This document shows positions 1 through 64,000 of a stretch of 64,000 bases of DNA, piece after piece; the first letter of the stretch is position 1, and every line of letters starts with the position of its first letter. The DNA comes from Pseudobacter ginsenosidimutans. GTDB lineage: Bacteria; Bacteroidota; Bacteroidia; Chitinophagales; Chitinophagaceae. Where the stretch lies: the NCBI RefSeq assembly GCF_007970185.1, contig NZ_CP042431.1, positions 1,240,001 through 1,304,000 of the forward strand, given 5' to 3'. The position numbers and the translations under genes are program-made. The notes below the pieces were generated by a model, which had not been told where the DNA came from, searched no databases, and worked only from the letters and a program-made list of their open reading frames with translations.

Positions 1-2401
1 CGCCCATCAGCTTGAGCGCAAACTCGGTACTGAAGATGCAGGTGTTCTGCGCCTGGTCTTCCTTCAGGATGTCTGCCTGAACTGTTCCGCGCACCTGGCT
101 GAGTGCTTCAGCTTTTATCTTCTCATAAATTTCGGCAGGCAGCACTTCATCGCCGCTCATGCCGAGTAATTTGAGACCAAGACCATTATTGCCTTCCGGC
201 AGTCGCTCGGGCGCTGATGGATTATAGTAAGATGGTTTGGGAGCGTGTTTGAATTTCATCACCAATTTCTGATCCACTTCAGACCAGAGGTTATTGGCGG
301 TAATATATTTTTCGCATTCCTGGTCGATGGCCGCATTCATGAAGAAAGCCAGAAGGATCGGAGCGGGACCATTGATGGTCATGCTCACAGAGGTTTTGGG
401 ATCACAGAGATCGAAACCGCTGTAGAGTTTTTTTGCATCGTCAACAGAAGCGATGCTTACACCGCTGTTACCAACTTTACCGTAGATATCAGGACGATGA
501 GCCGGGTCTTCACCATATAAGGTAACGCTGTCAAATGCAGTGGAGAGGCGCTTTGCGGGCTGATCTACCGAAACATAGTGAAAGCGTTTGTTGGTTCTCT
601 CGGGGCCACCTTCACCGGCGAACATACGCGTGGGATCTTCGCCCTGGCGTTTCAATTCGAATACACCTGCTGTGTAAGGAAATTCTCCGGGAAGATTTTC
701 CACAAGCTGCCAGCGGAGGATATCGCCCCAGTCCTTATAACGGGGAAGCACAACCTTGGGAATGCGTGTGCCGCTGAGCGAGGTGGTGGTCAGTGGTTGC
801 TTGATCACTTTGTCTCGCACCTGGTATTCGAAGAAATCAGCTTTGTATTTTTTTTCTGTGGCGGGCCAGGATTCGATGAGTTTTTTGCATTCAGGATGCA
901 GTTTCTCTTCGAAATTCTTGTAGATCTGCTGCAGATCGGCAATATAGCTTGCGTTACCGGCTGCATCCATCACACCTTTCAGCTGATAGAGTTTGGTAGC
1001 GATACCGGATTGCTCTTTCACCCATTCATCATAACTGCGGTTGTTCTCTGCGATCTCGGAGAGATAACGTACACGGTTAGGTGGAATGATGAGACTCTTG
1101 GTGGTAGTATCCTTGGTATGTGCATGCAGTTCGATGGAACCGAAGGAGATGCCTGTTTTCTTTTCGATACTCACCATCAGTTTTTCGAAGAGCTCGTTCA
1201 CACCCGCATCATTGAACTGGGCTGCGATGGTGCCTACGATGGGCAGGTCTTCATCCTTGGCAGTCCAGAGCTGGTGGTTGCGTTTGTACTGCTTGCGCAC
1301 ATCGTGTAAGGCATCGAGTGCGCCTGCCTTGTCGAATTTATTGATACAAACCACTTCGGCGTAGTCCAGCATATTGATCTTCTCCAGCTGTGAAGCAGCG
1401 CCATATTCGGGCGTCATAACGTACATGCTCACGTCGCAGAAATCGAGGATGCTGGCATCGCTCTGGCCTACGCCGGCAGATTCCAGGATGATGAAATCGA
1501 AGCCAGCGAGCTTGCACACGTCGATGGCTTCCTGAACGTGCTCACTGAGGGCAACATCGCTTTCGCGTGTGGCGAGTGAGCGCATGTAGGCGCGGGGATT
1601 GCTGATGCTGTTCATGCGGATACGGTCGCCGAGCAATGCGCCGCCGGTTTTCTTTTTACTGGGATCCACAGAGATCACAGCGATGGTCTTTTCCGGAAAA
1701 GCGTTTAGGTATCGGCGTACGATCTCATCCGTAACGGAACTTTTACCGGCACCACCGGTACCCGTGATACCGAGCACAGGTGATTTTTTGTTGGGATCGG
1801 TTTTGCCGGCAGTGCCATTCAAAACCTCCCTGCCATTAAGCCCGCTCTCGGCGAGTGTAATGGCGCGTGCAATGCGACGAATGTCTTTAGCCTCTCCGAG
1901 TGGCGCTTTGCCATTCCATTTCTCGGGAGCTTTCCAGTAAGCTGGTGTGTTTTTGGATTTCTCAGCGGGGGCGGGCGGAAGGGAGCATTGATCGATCACA
2001 TCCTGGATCATGCCTTCCAGTCCCATTTTACGGCCATCATCCGGACTATAGATCTTGGTGATGCCATAATGATGTAGTTCAGTGATCTCCTGGGGCAGGA
2101 TGGTGCCACCGCCGCCACCGAAGATCTTGATATGGCCGCAACCGTTCTGGTCCAGCAAGTCTTTCATGTATTTGAAGAATTCCACGTGGCCGCCCTGGTA
2201 GCTGGTGATAGCGATTCCCTGAACATCTTCTTCAATTGCACATTCTACGATCTCAGCCACAGAACGGTTATGACCCAGGTGGATGATCTCAGCGCCTTTG
2301 GCCTGCATTATCCGGCGCATGATATTGATTGCAGCATCATGACCATCGAATAAGGAGGCAGCCGTAACGATACGGACTTTGTTTGTGGTTATATTATCCA
2401 T
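1..2401 (-). CDS. icmF: Fused isobutyryl-CoA mutase IcmF (partial, C-terminus outside window)
   Basis: About 800 codons are visible, reading from ATG at 2401 off the left edge. Domains in order: an N-terminal cobalamin-binding domain with DGHDAA at residues 19-24 (the histidine is the lower B12 ligand), a MeaB-type GTPase chaperone domain with P-loop GTGGAGKS near residues 207-216, then the start of the methylmalonyl-CoA-mutase-type barrel. That order (B12 domain, G domain, large mutase subunit) is diagnostic of IcmF, which interconverts isobutyryl-CoA and n-butyryl-CoA in the cytoplasm; some members act on other short acyl-CoAs. Family members are about 1,080-1,130 residues, so roughly 300 are missing here. 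The open frames on the opposite strand between 245 and 2353 are its antisense shadows. Confidence 0.93.
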
Positions 2402-3050
2402 AGCAAGTAAGCATTCACGAAAATGCGTAGCAAAGTTAGGCGAAAAAACTAATGGGCGTTAGTGTTTTTTCAGGGATGAAATAAAAACTAAGTTTAATAT
2501 CATATACATTCAAACAGTCCATGTACCTGTCCTCCATCCTGGTCCAACCGATTTTGGATAATTGAAAAGTTGTTTATTGTCGCCAGAATTTTCTACCATT
2601 CATCATTGGGCTCCCATGCAATTCCACTGATGAAAATTCAGCAGGATCAAACCTGGCCGCAATCTCATCTAACTTACTATCGATCCAGTAACATTGTCTC
2701 TCAAAGACACTGATACCTGCCAGTACAAATGAATTTGTTCCGGATCAGATACAGTACCTGATTCATCAGCATATAAAAGATTCATGAAGAAACGACTAGT
2801 GGGATAAAAAAAGACAGTCAAGGAGAAACCAGGTTCTCGCGGCCATAGAAGGTATGACCTCTCGACTGTAAAACAAAGTTAGCGATAGTGTGATATGCGG
2901 CAAATCTTTTGCAGAACAAAATCGATTAATCATGAGTGGAATCAAGAAATGATGCATAACTCGCTGATATTGGCACACTTTCACTGCCATTTTCCTTGTA
3001 TCTTAGTGATTCCTATTCAGTATTGGTTTTGAAAACTTAAATTTCATTCC
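2402..3050. other. 649-bp intergenic region with a gene remnant
   Basis: This stretch between icmF and the amidohydrolase gene contains the DUF3800 remnant described at 2574-2785. The rest (2402-2573 and 2786-3050) shows no convincing gene, RNA or terminator. A 64-codon minus-strand frame at 2796-2990 has no recognisable domain and I do not treat it as a gene. A weak TATCTTAG lies around 3000, upstream of the amidohydrolase. Confidence 0.5.
2574..2785 (-). pseudogene. Decayed N-terminal fragment of a DUF3800 protein
   Basis: Reading the minus strand from ATG at 2785 gives MNLLYADESG and about 19 residues in frame. After a one-base shift near 2725-2730 (one T missing from a run on the coding strand) it continues as FVLAGISVFERQ and about 40 more residues up to a TAA at 2576-2574, including VELHGSPMMNGRKFWR. 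The starting pattern (hydrophobic strand, DESG, then FVLAG), followed by an ELHG-type segment, is typical of the first 70 residues of DUF3800 proteins, an RNase H-like family often found with mobile DNA and defence loci. Full-length members are about 200-300 residues, so the remnant has both a frameshift and a C-terminal truncation. The family call is from motif memory. Confidence 0.6.
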
Positions 3051-3875
3051 ATGACCATCGATTCACACGTTCATTTCTGGAAATTCAACCGCACGAGAGA
3101 CGCCTGGATCACAGACGACATGAAGGTTTTGCAGCAAGACTATCTCCCCGAACATTTCAACCTCACGCTCAAGCGCAACGAAATTGATGGCGTGGTAGCC
3201 GTTCAGGCCAGCCAGGAAGAAGTGGAAACCCGCTTCCTCTGCGAGCTTGCCAAAACGCATCCGTCCATCATGGGCGTGGTGGGATGGATCGATCTGCAGG
3301 CAGATAATGCAGAAGAAAGACTGCAACATTTTTCCCAATATCCCGAGATCAAAGGTTATCGGCATATCGTACAGGGAGAACCGGACGACTTCCTTCTCAA
3401 CGTAAACTTTCAGCGTGGCATCCGTGCACTGCAGCCATTCAATTACACATATGATATTTTAATTTATCCCAGGCAATTGCCGGCAGCCATCGCCTTCGTG
3501 GAAGCCTTCCCGGATCAGCGTTTCGTGATCGATCATTGCGCAAAACCAGTGATCAGGAAAAAGGAGATCGATGACTGGGCATCACACATGAACACTATCG
3601 CAAAGCATCCCAACGTTTATTGCAAGTTGTCTGGACTGCTCACCGAAGCCAACTGGAAAGAATGGAGTGCAGGTGATTTTTATCCTTACCTGGATGTAGT
3701 GTTCGATGCTTTCGGAACCGATCGACTAATGTTCGGCAGCGACTGGCCGGTGATCCTCCTCAGTGGCATGTATGTGCAATGGAAGAGCCTGATCGAAAAA
3801 TACATGGAGAAATATCCACAGGAAGAGAAGGAAAAAGTGATGGGACAGAACGCGCTCGATTTTTATAGTTTGTAA
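3051..3875 (+). CDS. Amidohydrolase 2 family hydrolase (lactonase-like)
   Basis: This is a 274-residue TIM-barrel metal hydrolase of the amidohydrolase-2 type (COG3618), the group holding L-fuconolactonase, L-rhamnonolactonase and 2-pyrone-4,6-dicarboxylate lactonase. The N-terminal metal motif is HVHFW (H6, H8); a later histidine sits in DHCAKP near residue 162, and the C-terminal catalytic Asp is in FGSDWPV near residues 229-234. There is no signal peptide, so it is cytoplasmic. The length fits the family. The lactone substrate cannot be decided; no sugar dehydrogenase or dehydratase genes lie next to it. A trehalase follows 77 bp downstream after a hairpin pair, so the two are probably separate transcripts. 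Confidence 0.85.
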   Translation: MTIDSHVHFWKFNRTRDAWITDDMKVLQQDYLPEHFNLTLKRNEIDGVVAVQASQEEVETRFLCELAKTHPSIMGVVGWIDLQADNAEERLQHFSQYPEIKGYRHIVQGEPDDFLLNVNFQRGIRALQPFNYTYDILIYPRQLPAAIAFVEAFPDQRFVIDHCAKPVIRKKEIDDWASHMNTIAKHPNVYCKLSGLLTEANWKEWSAGDFYPYLDVVFDAFGTDRLMFGSDWPVILLSGMYVQWKSLIEKYMEKYPQEEKEKVMGQNALDFYSL

Positions 3876-3889
3876 AGCCCGCCCAATGT

Positions 3890-3918
3890 TCGCCGGAAGG
3901 CGAGCGACTGGCGGTCGC
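3890..3918. repeat. Tandem short hairpins (CTCG/CGAG-type dispersed element)
   Basis: Two adjacent perfect hairpins: TCGCC-GGAA-GGCGA (3890-3903) and GCGAC-TGGCG-GTCGC (3904-3918). The core and the GCGAGCGAC segment recur in the cluster at 8066-8165. It lies between the amidohydrolase stop and the trehalase start and is followed by an A-rich rather than T-rich run, so it is a poor terminator on the plus strand. Confidence 0.55.
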
Positions 3919-3952
3919 AAAATAAAAATTCAAATCAGCTAAACGGCAGGTC

Positions 3953-5518
3953 ATGAAAAGATCGGTACTTATTCTTTTCTTCTCATCATTTATTGCTGCA
4001 GTCTGCGCACAGCCTGTATCTCCTGACAAACTTTATGGAGAGCTCTTCCGGGAAATCCAGATGAAGAAGGTCTTCGAAGATGGTAAAACCTTTGTGGACT
4101 GCATTCCCAAACGCAGTCCTGCTGCTATCATGCATGACTACACGAAAGCAAAAGGTAAGAACTTCGATCTGAAGAAGTTTGTGACTGATAATTTTGAACC
4201 GCCTTATACACCGCAACTCAACTATATCCAGCAGGAGAAAGATATAATGGCCCATATCACCAATGTGTGGAGCCTGCTGCGAAGAGAGCCGGACAATCCT
4301 TCCGAAGGAAGCTCACTGCTGCCGCTTCCCTACCCATACATCGTGCCTGGTGGCCGTTTCCGCGAGATCTATTACTGGGATGCCTACTTCACCATGCTTG
4401 GTTTGAAAGAAACTGAACAAACCGCCCTGGTCAGGAATATGGTAGATAATTTTGCTTATCTCATCAACACTTACGGACATATTCCCAATGGCAACAGGTC
4501 TTATTACCTCAGTAGATCGCAACCTCCCTTCTTTGCATTGATGGTAGACCTGCTGGCAGAAATTCAGAGCGATACGGTGTATGCGTCCTTTTTGCCCACG
4601 CTTGAAAAAGAATATGACTTCTGGATGGCAGGAGCCGCTAAACTCAAGCCAGGAGAGGCTCACAGACGCGTTGTAAGAATGCCGGACGGCAACCTGATGA
4701 ACCGCTACTGGGATGATCAGAATACTCCCAGACCTGAAAGCTATCGCGAAGATGTGGAAACAGCCAAAAAAGCGAAAGGTAATAAAGCCACGCTCTACCG
4801 TAATCTCCGCGCCGGTGCAGAAAGCGGAATGGACTTCAGCAGCCGCTGGCTCGCCGATGGAAAGAACCTTCACACCATTCAAACCACCAACTATATTCCT
4901 GTTGACTTGAATACGCTGATCTATAAACTGGAGCTCGGCATCTCACGCGGCAAGCAATTGACAGGACAGGATTCACTCGCCCAGGAGTTCCGCAAAAAAG
5001 CAGACAGGAGGATCATTGCCATCGACAAATATTGCTGGAACAAGAACCAGAATTTTTATACTGACTATAATTTCGTTACTAAAAAAGTCAGTAACATGAT
5101 CACACCCGCAGGCATGTACCCATTCTGTTTGTTCAACCGCAAACTGGATTACATGAGCCTGCTCGCCCGTAAAGCCGCCATTGTGGTCAGAACGAATCTC
5201 CTCAAAGATGGCGGCGTACTCACCACCGCTAACAATACTGGTCAGCAATGGGATGCACCGAATGGCTGGGCGCCGCTGCAATACATGACTGTCTGGGGAT
5301 TCCAGCGATGCGGGCAAAGAGAACTGGCCAGGGAGATCGCACAGAAATGGACCATCCTCAATACTGATGTGTACAAACGTACAGGCCGCCTCATGGAAAA
5401 ATACAATGTGGTGGACACAAAACTCGAAGCAGGTGGCGGCGAATACCCGGGTCAGGATGGATTTGGCTGGACCAACGGTGTTTTTTTGAAACTCGTGTCC
5501 ATGTACCTGCCAAAGTAG
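3953..5518 (+). CDS. treA: Periplasmic trehalase (GH37)
   Basis: 521 residues with an N-terminal signal peptide ending near residue 19 (AVCA-QP). It hydrolyses alpha,alpha-trehalose to two glucoses in the periplasm. Both family signatures are present: PGGRFREIYYWDAY at 132-145 and QWDAPNGWAP near 430-440. The catalytic acid Asp lies in the AESGMDFSSRW segment near residue 292 (E. coli TreA has ESGWDFSSRW, so one conserved Trp is Met here). The C-terminal glycine-rich segment GGGEYPGQDGFGWTNG near 493-508 carries the second catalytic carboxylate region. Length is slightly below E. coli TreA (565). No trehalose transporter or regulator is adjacent, and the next gene has its own minus-7 box. Confidence 0.95.
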   Translation: MKRSVLILFFSSFIAAVCAQPVSPDKLYGELFREIQMKKVFEDGKTFVDCIPKRSPAAIMHDYTKAKGKNFDLKKFVTDNFEPPYTPQLNYIQQEKDIMAHITNVWSLLRREPDNPSEGSSLLPLPYPYIVPGGRFREIYYWDAYFTMLGLKETEQTALVRNMVDNFAYLINTYGHIPNGNRSYYLSRSQPPFFALMVDLLAEIQSDTVYASFLPTLEKEYDFWMAGAAKLKPGEAHRRVVRMPDGNLMNRYWDDQNTPRPESYREDVETAKKAKGNKATLYRNLRAGAESGMDFSSRWLADGKNLHTIQTTNYIPVDLNTLIYKLELGISRGKQLTGQDSLAQEFRKKADRRIIAIDKYCWNKNQNFYTDYNFVTKKVSNMITPAGMYPFCLFNRKLDYMSLLARKAAIVVRTNLLKDGGVLTTANNTGQQWDAPNGWAPLQYMTVWGFQRCGQRELAREIAQKWTILNTDVYKRTGRLMEKYNVVDTKLEAGGGEYPGQDGFGWTNGVFLKLVSMYLPK

Positions 5519-5520
5519 TT

Positions 5521-5528
5521 TACCTTTG
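5521..5528 (+). promoter_or_regulatory. TACCTTTG minus-7 promoter element for the class D beta-lactamase homologue
   Basis: Exact match to the Bacteroidota TAnnTTTG minus-7 consensus, 17 bp before the ATG at 5546 and directly after the trehalase stop. No good TTG minus-33 box at the usual spacing was seen. It implies a leader of only about 12 nt. Confidence 0.65.
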
Positions 5529-5545
5529 CGAAAAATTTTGCAGCG

Positions 5546-6370
5546 ATGATACGTAGCGTTTCCGCTTTTCTATTGATGGCTCTCGCCTTTGCCGCCTGTT
5601 CACCCAACAACGTAACAGAAGACAAATCCCTGGAAAAATATTTCAAGGATAATAAGGTAACCGGCAGCTTTGGCATGTTCGATAATGGTCAGGGACATTT
5701 CACCCTTTCCAATATTTCGCAGTTCACAGACAGCATGTATCTTCCTGCATCCACTTTCAAGATCATCAATTCGCTTATCGGTCTGGAAACCGGCGCCGTA
5801 CAGGATTCCGCCAGCATCATTCCCTTCGACAGCACCCGTAGCTACCGTGCAGAATGCAAGGGCGACATGAATATGTACAACGCATTCCGTATCTCCTGCC
5901 CCAACTGGTACCAGGAACTGGCAGATGAGATCGGAAAACCCGCCATGCAGAAATGGCTGGACACCCTCGGTTACGGACAACGCAAAGAAAGATTCGTGAT
6001 CGGAAATAATCTCGATACATTCTGGCTCGACAATTCCGTGAAAGTGACCGGCGATGAACAACTCGGCCTGGTGAAAAAGTTATATTTCGATCAGCTGCCT
6101 TTCAGCAAAAGATCGCAGCGCATCGTTCGCAATATGATGCTCTGGGAAAATAACAGCAATTACCAACTGGCCTACAAAACCGGCTGGGGAACTGACGAAA
6201 ACCAGCACCAGATCGGCTGGATCATTGGTTGGATCGAAGAGAACAAGCACCCTTATTTCTTTTCATTGCAGGTAAAATCACCTGATGCCAAAATCGATAT
6301 GCCGGCAGTTCGTCTCAATATCCTCAAAGGTATTTTAGCTGAATATGGGTTCATGGATGGCAAGAAGTAA
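5546..6370 (+). CDS. Class D beta-lactamase-like lipoprotein (divergent OXA family)
   Basis: 274 residues. The N-terminal signal ends in a lipobox-like AFAAC (Cys18), suggesting a lipoprotein facing the periplasm or outer leaflet. OXA-type landmarks in order: active-site STFK at 69-72, an SCP triplet at 117-119 where the family has SxV, YGQ at 143-145 where the family has YGN, FWLDNSVKV around 159-167 (the conserved Trp region), and KTG at 211-213. Class D enzymes hydrolyse beta-lactams through an acylated Ser with a carboxylated Lys. The Ser, Lys and KTG are kept, but the SxV Val and YGN Asn are changed, so activity may be weak or specialised. A penicillin-sensor domain of the BlaR1 type is also possible, but there is no extra membrane domain. 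Confidence 0.85.
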   Translation: MIRSVSAFLLMALAFAACSPNNVTEDKSLEKYFKDNKVTGSFGMFDNGQGHFTLSNISQFTDSMYLPASTFKIINSLIGLETGAVQDSASIIPFDSTRSYRAECKGDMNMYNAFRISCPNWYQELADEIGKPAMQKWLDTLGYGQRKERFVIGNNLDTFWLDNSVKVTGDEQLGLVKKLYFDQLPFSKRSQRIVRNMMLWENNSNYQLAYKTGWGTDENQHQIGWIIGWIEENKHPYFFSLQVKSPDAKIDMPAVRLNILKGILAEYGFMDGKK

Positions 6371-6424
6371 AAACAGGCATAGTTTTAGCTTTATCATTCC
6401 ATCAGTTTATCCTATATTAACCCC

Positions 6425-7423
6425 GTGCTCAGATTCGAACATATAAACTATTTGACAGGTCTCTTTGCGCTGATAGCGTTGGGGGGCCTGTTTGCATTTG
6501 CGCTCTTCATGAAAAAAAGAACCGTGAAGAAGATCGGTGATGAAAGGCTGGTGCGAGAGCTCACCCGCAAATACTCCCCTTTCAACTTCCTGTTCAAGTT
6601 TCTGTTGATTGCTGTCTGCCTCACCGCCATCATCTTTGGCGCAGCCAATCTCCAGATGCCGGGCGCAGAAGATGCGGTATCACGTAAAGGCATAGACGTA
6701 GTTATCGCAATGGACGTAAGCCGCAGCATGCTGGCTGATGATATCAAGCCCAACAGACTGGAACGCGCACGTCAACTTGTTTACAAATTGATCGACAAAT
6801 TCCCGGATGATCGCATCGGCCTGGTGGTATTCGCGGGCCATGCTTACCTGCAGATGCCACTCACAACAGACCATGCCGCCGCACGCATGTATGTACAGCA
6901 GGCCAATCCTTCCATCGTGGCGGCTCAGGGAACTGTGATCTCTGAAGCCCTCCGCGTAAGCAACAGGGCATTCAACAGTAAAGACAGGAAATTCAAATCC
7001 ATCATCCTGATCACTGATGGAGAAGACCATGATGAACAGGCAATTCCCATGGCACAGCAGATCGCCGGAGAAGGTGTGATGATCAATACCGTGGGCATCG
7101 GATCGCCGGAAGGTTCCCCCATCCTCGATCCTTCCACCAATGATTTCAAGAAAGACGCCAATGGCAATACCGTTATCTCCAAATTGAACGAACCCGAATT
7201 GCAACAACTGGCAGCCAATACAAACGGCATCTATGTTCGTCTTTCGGAGCCTGATGATGCTGTAACAGCATTGGATACACAACTCGATAAAATAGAAAAA
7301 ACAGCCACCGGGGATAATTCATTACGCGAATACACCAGCTATTTCCAATGGTTCATCGCGTTAGCATTACTCTTCCTGATCGGAGAATTCTTTTATCCTG
7401 AACGCAGCTTCAAAACCGCATGA
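6425..7423 (+). CDS. batB: BatB-like VWA-domain membrane protein
   Basis: 332 residues starting at a GTG; no nearby ATG gives the expected N-terminus. Two hydrophobic helices lie near the N-terminus (about 10-30 and 58-76) and one at the C-terminus (about 308-325), bracketing a von Willebrand A domain whose MIDAS motif DVSRSM lies near residues 96-101. The DAITDGEDHDEQ-like region of the domain is also intact (TDGEDHDEQ). This arrangement matches BatA/BatB of the Bacteroides aerotolerance operon; it is cytoplasmic-membrane anchored with the VWA domain for protein interaction. It overlaps batC by 4 bp (ATGA), implying translational coupling. moxR, the DUF58 gene, batA and batD, which usually accompany it, are not beside it. 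Confidence 0.85.
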   Translation: MLRFEHINYLTGLFALIALGGLFAFALFMKKRTVKKIGDERLVRELTRKYSPFNFLFKFLLIAVCLTAIIFGAANLQMPGAEDAVSRKGIDVVIAMDVSRSMLADDIKPNRLERARQLVYKLIDKFPDDRIGLVVFAGHAYLQMPLTTDHAAARMYVQQANPSIVAAQGTVISEALRVSNRAFNSKDRKFKSIILITDGEDHDEQAIPMAQQIAGEGVMINTVGIGSPEGSPILDPSTNDFKKDANGNTVISKLNEPELQQLAANTNGIYVRLSEPDDAVTALDTQLDKIEKTATGDNSLREYTSYFQWFIALALLFLIGEFFYPERSFKTA

Positions 7424-8046
7424 AACAACTGATCACCATAATCATCTTTGTAATTTGTTCCAACACCTTGCTGGCGCAGACAGAGAATAGCGCCATCCGG
7501 AAAGGCAATCAACTTTACAAGAAAGGCAAGATCAGTGATGCGGAAAAAGAATATTCGAAAGCTGTTCAACAGAATCCTTCGAACTCCACCGCCAATTTCA
7601 ACCTCGGCAATACCCGCTTCCGGAAGAATGAATTCGCAGAAGCCGAAAAAGACTTCAATAACAGCCTGACCAATAATCCGGACAATTCGCAGCTCCGGCA
7701 AAAAAGCCTGTACAATATGGGCGTATCGCTTTCCAAACAAAAGAAACTGCTGGAAAGTATCGACGCCTACAAAAAAGCGCTGCGCCTCGATCCCAATGAT
7801 GAAGACACGCGCGTGAACCTGCAGAAAGCGCTGGAAGAACTGCGGAAACAACAGCAGTCGCAAAAACAACCGGAAGACAAACCCAAACAGCAGCAAAAAG
7901 ACCAAAAGCAAAAACAGGAACCGAAGACCAATAAGAAACGCCTGGAACAACAACTCAAGTCGCTCCAGCAAAAAGAGCAGGAGATCCAGGAAAAAATGCA
8001 GCAAAACCGTTCCAGGTCGGGATCTCAGCCTGAAAAAGACTGGTAG
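7420..8046 (+). CDS. batC: BatC-like tetratricopeptide protein
   Basis: 208 residues with a signal peptide (about residues 1-20, ending LLAQT). About three TPR units follow (roughly 22-130, with NPSNSTANFNLGN and DPNDEDTRVNLQ as typical helix A segments). Then comes a highly charged Lys/Gln-rich segment (about 140-175) and a terminal predicted coiled coil rich in KEQEIQEK-like repeats. Family members pair with BatB in the periplasm, proposed as a complex supporting envelope stability or oxygen tolerance. The 4-bp overlap with batB supports a shared transcript. The Q/K-rich tail creates long antisense frames that are not genes. Confidence 0.82.
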   Translation: MKQLITIIIFVICSNTLLAQTENSAIRKGNQLYKKGKISDAEKEYSKAVQQNPSNSTANFNLGNTRFRKNEFAEAEKDFNNSLTNNPDNSQLRQKSLYNMGVSLSKQKKLLESIDAYKKALRLDPNDEDTRVNLQKALEELRKQQQSQKQPEDKPKQQQKDQKQKQEPKTNKKRLEQQLKSLQQKEQEIQEKMQQNRSRSGSQPEKDW

Positions 8047-8065
8047 AGACACTCTGAGTGCCGCC

Positions 8066-8165
8066 ACTCGCCTGCCTCTGGCGAGTTAGTTATATTTGAT
8101 CGCCTCTGCCGAACACAGTGCTCGCCGGGAGACGAGCAAATACAAGTCACTCGCGGGGACGCGAG
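8066..8165. repeat. Cluster of three CTCG/CGAG hairpins
   Basis: Three short hairpins in 100 bp between batC and ispG: ACTCGCC/GGCGAGT (8066-8072 with 8080-8086, perfect), GCTCG/CGAGC (8120-8124 with 8133-8137), and CTCGCG-GGGA-CGCGAG (8150-8165, perfect). The third runs into GCGAGCGAC, shared with the element at 3890-3918. None has a following T tract. They look like copies of a small dispersed palindromic repeat. Confidence 0.55.
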
Positions 8166-8190
8166 CGACGGCCACCCTCCGATATTTCAT

Positions 8191-8198
8191 TACCTTTG
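8191..8198 (+). promoter_or_regulatory. TACCTTTG minus-7 promoter element for ispG
   Basis: Exact TAnnTTTG match, 22 bp before the ATG at 8220. It decides the start: the open frame extends upstream to 8118 but that part lies in the hairpin cluster and upstream of this promoter. Confidence 0.65.
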
Positions 8199-8219
8199 TA
8201 CCCACAATTTGAAAACCTC

Positions 8220-10217
8220 ATGCAGCTTTACTGCGACTCATTAACAGAATACAAGAGAATCAAGACCGTAGAAGTGAAGATCGGCGACCTCCTCCTGGGA
8301 AACGGTCACCCGATCCGTGTACAGACCATGACCACCACGGATACGATGGACACCATCGGCACAGTAGAGCAGACCATCCGCTGCATTGAGGCCGGCGCCG
8401 AACTGGTGCGCATCACAGCTCCCAGCAAAAAAGAAGCAGAGAATCTCCTCAACATAAAGAATGAATTACACAAACGCGGCTATCACACGCCGCTTGTAGC
8501 CGATATCCACTTCACGCCCAATGCCGCTGAAATAGCAGCCCGCATCATTGAGAAAGTGCGCGTGAATCCAGGCAATTATGTTGATAAGAAGAAATTTGAA
8601 CAGATCGATTATACCGATGCCGAATACGCAGAAGAGATCGAACGTATCCGCGACCGCTTCACGCCACTGGTGAAGATCTGCAAGGAATACGGAACAGCCA
8701 TGCGCATCGGCACCAACCACGGCTCACTCAGCGACCGTATCATGAGCCGCTACGGCGATACCGCCAATGGTATGGTAGAATCAGCTATGGAGTTCCTGCG
8801 CATCGCACGCGCTGAAGATTATCACAATATCGTGCTCAGCATGAAGAGCAGTAATCCCCTGGTGATGGTGCAGGCTTACCGCCTCCTGGTGCAAACCATG
8901 AACAATGAATTCGGTCTTATCTACCCCTTACACTTAGGGGTAACCGAAGCCGGCGATGGAGAAGATGGCCGCATCAAATCAGCCATCGGTATCGGAAGTT
9001 TATTGGAAGATGGGATCGGAGATACTATCCGCGTATCGCTCACGGAAGATCCGGAATTCGAGATCCCCGTTTGCCAGGACCTGGTAAAAAGATATACAAA
9101 ACCTGCATCCGCTTCATTTGAAGTGCCGCCCGTTGAGAAGCTCAGTTATGATCCTTTCTCCTACGCGCGGAGAGACAGTTTCGCCGTTGATAATATCGGC
9201 GGCAAACAGGTGCCGGTAGTGGTCGCTGATCTCAGCAGGCTGGACAATATCACTCCGCAACACCTGCAGAGCATCGGCTACAACTACGACGCCAATACAG
9301 ACAAATGGAATATCAATGATGCCGCTGCCGACTATGTTTTCACCGGCAACAATGTGCTCGACTTCCATTTGCCCGGCACACTCAAAGTGATCGTTTATCC
9401 GGATGCACTGGCCAATGCCAATGATCCATCCAAATATTTCCCCATTTTCAGCGCCGCTGAATTTGCCGATTCACCCCATCGTAACCGACACCTGAATTTT
9501 GTAATGGTGGATTGCTATGGAAGGCCCGAGCAGGTGCTGGACCAGCAACAGGATGGGACCTGGGCCAACGATGCATCAGTAGTGCTCTGTCTCAGCAGTA
9601 CCCGCAAGAACGCCATGCAGGCCGTACGTCGCATGTTTGTGGAGCTGCACCAGCAGAACATCAAGAATCCGGTTGTATTGATCACTGACAGTAATGGACA
9701 AACGCCGGACGAACATCTCATTCATTTTGCTACAGAAACAGGTGCGCTCCTGCTTGATGGTTTGGGAGATGGTATTTGCCTGGGCTATGGCGCCAATGCA
9801 AAGAAGGAAAGCCTTCAAACCAATGGCCGCACTTATCTGCCGGTAAAGGATCATAACCAATGGACGAACAATATTGCTTTCTCCATATTGCAGGCAACGC
9901 GTACGCGTATCTCCAAAACAGAATACATTTCCTGTCCGAGCTGCGGCCGTACATTATTCGATCTGCAGGAAACAACGGCTAAGATCCGATCTGTTACCAA
10001 CCACCTGAAAGGTGTGAAGATCGCCATCATGGGTTGTATCGTGAATGGTCCCGGCGAAATGGCGGACGCGGATTTCGGTTATGTGGGAAGCGGCCCCGGC
10101 AAGATCACGCTGTATAAAGGAAAAGAAGTGGTAAAAAGAAATGTGGACAGCGCCATTGCCGTGGAAGAGCTGATCAACTTATTGAAAGAAAACGAAGCCT
10201 GGGTAGAACCGGCATAG
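8220..10217 (+). CDS. ispG: 4-hydroxy-3-methylbut-2-enyl diphosphate synthase, long form
   Basis: 665 residues from ATG at 8220. It performs the penultimate MEP-pathway step, converting MEcPP to HMBPP with reductive ring opening by a [4Fe-4S] cluster. The N-terminal TIM barrel begins after YKRIKTVEVKIGD. A large insertion domain of about 250-300 residues sits mid-protein, as in Bacteroidota, chlamydial and plant enzymes, which explains the length against about 370 in E. coli. The C-terminal cluster domain has SCPSCGRT near 570-577 and GCIVNGPGE near 605-613 (third Cys and catalytic Glu). It is probably monocistronic, with its own minus-7 box and a strong terminator. Confidence 0.96.
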   Translation: MQLYCDSLTEYKRIKTVEVKIGDLLLGNGHPIRVQTMTTTDTMDTIGTVEQTIRCIEAGAELVRITAPSKKEAENLLNIKNELHKRGYHTPLVADIHFTPNAAEIAARIIEKVRVNPGNYVDKKKFEQIDYTDAEYAEEIERIRDRFTPLVKICKEYGTAMRIGTNHGSLSDRIMSRYGDTANGMVESAMEFLRIARAEDYHNIVLSMKSSNPLVMVQAYRLLVQTMNNEFGLIYPLHLGVTEAGDGEDGRIKSAIGIGSLLEDGIGDTIRVSLTEDPEFEIPVCQDLVKRYTKPASASFEVPPVEKLSYDPFSYARRDSFAVDNIGGKQVPVVVADLSRLDNITPQHLQSIGYNYDANTDKWNINDAAADYVFTGNNVLDFHLPGTLKVIVYPDALANANDPSKYFPIFSAAEFADSPHRNRHLNFVMVDCYGRPEQVLDQQQDGTWANDASVVLCLSSTRKNAMQAVRRMFVELHQQNIKNPVVLITDSNGQTPDEHLIHFATETGALLLDGLGDGICLGYGANAKKESLQTNGRTYLPVKDHNQWTNNIAFSILQATRTRISKTEYISCPSCGRTLFDLQETTAKIRSVTNHLKGVKIAIMGCIVNGPGEMADADFGYVGSGPGKITLYKGKEVVKRNVDSAIAVEELINLLKENEAWVEPA

Positions 10218-10232
10218 AAAATACTCAAAAAT

Positions 10233-10269
10233 AAAAGCGGCGATCTGCACAAAACAGATCGCCGCTTTT
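10233..10269. terminator. Bidirectional intrinsic terminator between ispG and pheS
   Basis: A perfect 15-bp stem (10233-10247 with 10255-10269, core GCGGCGATCTG) with a 7-nt loop, flanked by A and T runs. It can serve ispG on the plus strand and pheS on the minus strand. Confidence 0.93.
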
Positions 10270-10293
10270 TATTTTGAGGGATGAACTATCCCG

Positions 10294-11322
10294 CTAAGTG
10301 ATCGGCGTAAACTGATTCAGGAACCGCACATCATTCTCACTGAACAACCTGATATCATTGATGCCATATTTCAGCATCGCTGGTCTTTCGATCCCCATAC
10401 CGAATGCGAAACCTGTGTATTTATTCGGATCGATCTTACAATTCTCCAGCACTTTCGGATGCACCATGCCGCATCCCAGGATCTCCAGCCAGCCGGTGCG
10501 CTTGCACACAGCACAACCTTCGCCATGACAGATCAGACATTGAACGTCCATTTCTGCACTGGGCTCGGTGAAGGGAAAGTAGCTGGGACGGAACCGGATC
10601 TTGATATCCTTTCCATACATTTCCTGCACGAAGAAATAAAGTGTTTGCTTCAGGTCAGCGAAAGATACGTTCTCATCGATATACAATCCTTCGATCTGGT
10701 GGAAGAAACAATGGCTGCGTGCACTGATAGTCTCGTTGCGGTAAACGCGGCCGGGACAAACGATGCGCAGCGGCAATACGCCTTTCTCCATGTTGCGGAT
10801 CTGGGTATTGCTCGTATGGGTACGCAGCACCCAGTCAGGGTTCTGCTGGATATAAAATGTATCCTGCATATCGCGTGCAGGGTGGTTTTCAGCGATATTG
10901 AGGGCGGTGAAATTATGCCAGTCGTCTTCAATCTCCGGACCTTCAGCAGTAGAAAAGCCGAGACGGTTGAAGATACTGATCACATGATTCAGGAATAAAT
11001 TGATCGGATGGCGTGTTCCGAGTGTAAGTGAATCACCGGGAAGGGTTACATCGATAGAAGCGGCCTTTTGTGATCCTCCGCCCAGCTGCTCTTTCCAGTT
11101 TTCATATTTTCCTTCAGCCAGTTGTTTGAATTCGTTCAATACCTGTCCGAATTCTTTTTTCTGGTCTGCCGGAACATTCTTCATTTCAGCGAAGAGGTTC
11201 TTGACAATACCTTTGGTACCTAAGAATTTTATACGGTAGGCTTCCAATGAATCGGCTCCATTGGTGGGGGTATTTTCAATCTCCAGCTTGTAAGCTGCGA
11301 TCTGTTGTAACAATTGCTCCAT
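10294..11322 (-). CDS. pheS: Phenylalanine--tRNA ligase alpha subunit
   Basis: 342 residues, the usual length. It is the catalytic class II subunit of the alpha2beta2 synthetase that charges tRNA-Phe in the cytoplasm. An N-terminal coiled-coil tRNA-binding arm (about 1-90) is followed by the catalytic core with motif 2 around FHQIEGLYID and motif 3 GMGIERPAMLKYG near the C-terminus. CxxC-like cysteines lie in CLICHGEGCAVC before motif 3. The beta-subunit gene pheT is not adjacent, which is common. The ATG is only 4 nt downstream of a TATCTTTG minus-7 box, so the mRNA may be leaderless. Divergent from the arginase-fold gene. Confidence 0.97.
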   Translation of the reverse strand: MEQLLQQIAAYKLEIENTPTNGADSLEAYRIKFLGTKGIVKNLFAEMKNVPADQKKEFGQVLNEFKQLAEGKYENWKEQLGGGSQKAASIDVTLPGDSLTLGTRHPINLFLNHVISIFNRLGFSTAEGPEIEDDWHNFTALNIAENHPARDMQDTFYIQQNPDWVLRTHTSNTQIRNMEKGVLPLRIVCPGRVYRNETISARSHCFFHQIEGLYIDENVSFADLKQTLYFFVQEMYGKDIKIRFRPSYFPFTEPSAEMDVQCLICHGEGCAVCKRTGWLEILGCGMVHPKVLENCKIDPNKYTGFAFGMGIERPAMLKYGINDIRLFSENDVRFLNQFTPIT

Positions 11323-11326
11323 GTGG

Positions 11327-11334
11327 CAAAGATA
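11327..11334 (-). promoter_or_regulatory. TATCTTTG minus-7 element for pheS, 4 nt from the start codon
   Basis: On the minus strand TATCTTTG is followed by CCAC and then the pheS ATG (11322). The match to TAnnTTTG is exact; a TTG lies about 25 nt upstream, slightly beyond the ideal spacing. If used, transcription would begin at or next to the start codon. Confidence 0.55.
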
Positions 11335-11390
11335 AGAAAGTAAGGGCGCTGGCCGATATCAATTTCCAACTTTCGGTTTATATTGCAGCC

Positions 11391-12527
11391 ATGTCGGATA
11401 TATTGAACATAAGTGACTTCCTGGAACCCATCAACCGGGCCATGCTCTCACTGGACGAGGATTATAAGGATGGACAGTTTGGCAAGATCATTGACGTTTA
11501 TGAAGAAGCGATGCCCGAACTGGAACTGGCAGACATCGTGCTGGTGGGCTGCGGAGACTCCCGCGGGGCAGGCATCAATATTCACAGCACAGATTCCCCG
11601 GATACCATCAGGGCTGAATTTTACCAGCTTTTTTACTGGCATACGGATGTCCACATCGCCGATGTGGGTAACGTAAAACGCGGCGCCTCCCTCAACGATA
11701 CCTATGCCGCCCTCAAAACCGTGGTGAGCGCCCTCACCTCCGCAGGCAAACTGGTGGTGATACTCGGAGGCACACACGATCTTACCATGGCGCAATACCG
11801 CGTGTATGCAGACCAGGAACAGATCATCGAAGCCGCCTGCGTGGACGCTCTCATCGATCTGGATATCGATAGCCGTCAGCGCGACAAAAATTTCCTCATG
11901 GAAATGCTCACCGGCGAACCCAATTTCATCAAGCATTATAATCATATCGGATTCCAGAGTTACTATGTCCACCCGCGTATGCTGGAAACTATGGACAAGC
12001 TCCGGTTCGATTGTTTCCGCGTGGGTCATATCAAAGAAGCCATCGAAGAAATGGAACCGGTGATCCGCAATGCCAAACTCTTCAGTTTCGATATAGCAGC
12101 CATCGCACATGCATTCGCCCCAGCCAATGACATTACCCCCAACGGCTTCAATGGCGAAGAAGCCTGCATCCTCATGCGATATGCAGGGCTTAGTCCAAAT
12201 ATAGACACCGTGGGCATTTACGGCTATATGCATGAGAAAGACCGCGACAATCTCACTGCCAAACAGATCAGCCATATGCTCTGGTACCTCATCGATGGAC
12301 GCAGCCGCGGACAACGTGAAGCGAAACTCGAAGAAAAAGAATCCTTCAACGAGTTCACTATCGCTTTTGCAGAGATCGAAACTGTTTTCCTCCAAAGCAA
12401 ACGCACTGGTCGCTGGTGGATGCAATTACCCGATCAGCAATTCATCGCCTGCTCCTACAAAGACTACCTGCTGGCCAGCAGCAACGAGATCCCGGAACGC
12501 TGGCTGCGCGCGCAGGAAAGAAGCTAA
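11391..12527 (+). CDS. Arginase-fold (formimidoylglutamase-like) protein with altered metal site
   Basis: 378 residues from ATG at 11391; upstream codons overlap the pheS promoter. The ureohydrolase fold is shown by GGTHDL at 126-131, VDALID at 151-156, SFDIAAI near 231-237 and the C-terminal GEEAC...RYAG segment. Ureohydrolases hold two Mn ions through GGxHS, DAHxD and SxDxD. Here the first His is kept, but DAHxD has Leu in place of His and SxDxD has Ala in place of the second Asp. Bacteroidota homologues are usually named formimidoylglutamase (histidine breakdown), but no hut genes are nearby. It may have a changed metal site or be a non-catalytic paralogue. Gene symbol withheld for that reason. 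Confidence 0.75.
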   Translation: MSDILNISDFLEPINRAMLSLDEDYKDGQFGKIIDVYEEAMPELELADIVLVGCGDSRGAGINIHSTDSPDTIRAEFYQLFYWHTDVHIADVGNVKRGASLNDTYAALKTVVSALTSAGKLVVILGGTHDLTMAQYRVYADQEQIIEAACVDALIDLDIDSRQRDKNFLMEMLTGEPNFIKHYNHIGFQSYYVHPRMLETMDKLRFDCFRVGHIKEAIEEMEPVIRNAKLFSFDIAAIAHAFAPANDITPNGFNGEEACILMRYAGLSPNIDTVGIYGYMHEKDRDNLTAKQISHMLWYLIDGRSRGQREAKLEEKESFNEFTIAFAEIETVFLQSKRTGRWWMQLPDQQFIACSYKDYLLASSNEIPERWLRAQERS

Positions 12528-12551
12528 GTCAGAATTTGCTATATTGGTGTT

Positions 12552-13940
12552 ATGAAAATTAGTCTCTGGAGCTTCCTGGCCATAGCCCTGTTCGCATCTG
12601 CCTGTACCAGTACACGCCCCATTACCCAGGGCAGCGCTGTGAAGCAGGATTACGTAGCAGAACACCTGCTGAACGATTCCACTTTGCAAAACGCTCAGGT
12701 AGGTGTTGCCGTTTATGATCCGGCAGCAGGTAAGTACCTGTACAGCTACCAGGCTGAAAAATATTTCACACCCGCCAGCAATACCAAATTGCTCAGTTGC
12801 TATGCAGCCATGAAATATTTGGGCGATAGCATTGTTGGACTTAATTATTTCGAGAACGATACCGCTATCTTTTTATCGCCAACCGGAGATCCTACCTTAC
12901 TGCATCCTGATTACAAACAACAACCTGTGATCAGTTTTCTGCAACAGTCGAAAAAGAATCTTTACATCAATCCTCCCAAATGGAAAACCACCGCCTGGGG
13001 CGAAGGATGGAGCTGGGATGATTATGCAGATGATTACATGGTAGAACGCAGTGCATTGCCTGTATATGGCAACGTAGTAGAATGGGTGCAGGAGAACAAC
13101 GATACCACCGGCAGCAGCAATCCTGATTTTGTTCCATCGCCCAGTATTTATTCCAATCCCGAAGTGAACTGGAAGGTTCGCTTTACAGAAGATACTTCAC
13201 GCCGCTTCCGCGTTGGCCGCGAGCTGAATGCCAATACATTTTTTATCACGCAGGGACTCGAAAAAAAAGCATCGAGGTATGTGCCTTTTGTGACCAATGG
13301 CATACAATCCGCACTGGAGCTCATTCCTGAAGTGATTGGAAAAGAGATAGCAGAAACACCACCGGCTACACGAAGGAGGTTCGATCGTGCGGGTGGTATA
13401 CAATTGCTCGGCGTCAACAGTATTTTGTCGCAGCCCCTGGATTCCATGCTGAGACCGATGATGCACCGCAGTGATAATTTTTTTGCAGAACAATGTTTGC
13501 AGATGGTGAGCTATGAGCTGTTCAGGGAATTCAATGAACAGAAAGTGATCGACACCATGATGAAAACTGTGCTGAACGATCTGCCGCAATCCCCCGCCTG
13601 GGCGGATGGCAGCGGACTGAGCAGAATGAATCTTTTCACACCCCAGGATTTTGTAGTGCTGCTGCAAAAAATGGAAAAGGAGTATGGGATGGATCGATTG
13701 AAAAATATCCTTGCCACAGGTGGTACCGGAACTTTGAAGAATTACTATCTCTCAGACAGCGGATATATTTATGCCAAGACCGGCACGCTCCGTGGAGTAG
13801 TGGCACTCAGCGGTTTCCTGATGACAGAAAAAGGTAAGACACTGATCTTTTCTATATTGGTGAATAATCATAATGGAAGTTCGGTGGCAATCAGGAGGAA
13901 GGTAGAAGGATTTCTAACGGAGATCAGGAGAAAGAACTAA
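12552..13940 (+). CDS. dacB: D-Ala-D-Ala carboxypeptidase/endopeptidase, PBP4 type (S13)
   Basis: 462 residues with a lipoprotein signal (LFASAC, Cys18), so probably anchored and facing the periplasm. It trims peptidoglycan stem peptides or cuts cross-links. The three penicillin-binding motifs are in order: SNTK at 76-79, SDN near 306-308, and KTG near 409-411. The spacing between SxxK and SxN includes the large S13 insertion typical of PBP4. The gene begins 24 bp after the arginase-fold gene, so the two may be co-transcribed although their functions are unrelated. Confidence 0.92.
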   Translation: MKISLWSFLAIALFASACTSTRPITQGSAVKQDYVAEHLLNDSTLQNAQVGVAVYDPAAGKYLYSYQAEKYFTPASNTKLLSCYAAMKYLGDSIVGLNYFENDTAIFLSPTGDPTLLHPDYKQQPVISFLQQSKKNLYINPPKWKTTAWGEGWSWDDYADDYMVERSALPVYGNVVEWVQENNDTTGSSNPDFVPSPSIYSNPEVNWKVRFTEDTSRRFRVGRELNANTFFITQGLEKKASRYVPFVTNGIQSALELIPEVIGKEIAETPPATRRRFDRAGGIQLLGVNSILSQPLDSMLRPMMHRSDNFFAEQCLQMVSYELFREFNEQKVIDTMMKTVLNDLPQSPAWADGSGLSRMNLFTPQDFVVLLQKMEKEYGMDRLKNILATGGTGTLKNYYLSDSGYIYAKTGTLRGVVALSGFLMTEKGKTLIFSILVNNHNGSSVAIRRKVEGFLTEIRRKN

Positions 13941-13945
13941 CGCAG

Positions 13946-13990
13946 TTTCCTATCAGGATTTCTGGTTTTTCCTCTCAATCTGATAGGAAA
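13946..13990. repeat. Inverted repeat TTTCCTATCAG/CTGATAGGAAA plus a third half-copy
   Basis: Perfect 11-bp arms at 13946-13956 and 13980-13990, with a further TGATAGGAAAAA at 14003-14014. It lies between the convergent dacB and the nucleotidyltransferase gene. With the T-rich flank on the minus strand it could terminate the latter, or it could mark the edge of the inserted two-gene module. Confidence 0.5.
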
Positions 13991-14025
13991 AGAAAGTAAA
14001 ATTGATAGGAAAAACTCATCACACT

Positions 14026-14496
14026 CTACTTCTTACCATTTTTACTTTTCCCCTTCTTTTGAAGTGAAGCAATATCATTGATATCTTGCAACCTTCCTGA
14101 CGCTTCTTTATTTTTAATAAAATCCTGAAGACCGATATAGGTTATAATGAGTCCATCGAGATCAACCTCTTCCTTGTTTTTATAGGCATCTTTAAAGTCT
14201 ACTCCATCAATTGAATTCAAAATATCGATTCTAAGTGGAGGATATCCGATTTGAGTCATATAACCCTCTTTCAGAAAATCATCTTTCGTAAATCCCTGTG
14301 CGGACAATCCAAATTCTTTAAGCACATCTAACATCTTATCCGCATTCTTCTTTGAAATCCCGATCCAAATATCAAGGTCTCCGGTATGACGTGGCTTTCC
14401 GTGAAATGCAAGGGCATACCCGCCTACCACCATGTACTGAACTCCGTGTTTATTTAATAATGCTACAAATTCTTCAAAGTCCTGGGCAAGAATCAT
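14026..14496 (-). CDS. Nucleotidyltransferase-fold protein (MNT/AbiEii-like)
   Basis: 156 residues. The core GGYALAFHGKPRHTGD followed by LDIWIG (about residues 23-46) is the GG-(x)n-DxD pattern of the polymerase-beta nucleotidyltransferase superfamily, in the single-domain form seen in AbiEii- and MNT-type toxin or antitoxin proteins. The two metal-binding acidic residues are the D-x-D of GDLDIW. The C-terminal 40 residues are basic and helical, ending in a Lys-rich tail. It follows the upstream gene by 3 bp, so the two form an operon. The base composition is more AT-rich than the neighbours. Substrate unknown; NMP transfer to protein or RNA is possible from the family. Confidence 0.8.
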   Translation of the reverse strand: MILAQDFEEFVALLNKHGVQYMVVGGYALAFHGKPRHTGDLDIWIGISKKNADKMLDVLKEFGLSAQGFTKDDFLKEGYMTQIGYPPLRIDILNSIDGVDFKDAYKNKEEVDLDGLIITYIGLQDFIKNKEASGRLQDINDIASLQKKGKSKNGKK

Positions 14497-14499
14497 GAG

Positions 14500-14919
14500 T
14501 TAGATTTTTCTTTTTGAAACGGCAGCCTTATTCAACTTTGCACCGGGTTGTAATGATTGAGATATTATGAAGGTGACAGCAGCTGCCCTTTCTTTCACTG
14601 ACCGGGATAACCAATAATCGAGATCTTCTTTCGATTGATCAAAACTATGGAGTTGTCTCTTTTGAACTACTGGTACCATTCTAAAGGTTGATTTGGTAGC
14701 TATTGGTTTTGTAATGACAGGCATTCTTTCAATTCGCAAATCCTCAGTTTCGAATGGCTTTTTTGCTTTGGAAAGATAGTTGTTGATAGTATTGTAACTA
14801 TACTCGGGATAGGAAGCAGTGAAATGCTTCAAATTTGAATACACTTCAAAGTTGTCTTTGCTTCTTAATTTCCAGAAAGCAAGTATTACCCTTCTGCCTT
14901 TATCGTCTGATTTTGACAT
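14500..14919 (-). CDS. Unknown basic partner protein of the nucleotidyltransferase
   Basis: 139 residues from ATG at 14919 (MSKSDDKGRR). The frame stays open up to 14964, but that extension would be hydrophobic and lies over the promoter, so I reject it. An N-terminal segment (FWKLRSKDNFEVYSNLKHF, then a YNTINNYLSK helix) resembles a small helix-turn-helix-like unit. A C-terminal segment, DYWLSRSVKERAAAVTFI, matches the short 'ERxxAVxFI' box often found in proteins encoded just before this nucleotidyltransferase family. I recognise no established family for the whole protein. Its position first in the operon, and a palindrome over its promoter, suggest antitoxin or autoregulator, which is inference. 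Confidence 0.65.
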   Translation of the reverse strand: MSKSDDKGRRVILAFWKLRSKDNFEVYSNLKHFTASYPEYSYNTINNYLSKAKKPFETEDLRIERMPVITKPIATKSTFRMVPVVQKRQLHSFDQSKEDLDYWLSRSVKERAAAVTFIISQSLQPGAKLNKAAVSKRKI

Positions 14920-14923
14920 ATAA

Positions 14924-14956
14924 CAAATGTACAAAACGACAACTATTGTAACAATA
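14924..14956 (-). promoter_or_regulatory. Promoter with overlapping palindrome for the nucleotidyltransferase module
   Basis: Minus strand: TTG (14954-14952), 20-nt spacer, TACATTTG (14931-14924), then 4 nt to the ATG at 14919, so the transcript is probably leaderless. A perfect palindrome TATTGT-A-ACAATA (14944-14956) covers the minus-33 TTG and is well placed for repression. Confidence 0.6.
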
Positions 14957-15191
14957 TTTGTCATATTATTTTTTGATCAGATTTTTTTGATCCACATCAA
15001 CTCCACCAACCACCCAACCCTTCCCAATCTGCCCCCGTACAATAAAACAGCATAAAGCAGCGGAAAATAATCCGACCTTTAAGAAGCAATATTGCCCGGG
15101 TTGGATCGTTCAATAAGGGTAAATTCCCTCCGGCTGCTGCATAGCAGTGAACCACTTAATACAAGGATGTTTGGCAGGTAGTCTTGCCGAT

Positions 15192-15713
15192 ATGGAGATG
15201 ATCACCGGCTGTATCAACAACGACCGGCGGTGCCAGGAACAGTTGTACAAACAGTTCTACGGGCCGATGGTATCTATTTGCATGCGGTATACCCGCAATC
15301 ACGACGATGCCATTGAAGTGTTGCACAACGGATTTCTAAAAGTGTATAAACATATTCACACCTTCAACGCAGAGCGTGCATCGCTCTATACCTGGATCAG
15401 GACCATCGTTGTGAATTCAGCTATCGACTTCCTCCGTCAGCGGGAAAAATTCTATAGCGACATCGAATTGGAAAAAGCCTCTGAGCCCGCCATCGACGAC
15501 GATGCCGTGCAAAGGATGTCCGCCACAGAATTACTGAAACTGGTTCAAAGGCTATCGCCCGCCACCAGAACGGTTTTCAACCTGTACGTCATCGAAGGAT
15601 ACAATCACAGAGAAATAGGAGAATTACTGGGCATCAGTGAAGGCACCAGCAAATGGCACCTCAGTGAAGCCCGCAAACAATTACAAAAACTATTACAAAC
15701 CTTGCAAGTGTAA
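15192..15713 (+). CDS. ECF-type RNA polymerase sigma-70 factor
   Basis: 173 residues from ATG at 15192; a GTG 45 bp upstream would add a tail not typical of the family. Region 2 spans about 10-80 (QLYKQFYGPMVSICMRYTRN, then a Trp-containing helix TWIRTIVVNSAIDFLR) and region 4 about 115-170 with the helix-turn-helix around YNHREIGELLGISEGTSKWH. ECF factors direct transcription of envelope or stress genes and are held by an anti-sigma partner. The next gene starts 5 bp downstream and encodes a cytoplasm-membrane-barrel protein, the likely partner. Confidence 0.92.
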   Translation: MEMITGCINNDRRCQEQLYKQFYGPMVSICMRYTRNHDDAIEVLHNGFLKVYKHIHTFNAERASLYTWIRTIVVNSAIDFLRQREKFYSDIELEKASEPAIDDDAVQRMSATELLKLVQRLSPATRTVFNLYVIEGYNHREIGELLGISEGTSKWHLSEARKQLQKLLQTLQV

Positions 15714-15718
15714 ACGTA

Positions 15719-17230
15719 ATGAACGAGAGACAACCATACGAACAACACTTGGCAGACAAAATGCAACAGCTTCCTCCTCCCCTGGAGCCTGATAAGGCAT
15801 GGGAAAAGATGAAGATCTTGCTCGACAAGGAACTTCCCCGCGGCAACGGAGCCGGCGGCAATGGCCGCTGGTGGATCATCGGGATGATCGCGGGCATCCT
15901 CTTCATCGGAACCTGGATCTTGTATCAACCGGATCCTGAAAAGATCACTGCTGCAAAAAAACCGACTGCTGTTGAATCGCTGCCCAATGCTTCCCAACAA
16001 AACCAGGAAAGCATCACCAAACTGCCACCAGTACAACATCCGCCTGGAGCTACCAAAGAAGCACCCACACGGAACCAAAAGAACAGCAAAGCCAATGCCG
16101 ATGCAGCACGCACGGACCAGGCCATCGTAGCTGCCAAAAAGCAGGTCATCAGAGATGACCAGTCGCAAACCGATGAAGATATTGGAACCAGCATCCAATC
16201 CGTTCATCCCATTCCCCAAAACAATAAACTCCCTGCCTATACCGAAAACTCTACTCATCCTTCAAAATCGATAAAAGAAAACAACAGCAACACAGACCTG
16301 CCCGCTTCTAACGTTGATATAAAACCGAAGTCAGACGCAGACCTGATAAAATCTTCCAACAGCGATTCAGAGCTTAACGGTTCAATGCCGGCTGACATCG
16401 TTACAAACCCTTTCCTGATCGAAACCAATCAACTGTTGCCAGGCCAGGAAATGAGCGCCCGCAAGTCTTTCAGCCACCAGCAACTGGCAGTGAAATACAA
16501 AGCGCCCAAAAAGATCAACCGGAAATCAGATAAACAGGATCGTGCATTTGCCTTCGGGTTCTCATTGCCCCTGGCATTTCCCGTGGCAGATCAAAAAGCC
16601 CTGGGCTATAATTTCCGTGGTGGCTCCAACACCGTGTCGGATTATATCCCCTCGCCGCATGTGCAATACCATCTCAACAGGAAAACCTTCTTTCAAACGG
16701 AAATACAGGTTGTGGCCCCGCAATACATCAGACCAATACTGATGTACCAGCAAAAGACCATGACCAATCCCAATACATGGATGTACAATTCCGTGTATGC
16801 AAGGAAGCTCTATTACTTCAACCTGCCGGTTTCAGTTTATCACAGCCCCATGCCCAATTTCTTCCTGGGAACCGGACTGCAGTTCTCATCACTGATGAGC
16901 GGGGTGGCAATGTATGAAGACAAAAAAGTGTATGGTAACCAGGAAACCATCCTGAATCAACAATTCAACCGCATCAGTCATGATTCCCTCACCAACCGGA
17001 TGAGCAATTCAGAAATTCGCTTACTCTTAGACGTTAATTATTACTGGCAGCGCTTCACAGTAGGTCTTCGTTACAACCAGGCTTTTGGCAATTATGCCAG
17101 CTTCCGGCTCAACAATACCACCGGCTACACATACGATAAGAACAAGGCATTGTTCTTCTATCTCAGGTATAATATCTGGGAAGACAAGAAACGCAACGCA
17201 CCCGCGCGCTCTATGTTAACGCTTAAATAA
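15719..17230 (+). CDS. Membrane-anchored outer-membrane-barrel-like protein, putative sigma partner
   Basis: 503 residues. The cytoplasmic N-terminus (1-50, acidic and Pro-rich with a KAWEKMKILLDKEL helix) precedes a single membrane helix (about 51-68, WWIIGMIAGILFIGTWIL). Then comes a low-complexity linker rich in Asn, Gln, Ser and Lys (about 75-255) and a C-terminal beta-rich domain (about 270-495) with alternating aromatic strands like the OMP_b-brl family. Following an ECF sigma gene by 5 bp, it fits an anti-sigma-like role; direct binding is inferred. An inner-membrane helix and barrel domain in one chain is odd, so the C-terminal part may be a soluble barrel-like domain. The last 15 bp overlap the 3' end of mutL. 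Confidence 0.7.
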   Translation: MNERQPYEQHLADKMQQLPPPLEPDKAWEKMKILLDKELPRGNGAGGNGRWWIIGMIAGILFIGTWILYQPDPEKITAAKKPTAVESLPNASQQNQESITKLPPVQHPPGATKEAPTRNQKNSKANADAARTDQAIVAAKKQVIRDDQSQTDEDIGTSIQSVHPIPQNNKLPAYTENSTHPSKSIKENNSNTDLPASNVDIKPKSDADLIKSSNSDSELNGSMPADIVTNPFLIETNQLLPGQEMSARKSFSHQQLAVKYKAPKKINRKSDKQDRAFAFGFSLPLAFPVADQKALGYNFRGGSNTVSDYIPSPHVQYHLNRKTFFQTEIQVVAPQYIRPILMYQQKTMTNPNTWMYNSVYARKLYYFNLPVSVYHSPMPNFFLGTGLQFSSLMSGVAMYEDKKVYGNQETILNQQFNRISHDSLTNRMSNSEIRLLLDVNYYWQRFTVGLRYNQAFGNYASFRLNNTTGYTYDKNKALFFYLRYNIWEDKKRNAPARSMLTLK

Positions 17231-19174
17231 CTGTTCCAGGTAATCCTTCTTGAACTCGATGTAGGTAGGGCTTCCACCTGCCGTTACATTGTGTTGCCTG
17301 CATTGGAAGAGATCGGTTACCAGTGTGCGCATCTCGCGCTCTGCCAATGCTGTTCCTGGCTTGACAGCTTGTTGCCAGCTCAATGAACGGATCAGTTTTT
17401 CGCGTCTGGAGAATTTGAGATCAGCACTGAAATGTTTGAACTGTTCCAGTAATTGCTCGATTACCACTTTCTCATTACCGGCTTCCAGGTCGGCAGGCGT
17501 TCCATTGATCAGAAATCCCTGCTTTCCGGCAGGCTCGATGAGATAGCCCAATATTTCCAGATCAGGCAGCAGATCGCTCATCAGGGCGGTATCCTGGGCA
17601 GATAGCTCAATTGTTTGCGGGAACAGGCTGCGTTGTGAAGCCATCGGCTTGCCGCTGGCCGCAGCTGCGAAGCGCTCATACAGCACACGCTCATGCGCCA
17701 GCTGCTGGTGTACTAAAATATATCCGCGATTGGTGGGAGCAACAATATAAGAGAAATGCAATTGCAGCATCGGCGCATCTTCCAGCACACGCATCTCCTG
17801 TTTCGGTTGTGCGCCATAGATAGCCAGCAACGGATCGGTCTCTTCTGAATATTCCTGAACAGGTTGTTTGGTCCTGATCTGGTCCAGCAATGATTCAAAA
17901 GGTTTCTCTTTGCCTTCCGTGCCGGGCAATGCACCGCCGGCAGCCAGTATGGCCGACTGTTCATCGGACTTGCTTTGCTGCGAAGGTTCATAGAACTCTT
18001 TCCAGTTCTTCAGTCCTGCATTCTTTTCCGAAGGAGGAATAGACCAGGCCTGATGTTTCTGCGTGAAATTCTGATAGAGCTGGGAAGATGCCGCGGCAGC
18101 CTGTTTATCTTCCGTGAATGGTTTGTTCAGCGCATCCAGTTGCTGGATATTGGGATCGAGATCGAATTCAAGTGTAGGCGTAATGCTGAACTGCGCCAGC
18201 GCATGTTTCACCGCCGCCTGCACAAAAGCATATACGATCTTCTCATCTTCGAACTTGATCTCCTGCTTGGTGGGATGCACGTTGATGTCTACCTGCGCAG
18301 GATCCAGATCGATGAATAACACATAGAGTGGAAAACTATCGGGTGCAATCAGATCCTGGTACGCACTCATGAGCGCGTGGTTCAGGTATGGACTGCGAAT
18401 GAAGCGGTTGTTGACGAAGAAGTACTGATCACCTCTCGTTTTCTTGGCAGTATCCGGCTTACCAACAAATCCGTGGATATTGAGGTAATCCGTCTTCTCC
18501 TGCACTGTCACCAGTTTTGAATTGTAACTATTGCCGAATAATTGCACGATCCTCTGCTTCAATGTTCCTTTTTCGAGATGGAACATTTCGGTGCCGTTAC
18601 TGGTAAGGGAGAAAAATAATTCAGGGAAGCTCAGCGCCACGCGAATGAACTCATCCACGATATGCCTGTTCTCGGCAGGATTGCTTTTCAGGAAATTCCT
18701 TCTCGCCGGAATATTGAAGAAAAGATTCTTCATGGCGATGCTGGTACCTACAGGACTTGCTACAGGTTCCTGCTTGATCACCGTACTGTTTTCTATTTCG
18801 ATATAAGTACCCGCTTCATCGATCTCGCGGCGACTCTTCAGCACTACCTGCGCTACGGCCGCAATCGAAGCAAGCGCTTCACCGCGGAAGCCCATGGTAC
18901 GGATATGAAAAAGATCATCGATATTCCTGATCTTGGAGGTGGCATGCCGCTCAAAACACATACGGGCGTCGGTTTCACTCATACCCTTGCCATTATCGAT
19001 CACCTGGATCAGTTGTTTACCGGCATCCTGGATGATCAGACGGATCTCGGTTGCACCGGCATCAACAGCATTCTCCAGCAATTCCTTCACCGCACTGGCA
19101 GGGCGCTGGATCACTTCTCCCGCTGCAATCTGATTGGCTATATTGTCAGGTAATAATTGTATTATGTCAGGCAA
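17216..19174 (-). CDS. mutL: DNA mismatch repair protein MutL
   Basis: 652 residues starting at a TTG (19174-19172), which gives the standard MPDIIQLLPDNIANQIAAGE start. The GHKL ATPase domain has NAVDAGAT, DNGKGM and GFRGEAL in order within the first 100 residues; the N-terminal domain runs to about 330, followed by a variable linker and the C-terminal dimerisation domain. It couples MutS mismatch recognition to downstream repair. The endonuclease motif DQHAxxE is altered to HQQLAHE near 488-500, and the CPHGRP-type C-terminal box is replaced by NVTAGGSPTYIE, so nicking activity is doubtful. Convergent with, and overlapping 15 bp of, the preceding gene. Confidence 0.96.
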   Translation of the reverse strand: MPDIIQLLPDNIANQIAAGEVIQRPASAVKELLENAVDAGATEIRLIIQDAGKQLIQVIDNGKGMSETDARMCFERHATSKIRNIDDLFHIRTMGFRGEALASIAAVAQVVLKSRREIDEAGTYIEIENSTVIKQEPVASPVGTSIAMKNLFFNIPARRNFLKSNPAENRHIVDEFIRVALSFPELFFSLTSNGTEMFHLEKGTLKQRIVQLFGNSYNSKLVTVQEKTDYLNIHGFVGKPDTAKKTRGDQYFFVNNRFIRSPYLNHALMSAYQDLIAPDSFPLYVLFIDLDPAQVDINVHPTKQEIKFEDEKIVYAFVQAAVKHALAQFSITPTLEFDLDPNIQQLDALNKPFTEDKQAAAASSQLYQNFTQKHQAWSIPPSEKNAGLKNWKEFYEPSQQSKSDEQSAILAAGGALPGTEGKEKPFESLLDQIRTKQPVQEYSEETDPLLAIYGAQPKQEMRVLEDAPMLQLHFSYIVAPTNRGYILVHQQLAHERVLYERFAAAASGKPMASQRSLFPQTIELSAQDTALMSDLLPDLEILGYLIEPAGKQGFLINGTPADLEAGNEKVVIEQLLEQFKHFSADLKFSRREKLIRSLSWQQAVKPGTALAEREMRTLVTDLFQCRQHNVTAGGSPTYIEFKKDYLEQLFKR

Positions 19175-19199
19175 AACCTACGCTCCCTTGTTTAATGTG

Positions 19200-19232
19200 C
19201 AAAAATAAGGGAATATTATGCCTACTATCAAA
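19200..19232 (-). promoter_or_regulatory. mutL promoter
   Basis: Minus strand: TTTG at 19232-19229, 21-nt spacer, TATTTTTG at 19207-19200; both boxes fit the Bacteroidota consensus. The TTG start of mutL is 26 nt downstream. Confidence 0.7.
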
Positions 19233-19311
19233 TAGCTACCCGTTTGTGCGTTTTTCTACGTGAATTTGCAGGTTTATCCTTAATTTGTGCAATTAACTGC
19301 AAGATGTCATT

Positions 19312-22224
19312 ATGAAGAAACTCCTACTATTATTATTGCTCGGCTCTACTGCCATTGCGCAGGCGCAGCGCCGTTCGCATCTCCCGGCAGACCAATGGGT
19401 AGACAGTGTTTTCAAATCACTCTCCAAAGAAGAGAAGATCACACAACTGATGAACATCAGAGTGTCTACCATCGGGCCCAATCGCACAGCATTGTTCCTG
19501 GACAAAGAAGTGGAAGAAGCAGTACGCAAGTACAATGTAGGAAGTCTTTGTCTGTTTCAGGGCGGGCCTATCAAACAGGCTCAGACCATCAATTATTACC
19601 AGTCTGTTGCAAAAACTCCGCTCCTCATCACCATCGATGGTGAAAATGGTGTTGGTATGCGCTTCGACAGTGTGATGGGACTTCCCCGTCAGATGATGCT
19701 CGGCGCAGCACATGATCCTGCACTGGCCTACCAGTACGGTCAGGTAGTGGCCGAACAATGCAAGCGCATAGGCATACAGGTGAATTATGCGCCTGTAGTA
19801 GACATCAATAACAATCCCGCCAATCCGGTGATCAACGACAGATCATTGGGAGAAGATAAATACAGGGTGGCCGAGTACGGCGTTCAGTACATGAAAGGTA
19901 TGCAGGACAATGGTGTGATGGCCTGCGCCAAACACTTTCCCGGTCATGGTGATGTAGCAGTTGATTCTCACCACGATCTTCCTGTGATCAACAAAACCAG
20001 GGCAGAGCTGGATTCACTGGAGCTCTATCCATTCCGCGAGCTCATCAAAGCTGGTGTTGGCTCCGTGATGGTAGCCCATTTGCAGGTGAATTCCATCGAC
20101 AATGGCGTCAATAGACCTACTTCCATTTCTTCCAAAGCCGTTACCAACCTGCTCAAAAAAGAGCTGGGCTTCACCGGCCTCACTTTCACCGATGCACTCG
20201 AAATGAAAGGTGTTGCAAAATTCTATCCCGATGGTGAAAACAGCCTCCAGAGCCTGATTGCAGGCAACGACATGCTTTGTCTTCCCGGCAATATCCCCGG
20301 CAGTATCGAAAAAGTGCTGAAAGCCATCCGCAAGAAAAAACTCAATTGGAAAGACATCGACGCACGCGTGAAGAAAGTACTGTATGCCAAATACCAGTAC
20401 GGCCTCGCCAACCTGCAACCCATCGATATCAACAATATCACTGAAGACCTCAATAGCAAAGTGCCCATGATGCGCAGGATAATCGCTGAAAAAGCGATTA
20501 CCCTTCTCCGCAATGATGAATATGGCATATTCCCGCTCACCAAAGGGAAACGCGTTGCCTATGTAGGTTTCGGTCTGGATAAAGACAATGCATTTGCAGC
20601 AGAAGTTCGCAAAAACTATGATGCGCAGGTTTTCTATTTCGATTACAATCTCGACAGCAGCCGAGTGGAGCCGATGCTTCAGTTGCTGAAGAATCGTTTC
20701 GATGTGGTAGTGCTCGGCCTGCACAATTACAACCGTTTCCCCGCCAACAATTTCGGCGTGAGCAATGCAGCCATGAACCTCATGAAGGGTCTGCAGCAAC
20801 AACACAAGACCATTACCATGGCCTTCGGAAACCCTTACCTGATCAAGAATTTCTGTGATGCCAAAGTATTGCTGGCCTGTTACGAAGATGACGATATTAC
20901 ACAATCTGCCGGAGCAGACCTGCTGTATGGCAAGTTCTCCGCAAAAGGACAATTACCCGTCACCATCTGCGATGCCTTCAAATTTGGCGATGGCATCGTA
21001 GCACATAAAATATTGAAAGAGGCCGCGCCTGCTTCTCTCGGTTTCAACCAGGCCCGCATGACTGCTCAGATCGATAGCATCGTTACAGATGCCATCGCAA
21101 AAAATGCGATCCCCGGCGCAGTGGTACTGGTGGCAAAAGATGGAAAAGTGGTTTTCGATCGCGCATACGGTCATCTTACCTACGACAGCACCGAATCGAT
21201 GTATCCCGAAACCATTTTCGATCTGGCCTCAATCACCAAGGTGATGGCCACTACCATTTCCGTAATGAAACTGGTAGACGAAGGCAAACTCGATATCAAC
21301 AAAACCCTGGGCGATTATCTTCCCTGGGTGAAAGGTTCCGACAAAGAGAACCTGAAGCTCCGCGATGTGCTGTTGCACCAGGCCGGACTGAAATCCTTCA
21401 TTCCTTTTTATCGTGGAACCCTCACCGGTACCGATGGCAGACCCAACTGGGCCTATTACTCCATGAAGCCCGATTCTCTGCACCAGGTACGCGTTGCCAA
21501 TGGCCTCTACCTGCGCAATGATTATCCGGACACGATGTACAATATCATCGTAAAAAGTCAACTTGAACCCGGCAATCGCTATATCTACAGCGATAACGAT
21601 TTCATCTTCCTCGGTAAAATAGTGGAAGCCATTTCCGGCATGCCGCTGGATCAATACGTGAAGAAAACCTTCTACGACAAACTGAACCTGGCCACTACCG
21701 GCTTCAAGCCCCGCGACCGTTTCCCGCTTAGCTATATTGCTCCCACCGAGAACGAAGCGCTGTTCCGTCGCCAGTTGATCCAGGGTGATGTACACGATCC
21801 GGGGGCTGCCATGTTCGGCGGCGTAGCTGGTCATGCCGGTCTTTTCAGCAATGCCTACGATCTCGCGGTGCTGGCACAAATGCTGCTCAATGGCGGAGTG
21901 ATCGATGGCAAGAACTTCTTCAGCAAAGCCACGCTGGATGAGTTCACAGCTTACCAGAGCGATATCAGTCGTCGTGGTCTCGGATTCGACAAACCCGAGA
22001 AAGACAATGCAACGCGCAAGGAAGCCTATCCAACACTGAGCGCCTCACCGCTCACTTTCGGTCATACCGGTTTCACCGGCACCTGCATCTGGATGGATCC
22101 CAAGTACAACCTCACGTACATCTTCCTTTCCAATCGTGTGAACAGCACCGAGCCCAACAAATTCGGCAACCTGAGCGTACGCCCCAAAGTACACGAGGCC
22201 ATTTACCAGGCTTTGCTCCATTGA
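19312..22224 (+). CDS. GH3 glycosidase (NagZ-type) fused to a serine beta-lactamase-fold hydrolase
   Basis: 970 residues with a signal peptide ending near 19. Residues about 30-380 form a GH3 beta-N-acetylhexosaminidase domain: the KHFPGHGDVAVDSHHD loop near 206-221 holds the His-Asp general acid pair of NagZ enzymes, and FTDALEM near 294-300 carries the nucleophile Asp. A middle GH3 C-terminal-like domain (about 390-560) precedes a class C beta-lactamase-fold domain (about 590-965) with SITK near 639, YSDN near 758 and HTG near 917 in the KTG position. The two parts could process muropeptides: sugar cleavage plus peptide or ester cleavage. This fusion is common in Bacteroidota; periplasmic location is inferred. 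Confidence 0.92.
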   Translation: MKKLLLLLLLGSTAIAQAQRRSHLPADQWVDSVFKSLSKEEKITQLMNIRVSTIGPNRTALFLDKEVEEAVRKYNVGSLCLFQGGPIKQAQTINYYQSVAKTPLLITIDGENGVGMRFDSVMGLPRQMMLGAAHDPALAYQYGQVVAEQCKRIGIQVNYAPVVDINNNPANPVINDRSLGEDKYRVAEYGVQYMKGMQDNGVMACAKHFPGHGDVAVDSHHDLPVINKTRAELDSLELYPFRELIKAGVGSVMVAHLQVNSIDNGVNRPTSISSKAVTNLLKKELGFTGLTFTDALEMKGVAKFYPDGENSLQSLIAGNDMLCLPGNIPGSIEKVLKAIRKKKLNWKDIDARVKKVLYAKYQYGLANLQPIDINNITEDLNSKVPMMRRIIAEKAITLLRNDEYGIFPLTKGKRVAYVGFGLDKDNAFAAEVRKNYDAQVFYFDYNLDSSRVEPMLQLLKNRFDVVVLGLHNYNRFPANNFGVSNAAMNLMKGLQQQHKTITMAFGNPYLIKNFCDAKVLLACYEDDDITQSAGADLLYGKFSAKGQLPVTICDAFKFGDGIVAHKILKEAAPASLGFNQARMTAQIDSIVTDAIAKNAIPGAVVLVAKDGKVVFDRAYGHLTYDSTESMYPETIFDLASITKVMATTISVMKLVDEGKLDINKTLGDYLPWVKGSDKENLKLRDVLLHQAGLKSFIPFYRGTLTGTDGRPNWAYYSMKPDSLHQVRVANGLYLRNDYPDTMYNIIVKSQLEPGNRYIYSDNDFIFLGKIVEAISGMPLDQYVKKTFYDKLNLATTGFKPRDRFPLSYIAPTENEALFRRQLIQGDVHDPGAAMFGGVAGHAGLFSNAYDLAVLAQMLLNGGVIDGKNFFSKATLDEFTAYQSDISRRGLGFDKPEKDNATRKEAYPTLSASPLTFGHTGFTGTCIWMDPKYNLTYIFLSNRVNSTEPNKFGNLSVRPKVHEAIYQALLH

Positions 22225-22315
22225 CAACAACAGTAAAGCACAGCCGAAAAGCCCAATCAAAAGAGAATCAAGAAAAGTGGAAAAAGGAAAAATAGAATTC
22301 AACAAATCATAAAAT

Positions 22316-22350
22316 AAAAATGGTCACCCGCCCCGGCGACCATTTTTATT
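22316..22350 (+). terminator. Intrinsic terminator after the GH3 fusion gene
   Basis: Perfect 10-bp stem AAAAATGGTC/GACCATTTTT (22316-22325 with 22338-22347), a 12-nt C-rich loop and a following T-rich run. Confidence 0.85.
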
Positions 22351-22427
22351 TAGCACAAGCACCCCTCGCCAGCCATTCATAACCCCTGACGCACCCTCAC
22401 CCTCCTCTCCCCCACTCAGCGTGTTGA

Positions 22428-22581
22428 GCAAATGGGGGCATGAGTAACACAGGCCTTCGAAACAAAAGCTCCACAGCCCATCTCATTCCCCACAGCCCCA
22501 TCCCCCGAACCCCAGGCCCAATCAAACCTAAAAAAGCGCCGGTTTGTTTCGTCAGCCAGTGTTACTCATGACCCCATTTGC
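22428..22581. repeat. 39-bp long inverted repeat upstream of korA
   Basis: Arms at 22428-22466 and 22543-22581 match at 34 of 39 positions when one is reversed; both begin GCAAATGGGG and end CGAAACAAA and include CATGAGTAACAC. They are separated by 76 bp of C-rich sequence. GTGTTGAG outside the left arm has a counterpart GTATTGAG outside the right arm at a 10-bp offset. The structure resembles a small non-autonomous (MITE-like) element or a large leader hairpin. Confidence 0.75.
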
Positions 22582-22653
22582 GGAATCCCCCTCAATACAT
22601 TAACAATTGTTATTTTTCCGCTTTGCGAAACACGCCCAACCCCCAACTTTAGT

Positions 22654-22661
22654 TAATTTTG
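22654..22661 (+). promoter_or_regulatory. TAATTTTG minus-7 element for korA
   Basis: Exact TAnnTTTG match, 21 bp before the ATG at 22682. It fixes the downstream start over the longer frame. Confidence 0.6.
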
Positions 22662-22681
22662 CCGTTTACAAAACTTCCCCA

Positions 22682-24538
22682 ATGAGCAGAAAAGAAGAAG
22701 TGCTGCAGGATGTTGTCATAAAATTTGCCGGAGATTCCGGTGATGGTATGCAATTAACTGGCAGTCAATTCACTAACAATACAGCCCTGCTGGGTATCGA
22801 CCTGGCTACCTTCCCCGACTTCCCGGCCGAGATCCGCGCACCCCAGGGAACTCTCCCCGGCGTGAGCGGTTACCAGCTCCGTTTCTCCAGCGACCGCGTG
22901 TTCACTCCCGGTGATGAATGTGATGTACTTGTAGCAATGAATGCAGCGGCCCTCAAAGCCAATCTGAGGGGTCTCAAGAAAGGCGGCAAGATCATCGCCA
23001 ATACTGATGGCTTCGATACCAAGAATCTCCGTCTCGCCAATTATCCCGATGGCGTGAATCCACTGGATGACGACAGTCTCTCCAACTATGAAGTGTATCG
23101 CATGGACGTTACCAAAATGACACGCGAAGCACTCAAGGATATTCAGATGGGAACCAAAGAGAAAGACCGTGCCAAGAACATGTTCGTGCTCGGCTTCCTG
23201 TACTGGATGTATAACCGCGATATGGAAAACACCATCCAGTTCCTCACAGAAAAATTCGGAAAGAAACAGGAGATCCTCGATAGCAACGTGAGAGCATTGC
23301 AGGCCGGATACAATTTCGGAGACACTACTGAAACTTTCACTACCAGGTTCAAAGTGGAAAAAGCGAAAATGGAATCCGGTACTTACCGCTCCATCATGGG
23401 CAACCAGGCGCTCGCACTTGGACTGATCGCCGCTTCACAAAAAAGCGGACTGCCCATCTTCCTCGGAACTTATCCCATCACGCCCGCTTCTGATATCCTT
23501 CATGAGCTCAGCAAGCACAAGGCTTTTGGTGTAAGAACCTTCCAGGCGGAAGACGAGATCGCAGGTATCACATCCGCCATCGGCGCTTCCTACGGCGGAT
23601 TGCTGGGCATTACCACTACTTCAGGTCCGGGTATGGCACTCAAAGGTGAAGCGATGGGACTGGCAGTGATGCTGGAAATTCCTTTGCTGGTCATAAACAT
23701 TCAACGTGGTGGCCCATCAACCGGCCTGCCCACCAAAACAGAACAGAGCGATCTGCTGCAGGCATACTACGGTCGTAACGGCGAATGCCCCATGCCCATT
23801 ATCTCTGCCAGCACACCTTCTGATTGTTTCGACGCAGCCTACGAAGCCGTTCGCATCGCTGTGCAGCATATGACGCCCGTGATCCTGCTGAGTGATGGCT
23901 ATATCGCCAATGGCGCTGAGCCCTGGCGTTTCCCGCAATCAGATGATCTCGCTTCCATCGAAGTGAAGTTTAAAACAGAACTGGGAGAAGATGAAGAAAA
24001 ATACCTTCCCTATCTCCGTGATGAAAAACTGGTCCGTCCCTGGGCTATCCCCGGAACACCAGGACTGGAGCACCGCATCGGTGGCCTGGAAAAACAGAAC
24101 ATCACCGGTAACGTTAGCTACGATCCCGAGAACCACCAGTTGATGGTGAAGATCAGGCAGGAAAAAGTAGATAAGATCGCAGATTATATTCCCGAGCAAA
24201 CGCTGGACAGTGGCCCCGAAAAAGGGAAGGTGCTGATCCTCGGTTGGGGATCAACGTATGGTGCTATCAAGAGCGCAGTAGCAGAGTTACAGGCAGAAGG
24301 ACATGCAGTAAGCCATGCACACCTGCGTTACATGCGTCCTTTCCCGAGAAACCTCGGAGCCATGCTGAAGAACTTCGATCATATCCTGATCCCCGAGATC
24401 AACAATGGTCAGCTCATCAAGATCATTCGCGATCAATTCCTCGTGGATGCCAAAGGATACAATAAGATCATGGGAGTACCCATCACCAAAACAGAACTGG
24501 TGATGAAACTTCACGAAATACTGGGAGGAGCGAACTAA
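22682..24538 (+). CDS. korA: 2-oxoglutarate:ferredoxin oxidoreductase alpha subunit (fused gamma-alpha)
   Basis: 618 residues. The N-terminal gamma domain (about 1-190) opens with VVIKFAGDSGDGMQLTG, the CoA/ferredoxin-side signature, and the alpha domain (about 215-600) has the GTYPITPASDILHELSK pattern and EDEIAGITSAIGASYGG. Together with a TPP-binding beta subunit it oxidises 2-oxoglutarate to succinyl-CoA, reducing ferredoxin. The length fits the fused form. The beta gene korB normally follows, but here the next gene is on the opposite strand 15 bp away. A terminator stem includes the stop codon. Substrate could also be another 2-oxoacid. Confidence 0.92.
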   Translation: MSRKEEVLQDVVIKFAGDSGDGMQLTGSQFTNNTALLGIDLATFPDFPAEIRAPQGTLPGVSGYQLRFSSDRVFTPGDECDVLVAMNAAALKANLRGLKKGGKIIANTDGFDTKNLRLANYPDGVNPLDDDSLSNYEVYRMDVTKMTREALKDIQMGTKEKDRAKNMFVLGFLYWMYNRDMENTIQFLTEKFGKKQEILDSNVRALQAGYNFGDTTETFTTRFKVEKAKMESGTYRSIMGNQALALGLIAASQKSGLPIFLGTYPITPASDILHELSKHKAFGVRTFQAEDEIAGITSAIGASYGGLLGITTTSGPGMALKGEAMGLAVMLEIPLLVINIQRGGPSTGLPTKTEQSDLLQAYYGRNGECPMPIISASTPSDCFDAAYEAVRIAVQHMTPVILLSDGYIANGAEPWRFPQSDDLASIEVKFKTELGEDEEKYLPYLRDEKLVRPWAIPGTPGLEHRIGGLEKQNITGNVSYDPENHQLMVKIRQEKVDKIADYIPEQTLDSGPEKGKVLILGWGSTYGAIKSAVAELQAEGHAVSHAHLRYMRPFPRNLGAMLKNFDHILIPEINNGQLIKIIRDQFLVDAKGYNKIMGVPITKTELVMKLHEILGGAN

Positions 24539-24555
24539 GGTTCGCTCTTTTCTTT
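24528..24555 (+). terminator. Terminator containing the korA stop codon
   Basis: Perfect stem GAGCGAAC/GTTCGCTC (24528-24535 with 24540-24547) with the loop TAAG, in which the TAA is the korA stop codon, followed by TTTTCTTT. It rules out read-through to any distal korB. Confidence 0.8.
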
Positions 24556-25873
24556 ATGCTGCATTTGGATTCTGCTCGGAGAAGAGGAACACAATGGCAA
24601 AAGCCAGGATGGCGATCACCAGTCCGAACATAAATATATTGTAAGCGATGCGCAGGTACTTGTATTTGCGGGCCAGTACAACGCCGAGACTATAAATGTC
24701 CTTGATCATACTGCTATCGAGATAATCACGATCGGCCATCATTTGTTTCATCGCCCAATCATAATCCTTGAGTTCCATATTGAAGAAATTGCCGAAGAAC
24801 AGCAGGTTCACTTTTTTATTCTCGATATCTTCCTGCGTGAATGTGCCGCGGTTCACATTGGGCCTTGTGGCCAGGATAGCGAATACCACTGCGCTGAGAC
24901 ATACTGCCAGCAGGATAATTGTGGGCACGATGAATTCTGGATAGAATTGCAGTTTACCCAACAGCACAGACACCATGATAGAGATCACGATGGTATTCAC
25001 CGAGATCATGATATTAGCTTTGCTGTCGGCCATCTGGCTCAGGTTCACGTGATTCTCGCTCATGATGCGGAACATCGTGGCAATGCTTCTCTCCGTTCTT
25101 GCTGCTTTATCTTTTTCAAATTTTTCCTTGTCCCTTTCAAGCTTCTCTCTTTCTCTCACCAGTTTATCGTTTCCATTATTTTTTTCAACCGGCAATACAA
25201 CGTTATTCTCCGGCGGGAGCCTGGTGTTCACCACCATCTTTTCCATCGAATCATTTCCCTCTTTTCCGTTTTTCTCGGCCTTCCGGATCAGCTCCAGCAA
25301 ATGCTGTTGTTTCACTGGTTCAAGCACTGTCTTGCCATATTCAGTGAAGTAACGATGTTGTTGTAAAAAGAAGATATTCTTCTGGCGCCATTCTTTCTTG
25401 CCTAGTTTGTTATCGAATAGCAGATTGAGTTCCTGGCGAAGCAGTTTGTTCTTTTCCGGGAAGATGGGCATGCCCAGGTGCGAGAGGTCTGCATCGCAAA
25501 GGATCTGTTCCAGTAAGTTGGTAGGGCTTTGTGGCCATTTGGTGGCCATGATGGCATTGCTCACTTTGTCGATGGTCTGCTGGTCTATACCCCTGCTTTG
25601 CAGGAAATCAGAAGCAATATCACGGCTGACCTCTTCATGCCTTTTGGGTTGACCCGCTGAATAGCCGGTATCATGGAACCAGGCGGCCAGCAGCAGTGCA
25701 GGTTTTTCCTCCTCCGGAAGGCCCAGGTGAGTGGCCATCAGGTCGGAGGCTTCCACCACTTCCCTTGTATGGTCTATATTATGATAAACGAATGCAGGAT
25801 TCACTTTGGTAGTGAAGATGCCCGTTACGTATTGCCTGGCTTCCTGTAATAATTGCTGCGCGGCTGATGTCAT
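24554..25873 (-). CDS. HD-domain phosphohydrolase fused to a Pycsar-effector-like transmembrane domain
   Basis: 439 residues. The N-terminal HD domain (about 1-200) has the metal ligands H31/H35 in YHNIDH, the HD pair at 67-68 in WFHDTGY and D129 in CDADLSHLG. A charged coiled-coil linker (about 237-263, KLEREKEKFEKDK-like) leads to a C-terminal domain (about 265-439): MADSKANIMISVN entering a first membrane helix (287-306), a second (314-335) and a last one (411-431). This C-terminal part resembles DUF5706/PycTM, the membrane effector of Pycsar anti-phage systems that responds to cCMP or cUMP. No cyclase lies next to it. The HD part could degrade a nucleotide signal; function is inferred. 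Confidence 0.8.
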   Translation of the reverse strand: MTSAAQQLLQEARQYVTGIFTTKVNPAFVYHNIDHTREVVEASDLMATHLGLPEEEKPALLLAAWFHDTGYSAGQPKRHEEVSRDIASDFLQSRGIDQQTIDKVSNAIMATKWPQSPTNLLEQILCDADLSHLGMPIFPEKNKLLRQELNLLFDNKLGKKEWRQKNIFFLQQHRYFTEYGKTVLEPVKQQHLLELIRKAEKNGKEGNDSMEKMVVNTRLPPENNVVLPVEKNNGNDKLVREREKLERDKEKFEKDKAARTERSIATMFRIMSENHVNLSQMADSKANIMISVNTIVISIMVSVLLGKLQFYPEFIVPTIILLAVCLSAVVFAILATRPNVNRGTFTQEDIENKKVNLLFFGNFFNMELKDYDWAMKQMMADRDYLDSSMIKDIYSLGVVLARKYKYLRIAYNIFMFGLVIAILAFAIVFLFSEQNPNAA

Positions 25874-25975
25874 ACCTTGAATGATTTCGACAGTCTAAAT
25901 TAAGCAATAAAAGATTGTATATTTAAATATCGATTCCCTGCCCCAACTTTGTATCCCAATAAGTGTTGTTGTTTT

Positions 25976-26809
25976 ATGAACAGAATCTTTACCTGTATCC
26001 TTTTCATATTGCTGATTGCCGGCTTTTCCGGATGTACCGGACAGGGTAAATCCTTTGTGCCCTCCATTCCCGGCTATGACGCCTCAAAGAAAACCACCCT
26101 GGTGCTGGACAAAGACCTGCTGGAGATCTCAGGCATGTTCTGGCTTCCCAATAATACCATTGCAGCCATCAACGATGAAGAAGGTAAAGTGTTCCTGGTT
26201 GACCCTGAAGACGGTGACCTCCAGGTGAGGAAGTTCGGTAAGAAAAGGGATTATGAAGACATCGTGAAGTTAGACACATTCTATTTTGTGCTCGAAAGCA
26301 ATGGCAATATCCACCGGGTACCCGTAAACGTAAAACACGTGGAAGATGAATTCGAGTTCCATCGCAAGAAGAAGATCGAATTCGAAAGTCTTTATATCGA
26401 TCCCAATAATCAGCTCATCCTGCTATCCAAAGAACAACGCGAATCCAAGAAAGGAGTGCTGGCCTATAGCTTCAACCCTGTTACCCTTCAATTTTCCGAT
26501 ACGCCCGTGTACACCATCAGATGGAAGGATATCCGCAATGAGCTCAAGAACAACAATGCAGAATTCAAACCATCGGCAGCCGCTATCCATCCAATAAAGC
26601 GTACCCTCTTCATTGTGGCAAGTGTTGGCAAAGCCATGCTGGAAACGAGTCTGGATGGGGACGTGATTGCTGCTTATCAACTTAACCCCGATCAGTTCCC
26701 TCAACCCGAAGGCCTCACATTCGCTCCGAATGGGGATATGTATATTTCGAATGAAGGAGTGGATGGAAAAGGAACGATATTGAAATTCCCGTATAGCCAC
26801 CCGAAGTAA
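25976..26809 (+). CDS. SdiA-regulated-type beta-propeller lipoprotein
   Basis: 277 residues from ATG at 25976, which gives a clean lipoprotein signal (FSGC, Cys about 20). The rest is a repeat-rich beta fold: an early LEISGMFWLPNNTIAAINDE segment and a late PQPEGLTFAPNGDMYISNEG segment match the SdiA-regulated/phytase-like propeller family, where acidic Glu/Asp residues on the propeller face bind Ca or phosphate. It is probably on the periplasmic or outer face. Biochemical role unknown. The large phosphoesterase-barrel gene follows 15 bp downstream, so the two are likely one operon and may act on the same secreted or surface substrate. Confidence 0.78.
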   Translation: MNRIFTCILFILLIAGFSGCTGQGKSFVPSIPGYDASKKTTLVLDKDLLEISGMFWLPNNTIAAINDEEGKVFLVDPEDGDLQVRKFGKKRDYEDIVKLDTFYFVLESNGNIHRVPVNVKHVEDEFEFHRKKKIEFESLYIDPNNQLILLSKEQRESKKGVLAYSFNPVTLQFSDTPVYTIRWKDIRNELKNNNAEFKPSAAAIHPIKRTLFIVASVGKAMLETSLDGDVIAAYQLNPDQFPQPEGLTFAPNGDMYISNEGVDGKGTILKFPYSHPK

Positions 26810-26824
26810 CGTCAACATAATGCT

Positions 26825-29800
26825 ATGAATAGGATCTATACCTGGCTGGTTTTATTGCTGCTCATCTCCACTGCGTCCGTATCGGCGCAGGATACACTTG
26901 CGCATCGCATCATCCTGGTGGGTGATGCAGGCAAACAGATCAATGGGCGTCACCCCGAACTGGAACTGATGAAGTCCCTCTTCAAGCCCGACGCCCGTAC
27001 TACTTTGCTCTTCCTCGGCGACAATGTTTACCAGCACGGTCTCCCGGATTCCACGGCTTCCAATTACCCGGAGAAGAAAAAGATACTAGACGATCAGATC
27101 AACTCGGTAAAAGGCACTGAAGCACAGGCCTGGTTCATGCCCGGTAACCACGACTGGAACAAGGGCAAACGAAATGGATTCGCCCAGATCCTGCACCAGG
27201 CGCGTTATGTAGAGTCCTTGCAGATCCCCAATATTCATTTTGCACCGCCCGAAGGCTGCCCTGGCCCCGTGGAAGTAAAACTGACGGATGAGATCACCAT
27301 GCTGATCATCGACAGCCAGTGGTGGTTCCAGCAGGAGGGACGCCCCGGCGAAACCTCCGACTGTGAATGCAAGACCAATGATGAGCTCACACTCGCCATC
27401 AAAGACGCACTCTATCGCAACCGCAATAAACTCGTGATCTTCGCTGCCCACCACCCTTTCAGAACACATGGCGAGCACGGCGGCTACTTCACCATCAAAC
27501 AACATATCTTCCCGCTCACCGAGGTGAACGAGAACCTGTATATCCCTTTGCCTGTTATCGGTTCCATATACCCGTTATCCCGATCATGGTTCGGCAATAT
27601 CCAGGATATGCCGCATCCCGTGTACAAGAAATATATTCAGTCGCTGGATACATTGCTCAACAAACACCCTTATTCCATCAGGGTTTCAGGGCATGAGCAC
27701 ACGCTGCAGTACATGACGGAAAATGGCCAGCAACATATTGTCAGCGGCGCCGGCTCCAAGCAAAGCCAGGTGAAATACGGAAAAGATACACGCTACGCCA
27801 ATGAAGGTACCGGCTTCGGCGTACTGGATATTTCCACCAATGGAAGCATCACGCTCACTTTCTATTCTTCCCTGTCGAAAGAAGCCAATCATGTGTTGTA
27901 TCAAACTTCATTGCCTGCTTTCAAATCTCCTGGTCTTGAAGAAAAAGCGATTGCCATTCCCAATCTGCCGGATTCATTCACAACTATAACAGCGCCTTAT
28001 TATAAAGCCAATAGCTTCAAAAGATGGTTACTGGGTGATAATTACCGGAAAGAATGGACTACGCCAATTACGGTTCCCGTGTTCGATATGGGCAAGATCC
28101 GTGGTGGCCTCAAACCCACCAAACGCGGTGGTGGTATGCAGTCCCGCTCTCTCAGGCTGGAAGATGCTGAAGGACGTGAGTTCGTGTTGCGCAGCGTGGA
28201 GAAGTATCCCGACAAAACCCTGCCGGAAGAATTCAGACAAACATTCGTGAAAGATGCAGTGGTAGACGGCATTTCTGCCTCCTATCCATTTGCGGCATTG
28301 TCTATTCCGCCACTGGCCACAGCAGCAAAAGTGCCACATGCCAATCCCAAACTGGTATGGTTACCCGATGATCCACGCCTGCTTCAATTCAGGCAGGACT
28401 TTGGCAATGGCCTTTATCTTTTTGAAGAAAGAGAACCTCTCGATCTTCCAAAAACCTGGAGCACAGAAAAAGTGATCGAGAAGTTGCAGGAAGATAATGA
28501 TAATAAGACCGATCAGAAAGCCGTCTTACGGGCACGCCTACTCGATCTGTTCATCATGGACTTTGACCGTCACGAAGACCAGTGGCGCTGGGGCGCTCCG
28601 GAAACAGAGAAAGGAAAAGGCAAGACCTATTTCCCGATCCCCCGTGACCGCGACCAGGCCTTCTTCACCAATGATGGCATTATTCCACGCCTTATCAGTC
28701 AGCCCTGGCTCATTCCGAAATTCCAGGGCTTCCGCGCAAAAGCAAGGAATATCAATACCTTCAACTTCAACGGAAGGTATTTCGATCGTTCCTTCCTCAA
28801 CGATCTCAGTGAATCCGACTGGGCCGAAGGTGTAGACTCCTTCCTGCCGCTCATGACGGATTCCGCCATCCGCCTGGCTTTGCAGCAGCAACCTCATGAA
28901 ATACAGAATGAGGCCGTTCCGCATATTATCAAAACCCTGCAGGAAAGGAGAGGTTTCCTGAAAGAAGAGGCATTGAAATATTATCGTTTCCTCTCCAAAG
29001 AAGTGGACGTAGCCGGTTCAGACAAACGTGAACTGTTCGAGATCACGCGCAATGAAGACGGCTCCGTGAAAGTGGTGGTGCGCAAGATCAATAAGGAAGG
29101 AGAAGAAACGAAAAAACTGTATAGTCGCACTTTCCGTTATGGCGTAACCAAAGAGATCCGTCTGTACGGAATGGGAGGTGAAGATAAATTCGTACTCAAT
29201 GGGGATGGCCGCAAAAGCATTCTTGTACGTATCATCGGCGGAGCAGGAAAAGATACCATCGATAATTCGGCTACACATAGCAGTGGCGGTAAGACCCGTG
29301 TGTATGATCTCAGGTCCGAAGGCAATGTGATCACCGGCGAAGGCAAACAACTGAGGAAATTCTCTTCCGATCCCACCGTCAATGAGTATGACCGGAAAGC
29401 CTTCAAATACAATATCTGGGCGCCATTGGTCACAGCTGCCTTCAACCCGGATGATGGCGTTTTCCTTGGCGCAGGATTCAAGTACACCGGCAATAAATTT
29501 CGCCGCAGTCCTTCTGTGATCCATAAATTAGTGGTAAGTCATGCCCTCGCCACAGAAGCCTTCACCATCCGTTACAGCAGTGATTTCCGGAAAGTGATCG
29601 GCAAGACTGACCTCTTCGTATATGCGAATCTGAATGCCCCGGATTATGTGACCAACTTCTTTGGCCTGGGCAACGAAACCAATTACAACAAAGATGCACC
29701 CGGCAAGATCGATTACTATCGTGCCCGTTACAACAAGGGCGATATGGCGGTATTGCTGAAGCGCGAGCTCAGCAGCTGGCTCACCGTTGCCATCGGTCCA

Positions 29801-30466
29801 TCTTTCCAGTATTTCCGTCCGGATGAAGACGAGAACCAGGGCAGGTTCCTTTCCAATTTCGCAGAGAACGGACTTGATCCGAAAACCCTGTTCACCGATA
29901 AATCCTACCTGGGTGGCCAGTTCAACATGAACATCGATACCCGCGACAATGAAGTGATGCCTTCACGTGGTACTTTCTGGCAATCATCTCTCAAAGTATT
30001 GCGCGGTCTCAACGATAATTCTGACTATCTCACACAGCTGAACTCGGATATGGCTTTGTATTTTCCATTGAGCAGTACAGCGGGCACAGTGATTGCAACC
30101 CGTTTCGGTGGAGGGGTCAATTTCGGTAAATATGAATTTTTCCAGGCTCAATATCTGGGCAACACAGAGAACCTGCGCGGCTTCAGAAAATTCCGTTTTG
30201 CCGGAAAATCGATGCTGTACAACAATACTGAATTGCGCATCAAGGTCACAGATTTCAGGACCTATCTGCTGCCCGGCGCTATCGGCATTGTTGCCTTCAA
30301 CGATATCGGCCGCGTTTGGGTTGACAATGATAAGTCCAATGTCTGGCATCATGGTTATGGCGGAGGCATCTGGCTTGGTATTGTAAAAAGAATTGTGTTG
30401 ACGGCCAGCCTCACTACGTCCAAAGAAAGTACCCTGCCCCTTTTAACGTTTGGTTATCAGTTCTGA
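26825..30466 (+). CDS. Secreted metallophosphoesterase with kinase-like middle domain and BamA-like barrel
   Basis: 1213 residues. A signal peptide ends near 21. A calcineurin-type phosphoesterase (about 25-300) has GDAG at 33, GDNVYQ near 63, GNHDW near 101 and GHEH near 289, giving the dinuclear metal site. The middle (about 440-720) carries FVLRSVEKYP near 452, MDFDRHEDQW near 578 and PIPRDRDQAF near 604, a set I read as an atypical-kinase-like (CotH/HipA-like) core. The C-terminal about 350 residues form a BamA/TamA-type outer-membrane barrel ending in aromatic strand FGYQF. The enzyme parts should therefore sit in the periplasm or at the surface, tethered to the barrel. Substrate unknown; first and last domains are confident, the middle is inference. 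Confidence 0.88.
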   Translation: MNRIYTWLVLLLLISTASVSAQDTLAHRIILVGDAGKQINGRHPELELMKSLFKPDARTTLLFLGDNVYQHGLPDSTASNYPEKKKILDDQINSVKGTEAQAWFMPGNHDWNKGKRNGFAQILHQARYVESLQIPNIHFAPPEGCPGPVEVKLTDEITMLIIDSQWWFQQEGRPGETSDCECKTNDELTLAIKDALYRNRNKLVIFAAHHPFRTHGEHGGYFTIKQHIFPLTEVNENLYIPLPVIGSIYPLSRSWFGNIQDMPHPVYKKYIQSLDTLLNKHPYSIRVSGHEHTLQYMTENGQQHIVSGAGSKQSQVKYGKDTRYANEGTGFGVLDISTNGSITLTFYSSLSKEANHVLYQTSLPAFKSPGLEEKAIAIPNLPDSFTTITAPYYKANSFKRWLLGDNYRKEWTTPITVPVFDMGKIRGGLKPTKRGGGMQSRSLRLEDAEGREFVLRSVEKYPDKTLPEEFRQTFVKDAVVDGISASYPFAALSIPPLATAAKVPHANPKLVWLPDDPRLLQFRQDFGNGLYLFEEREPLDLPKTWSTEKVIEKLQEDNDNKTDQKAVLRARLLDLFIMDFDRHEDQWRWGAPETEKGKGKTYFPIPRDRDQAFFTNDGIIPRLISQPWLIPKFQGFRAKARNINTFNFNGRYFDRSFLNDLSESDWAEGVDSFLPLMTDSAIRLALQQQPHEIQNEAVPHIIKTLQERRGFLKEEALKYYRFLSKEVDVAGSDKRELFEITRNEDGSVKVVVRKINKEGEETKKLYSRTFRYGVTKEIRLYGMGGEDKFVLNGDGRKSILVRIIGGAGKDTIDNSATHSSGGKTRVYDLRSEGNVITGEGKQLRKFSSDPTVNEYDRKAFKYNIWAPLVTAAFNPDDGVFLGAGFKYTGNKFRRSPSVIHKLVVSHALATEAFTIRYSSDFRKVIGKTDLFVYANLNAPDYVTNFFGLGNETNYNKDAPGKIDYYRARYNKGDMAVLLKRELSSWLTVAIGPSFQYFRPDEDENQGRFLSNFAENGLDPKTLFTDKSYLGGQFNMNIDTRDNEVMPSRGTFWQSSLKVLRGLNDNSDYLTQLNSDMALYFPLSSTAGTVIATRFGGGVNFGKYEFFQAQYLGNTENLRGFRKFRFAGKSMLYNNTELRIKVTDFRTYLLPGAIGIVAFNDIGRVWVDNDKSNVWHHGYGGGIWLGIVKRIVLTASLTTSKESTLPLLTFGYQF

Positions 30467-30524
30467 TTTTGACCTTAACATTTTCCTGCCGTCTAATAAT
30501 GGCATCACAATTAAAATGTTAACC

Positions 30525-31043
30525 ATGAGAATATTACAGAACCCGTTGAAAGCCTCTTTGTTAATGTTGCTCTTCGCAACTGCTTTTACAACAGTGGCCA
30601 GTGCACAAACAAAGCAGGAAAAAGAAGCAGCAAAAGCTGCTGAGGTACAGACTCTGGTTGATGGTCAACGTTATGTTTTCATCGCGCAAACAGTATTACC
30701 ACAATCAGGCAGAACCAGACAGGTAACACCCGATTTCGATTTTACAGTAACGAAAGATACCATCACTTCTTACCTGCCTTATTTCGGAAGGGCCTTCCAG
30801 GCAACCAGGGCCACAGAAGGTGGCATCAAATTTGAATCTAAAGATTTTGAATACACGAAAACCGATGGCAAGAAAGGCGGATGGGATATCCTGATCAAGC
30901 CAAAGGACGTGAACGATATTCAATCTGTTCGACTGAGCATCACTGAAAGTGGTTATGCTTATCTGCAGGTGCAGAGCAATAACCGTCAGCCGATCTCCTA
31001 CAACGGATATGTCACTGAAATAAAAACAAGAAAGAAAAAATAG
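30525..31043 (+). CDS. DUF4251 domain secreted protein
   Basis: 172 residues from ATG at 30525 (30516 is an alternative three codons upstream). The signal peptide ends near ASA-QT (about 26). The remainder matches the DUF4251 pattern: VDGQRYVFIAQTVLP near the start, an alternating Asp/Phe strand PDFDFTVTKDTITSYLPYFG, and an ITESGYAYLQV strand before a basic tail. It is a small beta-rich periplasmic protein common in Bacteroidota with no established function. It follows the barrel gene by about 59 bp and is followed by a strong terminator, so it may end that operon. Confidence 0.82.
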   Translation: MRILQNPLKASLLMLLFATAFTTVASAQTKQEKEAAKAAEVQTLVDGQRYVFIAQTVLPQSGRTRQVTPDFDFTVTKDTITSYLPYFGRAFQATRATEGGIKFESKDFEYTKTDGKKGGWDILIKPKDVNDIQSVRLSITESGYAYLQVQSNNRQPISYNGYVTEIKTRKKK

Positions 31044-31064
31044 AACGCATTTTTCCGAAAAAAG

Positions 31065-31101
31065 CAAAGGGCTATCCAATTGATTTGGGTAGCCCTTGTT
31101 T
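31065..31101. terminator. Bidirectional terminator after the DUF4251 gene
   Basis: Stem GGGCTA-TCCAA/TTGGG-TAGCCC (31069-31079 with 31085-31095) with A-rich left and T-rich right flanks. It serves both the DUF4251 gene and the convergent GAF gene. Confidence 0.82.
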
Positions 31102-31118
31102 ATTGAAATGGGGAATGA

Positions 31119-33524
31119 TTATTTGTTTACGCCTGCCAGTTTTCTTCCTTCCTTTTCCTGATCACTGTCTTCTGATTCTACTTCCAGGTTCACACCAACT
31201 CTCAGCGCTTTCAATCCACTCACTCCCTGCAATTCTTCCAGTTCCAGTCTTTCCACCTCACCGCGGAGCAGTCCCTGGTTTTGAAGGTATTCGATATACT
31301 CCAGGTATTCGAATGCTTCCTGTTGCTGTGAATAAACGATGGCGATATATCCAGGCTTGGTCAGCCTTTCATTGGAATCTTTCAGGTGCACTTTATCGAT
31401 CCTTTTCTTGATGATCTCGTAACGGATATTGTAAGCGCCGTCCACATCAAATTTGCGTTCTGCAGTACGGAAGCTGATAGAGATCGGATGGCTATGCGCC
31501 AGGATCAGCTGACTGGTCTGCAATGGCATGGCCAGTTGTTTCTCCAGCGAGTGCGTGAGCCTGGCTGCTTTGGCCAGTGTGCTCAGTTGCCAGATCTTGA
31601 GGTTGCGCAGGTAGAAGAAATCGAATTTCTTTTCCGGCGTGATAGATTGACCGATATAGATATTGAAGTCTACACCATCTGTTACGAACCTTTCAAAATA
31701 ATGCGGGAAGATCTGTTGCGCCATTTTCTGTTCGTGATCGATGAAACGGGCAACTTCATTGTTTATTTGTGTAATGCTGTCTTCATATTTCTTTCTGTGA
31801 TGGTACACCATTTCAACAGGTGAGTCCACCGCTTCAAAGTATTTGTTGATCGGTTTATTCAATGATGGCATGATGGTTTGCAGGTGTTTGAACAACTGCA
31901 CCACTTCCACTTTCAGGAATTGCAGGATACTCAGCTCATCATCCGCGAACAGGATGTTAGACACGGAGTGAATGTATTTCCTGATCTTGAAATTGGTTTC
32001 ATCCAGCAGGGGGAAAGGATGATCTTTCTTTGCTGCCAGTACGATATCATTCGCCTGGTTCAATTGTTCCAGGAGATCGAGCTGTATAGAGTGATTCCTT
32101 TCAACGGAGGAATTGCGGATATCGATGGCGCCATAAAGCGGATAAACATTTTCAAACACGATCGGTTCGATCTTCACTTCGCCATCTCCCTTATCCATTC
32201 CCGTTAGATAGTTGAGAGCAGCTTCAGTAAAGCGCCATTCAACAGCATCCTGCACGGCAGTGAACTGGTCCTTGATCACGCGGTCTACCTGGTGGTCCAG
32301 ATTCTCCTGTGCCTTCTCCATCGCGATCTTGAAGAGCGGGATGGCAGGTTCTATTCTGAGTACATGTTCAGGCTGGAATTTTCCTTTTTCTTCCGTAACG
32401 ATGATCAGCACGCCCATTACTTCCCTGCTATCGCTGAAGAGCGGGCAAATGATGGCGCTTCTCCATCCATACTCTGCCATGAAAGTAAGGAAGGGATAAC
32501 GCATCACAGCCTCTTCAGTGATCTCGTTCACCAATAGTGGCTTCGGATTCTTCTCAAATGCGTTGGTCACGGCCTGGTAGAGATATTGCAATTTCTCAGG
32601 TGAAGGTTTGCGCTTCACCATCTGGTCCGTCATAGTGGTATAGAACTCGGAGAGCACCATATGGTTATTCACCTGGAAGAAAGGCTTCACGGCAGTTTTC
32701 ACGCCGGGAACGCCCAGCAGGTTCTGCACCTGGTTCTGCAATTCGCCGAACAGATGTGTATCGGCAAAATTGTTCAGGTGAAGGAGTTTGTCGCGGATGA
32801 TGTTCAGTACTTCTCTTTCTGTCACTTCCCAGATGCGGATGATCACCATGCCTTCGAACTCGAATTTATCGAGCGGCAGAGCGGTGCGCAGTCCGGGCAC
32901 GTGATCGATACCGCCACCTGCTTTCACGCAGCCGAGCTGTACTTCATCGGGCAGCGGCGGTAATTCACCTCTAACACGAACATCGAGGAACCTGGTATCG
33001 ATCTCCAGTTCCATGTAGCGGTCCAATCCGGTTTCCGGGCATTTGTAGGGCTCTACCATGCGCACGGTATCGGTCTTATCGATATCGTAAAGTCTGCTGA
33101 GGATGAATTGATACATGCAATCTTCCTTGCCTGACTGGGGCGATCCGCCGCCGCAGGCATCTGCTTCAGGAAGTGTGATATCATGACTATGCGGGTCCAC
33201 GATAAAGAGCTCGCGGAACTTTGTTGATTCATAGAACATCTTCATCTGGAAGGGGAAGCCCGCTCCGAAAAGATCTTCTTTATCATTGAGGGTCACAGGA
33301 AAAACTGTGGCCATCATTTGTTCTATGAGTGTTTTGTGTTTGTCCAGAACAGACAGATCATCGATCCTGCCCAATAGTTCAGGGTATTGCCGAACTTTGT
33401 TCAGCAGATCCTGGTACAACTGGCGGGTTCCTTCCCTGCCCTCCCGGATCATCTTCTCCCACTCCCGGATAAGGGGGGCGAAACTCAGATATGAGTGCGG
33501 CGCCTGGGTAAAATTTGATTCCAT
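31119..33524 (-). CDS. Large GAF-domain protein without a recognisable output domain
   Basis: 801 residues, cytoplasmic by lack of signal or membrane helices. A GAF-like sensory segment is centred near 330-415 (ending FLTFMAEYGWRSAIICPLFSDSREVMGVLIIV), matching the GAF pattern of two strands around a small-molecule pocket. The rest is long alpha-helical sequence, with a coiled-coil-like segment near 530-640 and a distinctive acidic end. No histidine kinase, GGDEF, phosphatase or DNA-binding domain was found. Homologues of this length are common in Bacteroidota as unnamed GAF proteins. The preceding intergenic region has helically spaced CCGG repeats and a palindrome, suggesting tight control. 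Confidence 0.72.
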   Translation of the reverse strand: MESNFTQAPHSYLSFAPLIREWEKMIREGREGTRQLYQDLLNKVRQYPELLGRIDDLSVLDKHKTLIEQMMATVFPVTLNDKEDLFGAGFPFQMKMFYESTKFRELFIVDPHSHDITLPEADACGGGSPQSGKEDCMYQFILSRLYDIDKTDTVRMVEPYKCPETGLDRYMELEIDTRFLDVRVRGELPPLPDEVQLGCVKAGGGIDHVPGLRTALPLDKFEFEGMVIIRIWEVTEREVLNIIRDKLLHLNNFADTHLFGELQNQVQNLLGVPGVKTAVKPFFQVNNHMVLSEFYTTMTDQMVKRKPSPEKLQYLYQAVTNAFEKNPKPLLVNEITEEAVMRYPFLTFMAEYGWRSAIICPLFSDSREVMGVLIIVTEEKGKFQPEHVLRIEPAIPLFKIAMEKAQENLDHQVDRVIKDQFTAVQDAVEWRFTEAALNYLTGMDKGDGEVKIEPIVFENVYPLYGAIDIRNSSVERNHSIQLDLLEQLNQANDIVLAAKKDHPFPLLDETNFKIRKYIHSVSNILFADDELSILQFLKVEVVQLFKHLQTIMPSLNKPINKYFEAVDSPVEMVYHHRKKYEDSITQINNEVARFIDHEQKMAQQIFPHYFERFVTDGVDFNIYIGQSITPEKKFDFFYLRNLKIWQLSTLAKAARLTHSLEKQLAMPLQTSQLILAHSHPISISFRTAERKFDVDGAYNIRYEIIKKRIDKVHLKDSNERLTKPGYIAIVYSQQQEAFEYLEYIEYLQNQGLLRGEVERLELEELQGVSGLKALRVGVNLEVESEDSDQEKEGRKLAGVNK

Positions 33525-33824
33525 TGATTGTCTGATTAATTACTGTTAATTACGCTAAAAAACTAAGTCCTCTCTAAGGGTAGACGGCTGGCTCGGTTGG
33601 ATATTGTAAAATTACAATAATAACAGTGCGTCCACCAAAAAGTTGGCGGACTAAACCCCGGGTTTAACCGGTTTTTCTCCGGTTTTGACCGGTAGTACTG
33701 CCAGCGTTTCCAAAAACCCGTGAAAACCACGTCAAACGGGCCTTATACGCTACACGCAGAATACCGGTAACGGACCGGCAGTAACCAAAATGTTAGTGGT
33801 TGAACTTTAGAGAGAAATGTTTAC
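33525..33824. promoter_or_regulatory. Repeat-rich 300-bp upstream region of the GAF gene
   Basis: No gene. CCGG sites at 33668, 33679 and 33689 (spacing 11 and 10) and at 33764 and 33775 (spacing 11) lie one helical turn apart, several followed by TTTT. A palindrome TATTGTAA-AA-TTACAATA spans 33602-33619, and AAACCCG/CGGG motifs recur between. The region lies downstream of nth and upstream of the GAF gene on the minus strand. It could be a multi-site operator. Confidence 0.45.
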
Positions 33825-34580
33825 TCAGTTCTTTGCCGCTTTCTTCACGGGGGCTTTCTTCTTTGGCGCCGATGCCTTTACTTCCTTTGCAGGCGCTGCA
33901 GATTGCCTGCGTTTTTCATTCAGCGCTTTGATCTCTTCTTTCATAACCACGTTCTGATAATACTTGCAGGCCGGTTTCAATCCGCATTCGGAGCATTTGG
34001 GATTTCGGGCCACGCAGATATAACGTCCATGAAGAATGAGCCAGTGATGCGCGATATGCACCAGATCCTCCGGAATGAATTGCAGTAATTGTTTTTCCGT
34101 TGCCAGTGGAGTGGTGGCTTTAACGGTGAGGCCTATGCGCGCAGATACGCGGAATACATGTGTGTCCACGGCCATGTTCGGTTGTTTGTCGATCACAGAC
34201 GTAATCACATTGGCCGTCTTTCGGCCAACGCCGGGAAGCTGTACCAGCTCTTCAACAGTATGCGGGATCTCACCACCGAACTCCTTCTCTACCATTTGGG
34301 CCATCCCAATGAGGTGTTTGGTCTTATTGTTCGGATAGGAGATGCTCCTGATGAACGGGAACAGCTTATCAAACGTGGCTTTGGCCAGATGTTTCGTATC
34401 CGGGTAATGCTCAAATATTGCCGGCGTGGTCATGTTCACGCGCTTGTCTGTGCATTGAGCAGACAGGATCACCGCTACCAGTAACTGGTAGGGATTATCG
34501 TACAGCAATTCAGTTTCCGCATTGGGTGCGTGCTCCTGAAAATAATGGATTACAAAGTCGAAACGTTCTTTTCTAGTCAT
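33825..34580 (-). CDS. nth: Endonuclease III with basic C-terminal tail
   Basis: 251 residues. A DNA glycosylase/AP-lyase that removes oxidised pyrimidines. The helix-hairpin-helix LPGVGRKTANV lies near 112-122 (catalytic Lys inside), the catalytic Asp in VDTHVFRV near 135, and the [4Fe-4S] loop C-x6-C-x2-C-x5-C near 187-203. The core ends near 210 as in E. coli Nth (211 residues). Here about 35 further residues of Ala/Lys/Pro repeats follow (APAKEV... KKKAPVKKAAKN), resembling histone H1 or HU tails; this part probably binds DNA non-specifically. Monocistronic as far as visible. Confidence 0.95.
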   Translation of the reverse strand: MTRKERFDFVIHYFQEHAPNAETELLYDNPYQLLVAVILSAQCTDKRVNMTTPAIFEHYPDTKHLAKATFDKLFPFIRSISYPNNKTKHLIGMAQMVEKEFGGEIPHTVEELVQLPGVGRKTANVITSVIDKQPNMAVDTHVFRVSARIGLTVKATTPLATEKQLLQFIPEDLVHIAHHWLILHGRYICVARNPKCSECGLKPACKYYQNVVMKEEIKALNEKRRQSAAPAKEVKASAPKKKAPVKKAAKN

Positions 34581-34671
34581 CGGTAGCTGGTGATGACTGC
34601 GAATTTACGGGAGAAGGGTTATTCACCGAACAACCTGACTATCAAATCAGGCATTCAGCCGGGGGATTGGA

Positions 34672-34911
34672 TTAGTGTTGCACTGATTCAGTGGCCGTTT
34701 GGCGGGCATAGTTGAGTACATTCAGTACTGCCTCATGCCTGGGTGATTCTACCAGGGCATTGAGCGTTTTCCTGGATGCTTTCAGCACTTCCAGCTTTTC
34801 ACGAAGGGTCCAGTCTTCCTGTAAAGCGGCCTCTATCGCTGCGGTTTTCTCGGGGGAAGTTTCATTATACAAATACTGTACGAGTTCCTCTGGTGTAAAG
34901 AGAACTGTCAT
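34672..34911 (-). CDS. Small anti-sigma-N-terminus-like protein
   Basis: 79 residues from ATG at 34911 (a TTG two codons upstream is possible). Acidic and helical: TPEELVQYLYNETSPEK is the pattern seen at the N-terminus of Bacteroidota anti-sigma factors (compare the repeated YVDNELS-type units at 49.6-50.8 kb), here without any membrane helix. It ends in a short helical tail NVLNYARQTATESVQH. No sigma gene is adjacent, so a role as a soluble sigma binder or orphan regulator is inferred only. Confidence 0.6.
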   Translation of the reverse strand: MTVLFTPEELVQYLYNETSPEKTAAIEAALQEDWTLREKLEVLKASRKTLNALVESPRHEAVLNVLNYARQTATESVQH

Positions 34912-35007
34912 AGGCAATCCTTTTTGTCCTTGAATAAATAGTTCCGAAGAGTCAATTCGGATGTCCGTCCGTGATTAATAAACGTGGGTTGGTTCCTCTT
35001 TATTGTA

Positions 35008-35015
35008 CAAAGGTA
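35008..35015 (-). promoter_or_regulatory. TACCTTTG minus-7 element upstream of the small anti-sigma-like gene
   Basis: Exact consensus match on the minus strand, about 100 bp before the ATG at 34911, giving a leader of about 90 nt. No clear minus-33 box. Confidence 0.45.
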
Positions 35016-35168
35016 TTGGAAATATAATATGCAGGAACAGGGGGCTGGCAAGGTAAACCATAACCACCACCGGTCAAATAGTAAAACTACCATCGTGGAC
35101 AATCCCGGGAAAACTTTTAGCGGGAAAGGTTGATAATCAGCTATTCACAACAGTATGGAGCTGGAAAA

Positions 35169-35465
35169 TTATTCGGGAAGAATGAACAGGTCCTCATTTT
35201 CTTTCTTCATCCAGTATTTTTCACGGGCAAACTTCTCCAGGGTGGATTTGTCTGATTTGAGTTGTTCAAGCTCCGATTTGGTTAATTTGATCTGGTCCAG
35301 GTAATAATCCCGGCTCTCCTCCAGCTTGTGGAGCTCGGATTTATGTTTGAAGTAAGTGGTGAAGATATCCTGGTCGTCAAAGAAGAGGATCCATACAACA
35401 AATACAAGGGTGGTGAGGATGTATTTGTTCTTTAACCAGGCTGGGATGCGGGAGATGAGCTTCAT
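35169..35465 (-). CDS. Septum formation initiator (FtsB/DivIC-like)
   Basis: 98 residues with the FtsB/DivIC layout: short cytoplasmic start (1-14), one membrane helix (about 15-30, YILTTLVFVVWILFF), a periplasmic coiled coil (about 35-80, with LHKLEESRDYYLDQIKLTKSELEQL-type heptads) and a terminal segment ending EDLFILPE after a conserved AREKYWM box. These proteins bridge FtsL and FtsQ in the divisome and activate septal peptidoglycan synthesis. It follows eno by about 100 bp containing a large hairpin. Location downstream of enolase is shared with the eno-ftsB order of proteobacteria. Confidence 0.88.
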   Translation of the reverse strand: MKLISRIPAWLKNKYILTTLVFVVWILFFDDQDIFTTYFKHKSELHKLEESRDYYLDQIKLTKSELEQLKSDKSTLEKFAREKYWMKKENEDLFILPE

Positions 35466-35480
35466 GTTATATAAAATGGA

Positions 35481-35528
35481 GGATCAGAAAACGATAGCGA
35501 AAATCAGGCCGCTATCACTTTCTGATCC
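35481..35528. repeat. Long near-perfect hairpin between eno and the ftsB-like gene
   Basis: Arms of 19 nt: GGATCAGAAA-ac-GATAGCG (35481-35499) pairs with CGCTATC-ac-TTTCTGATCC (35510-35528) with one symmetric internal loop and a 10-nt apical loop. It ends 16 nt before the ATG of the ftsB-like gene on the minus strand. There is no T tract after it on either strand. Confidence 0.75.
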
Positions 35529-35567
35529 ATCCGGAAAACTATTTGGAATTGAATTCAGTCAAAAAGC

Positions 35568-36860
<1,293 letters not shown>

Positions 36861-36866
36861 TCAATT

Positions 36867-37787
36867 TTATTGTTTTGTTGATGATGATGTGAGGCTCCGG
36901 AAAACTTCTTCCAGACTTTGTTCACCGGATTGCAAAGAAACGATATTCAGATTGTGTTGCAAAGCGAGTTCCATCAATTGTTTATTAGCTTCCTGCACAT
37001 CTTTGCAAACTAACTCCCATTCGTTAGGGGTGATGCGGTTCACTTTGTCTACTGCGCTCAAACGCTCCATCCATGCGGCTTCCAGCGGTTCCTTGAAAAT
37101 CACTTTCAGCGTGGCTGTATGATTTGAACGGCTGCGAAGCGCTGTGAGGCTATCATCTGCCACCAGCTGGCCTTTGTTGATGATCACTACGCGATCGCAG
37201 ATGGCCTCCACTTCCTGGAGGATATGGGAAGAAAAAATAACAGTCTTGTTTACACCCAATGTTCTGATCAGTTCCCTGATCTCGAGGATCTGGTTGGGAT
37301 CGAGGCCGGTGGTAGGCTCATCCAGCACCAGCACTTCGGGATCATGTATGAGTGCAGCAGCAAGGCCAACACGCTGTTTATATCCTTTCGACAATTGCCC
37401 GATCTTTTTTTTGCTTTCGGGTGTGAGGCCAACGGTTTCAATTACTTTCTCGATGGTTTGTTTTTTGTATTGCACATGGTGTACATCGGCAACAAAATCG
37501 AGATACTCGCGCACATACATATCGAAGTAAAGGGGATTGGCTTCGGGAAGGTACCCGATCTTTGCTTTGGCTTCCAGCGGCCTTTCCTTCACATCGATGC
37601 CGCAAACAACGGCCTGGCCTGCATCTGCAGCCAGGTAACCAGTGATGATCTTCATGGTGGTGCTCTTTCCGGCGCCATTGGGACCGAGAAAACCAACGAT
37701 CTCTCCCCTTCCGATGGCAAAAGACACATCGTTCACCGCTTTCTGTTCACCATAGTTCTTTGTGAGCCCTTTCACTTCAATGCTCAT
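36867..37787 (-). CDS. gldA: Gliding-motility-type ABC transporter ATP-binding protein
   Basis: 306 residues: a full ABC ATPase (Walker A GPNGAGKST near 35-43, signature LSKGYKQR near 135, Walker B VLVLDEPTTGLD near 152-163, His switch SSH near 197) plus a C-terminal about 80-residue extension typical of GldA. In Flavobacterium GldA partners with GldF and GldG for gliding; here those genes are absent from the window, and many non-gliding Chitinophagaceae keep a GldA homologue. It sits 24 bp after can1 and 9 bp before eno in one run. Confidence 0.85.
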   Translation of the reverse strand: MSIEVKGLTKNYGEQKAVNDVSFAIGRGEIVGFLGPNGAGKSTTMKIITGYLAADAGQAVVCGIDVKERPLEAKAKIGYLPEANPLYFDMYVREYLDFVADVHHVQYKKQTIEKVIETVGLTPESKKKIGQLSKGYKQRVGLAAALIHDPEVLVLDEPTTGLDPNQILEIRELIRTLGVNKTVIFSSHILQEVEAICDRVVIINKGQLVADDSLTALRSRSNHTATLKVIFKEPLEAAWMERLSAVDKVNRITPNEWELVCKDVQEANKQLMELALQHNLNIVSLQSGEQSLEEVFRSLTSSSTKQ

Positions 37788-37811
37788 ATCAACGTAGGAT
37801 TTGTGGGATGA

Positions 37812-38450
37812 TTAGAACTCGTATTTATAAAGATCATCTATAACGCTCCCGGCCTTCATTTCGTACGCAACATTGATAAGACCATCTTTGAGTCCGTATA
37901 CCCAGCCGTGGAGATCAGGTCGTTGCTCCTGTTGCCAGGCTCTTTGAATGATGGAGGTTTTAGCTAGATTGGTGAGTTGTTCTTTGACGTTGAGTTCCAC
38001 CAGGCGGTCGAACTTCATTTCTTCTTCCGTCAACGCATCCAGTTCTTCGCGGTGAAGACGGTATACGTCCTTGATATTGCGGAGCCACATGTTCAGCACC
38101 AGTTTGTAATCTGTATTGGTCATGGCAGCCTTTACGCCACCACATCCATAATGGCCACAGACGATCACATGTTTTACTTTGAGATGGTTCACAGCATAAT
38201 CCAGAACAGCCAGCAGGTTCACGTCTGTATGTACAACCAGGTTGGCCACATTGCGGTGAACGAAGATCTCTCCGGGTTGTGTATTGGTGATCTCATTGGC
38301 GGGAACACGACTGTCGCTGCAGCCGATCCAGAGGAATTCGGGTGTCTGCAGTTTCGCCAGGCGGTGGAAATACTCAGGGTCTCCGCTCACTTTACTGTTT
38401 GCCCATACTTTGTTTTCTGCCAATAGCCTTTTGTAGGATTCACTCCACAT
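37812..38450 (-). CDS. can: Beta-carbonic anhydrase 1
   Basis: 212 residues from ATG at 38450; 24 further upstream bases stay open but overlap the promoter region. Zn ligands are C in WIGCSDSRV with the Asp/Arg dyad, and the H-x2-C pair in GHYGCGGV. It interconverts CO2 and bicarbonate in the cytoplasm. Closely related in sequence to the gene at 38569-39192 (same IGCSDSRVPANEITNT and HLKVKHVIVCGHY segments), so this is a tandem duplication. Its own minus-7 box separates it from the sulP-can2 unit, and it leads the can1-gldA-eno run. Confidence 0.93.
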   Translation of the reverse strand: MWSESYKRLLAENKVWANSKVSGDPEYFHRLAKLQTPEFLWIGCSDSRVPANEITNTQPGEIFVHRNVANLVVHTDVNLLAVLDYAVNHLKVKHVIVCGHYGCGGVKAAMTNTDYKLVLNMWLRNIKDVYRLHREELDALTEEEMKFDRLVELNVKEQLTNLAKTSIIQRAWQQEQRPDLHGWVYGLKDGLINVAYEMKAGSVIDDLYKYEF

Positions 38451-38471
38451 ACCAGTTGGATTTGATTCCCA

Positions 38472-38479
38472 CAAATATA
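38472..38479 (-). promoter_or_regulatory. TATATTTG minus-7 element for can1-gldA-eno
   Basis: Exact consensus on the minus strand, 21 bp before the ATG at 38450, with a TTG about 23 nt upstream. Confidence 0.55.
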
Positions 38480-38568
38480 GCGGTATACGGGTAAAATCCG
38501 GCCAACAGTTCTGCTGCCCGGCTTACCCGCACACCGCTAATTAAACGGATGTATTGGTCAAAAATCGA

Positions 38569-39192
38569 TTAAACGATCTGGTAGTTCAGCTTCTTCACCG
38601 GAGGTGCGAGGCTGAAGATTTGTTTGATATGACCATCTTTCAGACCATATACCCAACCATGGATATGGGGCCTTTCTTCGCGCGCCCAGATCTTCTGGAT
38701 AGTATCTGTCTTGGCCAGGTTGAGCACTTGTTTGCGTACGTTGTGCTCTACCATCAGGTTCACACGGTCAGCTTCATTCTCGAGCGCATCGATCTCTTTG
38801 CGGTGCTCTTCATAGAGCTCCTTGATACCGATGATCCACTTGTCGATGATACCAAAGCTCTGGTCTGTCATGGCAGCTTTCACACCACCGCAGTTATAGT
38901 GACCACAAACGATCACATGTTTCACTTTCAGATGCACCACTGCATATTCCAGAACACTGAGGCAGTTCACATCATCTTCCACCACCAGGTTGGCGATATT
39001 GCGGTGAACGAAGATCTCACCGGGAACTGTATTGGTGATCTCATTGGCAGGCACGCGGCTGTCGCTGCAACCAATCCAGAGGAACTCTGGCTTTTGTACA
39101 TTTTCCAGTCTTTTGAAGAAGGTAGGATCTTCATTTACTTTTTCTTGTGCCCATGCTTTATTCTCGAGGAGTAATTTTTCAATTGCTTGCAT
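38569..39192 (-). CDS. can: Beta-carbonic anhydrase 2
   Basis: 207 residues from ATG at 39192 (a longer frame to 39231 runs into sulP). Zn ligands as in the paralogue: Cys in WIGCSDSR and the His/Cys pair in GHYNCGGV; the active-site loop differs by N for G in that segment. Starts 4 bp after the sulP stop, so translational coupling with the transporter is likely. Having bicarbonate transport and hydration in one transcript supports a role in supplying bicarbonate to carboxylases. The paralogue lies 118 bp downstream. Confidence 0.93.
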   Translation of the reverse strand: MQAIEKLLLENKAWAQEKVNEDPTFFKRLENVQKPEFLWIGCSDSRVPANEITNTVPGEIFVHRNIANLVVEDDVNCLSVLEYAVVHLKVKHVIVCGHYNCGGVKAAMTDQSFGIIDKWIIGIKELYEEHRKEIDALENEADRVNLMVEHNVRKQVLNLAKTDTIQKIWAREERPHIHGWVYGLKDGHIKQIFSLAPPVKKLNYQIV

Positions 39193-39196
39193 AACA

Positions 39197-40792
39197 TTAG
39201 TTTTTAGATGCCAGAATTTCCTGGTGAGCACCGTTTCCGTTCACCGAGAAGCCCTGGTCTTTGTAAACACTTTTTTTCAGTTCAACAGTAATGTCTTTCA
39301 ATGGCGCTGCTTTCATGAAGTCTTCGATCACTTCCACTACATCTTTGTCGATGAAGTCTGCGCGCTGCGCATCGATCATCACGTAAGAATTCTCCGGAAC
39401 TTTTTCCAGTTTGTTCTTGATGATGGGTTTGTTGAGATAGCTCACATCTTTCCGCAGGCGGAACAGGTATTTGTTGCTGTCGTGCACTACAAATACAGCG
39501 GATTTGAAATTGCTTCTCAGTACGAAGAACATTGCTACCACACATCCGATGAAGATGCCCATCAGGAGGTTGGTGAACAGGATCGCTACTACGGTGATCG
39601 CGAAAGGCAGGAACTGTGTCCATCCCTTTTTGTAGAACTCCGCAAAAAGAGCGGGCTTACAGAGCTTATACCCTGTATAGATCAGCACTGCTGCCAGTGA
39701 TGCGAAAGGGATCATGTTCAGCAGGAAGGGGATCAGCGCCACGCAGAGCAGCAACAGGAGACCATGCAATACTGCAGACATCTTTGTTCTCGCTCCTGCG
39801 TTGACGTTAGCAGAAGTACGAACGATCACAGATGTAATGGGCAGACCACCGATCAGACCGGCGAGCATATTACCTGTACCCTGCGCCATCAGCTCCCTGT
39901 TCTTGGGAGTAACACGTTTGTATGGGTCCATCTCATCCGCCGCTTCGATGTTCAAAAGGGTTTCAAGGCTCGCTACTATCGCCAATGTAATGGCAGTAGT
40001 CCACACAGTGATATTACCCAGGTGACTGAAGTCGGGGAATGAAAAGAAGGTGAAGAACTCCGCAGCAGATGCTGCCATCGGGATGTTCACCAGGTGTGAA
40101 GCGCCCAGCGCAAGTGTAGGATTGGTGGCTTTCAGCCATTCATTAACACCTACACCCAGCAATACAACGATCAGCGCCGAAGGGATCAGCTTGAACGCTT
40201 TAGCTTTTTTAACCAGAACCTTATCCCAGAATACCTGCAACGCGATAGACACTGCACCTAATGCAAATGCCACCGGCAACATATATCTTACAGAATAGTA
40301 GAGTTCAGTAAATGTATTCTTACCATCCTGTTGTTTGAAGTCTTCATCACCTACAAAATCCGCATCATATCCCATCAGGTGAGGGATCTGTTTCAGGATG
40401 AGGGTAAGGCCGATGGCCGCCAGCATCCCTTTGATCACACCGGCAGGGATATAATCGCCCAGCACACCCAGTTTCAAATAACCCAATACGATCTGGATAA
40501 CACCAGACAACATCACTGCCAGCAGGAAGGCTTCAAATACCGGCAGCTTGCCGATAGCTCCTGACACAATAGTGATCAGACCTGCAGCAGGACCACTCAC
40601 ACTCAGTGGTGATTTGCTGAGCAAACCAATCACAACACCACCCACGATACCGGCAATCAGACCTGAGAACGATGGAGCTCCAGAGCCCAGCGCAATCCCA
40701 AGACAGAGCGGCAACGCCACTAAGAAAACCACAACCGAAGCAGGGAAGTCAGAGCCGAGTGAGCTCAGCAACCCCTTTTCTTTTTTGACCAT
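39197..40792 (-). CDS. SulP-family anion transporter with STAS domain (bicarbonate or sulfate)
   Basis: 531 residues: about 10-12 membrane helices (1-430) with the family pattern FPASVVVFLVALPLCLG at the start and LSVSGPAAGLITIV near 62-76, then a STAS domain (about 435-525) with the VMIDAQRADFID strand-loop. SulP proteins carry sulfate, bicarbonate or other anions with Na or H. Coupling to carbonic anhydrase by a 4-bp spacing points to bicarbonate (BicA-like), inferred; no sulfate-assimilation genes are nearby. The upstream 200 bp contain palindromes (see 40989-41003) but no clear promoter box. Confidence 0.85.
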   Translation of the reverse strand: MVKKEKGLLSSLGSDFPASVVVFLVALPLCLGIALGSGAPSFSGLIAGIVGGVVIGLLSKSPLSVSGPAAGLITIVSGAIGKLPVFEAFLLAVMLSGVIQIVLGYLKLGVLGDYIPAGVIKGMLAAIGLTLILKQIPHLMGYDADFVGDEDFKQQDGKNTFTELYYSVRYMLPVAFALGAVSIALQVFWDKVLVKKAKAFKLIPSALIVVLLGVGVNEWLKATNPTLALGASHLVNIPMAASAAEFFTFFSFPDFSHLGNITVWTTAITLAIVASLETLLNIEAADEMDPYKRVTPKNRELMAQGTGNMLAGLIGGLPITSVIVRTSANVNAGARTKMSAVLHGLLLLLCVALIPFLLNMIPFASLAAVLIYTGYKLCKPALFAEFYKKGWTQFLPFAITVVAILFTNLLMGIFIGCVVAMFFVLRSNFKSAVFVVHDSNKYLFRLRKDVSYLNKPIIKNKLEKVPENSYVMIDAQRADFIDKDVVEVIEDFMKAAPLKDITVELKKSVYKDQGFSVNGNGAHQEILASKN

Positions 40793-40988
40793 AAAAATTA
40801 TTTAATACATCCGTTTATAAGGGATCGTTTATCGAATAAGACCATCATCTCCCAATGGCTATCCGTCCGTTCTTCGGATAACAATTGTGACAATTTCAGG
40901 GCATGTGTATGCACACTTGAATTGTACAGAGATGGCAGTAACGCCATGCTATGCGTCCTAACAATTATTGGAATGGATAACAATCAGC

Positions 40989-41003
40989 TATGCCAATGGC
41001 ATA
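40989..41003. promoter_or_regulatory. Perfect palindrome TATGCCA-A-TGGCATA
   Basis: Fifteen-bp palindrome between the small membrane protein gene (stop at 41020) and sulP (start 40792). Possible operator, or chance. The rest of the 227-bp gap has weaker inverted repeats (GTGTATGCACAC near 40905-40920) and no gene. Confidence 0.3.
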
Positions 41004-41019
41004 ACTGCACAAAGAAGAT

Positions 41020-41388
41020 TTACGCTTCGGGAGGGGGAGAAATGATTTCGAAATGAACAAGTTTCAACTGTTCCGCTTCGTGGATCTTGTGACGGAACAA
41101 TGCGTTGATCCAGTATGGGTCCACAGAGCCTTCGCCCTCATGGATATATTCTTCCTGAATGGTAATGGGACCGCCGGGAGATTTCTCATCAGGGCCGGCA
41201 GGATTCGGATTGCCCTGATTATCTTCATCAGCATGAAGGCATGAATATTCAACCGGCACCCTGGCATCGCCGTTGTAGATAAAGAAGTTGATGCTGGTGA
41301 GCAGCAATAATAAACACATCAAACCTACGGAGAGGATGGCCCTCACCGCCGGATTTGTTCTGATGTATTGTAATGTACTTCTTTTCAT
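41020..41388 (-). CDS. Small membrane protein of unknown function
   Basis: 122 residues. A basic start (MKRSTLQYIRTNPAVR) precedes one membrane helix (about 18-38, ILSVGLMCLLLLLTSINFFIY). The periplasmic part is rich in Pro, Gly, Asp and Glu (NPNPAGPDEKSPGGP) with a single Cys in EYSCLHADED and ends in a helical segment. I recognise no family. It has a well-formed promoter (41406-41438), which supports its being a real gene. Downstream is sulP, but the 227-bp gap argues against co-transcription. Confidence 0.65.
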   Translation of the reverse strand: MKRSTLQYIRTNPAVRAILSVGLMCLLLLLTSINFFIYNGDARVPVEYSCLHADEDNQGNPNPAGPDEKSPGGPITIQEEYIHEGEGSVDPYWINALFRHKIHEAEQLKLVHFEIISPPPEA

Positions 41389-41405
41389 TTGTATTAACCG
41401 GAGAA

Positions 41406-41438
41406 CAAAAATAATGCATCGCTGCCTGTAAAACCAAA
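41406..41438 (-). promoter_or_regulatory. Promoter of the 122-residue membrane protein gene
   Basis: Minus strand: TTTG at 41438-41435, 21-nt spacer, TATTTTTG at 41413-41406; ATG at 41388. Both boxes fit the Bacteroidota consensus. Confidence 0.65.
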
Positions 41439-41547
41439 CTCTAATCGATTATTTAACAGAAAAGTGACCGTATTCAATTGACTATTAAATGCCAATTAAT
41501 TCTCTGTTGATTAACAGCTTGCAAACATTTTTTGTTCGGGTGACCTG

Positions 41548-41787
41548 TTAGATTTCATCAGATTTTTCAGGAAGACGACTGTATTCCCCTTTCAGGGCAT
41601 AATATCCGAATATCATCAGACCAATGCATATTGGGATGAATACGATGATGAATACAGCCCATTGAATCTTGGTGTCTATCACGGGTTTAGCTGCAATTTC
41701 ATAGGCAGCTGTTTTGATCAGGTACCAGATGGCCACAGGCCCCAGCAGGAACCAAACCACGCCCAATATTTTCTTCAGTGCGTTCAT
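41548..41787 (-). CDS. DUF6814-type small membrane protein
   Basis: 79 residues with two membrane helices (about 5-26 and 42-63) and a charged end (GEYSRLPEKSDEI). Short proteins of this kind are encoded next to MFS transporters in Bacteroidota, as here: the transporter gene ends 10 bp upstream on the same strand. A small auxiliary subunit is a reasonable inference. The family number is from memory. Confidence 0.7.
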   Translation of the reverse strand: MNALKKILGVVWFLLGPVAIWYLIKTAAYEIAAKPVIDTKIQWAVFIIVFIPICIGLMIFGYYALKGEYSRLPEKSDEI

Positions 41788-41797
41788 ACACTTGTAT

Positions 41798-43312
41798 TTA
41801 GTCGTTTACATTAGGATCGATCTTATTGCTCACATATACAGCGCCTATTACAAAGCAGAGTCCACCAATTATGATCGGGTACCAGAGCCCGCTCAGGTGA
41901 TCATTCACATAGATAGTGGTAAGCAGCGTTGCAATGAACGGTGTGAGACCACCGAATACACCATTACCGATATGATAGGGCAGGCTCATACTGGTATACC
42001 TGATCTTGGTGGGGAAAAGCTCCACCAGGAAAGCAGCAATGGGACCATACACCATCGTTACATAAGCCACCAGAACAAATAACCACCAAACTGCCGTCCA
42101 GTAACCACCGCTGCCCAGCTTCTTATCTTTATACACTACTGTTGCTTCAGCTCCGGTATCTTTTTCCATAACGGTTTTCACTTCCTTGAAGATGGCTCCG
42201 TCAGTATAATGTACCTCACTGGTAAGAACAACCGAATTACCCACTCTTTCCTGAGATAATAATTTCCTTTGCTCCACGATCTCCGTTTTGGTAGCGGGGT
42301 CGCTGATCACCTGGAATTGTTTGAAGATGTAATGATAGGAAGAGATGGCCAGCAGCATACCTATCAGCATGATCCATTTCCTTCCGATCTTGTCGCTCCA
42401 TCCACCGAACACAATGAATAGCGGAGTAGCCGCAAGGATAGCCCAGATAAGGATCGTACGGCTCTGATCGAAATCTATCTTACAAACATTTTCAATGAAT
42501 GATTGTGCATAGAACTGCCCGGTGTACCAGACAACGCCCTGCCCCATCGTTGCGCCGAACAAAGCCAGCAGCACCATTTTCAGGTTGGCCCGGTTACCGA
42601 AACTTTCTTTGAGCGGATTGGAAGAAGTCTTCCCTTCCGATTTCAGTTTTGCAAAGAGCGGAGACTCCTGCATCTTCAAACGTATATATATAGATACGCC
42701 CACCAGCACGATAGACACCCAGAAAGGAATGCGCCATCCCCAGCTGTTGAATTTCTGAATGGAGGTTTGAAGATCACTGTCGAGAGAATGCCGCGTCAGC
42801 AGTATCACACCCAACGAGAGAAACAATCCCAGCGTTGCAGTGGTTTGGATCCAGCTGGTATAGAAGCCCCGCCGGTTGGCAGGCGAATGCTCTGCTACAT
42901 AAGTGGCGGCGCCACCGTATTCTCCACCGAGTGCAAGACCCTGCACCAATCTTAATAATAATACCAACAAAGGTGCGGCAAAGCCGATGGTCTCATAGCC
43001 AGGCACCAATCCGATAGCGAAAGTGGAGCCTCCCATAAGAACGAGCGTTAGTAAGAAAGTATATTTTCTGCCGATGAGATCACCGAGGCGTCCGAATACC
43101 AACGCACCAAATGGTCTTACAATGAAACCGGCGGCGAATGTGGCCAGTGTTGAGAGCAAAGCAGCAGTAGGGTTACCTTTGGGGAAGAACTGATCAGCGA
43201 TCACGGTAGCTAAACTTCCGAAAATATAGAAGTCGTACCACTCGATCAGCGTACCTACAGATGAGGCAGCAATCACTTTCCAGATCCCCCTGTTAGTTAC
43301 AGGAGTATTCAT
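41798..43312 (-). CDS. MFS transporter, metabolite:H+ symporter (MHS) family
   Basis: 504 residues from ATG at 43312 (a 13-codon extension upstream is not conserved-looking). Twelve membrane helices; the MFS motif GRLGDLIGRKYT lies between helices 2 and 3 near residue 73-84, and IEWYDFYIFG near 16-25 is the MHS-type helix 1. A soluble insertion of about 60 residues (about 337-395, rich in Glu, Val and Lys) sits between helices 8 and 9 and is unusual. It is divergent from acetyl-CoA synthetase, with a 134-bp gap, so acetate or another monocarboxylate is a plausible substrate. It probably forms an operon with the DUF6814 gene. Confidence 0.85.
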   Translation of the reverse strand: MNTPVTNRGIWKVIAASSVGTLIEWYDFYIFGSLATVIADQFFPKGNPTAALLSTLATFAAGFIVRPFGALVFGRLGDLIGRKYTFLLTLVLMGGSTFAIGLVPGYETIGFAAPLLVLLLRLVQGLALGGEYGGAATYVAEHSPANRRGFYTSWIQTTATLGLFLSLGVILLTRHSLDSDLQTSIQKFNSWGWRIPFWVSIVLVGVSIYIRLKMQESPLFAKLKSEGKTSSNPLKESFGNRANLKMVLLALFGATMGQGVVWYTGQFYAQSFIENVCKIDFDQSRTILIWAILAATPLFIVFGGWSDKIGRKWIMLIGMLLAISSYHYIFKQFQVISDPATKTEIVEQRKLLSQERVGNSVVLTSEVHYTDGAIFKEVKTVMEKDTGAEATVVYKDKKLGSGGYWTAVWWLFVLVAYVTMVYGPIAAFLVELFPTKIRYTSMSLPYHIGNGVFGGLTPFIATLLTTIYVNDHLSGLWYPIIIGGLCFVIGAVYVSNKIDPNVND

Positions 43313-43446
43313 GCAAGAAAGATAATGTAAAAACACAAATGTTGAACACACGACATTGATCCTTAAAAGATTTTAGAAATTTTCAAATGAACTTGAATTC
43401 ATTTTGAATTAATTTTAGCCCTCATTACTTCAAAAAACGAGAGCCT

Positions 43447-45360
43447 ATGTCATTCCCCTACCAGCTGAAAACGACAGCTGATTACAAAGCAGCATATGAA
43501 AAAAGCGTACAGGATCCGGAGGGGTTCTGGAGTGAGATCGCTTCGCATTTTACATGGCGAAAAAAATGGGATACCGTACTGAACTGGGATTTTAAGAAAC
43601 CTACCATCGAGTGGTTCAAAGGCGGTAAACTTAATATTACAGAGAATTGTATCGACAGGCACCTGGAAAAGCTGGGCAACAAACCTGCTATCATCTGGGA
43701 ACCGAATGATCCGGGAGAACATCATCGTGTGATCACTTACCGCGACCTGCATCATAAAGTAGTGCAGTTTGCAAACGTACTCAGGAATAATGGAGTGAAG
43801 AAAGGAGATCGTGTTTGCATTTACATGGGTATGGTACCTGAACTGGCCATTGCTGTTCTTGCAGCTGCGCGCATCGGAGCCATTCACTCCGTGATCTTCG
43901 GCGGCTTCAGCGCACAAAGTATTGCCGACCGTCTGCAGGATGCAAAAGCAGAATTCATTGTAACCTGCGATGGCGCTTACCGCGGCAATAAAGAGATCCC
44001 ACTCAAGAGTGTGATCGATGATGCACTGGTGCAATGTCCCTTCGTGAAAAGAGTGATCGTGCTCACCCGAACGCGCACTCCGATCTCCATGATCAAAGGA
44101 AGGGACCTGTGGTGGGAAGATGAGATCCGCCTCGTGGAAACACAGGGCAGCCCTGATTGTCCTGCCGAAGAAATGGATGCGGAAGACATGCTCTTCATCC
44201 TCTACACTTCCGGTTCCACCGGCAAGCCCAAAGGCGTTGTTCATACCGTGGGCGGCTATATGGTGTATACCAACTACTCTTTCGTGAACGTGTTCCAGTA
44301 TCAGCCCGGCGACGTACATTTCTGTACAGCCGATATCGGCTGGATCACAGGACATAGCTATATCGTATACGGTCCGCTCAGTGCTGGCGCCACTTCATTG
44401 ATGTTCGAAGGAGTACCCACCTGGCCTGACGCAGGCAGGTTCTGGGAGATCGTAGATAAATACAAAGTGAACATCCTCTATACAGCGCCCACTGCCATCA
44501 GAAGCCTGATGGGATTTGGACTGGAACCGCTGAAGAACCGCGACCTCAGCTCTCTTCGTGTACTCGGCACCGTTGGTGAGCCTATCAATGAAGAAGCATG
44601 GGCCTGGTACGATGAAAATATTGGAAAAAAGAAATGCCCTATCGTTGACACCTGGTGGCAGACGGAAACTGGAGGCATCCTGATCTCGAATATTGCAGGC
44701 GTTACACCAGCCAAACCAACCTTCGCCACATTACCGCTTCCCGGCGTTCAACCTATTCTTGTTGATGAGAACGGAAAAGAAGTAGAGGGTAATGGTGTCA
44801 GCGGCAATCTCTGTATCAAATTCCCCTGGCCTGGTATGTTGCGGACAACTTACGGAGATCATGAGCGTGCCCGTCAGAATTATTTCGCTACTTACGAAAA
44901 CCTCTATTTCACCGGCGATGGTTGTCTCCGTGATGAAGACGGCAATTACCGCATCACCGGCCGTGTGGATGATGTGCTCAATGTGAGCGGTCACCGCATC
45001 GGTACAGCTGAAGTGGAGAACGCCATCAATATGCACACGGGTGTGGTGGAAAGCGCTGTTGTTGGTTATCCTCATGATATCAAAGGACAGGGCATCTACG
45101 CCTATGTGATCTTCCAGGGTCACCAGGGAGATGATGAACTGACAAGAAAAGATATAATGTCAACGGTTAGCCGAATTATCGGACCGATCGCCAAACCAGA
45201 TAAGATCCAGTTTGTAAGCGGATTGCCGAAAACAAGAAGCGGCAAGATCATGAGACGCATCCTTCGCAAGATCGCAGAAGGTGAGACCAGCAATCTCGGA
45301 GACACTTCCACATTGCTCGATCCCGGTGTTGTGGATGAAATAAAAAATGGAAAATTGTAA
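43447..45360 (+). CDS. acs: Acetyl-CoA synthetase
   Basis: 637 residues. It activates acetate with ATP and CoA through acetyl-AMP. The AMP-binding motif YTSGSTGKPKG lies near 252-262, WWQTETGG near 404-411 forms the adenylate pocket, and the C-terminal KTRSGKIMRR near 597-606 holds the Lys that is acetylated in regulated homologues. Length matches the family (about 630-650). No terminator or promoter box is obvious beyond a TAATTTTA at about -25. Its divergent neighbour is a transporter, which supports an acetate uptake and activation pair. Confidence 0.97.
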   Translation: MSFPYQLKTTADYKAAYEKSVQDPEGFWSEIASHFTWRKKWDTVLNWDFKKPTIEWFKGGKLNITENCIDRHLEKLGNKPAIIWEPNDPGEHHRVITYRDLHHKVVQFANVLRNNGVKKGDRVCIYMGMVPELAIAVLAAARIGAIHSVIFGGFSAQSIADRLQDAKAEFIVTCDGAYRGNKEIPLKSVIDDALVQCPFVKRVIVLTRTRTPISMIKGRDLWWEDEIRLVETQGSPDCPAEEMDAEDMLFILYTSGSTGKPKGVVHTVGGYMVYTNYSFVNVFQYQPGDVHFCTADIGWITGHSYIVYGPLSAGATSLMFEGVPTWPDAGRFWEIVDKYKVNILYTAPTAIRSLMGFGLEPLKNRDLSSLRVLGTVGEPINEEAWAWYDENIGKKKCPIVDTWWQTETGGILISNIAGVTPAKPTFATLPLPGVQPILVDENGKEVEGNGVSGNLCIKFPWPGMLRTTYGDHERARQNYFATYENLYFTGDGCLRDEDGNYRITGRVDDVLNVSGHRIGTAEVENAINMHTGVVESAVVGYPHDIKGQGIYAYVIFQGHQGDDELTRKDIMSTVSRIIGPIAKPDKIQFVSGLPKTRSGKIMRRILRKIAEGETSNLGDTSTLLDPGVVDEIKNGKL

Positions 45361-45455
45361 AGAAGGATATTTATAGAAGATAGAATGGCTGCCTGCATTA
45401 GGTGGCCATTTTTCTTTCTTTCCGATTACAAATAATGAACAATCAAATAGTACTA

Positions 45456-46340
45456 TTAATTGATTTTTATTAAGATCAACTCTGCCTCATCTTTCAGTCC
45501 GCCAATTTTATATTTGCTATCTCCCAGTTCCAAATTGTCGAATAATTTATAAAATTTCTTTTTTCCTGCACTGGTTTCTACAAGCAAGTTAGTATTCGTA
45601 CGGTCTGTAAAGGGTAGCTCATTATGGTTATTGCAGAGATAAATTGTATACTTTTCTCCATTTAATTTCAAATCAGTTTGTCGATATCGGGTACATTCGA
45701 TGACCAGGTCAAGTATTCTTTCTTTGGGATCGGATTCGAAATCTTCATTGTAGTATTCAAAAGGATTAAGCATTACAGGTGTTGCAATTTTTGTTACCGC
45801 GCCGGTCAATCTGTCGAAATATTGGATATCCAGGTTTACAGTGGGTAAAAAACCAGCAGACCTGAATGGCCTGGAAAAGTAAGATGTGTCAAATGTCCAG
45901 ATCTTGTCGTCGTTAAAATCCTTGTTGTTATTGGCATCAGCAATGATGATTTTTTTGCCTGTGGTGTCGATGCCCGTAAAAAAAGCAACTTTATTCCCAG
46001 GTAGAATCGCAGATGAAACAGACTTGTAGGGCGAGTCGATCATCGCAACTGATTTTGCATAGTCCTCGAATCTGTCGGTAGTGATTTTGCCAGTTAGCGC
46101 TTGCTCTCTCAATTCTTGAAGATATACAACTGTCCATTGCCTGATACACCAAAACTTATAACCTGGAGGGATATGCCTGAACGAAGTAATATTTTCAACC
46201 CGCTCCGTAGCCAATTGGGATATTATTGGTGGAGTACCCTGCAAAATACGTAAAGGAAGCAGTATCGTGTCGCGCCCATTTTGAGCGTACAATCTTGAAC
46301 AGATAAAAAGAAAAAACACCAATTGGATTAAGATTCGCAT
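45456..46340 (-). CDS. Secreted protein of unknown function with a Ca-loop-like motif
   Basis: 294 residues with a signal peptide (1-19, ending YAQ). The body is beta-rich without known enzyme motifs. Residues 135-146, DANNNKDFNDDK, resemble a calcium-binding DxNxDxD loop (as in dockerin or EF-hand-like repeats and TlpA-type Bacteroidota proteins). AT-richer than the surroundings. It is the convergent neighbour of acs and divergent from the 46562 gene. I do not recognise the family. Confidence 0.6.
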   Translation of the reverse strand: MRILIQLVFFLFICSRLYAQNGRDTILLPLRILQGTPPIISQLATERVENITSFRHIPPGYKFWCIRQWTVVYLQELREQALTGKITTDRFEDYAKSVAMIDSPYKSVSSAILPGNKVAFFTGIDTTGKKIIIADANNNKDFNDDKIWTFDTSYFSRPFRSAGFLPTVNLDIQYFDRLTGAVTKIATPVMLNPFEYYNEDFESDPKERILDLVIECTRYRQTDLKLNGEKYTIYLCNNHNELPFTDRTNTNLLVETSAGKKKFYKLFDNLELGDSKYKIGGLKDEAELILIKIN

Positions 46341-46561
46341 AATGATCTGGGTATTAAATCGCGGGCGTGTGTTTCAAATTAATCAAAAACAACAAATACA
46401 ACAAATGTCAAATTATTGGCCCAACCGGAGTTTGAAAAACTTTTTGCAAATGAATTCATTAAATTTAATCGAGTAACTATTGCATCGCTTATTCATTCAG
46501 CCCAGATTTGCTATTACCCACCTTCACCATTTATCTTATCAAACCATAATACACTTATCGT

Positions 46562-47686
46562 ATGAATTTAGCTATTAAACCAAAATCATTAATTGTCCTA
46601 CTTTTCTCTGTCTGTATTTTTTCCTGCAAAAAAAATGAACTTACTATTGAAAAAGTTCAGGATGATGGCGCAGCTCTCAGGAGTGTTGAATGGATTAAGA
46701 CTCAGCATAAAGTGTATAAGCATCCAGCTATAAAAGCAGCATTCCTGGAGATTGCGGAAAACATAGAAGCCTCAAACCTGCAAACGAAAAAGCTTCTGAA
46801 TAACGAAAACCTGATAATCATTCCTCTTAAAGCCAGCTTTCAGACTCCTGTTGAAACTACCAGATTTTCTCAAAAAAATCTTGTATTAGTCGAATCTGCT
46901 GAACACCAGATAAGGTATGGAAATATTGTTGAAATAGTTCAAAAGGAACGGTTTTCAAACACGGCATCGATGGAATTTATTGCTAAGATGTACAACAATG
47001 ATAAAAGTGATCTGACAGGCATTGCCATTTTTTTATCCATGACTAATAGATTTCTTCATGAAAAAGAATTCAGACAAGGGGAATTGTCTTCTATACGATT
47101 TCTTGTGAACAGGAATAAAGATTTGCCTAGCGAAGGAATTGATCAGTCCGGTTGGCAACTAATTACAGTTGACTACTTGAACAAAAAGAATAACATAACC
47201 AGAACCAACCTTTTTGCTGACAACGCCGGAAGAGAAAATATAATTAGAATGATGGATGATAACAAGTTCTTTAGACTCACCGGCGGCCTCCAGCGCAATG
47301 TTATCAGCTCTAACAACCTAAGCTCAGGAGATACCTGGGTGGAAGATTATTCTTTCCTTGACGAGCCGGGTGATGAACCAGATGGATATGCGCCGCCAAT
47401 TATTTATTCATACCATGCCACTATTGGAAGAATTGATGGAGAAGTTGTTGAGGTAATAATGGATCCCACTACAGCACATCCAACACAGTCAAATTACATA
47501 AATGCCGGAGGGCAGGATGTTCAAAGGAACCTTACAGTATTCAATCATTATAATACATGGGTTCCACTGGGAGGCCCGAATGTATTGCTGGATTGGCAAT
47601 GTGATGTTCATGCTCTTTACCTATACTGGGATGGAACGCCACCCAGAACCAGGCAATGGCATAATACTAAAATGTCAGTGAAGTGA
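46562..47686 (+). CDS. Putative lipoprotein of unknown function (AT-rich)
   Basis: 374 residues with a lipobox-like CIFSC (Cys about 22) followed by KKNE. The N-terminal half is helical and charged; the C-terminal half has an acidic Pro/Asp stretch (FLDEPGDEPDGYAPP) and aromatic strands (TRQWHNTKMSVK end). I find no domain. Visibly more AT-rich than the core genes, as is its neighbour at 45456-46340, and it is followed by a clean terminator, so it is a self-contained unit. Recent acquisition is likely. Confidence 0.55.
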   Translation: MNLAIKPKSLIVLLFSVCIFSCKKNELTIEKVQDDGAALRSVEWIKTQHKVYKHPAIKAAFLEIAENIEASNLQTKKLLNNENLIIIPLKASFQTPVETTRFSQKNLVLVESAEHQIRYGNIVEIVQKERFSNTASMEFIAKMYNNDKSDLTGIAIFLSMTNRFLHEKEFRQGELSSIRFLVNRNKDLPSEGIDQSGWQLITVDYLNKKNNITRTNLFADNAGRENIIRMMDDNKFFRLTGGLQRNVISSNNLSSGDTWVEDYSFLDEPGDEPDGYAPPIIYSYHATIGRIDGEVVEVIMDPTTAHPTQSNYINAGGQDVQRNLTVFNHYNTWVPLGGPNVLLDWQCDVHALYLYWDGTPPRTRQWHNTKMSVK

Positions 47687-47706
47687 GACCTTAAATTATT
47701 CAAAGA

Positions 47707-47736
47707 AAAACCCCACGGCTGGAGTTGTGGGGTTTT
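47707..47736 (+). terminator. Intrinsic terminator after the AT-rich lipoprotein gene
   Basis: Perfect 10-bp stem AAAACCCCAC/GTGGGGTTTT with a 10-nt loop. Confidence 0.82.
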
Positions 47737-47993
47737 CATAGAGTCGGAAACATTGACCGTTTTCTAAAGCCAATGTGTATGGCTGTTGATGTTTCCCTGT
47801 TGGATCATGGTTTTTCAGGATTCGGATTTCCTTCACAATGGGTTACGGCGGACCCGCAACAAAGTGAATACAATTTGGTGATAAAGACAAGCATTGTGAG
47901 CAAATCGTTGCTGATTACGTATAAATCCTAGCGGGGAGCCAGTGAAAGTACTAGCAGTAATGCAGAACACATTGAGAATACAGGAAACAAAAA
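47737..47993. other. Intergenic stretch, possible gene remnant
   Basis: A plus-strand frame from about 47770 to the TAG at 47931 reads like the end of a beta-rich protein (for example WVTADPQQSEYNLVIKTS) but has no start, signal or recognisable family, and begins in the preceding terminator. I regard it as a possible remnant or chance frame. Nothing else was seen. Confidence 0.2.
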
Positions 47994-48026
47994 AGCGCTG
48001 TTCCGGTTGTTACCGGCAACAGCGCT
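47985..48026 (-). terminator. Intrinsic terminator of the L,D-transpeptidase gene
   Basis: Minus-strand stem AGCGCTGTT/AACAGCGCT with an inner CCGG/CCGG pair (47994-48026), followed by a run of T on the minus strand (47985-47993). Confidence 0.85.
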
Positions 48027-48049
48027 GATATGATTGAATGATTTAAGTT

Positions 48050-48604
48050 TTATCGCTGGATCGTTACCCTGGTACCCACCGGCAGGAATGCTTCCAACTC
48101 ATCCAGGTCTTCGTTTTTGAGAGACACACAACCATTGGTCCAGTTGGTAAAATCATCCACCGAGAGATTGTCGTTCGGCCAGGTGCCATGGATAGCGATG
48201 CCACCGCCAATCTTTGCCGAACCAGGAATTTTTCCTGCTGCTTTCCGCTGGTTGAATTTATCCCAGCTGCTTTGATTGGGATAGTCCAGCATCAGCATCT
48301 TATGCCATTTCTGATGCGGTCTCTTGGATACGATTTTGAAATTACCTTCAGGCGTTTTGCGGTCTCCTTCCATCATCTTATCCGAAAGGTCTTTGCTGCC
48401 AAAGACTACAGGATAAGTGCCATACCATCCTTCATCGTCATACACTTTCAGTTCATAATCCGATTTGTCTACCACAATGTACACAAGGCCAACAGGACCT
48501 GCTTTGTAATTCGCTCTGTAAGTGGTTTTCTTTTTGGTTCCTTCAAATGCTGTGTTCACCACTACCAATAACAACAGCACAGTAACAACGGCTAAGCGCT
48601 TCAT
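48050..48604 (-). CDS. L,D-transpeptidase (YkuD fold)
   Basis: 184 residues from ATG at 48604, which gives a signal peptide or anchor (about 1-20, MKRLAVVTVLLLLVVVN). The frame remains open 52 codons upstream through an inverted repeat, which I reject. The YkuD domain (about 38-184) has the IHGTWPND histidine near 146 and the catalytic TNGCVSL Cys near 164. Such enzymes form 3-3 cross-links in peptidoglycan or attach lipoproteins to it. It lies downstream of the sigma/anti-sigma/barrel operon, with 145 bp between, so it may be regulated separately. Confidence 0.93.
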   Translation of the reverse strand: MKRLAVVTVLLLLVVVNTAFEGTKKKTTYRANYKAGPVGLVYIVVDKSDYELKVYDDEGWYGTYPVVFGSKDLSDKMMEGDRKTPEGNFKIVSKRPHQKWHKMLMLDYPNQSSWDKFNQRKAAGKIPGSAKIGGGIAIHGTWPNDNLSVDDFTNWTNGCVSLKNEDLDELEAFLPVGTRVTIQR

Positions 48605-48617
48605 GATAACCAGGTTT

Positions 48618-48705
48618 TTTGCGTAGAATCCGGGCAATAAGTATGGATTTCGTGAACGTGGTTGTTGATCGTTCTGATCCGGAGCGGGCTCCGGCTCTAC
48701 GCAAA
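48618..48705. repeat. Nested inverted repeat in the L,D-transpeptidase leader
   Basis: Outer arms TTTGCGTAGA (48618-48627) and TCTACGCAAA (48696-48705), extended into near-matching CCGG, with an inner perfect hairpin CCGGAGC-GG-GCTCCGG (48679-48694). It lies immediately upstream of the ATG at 48604 on the minus strand. Confidence 0.55.
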
Positions 48706-48749
48706 TTAACGCCGGTACATCGAAATTATTTTTAATGTGGAAAAGTTTG

Positions 48750-49580
48750 TTACCAGCCAAAGCGGAGGCCTACTGCATATGGGGTCTGATCGAGTCCTTT
48801 TTCAAACATGCTTTGTGTGGCAACAGTTCCGTAAACACCAACCCATCCGAAGGTGAGCTCGCCGGTATAGGCCAGTTTCCAGGGACGGAGATCGAAATCG
48901 TCGCGTTTCTTGCGTTTGCCATCGGCATCGGTGATGGTTTTCTGGCGGCTGCTATAGAGATAGCCGGCAGTTACACCAGCGCTGAGTCCCAGGTTCCTCT
49001 TCTTATGCGGAGCGAAATTGAAATTGAGCATCAAAGGAACAGTCACATAATCCGCTGCCAGCTTGTTTTTGCTGTAATGTGTTGAATTGTCCATGATCAC
49101 TTGCGTAGGGCTGGTGCCATACTTGATGGGCGATTCATAACGGTAATTGTACAACTCAACGCCAAGGCCATATTTCAGGTTCACATAGTGATTGATGAGG
49201 CTTAACTTCTGCATGAAGAGCCAGATATTCACGTTGATGGATTTACCGTTGCGGAGATCGAACCAGTCCTCTGTTGCGCCGGGAGCAAAGCCAGTGGCGG
49301 GATCCTGAATGGCTGAGCCGGCATAGTTGGTCTTATCATTGAAATTGTTGAAACCGATATCGAATACCAGCCAGTTGGTGCTGATCTTTTTGGGAGTATT
49401 GTCGCGATGCGACTCTATCTTGGTCCTTGAACTTCCGTCTTCATTGGTCCCTTTCTTCTTGATGATGATCATGGCGCCGATACGCACGGTGTCAACTTTT
49501 TCTTTGGCGCTGGTATCGGTTTGGGCTACGGTGGTGAAACCAATAAAGAGCCCGGTCAGGAGTATTACTATCCTTTTCAT
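48750..49580 (-). CDS. Outer-membrane beta-barrel protein
   Basis: 276 residues with a signal peptide (about 1-19, ending TVAQ). After a charged, flexible segment (about 20-75) come repeated amphipathic strands ending with the aromatic VGLRFGW terminus, the usual barrel-insertion signal. Typical of PF13568-like barrels. It is the third gene of the minus-strand sigma/anti-sigma locus (30 bp after the anti-sigma stop) and is a likely target or partner of that regulatory pair. Confidence 0.78.
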   Translation of the reverse strand: MKRIVILLTGLFIGFTTVAQTDTSAKEKVDTVRIGAMIIIKKKGTNEDGSSRTKIESHRDNTPKKISTNWLVFDIGFNNFNDKTNYAGSAIQDPATGFAPGATEDWFDLRNGKSINVNIWLFMQKLSLINHYVNLKYGLGVELYNYRYESPIKYGTSPTQVIMDNSTHYSKNKLAADYVTVPLMLNFNFAPHKKRNLGLSAGVTAGYLYSSRQKTITDADGKRKKRDDFDLRPWKLAYTGELTFGWVGVYGTVATQSMFEKGLDQTPYAVGLRFGW

Positions 49581-49610
49581 ACAATGTTCTGTTTGCGATG
49601 TAATGGAAGA

Positions 49611-50786
49611 TTATTTCAATGCGATCTCGAAGTTGGCAATGCGGATATTTCCTTTGCGGTTATCGCTGGCATCAGCATTGGTGGCTTTGTCAAAAACGCG
49701 GCTTACTCTTCTGAGGATCCCACGCATCTTATTCTTCTTGTCGGCTGGCTGGATCTCGATATCCTCTTCTTCCAGCAGGTCATAAGAATGGTCTGCGATG
49801 GCAGCCATATCGGAATTGTTCAACGCAGTATTACCCGGGGACTTGACGTTGATCTTTTCTGTATTCAGCTTTTCAGTTCCTTTAAGAGCTTCTGTAGGTG
49901 TTACGTTTGAAGCTATCGTAGTGTTACCGGGATCTGAAACTTTTTTTCCATGATCATTGTTTGCCATATCATGATTAACGGGAAAACCGCTTGCAGTGCG
50001 GTTATCAGGCATCGTGACGGGCGAAGGGATAGTGATCTGAGGGCGCTGTGCCGCTGCATTGGCTGGAGCTTTTTTTGCTACATCATTCTTAACCCCAACT
50101 TTTTCAACCTGTGATTTTTCTGTAACAGTTGATAAAGGCTGTGCTTCTGCGTTGCTTTCATCCGCAGGAGTTTTTCCAGGCTCATGGTCTGCAGCGGAAT
50201 CATTGGCAGCAATGCCTGATGATTGCGGAGTCTGCTGCCCATTTCGGCTAGCCATCTCGGTATTATCATCTTTCTTCGACAACCACTGATAGCTTACGCC
50301 GCCGATCAGCAATACCAGAACAGCAGCCGCAGCTATTTTGTACCAGCGCATCATTACTACACGGCGGCTCTTCTCAGAGCGGTACAATAATTTCTTATCA
50401 GGGAAAACGATGCTTTGGTCCGGCGTGAGCTTTGCCTGCTGGATCAATTCAAAAGCTGCCTGGAATTGGGGATGATGATAAACGAACTCTTCCACAGATG
50501 CTTTCTGCTGATTGCTCAGCTCATCATCTGCATAGAGCACAAAATATTGTTCACAGTTGGCGGGAGTGATAACAAATTCATTATTGTTCTTCAGCAGGAT
50601 TTCTTTGCCTGGAAAAACAATTTCTTCATCAGGCCGGAATGTGCTTTGCTGCAACATCTCCAGTTCCTGCTGAAGGTCGGGGTTGGCCGCCAGGAAATCA
50701 TCCACGATGATACGCTCAGCCAGGCTGAGCTCATTATCTACGTAGAGTAGCAACCATTCTTCGTAATTCTGTCTGGTAATGTTCAT
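49611..50786 (-). CDS. Anti-sigma factor with duplicated N-terminal domain
   Basis: 391 residues from ATG at 50786, one base after the sigma stop. Two tandem units of about 60 residues make the N-terminus: YEEWLLLYVDNELS...FPGKEIL (about 6-62) and CEQYFVLYADDELS...FPDKKLL (about 70-125). A membrane helix follows (about 140-158, KIAAAAVLVLLIGGVSY), and then a long Ala/Pro/Asn/Thr-rich periplasmic part with a final structured segment. Expected role: hold the sigma factor at the membrane until a signal arrives. The duplication is unusual and suggests two sigma-binding units. Confidence 0.85.
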   Translation of the reverse strand: MNITRQNYEEWLLLYVDNELSLAERIIVDDFLAANPDLQQELEMLQQSTFRPDEEIVFPGKEILLKNNNEFVITPANCEQYFVLYADDELSNQQKASVEEFVYHHPQFQAAFELIQQAKLTPDQSIVFPDKKLLYRSEKSRRVVMMRWYKIAAAAVLVLLIGGVSYQWLSKKDDNTEMASRNGQQTPQSSGIAANDSAADHEPGKTPADESNAEAQPLSTVTEKSQVEKVGVKNDVAKKAPANAAAQRPQITIPSPVTMPDNRTASGFPVNHDMANNDHGKKVSDPGNTTIASNVTPTEALKGTEKLNTEKINVKSPGNTALNNSDMAAIADHSYDLLEEEDIEIQPADKKNKMRGILRRVSRVFDKATNADASDNRKGNIRIANFEIALK

Positions 50787-50787
50787 A

Positions 50788-51273
50788 TCACAAAACATTT
50801 TCAGGACTGACCAAATAATTCTTCAACTGGATCCTGGCACGGTGAAGATATACTTTTACCTGGCTCTCGTTGAGCCCCATGATATTCCCGATCTCATCGT
50901 AAGAATACCCTTCATAGTCTTTCAGCAATACCAGTGAGCGCTGCACTTCATTGAGCCTGCCCAGGGCCTGCTCCAGCACTTTCCGGGTATTGTGCACCTG
51001 CCCGTCTGTTACCTTCGCCTCTTCCCTGAAGTCCTCTCTCAGGCTGATCCGTTTGTTCTTCCGGATATGGTCTATCATCTGATTGTAGGCCACGGTGAAG
51101 AGATAACTCTTGCAACGGGTGGCATCCACCTCGCTGCGATTGATCCACATCTTTTCGAATGCCGTTTGTACCACATCCTGCGCATCTTCCGCATGACGGA
51201 GATTCTTCAGGATGAAACGATACACGTTATCCGAATACATGTTCACACAATCATTATACTCTTTCTCGGTCAT
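50788..51273 (-). CDS. ECF-type RNA polymerase sigma-70 factor
   Basis: 161 residues from ATG at 51273; the frame extends 21 codons upstream without family similarity. Region 2 (YNDCVNMYSDNVYRFILKNL... NQMIDHIRKNKRI) and region 4 (YEGYSYDEIGNIMGLNESQVKVYLHRARIQL) are clear. It is first in the run sigma, anti-sigma, barrel. It is from a different ECF group than the factor at 15192, judged by its sequence. Confidence 0.93.
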   Translation of the reverse strand: MTEKEYNDCVNMYSDNVYRFILKNLRHAEDAQDVVQTAFEKMWINRSEVDATRCKSYLFTVAYNQMIDHIRKNKRISLREDFREEAKVTDGQVHNTRKVLEQALGRLNEVQRSLVLLKDYEGYSYDEIGNIMGLNESQVKVYLHRARIQLKNYLVSPENVL

Positions 51274-51414
51274 AAGCAGGACCAGGCTGTTGTTTAATGT
51301 AGACTTGTTATGTTGTGATACGAATGGCGGGAACAAAAGTTACAGGAACCCGGAATATTTTTCAAATATGTTCCCGGTACCCAATCACCTCAGTTACCTG
51401 ACCTCAGAAAACAA

Positions 51415-51441
51415 AACCGCCTCCTGACAGGAGACGGCTTT
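51415..51441 (-). terminator. Terminator after the 73-residue gene
   Basis: Stem CCGcCTCCT/AGGAGaCGG (51417-51425 with 51429-51437, one mismatch) with a T-rich minus-strand flank (TTTTGTTTT). Confidence 0.65.
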
Positions 51442-51470
51442 CATATTCTTTCAATTGATAATGTAATGAA

Positions 51471-51692
51471 TTAGTGGAGGGCGATATTCAGCGTCCGGTT
51501 CAACGTCTCCCAGATCAGGAATTCTCCCTGTTCTTTGAGTTGCGACTCGCACTGTTCCTTCACCACTCCGGCTGCTTCGCATTCATTCGCAACCTTGCTG
51601 AGCTTTGGCGCCCAGGCAGCCAGCATGATCAGTGTTCCTGCCATCAGCAGGCAACCAACCAGCGTTACGCGAACAAAAGTTTTTCTAAACAT
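51471..51692 (-). CDS. Small single-helix membrane or secreted protein
   Basis: 73 residues. A hydrophobic helix (about 8-28, VTLVGCLLMAGTLIMLAAWAP) is followed by a soluble helical end with two cysteines (NECEAAGVVKEQCESQ) that could pair in the periplasm. No family recognised. It is flanked by its own terminator and a TACCTTCG near-consensus box, and lies between two conserved genes, so I treat it as real at moderate confidence. Confidence 0.45.
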   Translation of the reverse strand: MFRKTFVRVTLVGCLLMAGTLIMLAAWAPKLSKVANECEAAGVVKEQCESQLKEQGEFLIWETLNRTLNIALH

Positions 51693-51741
51693 AGTGCACC
51701 TCTTTGAAGTATAGGACGAAGGTACATCGAAAATGTTACAC

Positions 51742-51749
51742 TATTTTTG
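51742..51749 (+). promoter_or_regulatory. TATTTTTG minus-7 element for kbl
   Basis: Exact consensus match 26 bp before the ATG at 51775. It fixes the start downstream of the longer frame (51733). Confidence 0.55.
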
Positions 51750-51774
51750 CCCCCTATCTAAAAAAACTAGCTAC

Positions 51775-52962
51775 ATGAATAACAATCTCGTGAAAAGACT
51801 GGCAGTTGAGATCGACGAGATCAGATCCGCCGGCCTCTTCAAAACAGAAAGGATCATCGAATCCCCACAGGGAGCCGAGATCACTGTGAACGGCAAGACC
51901 GTACTTAACTTTTGCGCCAACAACTACTTAGGTCTCTCTTCTCATCCCAAAGTGATAGAAGCCGCAAAGAAATATGTCGACTTCCGCGGCTATGGTATGA
52001 GCAGCGTGCGCTTCATCTGCGGCACGCAGGACATTCACAAGGAACTGGAAGCCAAAATTTCCAAATTCCTCGGCACTGAAGACACCATCCTCTATGCCGC
52101 TGCATTCGATGCCAACGGAGGCGTATTCGAGCCATTGTTCGGCGAACAGGATGCCATCATCTCCGATGAGCTCAACCACGCCAGCATCATTGACGGTGTG
52201 CGTCTTTGCAAAGCACAACGCTTCCGCTACAAGCACAACGATATGGCCGACCTCGAAGCCAAACTCAAAGAAGCGGCCGGCAATCGCAACAGGATCATCG
52301 TTACTGATGGATCCTTCAGCATGGATGGCACCATCGCGCAGCTCGACAAAATTGTTGAACTGGCAGAAAAGTATGATGCCGCCATTATGGTTGACGAATG
52401 TCACTCCAGCGGATTCCTCGGCAAAACAGGAAGAGGCACACATGAGTATCGTGGCGTAATGGGTAAGATCGATATCATCACAGGAACCCTGGGCAAGGCC
52501 CTGGGCGGCGCTTCCGGCGGATTCACCTCCGGCAGCAAGGAAGCGATCGAAATGCTGCGCCAGCGCTCAAGACCCTATCTCTTCTCCAATACACTTGCTC
52601 CCAGCATCGTAGGCGCATCCATTGCTGTGCTGGACCTGCTCTCCGAAACCACCGCACTCCGCGATAAACTGGAGAACAATACCAAATTCTTCCGCAGCCA
52701 GATGACCGCTGCCGGTTTCGATATCAAAGCGGGAGACCATCCCATTGTGCCAATCATGTTGTACGACGCTGTGGTGGCCCAGCAATTTGCCGCCAAACTG
52801 CTGGAAGAAGGCATCTACGTGATCGGCTTCTTCTACCCTGTGGTAGCAAAAGGACAAGCCCGCATCCGCGTACAGATCAGCGCTGCGCACGATCAGCATC
52901 ATCTCGAAAAAGCTATCGCCGCCTTCACCAAGATCGGAAAGGAACTCGGCGTGTTGAAATAG
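51775..52962 (+). CDS. kbl: Glycine C-acetyltransferase (2-amino-3-ketobutyrate CoA ligase)
   Basis: 395 residues. A PLP enzyme of the alpha-oxoamine synthase family. It uses 2-amino-3-oxobutyrate and CoA to give glycine and acetyl-CoA in threonine breakdown, or the reverse. The PLP Lys is in TGTLGKALGGASGG near 236-240, the cofactor Asp/His pair in VDECHSSG, and the start FCANNYLGLSSHP is typical. Threonine dehydrogenase (tdh), the usual partner, is not next to it. Sphingolipid-synthesis enzymes (serine palmitoyltransferase) are relatives, but the length and motifs favour Kbl. Confidence 0.93.
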   Translation: MNNNLVKRLAVEIDEIRSAGLFKTERIIESPQGAEITVNGKTVLNFCANNYLGLSSHPKVIEAAKKYVDFRGYGMSSVRFICGTQDIHKELEAKISKFLGTEDTILYAAAFDANGGVFEPLFGEQDAIISDELNHASIIDGVRLCKAQRFRYKHNDMADLEAKLKEAAGNRNRIIVTDGSFSMDGTIAQLDKIVELAEKYDAAIMVDECHSSGFLGKTGRGTHEYRGVMGKIDIITGTLGKALGGASGGFTSGSKEAIEMLRQRSRPYLFSNTLAPSIVGASIAVLDLLSETTALRDKLENNTKFFRSQMTAAGFDIKAGDHPIVPIMLYDAVVAQQFAAKLLEEGIYVIGFFYPVVAKGQARIRVQISAAHDQHHLEKAIAAFTKIGKELGVLK

Positions 52963-52985
52963 ATCATTTCAATAATATTTTCCTG

Positions 52986-53016
52986 AACGGCAGCTTAACA
53001 GGCTGCCGTTTTTTTT
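52986..53016 (+). terminator. Intrinsic terminator after kbl
   Basis: Perfect 9-bp stem AACGGCAGC/GCTGCCGTT (52986-52994 with 53002-53010), 7-nt loop, then six T. Confidence 0.9.
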
Positions 53017-53108
53017 CGCAGCGGGCAGTCATTCAACGGGAGTCGGGCAACTGCCCACACGCTGATAATAAACCTAAGATTCCCGCGTTTTATACAGAGC
53101 CTTTCTGT

Positions 53109-54155
53109 ATGAAAAATCCTCTTTACCAGGTACCGGCATATTTACCGGATGATAACGGGTGCGAACAATGCGGCGCACCGGATATCATTCATGGCCATCC
53201 TACACCACTTTGCCAGAGCTGCAGACAGGGCTTTATCAGGTATCCCATTCCGTTACTCATCAAAATTTTCGGCGGCGCAATCCTGGTGCTCCTGATCTAC
53301 TGCTGCATCAGCTTTCCCTCCAATCTCACATTGGGGCTGCATATCACGAGAGGCAAGAAAGCAGAGGCAGAAAAAAAATTCCTTACCGCCCAGCGCGAAT
53401 TCACCAAAGCTGCTTCCAAAAACCCGGGAGACATCGAGATCCAGTGCCATCTTGCACTCGCTGCTTTCAACAATATGGACCTCACTGCTTTTTCCGTGAT
53501 CGCCGAAAAGCTCGTGGGCAAAAGCATCGAAAACGATCAGCTCTACCGAAAAGTGGACGATGCCATGGCAAAATTCAACAGCTATATGCCCAAAGATTCC
53601 ATGATCGAGCTCATGAAAGTGCACAGGAACAATATCCCTGATCAGTCATTCAAAAAATACCTCAGCAATCACCCGGATGATATCTATGCGCATTTTTCCT
53701 ATGCCTCGATCCTCTTCGATCAAAATCGTTTCCATCCCTGCGACAGCATCCTGAAAAATGTATTGAAGATCGATGCCGGTTATTTTCCTGCACTACGCTT
53801 GATGGCCAGTCTGAAAAGAGAAATGAATGACTACGAAAGCGCAGACAAATATTGCGAGGCACTGCTAAAGATCAACAATGAAGCAGGTTACGCCATCGCA
53901 TCAAAAGCCAGGACCAGACTGAAACAGAAAAAAGATGAAGAAGGACTGCAACTCGCATTGCAAAGTGTTGAGACCGATGAACAGGATCCCTACAACACCG
54001 CCACTTTGATCCTGGCTTATCATTTCAATGGTGAAAAAGATAAACGGGATGCGTTGATAGAAGAATGTAAAAATGTAAACAACGAAGCCACGAAGGAATT
54101 TGTATTGTACGCTACAGATGTGATCAGCGGCAAAGTTCCTTTCAGAGCAAAATAA
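53109..54155 (+). CDS. Zinc-ribbon membrane protein with TPR-like repeats
   Basis: 348 residues. An N-terminal zinc-ribbon (C18-x2-C21 and C35-x2-C38) is on the cytoplasmic side, followed by one membrane helix (about 48-68). The remainder is helical with TPR-like units (KKFLTAQREFTKAASKNPGDIEIQCHLALAAF and later NEAGYAIASKARTRLKQK repeats) and would lie in the periplasm. It is immediately upstream (8 bp) of a membrane protease gene and probably scaffolds or senses for it. I recognise no defined family for the whole. Confidence 0.65.
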   Translation: MKNPLYQVPAYLPDDNGCEQCGAPDIIHGHPTPLCQSCRQGFIRYPIPLLIKIFGGAILVLLIYCCISFPSNLTLGLHITRGKKAEAEKKFLTAQREFTKAASKNPGDIEIQCHLALAAFNNMDLTAFSVIAEKLVGKSIENDQLYRKVDDAMAKFNSYMPKDSMIELMKVHRNNIPDQSFKKYLSNHPDDIYAHFSYASILFDQNRFHPCDSILKNVLKIDAGYFPALRLMASLKREMNDYESADKYCEALLKINNEAGYAIASKARTRLKQKKDEEGLQLALQSVETDEQDPYNTATLILAYHFNGEKDKRDALIEECKNVNNEATKEFVLYATDVISGKVPFRAK

Positions 54156-54163
54156 AAAACGAT

Positions 54164-54694
54164 ATGCTCATACCAGGGATCGCTATCTCTATTGCTACTT
54201 GTCCGGGTGTTGTTGTGCACGAACTGGCGCATCAACTCTTTTGCCGTTTGTTTAAAATTCCCGTGTTCCAGGTAGTGTATTTCCAGGTGGGCAATCCCGC
54301 GGGATTTGTATTGCACGAGATCCCACCCTACAAATGGCAAACCATCCTCATTGCAGTGGGCCCTTTTTTGGTGAATACGATCCTCGGAGCATTGATCGCA
54401 TTGCCAGCTGCATTACCGGTGTTCACATTGAACAATGCAAATTTCCTGCATTATGTATTGATCTGGCTGGGTGTTTCCATCGCCATGCACGCCTTCCCCA
54501 GCACAGGAGATGCCAGGGAGATCTGGAACGAGATCAGGAAGAAAGATACACAGCCCATCATAAAGCTCATTGGTTACCCGCTGACAGGACTGATCTATTT
54601 AGGCTCCCTGGGAAGTATGATCTGGCTGGACCTGATCTACGGCATTGCAGTAGCAGTAGCCATTCCCAACCTGATCATACATTGGCTTGCCTGA
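54164..54694 (+). CDS. Membrane metalloprotease with HExxH motif (M50-like)
   Basis: 176 residues with about four membrane helices. HELAH at 19-23 lies in or next to the first helix, and a GD pair in FPSTGDAREIW (Asp116) lies near a later helix where site-2 proteases place the third zinc ligand (Asp). Short relatives are annotated as DUF3267 or M50 family. Such enzymes cut substrates within the membrane. The arrangement with the zinc-ribbon TPR gene makes a two-gene unit. It ends directly against the convergent ridA gene: the stop codons are adjacent with no spacer. Confidence 0.7.
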   Translation: MLIPGIAISIATCPGVVVHELAHQLFCRLFKIPVFQVVYFQVGNPAGFVLHEIPPYKWQTILIAVGPFLVNTILGALIALPAALPVFTLNNANFLHYVLIWLGVSIAMHAFPSTGDAREIWNEIRKKDTQPIIKLIGYPLTGLIYLGSLGSMIWLDLIYGIAVAVAIPNLIIHWLA

Positions 54695-55075
54695 TTATTT
54701 TACAGCGATCATACTGATCTCCACATTCACACCTTTTGGTAATCCTTTTACAGCAACTGTTTCGCGCGCAGGGAAATCGCCGGTGAAAGATTTGCCGTAC
54801 ACTTCGTTCACAACCGGGAAAAGGGCCATATCGCTGAGGAAGATGGTGGTCTTCACCACATGTCCGAAATCCAGCTGGGCTGCCGTAAGTACAGCTTTCA
54901 GATTCTTCATGATCTGCTCAGTTTCCCTGCCGGCATCGGTGGCTTCGATATTGCCGGTTGCAGGATCAATAGCGATCTGACCTGAAATGTATACTGTTCC
55001 GTTGACCAGGACCGCCTGGCTGTAAGGCCCGATGGGAGCGGGCGCGTCCGGTGTATTGATGATTCTTTTTTCCAT
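54695..55075 (-). CDS. ridA: RidA family deaminase
   Basis: 126 residues, standard length. Removes reactive 2-aminoacrylate-type enamines by hydrolysing them to ketoacids and ammonia. The N-terminal IGPYSQAV, the catalytic Arg in PARETVAV near 102-106 and the KGVNVEISMIA end match active RidA (E. coli Arg105). It is cytoplasmic. Convergent with the M50-like gene with no gap. Confidence 0.95.
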   Translation of the reverse strand: MEKRIINTPDAPAPIGPYSQAVLVNGTVYISGQIAIDPATGNIEATDAGRETEQIMKNLKAVLTAAQLDFGHVVKTTIFLSDMALFPVVNEVYGKSFTGDFPARETVAVKGLPKGVNVEISMIAVK

Positions 55076-55159
55076 GGCGTAAAAATATTAAAACCCCGGC
55101 ACTTGTACTCACCTGATAATTCCCGGTAATACGTTTTCTTTGCGGAAAGTTTTTTAGCT

Positions 55160-55804
55160 ATGACGATCGCAATACTGGCCGATGATACACTGAAGAATGA
55201 ATGGTTGCAACATCAATTCCCTGAAGACATCACCTTTATCTGGGTTGATTCCATGAGCTCGCTCACCATGCTGGATGCAGATGCTTATGCAGACCTGCTC
55301 TTCCGCAATGATCCCGAGCGCAATCAACACCTGGCAAAACTGCTGCCCAAACCTGTGCTGGTGAATGCCGTGGAATACACAACCGCCGATATCCGTCATC
55401 CTTTCATCAGGATCAATGGATGGCCCACATTATTGAAAAGGAATATCGCCGAGATCGTCTTACCTGTATCTATAACCGAAAACGCAGTGAAAGAACTGTT
55501 CGCTGCTTTCAACTGGCAGTACCAGCTGGCGCCTGATGTTCCGGGTATGATCACTGCGCGTGTACTGGCCATGATCATCAATGAAGCCTACTTCACACTG
55601 GGAGCGGGTGTCAGCAGCAGAGAGGAGATCGACATCGCTATGAAACTCGGCACCAATTATCCCATGGGACCATTCGATTGGACCGAAAAAATAGGATTGC
55701 AGCGCGTATACGCCCTGCTGCAGCAATTGCATCTTACCGATACGCGTTATGCTCCCGCACCAGCACTCGAATCTGCCGTCCAATCACAACAATCGAATCC
55801 GTAA
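55160..55804 (+). CDS. 3-hydroxyacyl-CoA dehydrogenase C-domain protein with degenerate N-terminus
   Basis: 214 residues. Residues about 123-200 match the C-terminal dimerisation/substrate domain of 3-hydroxyacyl-CoA dehydrogenase (VPGMITARVLAMIINEAYF and NYPMGPFDWTEKIGLQRV). The first 120 residues are where the NAD-binding Rossmann domain should be, but there is no GxGxxG; the fold may be partly retained (MTIAILADD start). It is therefore unlikely to be a normal dehydrogenase; it could be a subunit, a dimer partner or a changed enzyme. The stop overlaps the tsaB start (TAATG), so the two are coupled. Confidence 0.72.
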   Translation: MTIAILADDTLKNEWLQHQFPEDITFIWVDSMSSLTMLDADAYADLLFRNDPERNQHLAKLLPKPVLVNAVEYTTADIRHPFIRINGWPTLLKRNIAEIVLPVSITENAVKELFAAFNWQYQLAPDVPGMITARVLAMIINEAYFTLGAGVSSREEIDIAMKLGTNYPMGPFDWTEKIGLQRVYALLQQLHLTDTRYAPAPALESAVQSQQSNP

Positions 55805-56514
55805 TGGCGCTACTGCTCAACATAGACACAGCTACAGAGAACGCGAGCATCAGTATTTCAAAAGATGGCAAGGCGCTGCGCACCATGGTGAACAACCAGC
55901 AGCGGGATCATGCGGCCTGGATACAACCTGCTATCGAACAAATTTTACAGGAAACGCAAAACACCGCAAAAGATCTTCAGGGTATTGCTGTAACGGCCGG
56001 TCCGGGCTCCTATACAGGGCTGCGCGTAGGCATGGCCACAGCGAAAGGATTATGCTTTGCGTTGAATATTCCGCTGATCACAGAAAATACTTTGCGTGTG
56101 ATGGCTTACGCTGCAACACTACAATCTTTCCCAAATGGGGATGAGTACAGCATTAAAGCCGGATTAAAAAATGCCACGATTCTCTGCCCGATGATCGACG
56201 CCAGAAGAATGGAAGTGTTTACTGCTCTGTATGATTTGGAGTTAAACATTGTTGAAAAGCCCGCTGCGCTTATCCTTGACGCTGACTCTTTTAACAAAGA
56301 ATTAGAAAATAATAGTATACTTTTTCTCGGTAATGGGAGTGCTAAGTGGAAACCTGTATGCAATCATCCGCATGCATTTTTTGCAGATGTGATCCAAACA
56401 GCCGAACATTTGGCGCCGCTCGCAGAACGATTATTTTTACAAGGAAAATTTGCCGATCTGGCCTACGAAGAACCCGTTTATCTCAAGGAATTTTATTCTC
56501 ATATAAAAAAGTAA
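55804..56514 (+). CDS. tsaB: tRNA threonylcarbamoyladenosine biosynthesis protein TsaB
   Basis: 236 residues from ATG at 55804 (overlapping the preceding stop by one base; a longer frame upstream is rejected). TsaB partners with TsaD and TsaE for t6A37 formation on ANN-decoding tRNAs. The ASKHA-fold start LLLNIDTATENASISI and the GPGSYTGLRVGMATAKGL loop are characteristic; as in other TsaB the ATP-binding residues are reduced. Coupling to a hydroxyacyl-CoA-type protein is a genome-specific order with no clear functional link. Confidence 0.95.
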   Translation: MALLLNIDTATENASISISKDGKALRTMVNNQQRDHAAWIQPAIEQILQETQNTAKDLQGIAVTAGPGSYTGLRVGMATAKGLCFALNIPLITENTLRVMAYAATLQSFPNGDEYSIKAGLKNATILCPMIDARRMEVFTALYDLELNIVEKPAALILDADSFNKELENNSILFLGNGSAKWKPVCNHPHAFFADVIQTAEHLAPLAERLFLQGKFADLAYEEPVYLKEFYSHIKK

Positions 56515-56564
56515 CCAACTGAAACTTTTATCCTTCTTCGTTCCGGAATGGTGACTTTTTCTTG

Positions 56565-56572
56565 TAAATTTG
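56565..56572 (+). promoter_or_regulatory. TAAATTTG minus-7 element for the ArsR regulator
   Basis: Exact consensus match 43 bp before the ATG at 56615; it supports the shorter start over the upstream frame (56570). Confidence 0.5.
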
Positions 56573-56614
56573 ACACTCTTATCCTATATAATACTAAAAA
56601 GCTCTGATGTGCAC

Positions 56615-56962
56615 ATGAACGTAACAAGTAATTACTCCATGGTGCTAGCCGCGGAAGGTGTTCCCGGTGATTCCGTAAAAGTAGACTTCCTGAATCTGAA
56701 AAAGGCTGCTATGATCTTACGGGCACTGAACCACAAGCTCCGGCAGCAAATCCTGAAGCTCATTGACGAGCACAGACGCCTAACCGTAACGGAAATTTAT
56801 GTTCGCCTGCGACTGGAACAATCCGTCGCATCCCAACACTTAGCCATTCTTAGAAGAGCGGGAATTGTGAAGACTGAAAGAGATGGCAAATTCATTTACT
56901 ATTCCGTCAACGGATCCCGTGTTGCTCATATCATGCAATGTGTGGAGGACCTCAATACCTGA
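56615..56962 (+). CDS. ArsR-family winged-helix regulator
   Basis: 115 residues. The winged helix is clear: LNHKLRQQILKLIDEH, then VASQHLAILRRAGIVKTERDGKFIYYSV as recognition helix and wing. Only one Cys (109) is present, so the two-Cys persulfide switch of BigR/SqrR and the metal sites of ArsR/SmtB are absent. The next gene (112 bp away) is a persulfide dioxygenase-rhodanese, the usual target of sulfide-responsive ArsR proteins. The inducer here is therefore unclear; regulation of the neighbour is inferred from position. Confidence 0.85.
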   Translation: MNVTSNYSMVLAAEGVPGDSVKVDFLNLKKAAMILRALNHKLRQQILKLIDEHRRLTVTEIYVRLRLEQSVASQHLAILRRAGIVKTERDGKFIYYSVNGSRVAHIMQCVEDLNT

Positions 56963-57045
56963 CAAACCGTATCAGCGTATTTTTTTAATCAACCTGGCAA
57001 TTAAGCAGAAGGGATTACCCCTCCTTCTGCTTTTTGCTTTTTTAG

Positions 57046-57053
57046 TACCTTTG
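57046..57053 (+). promoter_or_regulatory. TACCTTTG minus-7 element for the persulfide dioxygenase gene
   Basis: Exact consensus match 21 bp before the ATG at 57074, just after a C/T-rich stretch. Confidence 0.6.
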
Positions 57054-57073
57054 TTCCCAAAACAGGTTAACGA

Positions 57074-58480
57074 ATGTTTATTAAGCAGTTATATACAGGA
57101 TGTTTAAGTGAGGCCGCTTACTACGTGGAAAGTGAAGGACAGGCCGCTATCATCGACCCCCTCCGCGATATCGACAGCTACCTTCAGCTGGCCACTGAAC
57201 GCAATGCCACCATCAAATATATTTTCGAAACACATTTCCATGCCGATTTCGTGAGTGGCCACCTGGACCTTCAGAAGGCTACAGGTGCCCCTATCGTGTA
57301 CGGCCCCAATACAGAAACCGGATTTCCCATCCATCTTGCGAAAGATGGCGAAACCTTTCAACTCGGCAAGCTCAGCATCCAGGTGCTGCACACGCCAGGT
57401 CATACACTGGAATCCACCTGCTATCTCCTGAAAGATGAAGCAGGAAAAGAGCATGCAGTTTTCACCGGAGACACTTTGTTTGTTGGAGATGTGGGCCGCC
57501 CCGATCTCAGCAGCGGCAATATGAGCAAGGAAGACCTCGCATCACTGCTCTACGATTCTTTACAGAACAGGATCGCCACATTGCCCGATGATGTGATCGT
57601 GTATCCCGCTCATGGCGCCGGCAGCAGCTGCGGAAAGAACCTCGGTCCTGAAACACACAGCACCATCGGTGAACAGAAAAAAACCAACTATGCATTGCAG
57701 CCACAATCCCGCGAAGAATTCATTCGCGCAGTAACTGATGGCCTCGCTCTGCCACCACAATACTTCCCTATCAACGCACGCATCAACAAGGAAGGATACG
57801 ACAGCCTGGACAATATCCTGGAAAATGGATTGAAGCCGCTCAGCATCCCCGCCTTCAAAGAATTCCAGAGCAATGAAGATGTGATTGTGCTTGATACCAG
57901 GAAAGCTTCCGTATTCACTTCAGGATTTGTTCCCCATTCCATCAGTGTTGGCCTCGAAGGCCGCTTTGCTGAATGGGCCGGCAGCCTCCTCCCCTTCGAT
58001 AAAACCATCGTGCTGGTAACAGAAGCTGGTAAAGAAAGGGAAACTGTGGTTCGACTAGCACGTGTTGGCTTCTCCAAAATGGAAGGTTATCTCGAAGGCG
58101 GATTCGAAGCATGGCAGCAAGCCGGTGAAGAAGTGGACATGATCATAGACGTTGAAGCCGATGAACTGGCCATGGACCTGCCTTTCGATCAACACCTGGT
58201 TGTTGTGGACGTGAGAAGGGAAACAGAATTTGCAGATGGACATATCCAGGGCGCTCAAAATATTCCGCTCGCGGAAATGACAGACCCGGGCAATCTCGCA
58301 ACTCTTGAAGAACACCAGAACCTCTACGTTCATTGCGCAGGTGGCTATCGCAGTGTGATCGCCGCTTCCATCATGAAACGCCAGGGTATTCACAATCTTC
58401 GCAATGTGCTCGGCGGATGGGGAACCATCAGCAAGCAGGAGGGAATCGAAATTGTGAAAGAGAAAAGTGTTTTGAATTGA
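57074..58480 (+). CDS. Persulfide dioxygenase with two rhodanese domains
   Basis: 468 residues. The MBL domain (1-250) has the ETHE1-type THFHADFVSGH at about 53-63 (H54, H56, D58, H63) and HTPGHT near 110, followed by GDTLFVGDVGRPDL. It oxidises persulfides (for example glutathione persulfide) to sulfite with O2. Rhodanese 1 (about 265-355) has no active-site Cys (TEAGKERET); rhodanese 2 (about 375-460) has VHCAGGYRS with the Cys near 420. The domain order MBL-rhodanese-rhodanese matches CstB-like proteins. Used for sulfide detoxification. Confidence 0.9.
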   Translation: MFIKQLYTGCLSEAAYYVESEGQAAIIDPLRDIDSYLQLATERNATIKYIFETHFHADFVSGHLDLQKATGAPIVYGPNTETGFPIHLAKDGETFQLGKLSIQVLHTPGHTLESTCYLLKDEAGKEHAVFTGDTLFVGDVGRPDLSSGNMSKEDLASLLYDSLQNRIATLPDDVIVYPAHGAGSSCGKNLGPETHSTIGEQKKTNYALQPQSREEFIRAVTDGLALPPQYFPINARINKEGYDSLDNILENGLKPLSIPAFKEFQSNEDVIVLDTRKASVFTSGFVPHSISVGLEGRFAEWAGSLLPFDKTIVLVTEAGKERETVVRLARVGFSKMEGYLEGGFEAWQQAGEEVDMIIDVEADELAMDLPFDQHLVVVDVRRETEFADGHIQGAQNIPLAEMTDPGNLATLEEHQNLYVHCAGGYRSVIAASIMKRQGIHNLRNVLGGWGTISKQEGIEIVKEKSVLN

Positions 58481-58508
58481 TTCGATTGATTTCTTTTTAT
58501 CAAATATC

Positions 58509-58536
58509 AGCCGGCGATTTCCGCCGGCTTTTTTTA
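58509..58536 (+). terminator. Intrinsic terminator after the persulfide dioxygenase gene
   Basis: Perfect 8-bp GC-rich stem AGCCGGCG/CGCCGGCT (58509-58516 with 58522-58529) followed by a run of T. Confidence 0.9.
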
Positions 58537-58555
58537 TACCGTGTTTTTCACGGTA
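58537..58555. promoter_or_regulatory. TACCGTG-ttttt-CACGGTA inverted repeat
   Basis: Perfect 7-bp arms around a 5-T centre, directly after the terminator and about 85 bp before the 152-residue gene. It fits an operator or small hairpin in the control region of that gene. A TATTATTTC near 58611 could be its minus-7 box. Confidence 0.45.
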
Positions 58556-58639
58556 ACACTATGTGGTATAAACCCTTGCAACCCGTGAAAAGACTTGTTA
58601 GCTTGGCCCTATTATTTCATTTTTTAAACATTTCACGTT

Positions 58640-59098
58640 ATGGCCACTACAATTAACCCGAATTCAGGAAATGATCAGGACCCCGTAAAACTCAAACCAG
58701 GTCTGCTGGTGCATCTCAACAATGTGGACGGACAGGAAAACCTTGGCAAGTTCAGGCCGGAGGATATCGTTCCCGGTTCCCTCAAGTTGAAAGCGAAAAA
58801 AGTGGCTGTTGGTAAAAATCGCGTCAAGTTCACCATCACTTTCGAAGTGGACAATGTTGAAGTGCACACAACACCGTACGAAATTCCAAAAGCCGAAATG
58901 GAAAACCGCGGCTCTATCGACATCCTTCCTGTAACAGAGGATGGCAAGTCTCTCGACGATCCCGATGCAGAACTCACTATCTCCGATCCGGATGATACCG
59001 AGATCACACTCGAAAATCCTGATGACACTACTGAAACTCTGGACTGGGGAGTCTCCTTCCGTTCAGGTGGCGGTAAAGTACGTGGCGTAGGATTGTAA
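58640..59098 (+). CDS. Small acidic protein of unknown function
   Basis: 152 residues, cytoplasmic by lack of a signal. A beta-rich core (GLLVHLNNVDGQENLGKF, LKLKAKKVAVGKNRVKFTI) is followed by an acidic, Asp/Glu/Thr-rich segment (about 105-135, with DPDDTEITLENPDDTTE) and a Gly-rich end. No family recognised. It is convergent with a clostripain-like peptidase gene, with 3 bp between stop codons and no terminator between, so their transcripts probably overlap; a substrate or inhibitor relationship is speculative. Confidence 0.55.
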   Translation: MATTINPNSGNDQDPVKLKPGLLVHLNNVDGQENLGKFRPEDIVPGSLKLKAKKVAVGKNRVKFTITFEVDNVEVHTTPYEIPKAEMENRGSIDILPVTEDGKSLDDPDAELTISDPDDTEITLENPDDTTETLDWGVSFRSGGGKVRGVGL

Positions 59099-59101
59099 TC
59101 A

Positions 59102-60322
59102 CTATGTTCTGTTGAAGAATTCCCTGATAAATTTCTCCCACCTGCAATCCCTCCGGAATTGACGCAACCTGCCATCTGCCGAAAAATAAATTTCGCGGAT
59201 CGCCATCTGGTCAGCCGTGGTGGAAAAGGCAGGAAAGAAAACAGAAAGGAATAACGGACTGCTTGTTGAACGTACACTTTTTCGCATAGCAGGAGCATAG
59301 AGATCAGGCGGGCCAGGGGGCTTATGCAGTGAACCCAAACATCGTTGGCGGATATCTCCGAAGCGTTGATGGATTTCCTGCAGAGGCTGCACCGGGCCCG
59401 CTTCTTTTAGCAGTTGTTCTATGAAGAAAGTCAGGTCGATGAAACCAAAAGATCTCGACGGCGTTAGCTCTGTACAGCTTCTTCTTGCGCGGATCACAGC
59501 CTGCAACAACTTTCCGCCGTCCTCCAGGCAGCCCATCAGGAAATCAGTGAGCTCATTCACACATTCCACCAATGCTTCATATTCACTCAGGTAATTGGCA
59601 GATATGCTCACCAACCTGGGATTCTGTTCATCAGCATATCGCGGCAATTCAGTACTCCTGAATGGCTCTTCTTCGTATTTCAGCAAAAAATTCTGCGTTA
59701 CATTTTCGGCTATTTGTTGTAGTGAGAGACCGGGGTTCGATTCCATCAGTGAGAACAATTTCGCATAATGCACACCGTACCATGTCATCGTTGTTTGTGG
59801 TGCGATGTAAAGGTCTACCTCATTTTTGAGACAGTATCCTGTTTCCAGCATTTGTGTATAGCAACTAACGGCCAGCAATACCTCCACTTTTCCGATACTC
59901 TGCCGGATCATATCTGCCAGTTGCTCCGCACTCAACATACGGATGCTGCCATCGCCGTGTTTTTCCGCAAAGAAACCCAGACCTGCCCCATGTCCGTTCA
60001 GGATCAGTAAATGCCGGCGCCCAGGATGATGGTGCAGGTCAGGCCCGATATAAAGACGGAAGAACTGAATGAAAGTCTGTGGGTCATTCAATTGCGCAGG
60101 ATAACTGGCTACCTGTTCAAGCCGCTGAAAGTTATTGTGAAATATCAATTCCTTCACCTGAATCGTTCCTTCATGCAGTAAATAATAAAAAATGACATAC
60201 CTTAAACTCCCGGTCAGCTCTTGCTGCAGGATGGATTGTTCCAATTCATCGTACACATGATCATGTACCCCGTCATGAATAACTATTATCGTAACAGTCC
60301 AGGTGCAATTATTATCGGCCAT
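59102..60322 (-). CDS. Clostripain-like (C11) cysteine peptidase
   Basis: 406 residues from ATG at 60322 (MADNNCTWTV). The frame is open a further 55 codons upstream inside the opposing kinase gene, which I reject. Caspase-like clan CD: H111 in LILNGHGAGLG and C154 in AVSCYTQMLE make the catalytic pair, as in clostripain. The C-terminal part is rich in Leu/Phe/Ser with no signal. Substrate preference after Arg is known for clostripain; here it is untested. The 5' end overlaps the divergent kinase by 20 bp, so one start may be wrong. Confidence 0.75.
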   Translation of the reverse strand: MADNNCTWTVTIIVIHDGVHDHVYDELEQSILQQELTGSLRYVIFYYLLHEGTIQVKELIFHNNFQRLEQVASYPAQLNDPQTFIQFFRLYIGPDLHHHPGRRHLLILNGHGAGLGFFAEKHGDGSIRMLSAEQLADMIRQSIGKVEVLLAVSCYTQMLETGYCLKNEVDLYIAPQTTMTWYGVHYAKLFSLMESNPGLSLQQIAENVTQNFLLKYEEEPFRSTELPRYADEQNPRLVSISANYLSEYEALVECVNELTDFLMGCLEDGGKLLQAVIRARRSCTELTPSRSFGFIDLTFFIEQLLKEAGPVQPLQEIHQRFGDIRQRCLGSLHKPPGPPDLYAPAMRKSVRSTSSPLFLSVFFPAFSTTADQMAIREIYFSADGRLRQFRRDCRWEKFIREFFNRT

Positions 60323-63300
60323 ATACCATCTGATTACTGCTGTCAGAAAGAGAGATAAAACCTTACTCCTTTTGCTGCTCATTGCCTGCCAGGCGGCAGG
60401 ACAGGAAACTGCTTTTGTTCCCCTTACCAGGCTCTCGGTAGACAATGGTCTCTCGAATTCCAATATACGAAAAATAGTACAGGACAAATATGGCTTCCTC
60501 TGGATCTCGACTCAGGACGGCCTCAACCGCTTTGAAGGAAAACAGATGGAAGTACTCAGCGCCGGCAATAAACATTTGCAAAGAAGTTTGCCGGGACAGG
60601 ACATCTATGATATTGCACTGGATCAATCCGGCGATTATCTCTGGGCGCTCGTTCCCTATGCCGGCCTCTCCAAAATTGATATCCGCACAGTAAGAATAGT
60701 AAAGAACTATCTCAATACTCACGGCACCAGGCAACCGAATTATTGGTATAAATGCCTGGCGCAGCATCAGAACAAACTCTTTATCGGCACCAATGAAGGC
60801 CTGATCATCGGATTCGATAAGAACAAAGAAGAGGAATTGTTCCGCCTTCAAACCAAAGACCTCTTTGGAATAGATTACCAGGTGGATAAACTGGCCTGTA
60901 CATCTGATGGCCGCTTATATATCTTCCTCTCCGGCAAAGGCATCCTGGTGTATGATCCGGAAAAGAAACGCCTGATAGAGCATATCAGTCCCAAAGATCT
61001 TTACCTTGACGGCTATGCATTTCAGTTCACCGATGTAACCGAGAACGCCGGCGTATTCTGGATCACTACCACTATGGGGCTTCGTTGCCTGGCATCACAT
61101 AATAATCAGGTACTTTATCCACGTAAACTGCAGACCACCCCTTCGCTCTGGTTCCTAAACAAATCACTCAGCACCATTTCCGTTTACAATGGCCAGGTCC
61201 TGTACAGTGGTTGGAACGGACTATTCCAGACAGATACAGAATTGAACAATCCGGTACAGATCCAGCCCACGCGCAATTACGACAACCACGATTTTTTCGA
61301 GATGGCCAATTGCATTTTTCAACAGGGCCAGGTAGTATGGGTAGGATCGCCTTATGGACTGGCCTGGATCAAGAACAGATTCTCCCCTTTCATGGCACTC
61401 ACCAATTCTCTCAATGGTAATGGCAACCGGATCAAGCATTCCATGAGCCTGCTTCCTGTTACGGATTCCGTGATCGCAGTTTGTGCCGATGATGCATTGT
61501 ACTTTGCCAATCACCAGACCGGCACCATCAACAAGTTTGCGTTGCCGGACTTCTACCTCACCGCATTTAAAGCTCCCGGTGGACTGTTCATCGCTTCGGG
61601 AGATAATGGCTTCAAATTGTTCAATGCAGCGCAACAGCCTCTGTCGCTGGAAAAATATTTCCCTGAATTATTGCCTGTTAGTCAGGACCTTCTGGTGAGC
61701 GCCGCGGCATATACAGATTCTCTCATATTCATGGCCAGTCAGAATCAGCATGGACTGTATAAATGGAATCATCAAACCCGGACTGTTACCACCATCACAG
61801 ACAGCAGTGCAGGTCCCAGACTGGAAAGCCACGTCATCAACCGTCTGTACGTAGACAGCCGTAAAAGGCTCTGGATCCTCTGTGATAACGTGATCTCACT
61901 CTATGATATCCGCAACAACAGCATGCAGCATTTCACGCTCAGGGAACCCGGTCAGCAAAAGCCGATGAGCGTACTCATGGATATCTGTGAAGCTGACAAT
62001 TCCATCTGGCTGGCGGTTTATGGTGTTGGTATTGTGAACCTGAATCACGATATGAGTGTAAAGAATATTTACGCACTGCAACACGGCATCAATGACCTGG
62101 GACTCTATAAGATCATGAAACTCTCAGACAGTTCATTGATTGCATCAAGCAATAATGGTATAACGGTATTAAATACCCGAAATGGGAAGGCTACCAACTA
62201 TTTTGAGGAAGATGGATTGCAGTCGAGCAGTTTCGAAGAGACCAGTGGTTGCATTTCCGGTAATTATCTTTTCCTCGGCGGCTTTAATGGTTTCACCCGC
62301 ATCGATCCGAAAAAATTTCTTACCAACAGCAAGCCACCCGCACTGTATTTTGCCAATGCCAATATACGTATGCCTGAAGCCGATACGGACTCGCTCAATA
62401 TTTTTATGGAATCGCTTACAGTGCCCAGTGATGCTTCTCAGGTAACCATTGGGTTCTCTGCAGTGAATTACACGGGGCCGGAGAAAGTCCGTTATCAATA
62501 CAAGCTGTTGCCGGTGAGCAATCAATGGGAAAGCAGTGGCCACGAGCCATTCCTGAACCTGGTGGGCATTGGTCCCGGCTCATATACCTTGCTGGTACGC
62601 GCTTCCAATGAAGACGGGGTCTGGTCAGAACCGATCAGAATGACATTGCATTTCCAACCAAAATGGTTCCAGACCTGGTGGTTCACTGTGCTCTGTATTG
62701 CAGTGGCGCTGGGCATCATCCTGCTGCTGGTTCGTATGCGCCTCCACCAGTTGTCCAGGGAGGAAGCCATCAGAAGAAAATTATCCAACGATCTGCATGA
62801 CGACCTCGGCAGCACGCTCAACAGCGTGAAAGTACATGCCAACCTCGCCATGATGGATCCCGGCAATACCACTTATCTTCAACGCATCAAGGAAGGCACA
62901 CAGCAGGCTATCGTTAGCACCCGCGACCTGATCTGGGTTTTGGACGATAAGAAAGATACTGTTGATCATCTCATCAGCAGGGTAATGCAATTTGCGGAGC
63001 CGCTCTGCGATGCCCAGGGCATTACGCTCACCAGGAACATCAGCACCGATGCCTGGAGCCACAAGCTGGGAAAGGAAGAGAAAAGGAACCTTTACATGAT
63101 CCTGAAAGAATCCATTAATAACAGTGTGAAATATGCCCATTGCCGGAATATCCTGCTGGAGATACTGAAGGAAGGAAAGCGACTGCATATTTCCGTTAGT
63201 GATGATGGCTCCGGCTTCAACCAGGATACCGTTACACCAGGCAACGGCACCACCAATATTTACTCCAGGGCCAAAGATGCGGGCTACCAGGCAATGATCC

Positions 63301-63347
63301 GTACGTCGCCCGGCAAAGGCACAACAGTCCAGTTGACAGCCACCTGA
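60303..63347 (+). CDS. Hybrid propeller sensor histidine kinase (HisKA_3 type)
   Basis: 1014 residues from GTG at 60303; no ATG in the signal region. Signal peptide (about 16-33, KTLLLLLLIACQAAG). The periplasmic part is a two-component regulator propeller (repeats such as ISTQDGLNRFEG and GLIIGFD) to about 690, then a Y_Y_Y-like domain to about 785. A membrane helix (about 792-812) leads to a cytoplasmic HisKA_3 dimerisation helix with NDLHDDLGSTLNS near 829 (phospho-His) and an HATPase_c domain with N-box ESINNSVKYAH near 938 and G-box VSDDGSGF near 965. Likely senses a polysaccharide or envelope signal. The convergent response regulator is its probable partner. Confidence 0.92.
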   Translation: MQLLSAIYHLITAVRKRDKTLLLLLLIACQAAGQETAFVPLTRLSVDNGLSNSNIRKIVQDKYGFLWISTQDGLNRFEGKQMEVLSAGNKHLQRSLPGQDIYDIALDQSGDYLWALVPYAGLSKIDIRTVRIVKNYLNTHGTRQPNYWYKCLAQHQNKLFIGTNEGLIIGFDKNKEEELFRLQTKDLFGIDYQVDKLACTSDGRLYIFLSGKGILVYDPEKKRLIEHISPKDLYLDGYAFQFTDVTENAGVFWITTTMGLRCLASHNNQVLYPRKLQTTPSLWFLNKSLSTISVYNGQVLYSGWNGLFQTDTELNNPVQIQPTRNYDNHDFFEMANCIFQQGQVVWVGSPYGLAWIKNRFSPFMALTNSLNGNGNRIKHSMSLLPVTDSVIAVCADDALYFANHQTGTINKFALPDFYLTAFKAPGGLFIASGDNGFKLFNAAQQPLSLEKYFPELLPVSQDLLVSAAAYTDSLIFMASQNQHGLYKWNHQTRTVTTITDSSAGPRLESHVINRLYVDSRKRLWILCDNVISLYDIRNNSMQHFTLREPGQQKPMSVLMDICEADNSIWLAVYGVGIVNLNHDMSVKNIYALQHGINDLGLYKIMKLSDSSLIASSNNGITVLNTRNGKATNYFEEDGLQSSSFEETSGCISGNYLFLGGFNGFTRIDPKKFLTNSKPPALYFANANIRMPEADTDSLNIFMESLTVPSDASQVTIGFSAVNYTGPEKVRYQYKLLPVSNQWESSGHEPFLNLVGIGPGSYTLLVRASNEDGVWSEPIRMTLHFQPKWFQTWWFTVLCIAVALGIILLLVRMRLHQLSREEAIRRKLSNDLHDDLGSTLNSVKVHANLAMMDPGNTTYLQRIKEGTQQAIVSTRDLIWVLDDKKDTVDHLISRVMQFAEPLCDAQGITLTRNISTDAWSHKLGKEEKRNLYMILKESINNSVKYAHCRNILLEILKEGKRLHISVSDDGSGFNQDTVTPGNGTTNIYSRAKDAGYQAMIRTSPGKGTTVQLTAT

Positions 63348-63350
63348 TAT

Positions 63351-64000
63351 TTACACATGTACGATGCCATGCTTGATGGCATAGATGGCAAGTCCCACAC
63401 GCGTTTTGATCTTCAGCTTATCGAATAATGAATCCCTGTAACCATCGATGGTGCGCGGACTGAGATGCATTTTATCTGCGATCTCCTTGTAGGTCATTTC
63501 GGAACAGGAAAGTTTGAGGAATTCCATTTCCCGCTCGTTCAGATTGAGCACTTTGCGGGTAGTTCCTTCTTCATCCGAAGAGTTGATGGTATGGAGCAGT
63601 TTACCGGTGATCATTTCGGTATAGTAGAATCCTTTGGTCAGCACAGCTTCGATGGCCGATTTGAGTTCGGGTGTATCGGAGTCTTTGAGGATATAACCCC
63701 TGGCGCCATTTTTCAACATCCGGATAATGGCCGCTTCATCATCATACATACTTAAAGCCAGTACCTTGATCTCAGGAAAATGTTGTTTCATGTAAGCGGC
63801 GGTTTCATAACCGTCCATCACCGGCATATTGATATCCATGAGCACAACTTCAGGATGAGGACCGTCCTGAAGTTTCGAGATAAAATCTTTTCCGTCGTTG
63901 GCTTCGATCACTACCTGGTGGCCGATATTTTTCACGAGGGCCGCCAGTCCGTTGCGAAGGAGAACGTGATCGTCTACCAGGCCGACTGTGATATTTGTTG
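63351..64000 (-). CDS. LuxR/NarL-type response regulator (start outside window)
   Basis: About 215 residues are visible; the start codon lies just beyond 64000. The receiver domain has an early VDDH acidic pocket, the phospho-Asp in VVLMDINMP and conserved Lys. The DNA-binding helix-turn-helix ends the protein (LSPRTIDGYRDSLFDKL, NarL type). It lies convergent with, and 3 bp from, the HisKA_3 kinase and is likely its partner; HisKA_3 kinases usually pair with NarL-type regulators. Confidence 0.9.
   Translation of the reverse strand, partial: TNITVGLVDDHVLLRNGLAALVKNIGHQVVIEANDGKDFISKLQDGPHPEVVLMDINMPVMDGYETAAYMKQHFPEIKVLALSMYDDEAAIIRMLKNGARGYILKDSDTPELKSAIEAVLTKGFYYTEMITGKLLHTINSSDEEGTTRKVLNLNEREMEFLKLSCSEMTYKEIADKMHLSPRTIDGYRDSLFDKLKIKTRVGLAIYAIKHGIVHV

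Follow-up and report, generated by a model that had tools for sequence, protein, structure and literature searches.

Domain organization of the composite protein

The window, meaning the whole stretch of 64,000 nucleotides that was analysed, contains a composite gene that follows a lipoprotein gene on the same strand. The two genes and the modules of the composite protein are located as follows:

25976..26809, + strand: SdiA-regulated-type lipoprotein, upstream neighbour, 277 aa from ATG (Pfam SdiA-regulated, E 6.4e-5)
26825..30466, + strand: composite gene, 1213 aa (ORF list)
26825..26890, + strand: putative signal peptide, residues 1-22 (read by eye)
26903..27964, + strand: purple-acid-phosphatase-like phosphoesterase domain, residues 27-380 (Pfam, motifs, profile match)
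27980..29002, + strand: kinase-like (PKL) domain, residues 386-726 (AlphaFold2 model, structure searches)
29003..29395, + strand: beta-only linker, about residues 727-857 (DSSP of the model)
29411..30463, + strand: 16-stranded Omp85/TamA-like barrel, about residues 863-1213 (Pfam, model, fold search)

The composite protein is the sole significant match to its own query in the source genome, where the next-best match obtained with the kinase-like domain profile reaches only E 0.378.

Calcineurin motifs had been noted earlier in the first 300 residues, and Pfam indeed places Metallophos at residues 28-225 (E 4.6e-5). Purple acid phosphatases carry the motif set GDxG, GDxxY, GNHD/E, H-H and GHxH. 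The N-terminal domain, a putative enzyme, contains the full set as GDxG (33-36), GDNxY (65-69), GNHD (107-110), HH (209-210) and GHxH (289-292), each position being kept in 57 to 61 of the 61 phosphatase-containing rows. It also matches a purple acid phosphatase/TRAP type 5 profile (E 6.7e-18), so the phosphoesterase is of the purple acid phosphatase (PAP) type of the 'calcineurin' fold. Profile match and metal motifs are common to both; unlike these enzymes, the domain described here shares its chain with a kinase-like domain and a barrel.

Predicted fold of the kinase-like domain

AlphaFold2, with a 50-row family alignment as input, predicted the kinase-like domain with a pLDDT of 89.8 and a pTM of 0.89, and the resulting model displays the two lobes of a kinase fold. 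Matches to solved kinases cover about residues 416-724. The best PDB matches of this model in Foldseek were PI4KII-alpha (E 1.6e-5) and CtkA (E 4.3e-5), with an rmsd of 7 to 8 and TM-scores that are low (0.34 to 0.36 for the leading PI4KII and CtkA rows when normalised to the query). VIA aligned 265 residues with PI4KII (4yc4; Z 14.8, rmsd 5.2), 247 with CotH (5jda; Z 14.2, rmsd 4.2), 236 with CtkA (3akk; Z 13.9, rmsd 4.6) and 214 with HipA (3tpb; Z 11.2, rmsd 4.1), and its best 50 rows were all kinase-fold entries. On this predicted model, the middle domain appears to adopt a PKL fold nearest to PI4K type II, CotH and CtkA/HipA. The earlier note had guessed a kinase fold of the CotH/HipA group for residues 430-740; these residues did not turn out to be unrelated to protein kinases, and the predicted fold of about 416-724 is closest to CotH, HipA, CtkA and, in addition, PI4K type II.

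The shared fold is accompanied by clear differences. PI4K type II, a eukaryotic membrane lipid kinase unlike the window protein, is the top fold match, yet the identity over the match is 10-12%. CotH, from the Bacillus spore coat, has neither barrel nor phosphatase. HipA is a cytoplasmic toxin-antitoxin kinase.

The leading position of lipid kinases among the fold matches permits a reading to which we assign a rather low probability. Here the domain would be a PI4K-like lipid kinase acting on an outer-membrane lipid or glycolipid, the phosphatase would reset its product to control inner-leaflet charge, and the barrel would be an anchor. It is consistent with the link that the authors of PlpD draw between their protein and outer-membrane lipid homeostasis (PMC11116518), whereas the protein kinases CotH and CtkA match our model equally well (Z within 1).

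Candidate catalytic residues

Four elements of the kinase-like domain were located on the model and the alignment:

28127..28141, + strand: glycine-rich GGGMQ, residues 435-439, between the first two N-lobe strands (model and alignment)
28190..28204, + strand: R456 in strand beta-3, with K460 just after it (61/61 rows; DSSP strand 452-457)
28565..28582, + strand: putative catalytic loop D581-R-H-x-x-Q586 (61/61 rows)
28646..28654, + strand: putative metal site D608-R-D610, DFG-equivalent (61/61 rows)

All three kinase-like strings named previously are present in the chain, namely FVLRSVEKYP (453-462), MDFDRHEDQW (578-587) and PIPRDRDQAF (604-613). According to the DSSP of the model, the proposed residues fall at the positions that a kinase needs. 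The D581 loop sits between helix 564-577 and strand 587-590 and aligns both with DRHNGN of CtkA and with the Asp of the NWD of CotH. The D608-R-D610 site comes after strand 601-606 and is aligned with the P-x-D-x-D of CotH, so that the D-x-D motif stands in the same register; CotH altered at Asp228 or Asp251 is inactive (PMC7821199). The position of the candidate catalytic Asp is corrected from D578 to D581. In place of the proposed Lys, invariant R456 holds strand beta-3 (452-457), and K460 follows it.

Among the 61 phosphatase-containing rows, which are related and not independent, 19 of the 445 columns are invariant, and these include R456, K460, D579, D581, R582, H583, Q586, D608 and D610. 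The D-x4-N/Q pattern with a later metal Asp (D581...Q586, D608) is thus present in every row of this class. The glycine-rich turn is slightly more variable: of the 61 three-module rows, 53 have GGG and 60 have GGx. When the window is translated in all six frames, the pattern DRH..[QN]W is encountered once. The conservation anticipated in the earlier note accordingly applies to the phosphatase-containing class, whereas part of the kinase-barrel class is degenerate: the D581/(Q,N)586/D608 set is missing in 12 of 44 kinase-barrel rows (intact in 31 of 43 once L030 and L166 are counted as one gene) and in 2 of 13 stand-alone rows. Together with the predicted model, these data suggest that an acid-phosphatase domain is joined in one chain to a kinase-fold domain that has kept its likely catalytic residues.

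Neither the fold nor the residues establish that the domain is an active kinase; PKL folds also AMPylate, polyglutamylate or act as scaffolds (PMC10870513). With this precedent, the PKL domain could perform another chemistry such as AMPylation, or be a nucleotide sensor or scaffold that leaves the phosphatase as the sole enzyme. The degenerate branch of the family and the lack of known ATP in the compartment agree with such a role; invariant candidate residues in all 61 phosphatase-containing rows, unlike what a scaffold would display, make us regard it as unlikely.

Sequence relationship to known kinase families

The middle domain has no convincing match in Pfam, NCBIfam (searched with the whole protein) or PHROGs, and PADLOC on the whole protein returned nothing usable for it. 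Pfam searches with the 50 alignment members gave 28 scattered families (best E 0.011), and CotH is not among the 25 of them that were listed. With E values of up to 10 allowed, neither CotH (PF08757) nor HipA_C (PF07804) matches the window protein, and CotH has no match in the source genome. HipA_C has two matches in that genome, both outside the window. A search of 148 genomes from the phylum with PI3_PI4_kinase (PF00454) found none.

Searches against the PDB were similarly faint. With the single sequence, phmmer found one ribosomal protein (E 0.18). The best profile match is CtkA, whose DRHNGNW is aligned on DRHEDQW at a non-significant E of 0.068, followed by an unrelated ribonucleotide reductase (E 0.14). 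In hhalign, the 50-row alignment reached E 0.25 with CotH and E 0.062 with HipA, compared with E 0.21 to 0.58 for reversed controls; the probabilities were 0.2% (CotH) and 0.9% (HipA), and that of CotH versus HipA was 70.5%. A more diverse 96-row alignment raised them to 5.4% for CotH and 2.5% for HipA. It scored 27.9 with the CotH profile (E 0.0072; reversed controls 18.2 and 18.6) and set the P-x-D-x-D of CotH on PRDRD, a result that is a hint only, since D581 and D608 served as criteria for choosing its rows, which favours the motif register. In global mode, the same alignment produced no sensible CotH alignment. Judged from sequence, kinship of the domain to known PKL families is marginal.

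Among the literature titles and abstract beginnings screened, none concerned the kinase module of this protein. The family may already be among the 72 PKL families of KINtaro (PMC10870513). A paper on the Riemerella OMP76 was a chance word match, and the words kinase, phosphoesterase, phosphatase, propeller and SdiA are absent from the F. johnsoniae BAM paper (PMC12611786).

The C-terminal barrel and the linker

A BamA-like barrel had been proposed for the C-terminal end. Pfam places Omp85 at residues 953-1174 (E 4.2e-14), and the model contains 16 long strands in a BamA/TamA fold typical of the Omp85 superfamily (TamA Z 28.2, BamA Z 27.2), which bears the proposal out. The preceding linker carries GG-x-G-x-D (805-810) and, on DSSP, consists almost only of strands without POTRA helices. 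The superfamily usually has at least one POTRA domain, for which Pfam gave no match in the window protein; POTRA-less Omp85 subfamilies are nevertheless accepted (PMC4104836). The fold lists of the barrel model name no POTRA-only chain, which we do not count as evidence.

The arrangement corresponds to the Omp85 'Metallo' subfamily of Heinz and Lithgow (2014), defined by PF00149 N-terminal to an Omp85 barrel without POTRA (PMC4104836), and the window protein has this architecture. The phosphatase-Omp85 pairing was thus already published in 2014. That paper labels PF00149 a metalloprotease; the word 'kinase' is absent from its main text, and its section 10 on 'Metallo' does not describe the kinase-fold module of roughly 340 aa between phosphoesterase and barrel. 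To this unexplained subfamily, our analysis adds an apparently unlabelled PKL family whose catalytic set is intact in the main class.

Assembly is the usual role of Omp85 proteins (PMC4104836), and the TamA and BamA matches would suit an outer-membrane-protein assembly or translocation factor in which the N-terminal modules replace POTRA as quality-control arms. Such a role would leave the conserved catalytic residues unexplained. The missing POTRA pattern in both model and Pfam and the 13 barrel-less ORFs with the kinase-like domain also argue against it, and we consider it very improbable.

Distribution and forms of the family

Of 296 genomes sampled from the phylum, 110 contain the kinase-like domain, which is thus common there. 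Among plasmids, 5 of 72,556 records contain it (Hymenobacter, Persicobacter, Parabacteroides). It also occurs without the phosphatase and as stand-alone genes. The 125 ORFs collected split 64/46/13/2, the 46 being kinase-barrel and the 13 stand-alone forms; as all 13 stand-alone forms were fetched, this split is not a frequency. The 120 rows analysed exclude two fragments (L077, L160), three ORFs whose first listed domain stretch is below 250 residues (L043, L068, L177) and the window's own copy, which was replaced by the query. L030 and L166 represent the same gene, so that the kinase-barrel genes number 45 instead of 46. L064 and L067 have an identical 200-aa stretch in common, and the other pairs in the recount are artefacts that arise because the stretches of L068 and L177 are short. 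Twelve ORFs touch a locus end (L033, L036, L050, L059, L016, L017, L030, L069, L070, L071, L077, L160), and L011 begins near one.

No phosphatase was seen near most kinase-barrel and stand-alone loci, for many of which the DNA is short. A separate phosphatase gene lies beside the kinase-barrel ORF in 3 of 46 cases (L064, L066, L067), and four others share their locus with an adjacent full three-module gene (L040, L041, L057, L065). An obligatory kinase-phosphatase pair was rejected, as for most of the 46 kinase-barrel ORFs no phosphatase was found in the surrounding DNA, which is short at many loci. Of the 13 stand-alone forms, 6 carry a lipobox-like signal and another 5 a hydrophobic anchor at the N-terminus, 11 in all, as read by eye. 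Ten neighbours of stand-alone kinase genes have no common function (SET, PNPOx, sigma factor, M20 peptidase, PcrB, GNAT, PLP enzyme, DUF5686, topoisomerase IB and one unmatched).

The neighbouring lipoprotein

The SdiA-regulated-type lipoprotein, which contains a lipobox-like FSGC read by eye, was correctly described as lying 15 bp upstream: 15 bases separate the end of its gene at 26809 from the ATG of the composite gene. Of 39 three-module loci that could be tested, 32 have a lipoprotein of this type beside the gene, but 31 of these 32 belong to the set of near relatives of the window; it also adjoins 12 of 43 kinase-barrel rows (11 of 42 with L030/L166 counted once). Beside stand-alone kinase genes it was found in 0 of 13 cases by a single-sequence search at E 1e-3, which could miss distant relatives. 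As suggested earlier, the SdiA-like lipoprotein may partner the barrel form; the kinase domain does not need it.

The earlier note had further proposed that the surface-anchored pair could reversibly phosphorylate an exported substrate. In the version considered here, the pair would be displayed on the cell surface and act on an exported protein, and the lipoprotein would be its partner or substrate. The kinase fold, the conserved residues and the adjoining lipoprotein at most testable three-module loci are compatible with this scheme. In PlpD, a patatin-Omp85 protein in which, as here, an enzyme domain is joined to the barrel, the enzyme domain was measured in the periplasm (PMC11116518), and nothing in our data supports exposure. 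In view of this placement and of the stand-alone genes beside which the single-sequence search found no lipoprotein, we judge the surface scheme improbable. PlpD itself is a phospholipase with POTRA and without kinase or phosphatase.

Proposed mechanism

The reading that we favour, and consider reasonably probable, is an outer-membrane enzyme whose single chain combines two opposing reactions on phosphate. The domains, the predicted fold, the conservation, the co-occurrence and a version split into three genes are what the analysis documents. The activity that we infer, with its direction, substrate, compartment and nucleotide source, would run as follows. The signal peptide would direct export, and the C-terminal Omp85 barrel would insert into the outer membrane. 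The beta-only linker would take the usual place of POTRA and hold the kinase-fold phosphotransferase, which would carry the phosphatase domain on its N-terminal side, all of these parts most likely facing the periplasm. Nucleotide would probably be bound via the glycine-rich turn, R456/K460 and D608/D610, with D581 as the catalytic base that helps to pass phosphate to an envelope substrate, which may be an outer-membrane lipid or glycolipid or else a lipoprotein or outer-membrane protein. The phosphatase would take phosphate off the same or a related substrate. Outside the cytoplasm, phosphate may in this way be both added to and removed from an envelope component. We know of no periplasmic ATP source, and an ATP-lacking environment is mentioned in PMC11116518.

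A broader and more tentative proposal is that Bacteroidota possess an outer-membrane reversible-phosphorylation machine, in which an extracytoplasmic atypical kinase and an opposing acid phosphatase are combined in one Omp85 protein or, in one genus, in three adjacent genes, and would control an envelope lipid or protein through phosphate in a compartment thought to be ATP-free. Fam20C-type kinases, together with acid phosphatases, may work likewise in the animal secretory pathway. Should the domain prove to be an active kinase, it would open a direct way to test whether phosphorylation takes place beyond the cytoplasm of bacteria, where the nucleotide comes from and whether phosphate switches outer-membrane lipids or proteins.

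Three-gene version

In one locus (L149), the kinase-like (7051-8688), phosphatase (8702-9913) and barrel (9910-11097) modules are encoded by consecutive genes on the same strand, with 42%, 24% and 29% identity, respectively, to the window modules. A second locus (L148) has the same order, and the split version is found in two genomes only, of one genus. When 80 genomes of that class were searched, the match from this genus was the only one with an ORF of stand-alone length that is neither partial nor placed at a contig end. The natural stand-alone and three-gene versions provide constructs that should ease testing.

Modules at the two ends of the composite protein

The open reading frame at 26825-30466 (forward strand, 1213 residues) is present as the earlier note described it, and its product starts with what looks by eye like a signal peptide. 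No second significant match to this protein occurs in its own 7.8-Mb genome. Pfam matches are confined to both ends, and NCBIfam returned Omp85 below threshold. The middle, residues ~386-830, has no PHROGs match and no convincing Pfam match, either for the window protein alone or across 50 homologues. The modules outside the middle domain are as follows.

Residues 28-225, forward strand: Metallophos domain (Pfam E 4.6e-5)
Residues ~727-857: linker of beta strands, modelled together with the barrel
Residues 953-1174, forward strand: Omp85 barrel (Pfam E 4.2e-14; Omp85_2 also, sub-threshold)

The phosphatase motifs GDxG (33-36), GDNxY (65-69), GNHD (107-110), HH (209-210) and GHxH (289-292) are kept in 57-61 of the 61 phosphatase-kinase-barrel (three-module) rows per position, and a 33-row profile of the domain matches purple acid phosphatase/tartrate-resistant acid phosphatase type 5 (E 6.7e-18). 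On these sequence features the domain belongs to the purple-acid-phosphatase type and appears active.

The C-terminal part (residues 722-1213, with 46 homologues) was modelled with a pLDDT of 89.4. The model contains 16 long barrel strands, matching TamA (Z 28.2) and BamA (Z 27.2). The stretch ahead of them consists almost exclusively of strands, and no POTRA pattern was seen in this model. Within the linker, the segment GGED...GGAGKD (window 29183-29254, residues 787-810) resembles RTX calcium repeats; its D787 and G806 are invariant in the 61 three-module rows, and one member of the 50-row middle-domain alignment gives a weak HemolysinCabind match (E 0.12).

The middle domain has a predicted kinase-like fold

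Residues 386-830, aligned with 49 homologues from named records, gave a model with mean pLDDT 89.8 and pTM 0.89. Foldseek against the PDB placed PI4KII-alpha (E 1.6e-5) and CtkA (4.3e-5) on top, followed by YihE, the TYK2 pseudokinase and RIO kinases and, lower, Golgi casein kinase (4kqa, E 0.015). E 0.001 was reached by 11 of 519 hits, and the query-normalised TM-scores of the top PI4KII and CtkA rows are low (0.34-0.36). VIA-align, in which models lacking a clear match usually have a best Z of 7-8, gave the following alignments.

VIA-align matches of the middle-domain model
PI4KII, 4yc4: Z 14.8, rmsd 5.2, 265 aligned
CotH, 5jda: Z 14.2, rmsd 4.2, 247 aligned
CtkA, 3akk: Z 13.9, rmsd 4.6, 236 aligned
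HipA, 3tpb: Z 11.2, rmsd 4.1, 214 aligned

Kinase-fold entries fill the best 50 rows throughout, and the best rows cover model residues ~31-339 (window residues 416-724). The kinase-like core suggested in the earlier note is thus borne out by the structure prediction and searches proposed there, and the modelled domain almost certainly has a kinase fold.

Kinship in sequence is weaker. The best PDB profile match is CtkA (E 0.068), whose DRHNGNW aligns on window DRHEDQW, and the runner-up is an unrelated ribonucleotide reductase (E 0.14). A 96-row motif-intact profile scored 27.9 against a 29-row CotH profile (E 0.0072, probability 5.4%; reversed controls 18.2 and 18.6) and 23.8 against a 29-row HipA profile (E 0.018, 2.5%; controls 13.7 and 14.7). 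With a narrower alignment these scores barely exceed the controls; for comparison, CotH and HipA profiles match each other at 70.5% (E 3.9e-5). Because this kinship is weak, we describe the domain as one predicted to work like a CotH/PI4K-type kinase, rather than as a CotH.

Putative catalytic residues

DSSP of the model (model residue + 385 = window residue) locates the motifs as follows.

Residues 435-439: glycine-rich GGGMQ, between the first two strands
Residue 456: R456, third strand
Residues 581-586: D581-R-H-x-x-Q586, after a long helix and before a short strand, as in a catalytic loop
Residues 608-610: D608-R-D610, after the next strand, at the position of the DFG Asp

The profile alignments place D581 on the Asp of CotH NWD and D608/D610 on CotH P-x-D-x-D. 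We infer that the aligned CotH residues are Asp228 and Asp251; according to passages of PMC7821199, CotH altered at either is inactive.

An initial set of 82 rows keeps R456 and R582 throughout and K460, D579, D581, H583, Q586, D608 and D610 in 81; within the glycine-rich turn the counts are G436 81, G435 80, Q439 77 and G437 73. After more divergent relatives were added (120 rows), R456, K460, D581, H583, Q586, D608 and D610 are present in all 61 three-module rows, in agreement with the conservation anticipated earlier; 19 of 445 columns are invariant in these rows. The set D581, Q/N586 and D608 is complete in 61/61 three-module rows, 2/2 phosphatase-kinase rows cut by a contig end, 32/44 kinase-barrel rows (one gene counted twice) and 11/13 stand-alone rows, all counts being of related rows and hence not of independent events. 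The 14 rows with an incomplete set are probable pseudokinases by sequence. In the three-module class the domain is quite likely to be catalytically competent, and kinase chemistry is somewhat favoured over another protein-kinase-like (PKL) chemistry.

The 12 kinase-barrel rows with an incomplete set are L156-L159, L060 (9459-12056), L150-L155 and L169; L156-L159, from one bacterial family, all carry V/L456, R608 and Y610. Stand-alone genes lie side by side in L140 (three, 6129-11148) and L141 (two, 7436-10775), and in each of these genomes S581 and R583 replace D and H in one copy.

Module arrangements and distribution

The domain was found (E <= 0.001) in 110 of 296 genomes sampled from the phylum, by profile search in 21 of 80 genomes of the class of G055 (the genome holding locus L149), and in 5 of 72,556 plasmid records. 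The 125 open reading frames comprise 64 phosphatase-kinase-barrel, 46 kinase-barrel (45 genes; those near contig ends, L011, L077 and L160, may lack an N-terminal part), 13 kinase alone and 2 contig-cut phosphatase-kinase forms. Starred branches of a 106-row tree require at least 12 changes of the three-module label, of which up to ~4 may reflect truncation of rows at contig ends (L069, L071, L070, L011), and we read this as several putative module gains or losses around a steady kinase-like core.

Four loci (L040, L041, L057, L065) hold a kinase-barrel gene adjoining a full three-module gene, which would fit duplication of the module set followed by loss of the phosphatase from one copy. In L058 (4798-8463) the phosphatase part is broken into frames 4798-5403 and 5407-8463, either by a stop or by an assembly error in this MAG.

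Locus L149 carries the modules as three consecutive same-strand genes.

7051-8688: kinase-like lipoprotein
8702-9913: phosphatase, 13 bases after the kinase-like gene
9910-11097, from the listed TTG: barrel, overlapping the phosphatase gene by 4 bases

Their products share 42%, 24% and 29% identity, respectively, with the window modules (BLASTP), and this gene order is shared by L148 of genome G251, from the same genus. A separate phosphatase gene adjoins, in divergent orientation, the kinase-barrel gene of L064, L066 and L067. Fusion in many genomes and adjacency in a few are good evidence, at the level of gene arrangement, that the three parts would serve one process. That the kinase and phosphatase act as a reversible pair on one substrate, as the earlier note proposed, is a tentative suggestion.

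Cellular location and the neighbouring lipoprotein

By eye, 6 of the 13 stand-alone forms begin with a lipobox-like motif (such as LAGC, FSSC, GPGC), and a hydrophobic anchor stands at the N-terminus of 5 others (426-433 aa); L142 starts with a plain signal-like stretch, and one is ambiguous. With such N-termini the kinase-like domain is, by prediction, apparently exported in each of the three arrangements. The chain had been called surface-anchored, and against this stands PlpD, an enzyme-Omp85 protein whose enzyme domain was measured in the periplasm, as stated in parts of PMC11116518. By this analogy both enzyme domains of the window protein are probably periplasmic, and surface exposure is unlikely. 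A periplasmic placement raises a problem of ATP supply, also brought up in the discussion of PMC11116518; other phosphate donors or leaked nucleotide may offer ways round it.

The SdiA-regulated-type lipoprotein, encoded 15 bases upstream and earlier put forward as a possible partner, adjoins 32 of 39 three-module loci but 0 of 13 stand-alone loci; it also adjoins 2/2 contig-cut phosphatase-kinase loci and 12/43 kinase-barrel rows (one gene counted twice), among 97 loci with 900 or more bases available upstream. Since near relatives supply 31 of the 32 adjacent three-module cases (31/36 within that set), this conservation is shown mainly among relatives of the window. In five three-module cases the lipoprotein was classed as lying elsewhere than next to the composite gene; among them are L074 (overlapping the gene start), L058 (preceding the interrupted gene) and L177 (on the gene's other side). 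It is plausible that the lipoprotein is an accessory of the barrel form.

Relation to described families and other genes in the window

Heinz and Lithgow (2014) defined a 'Metallo' Omp85 subfamily with PF00149, termed metalloprotease (sections of PMC4104836); the word 'kinase' does not occur in the main text of that paper. A literature search, thin on subscription journals, returned no publication on the phosphatase, kinase-like and barrel combination. KINtaro lists 72 PKL families, according to parts of PMC10870513, and the middle-domain family may already be among them.

Three further genes in the window were recorded.

31119-33524, reverse strand: 801-aa protein, no Pfam match at E 0.001
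19312-22224, forward strand: 970-aa fusion of glycoside hydrolase family 3 and a beta-lactamase-fold domain
24554-25873, reverse strand: HD-domain protein (Pfam E 3.9e-8) carrying PycTM, a Pycsar effector domain, at its C-terminus (Pfam E 2.8e-37; PADLOC E 1.5e-16)
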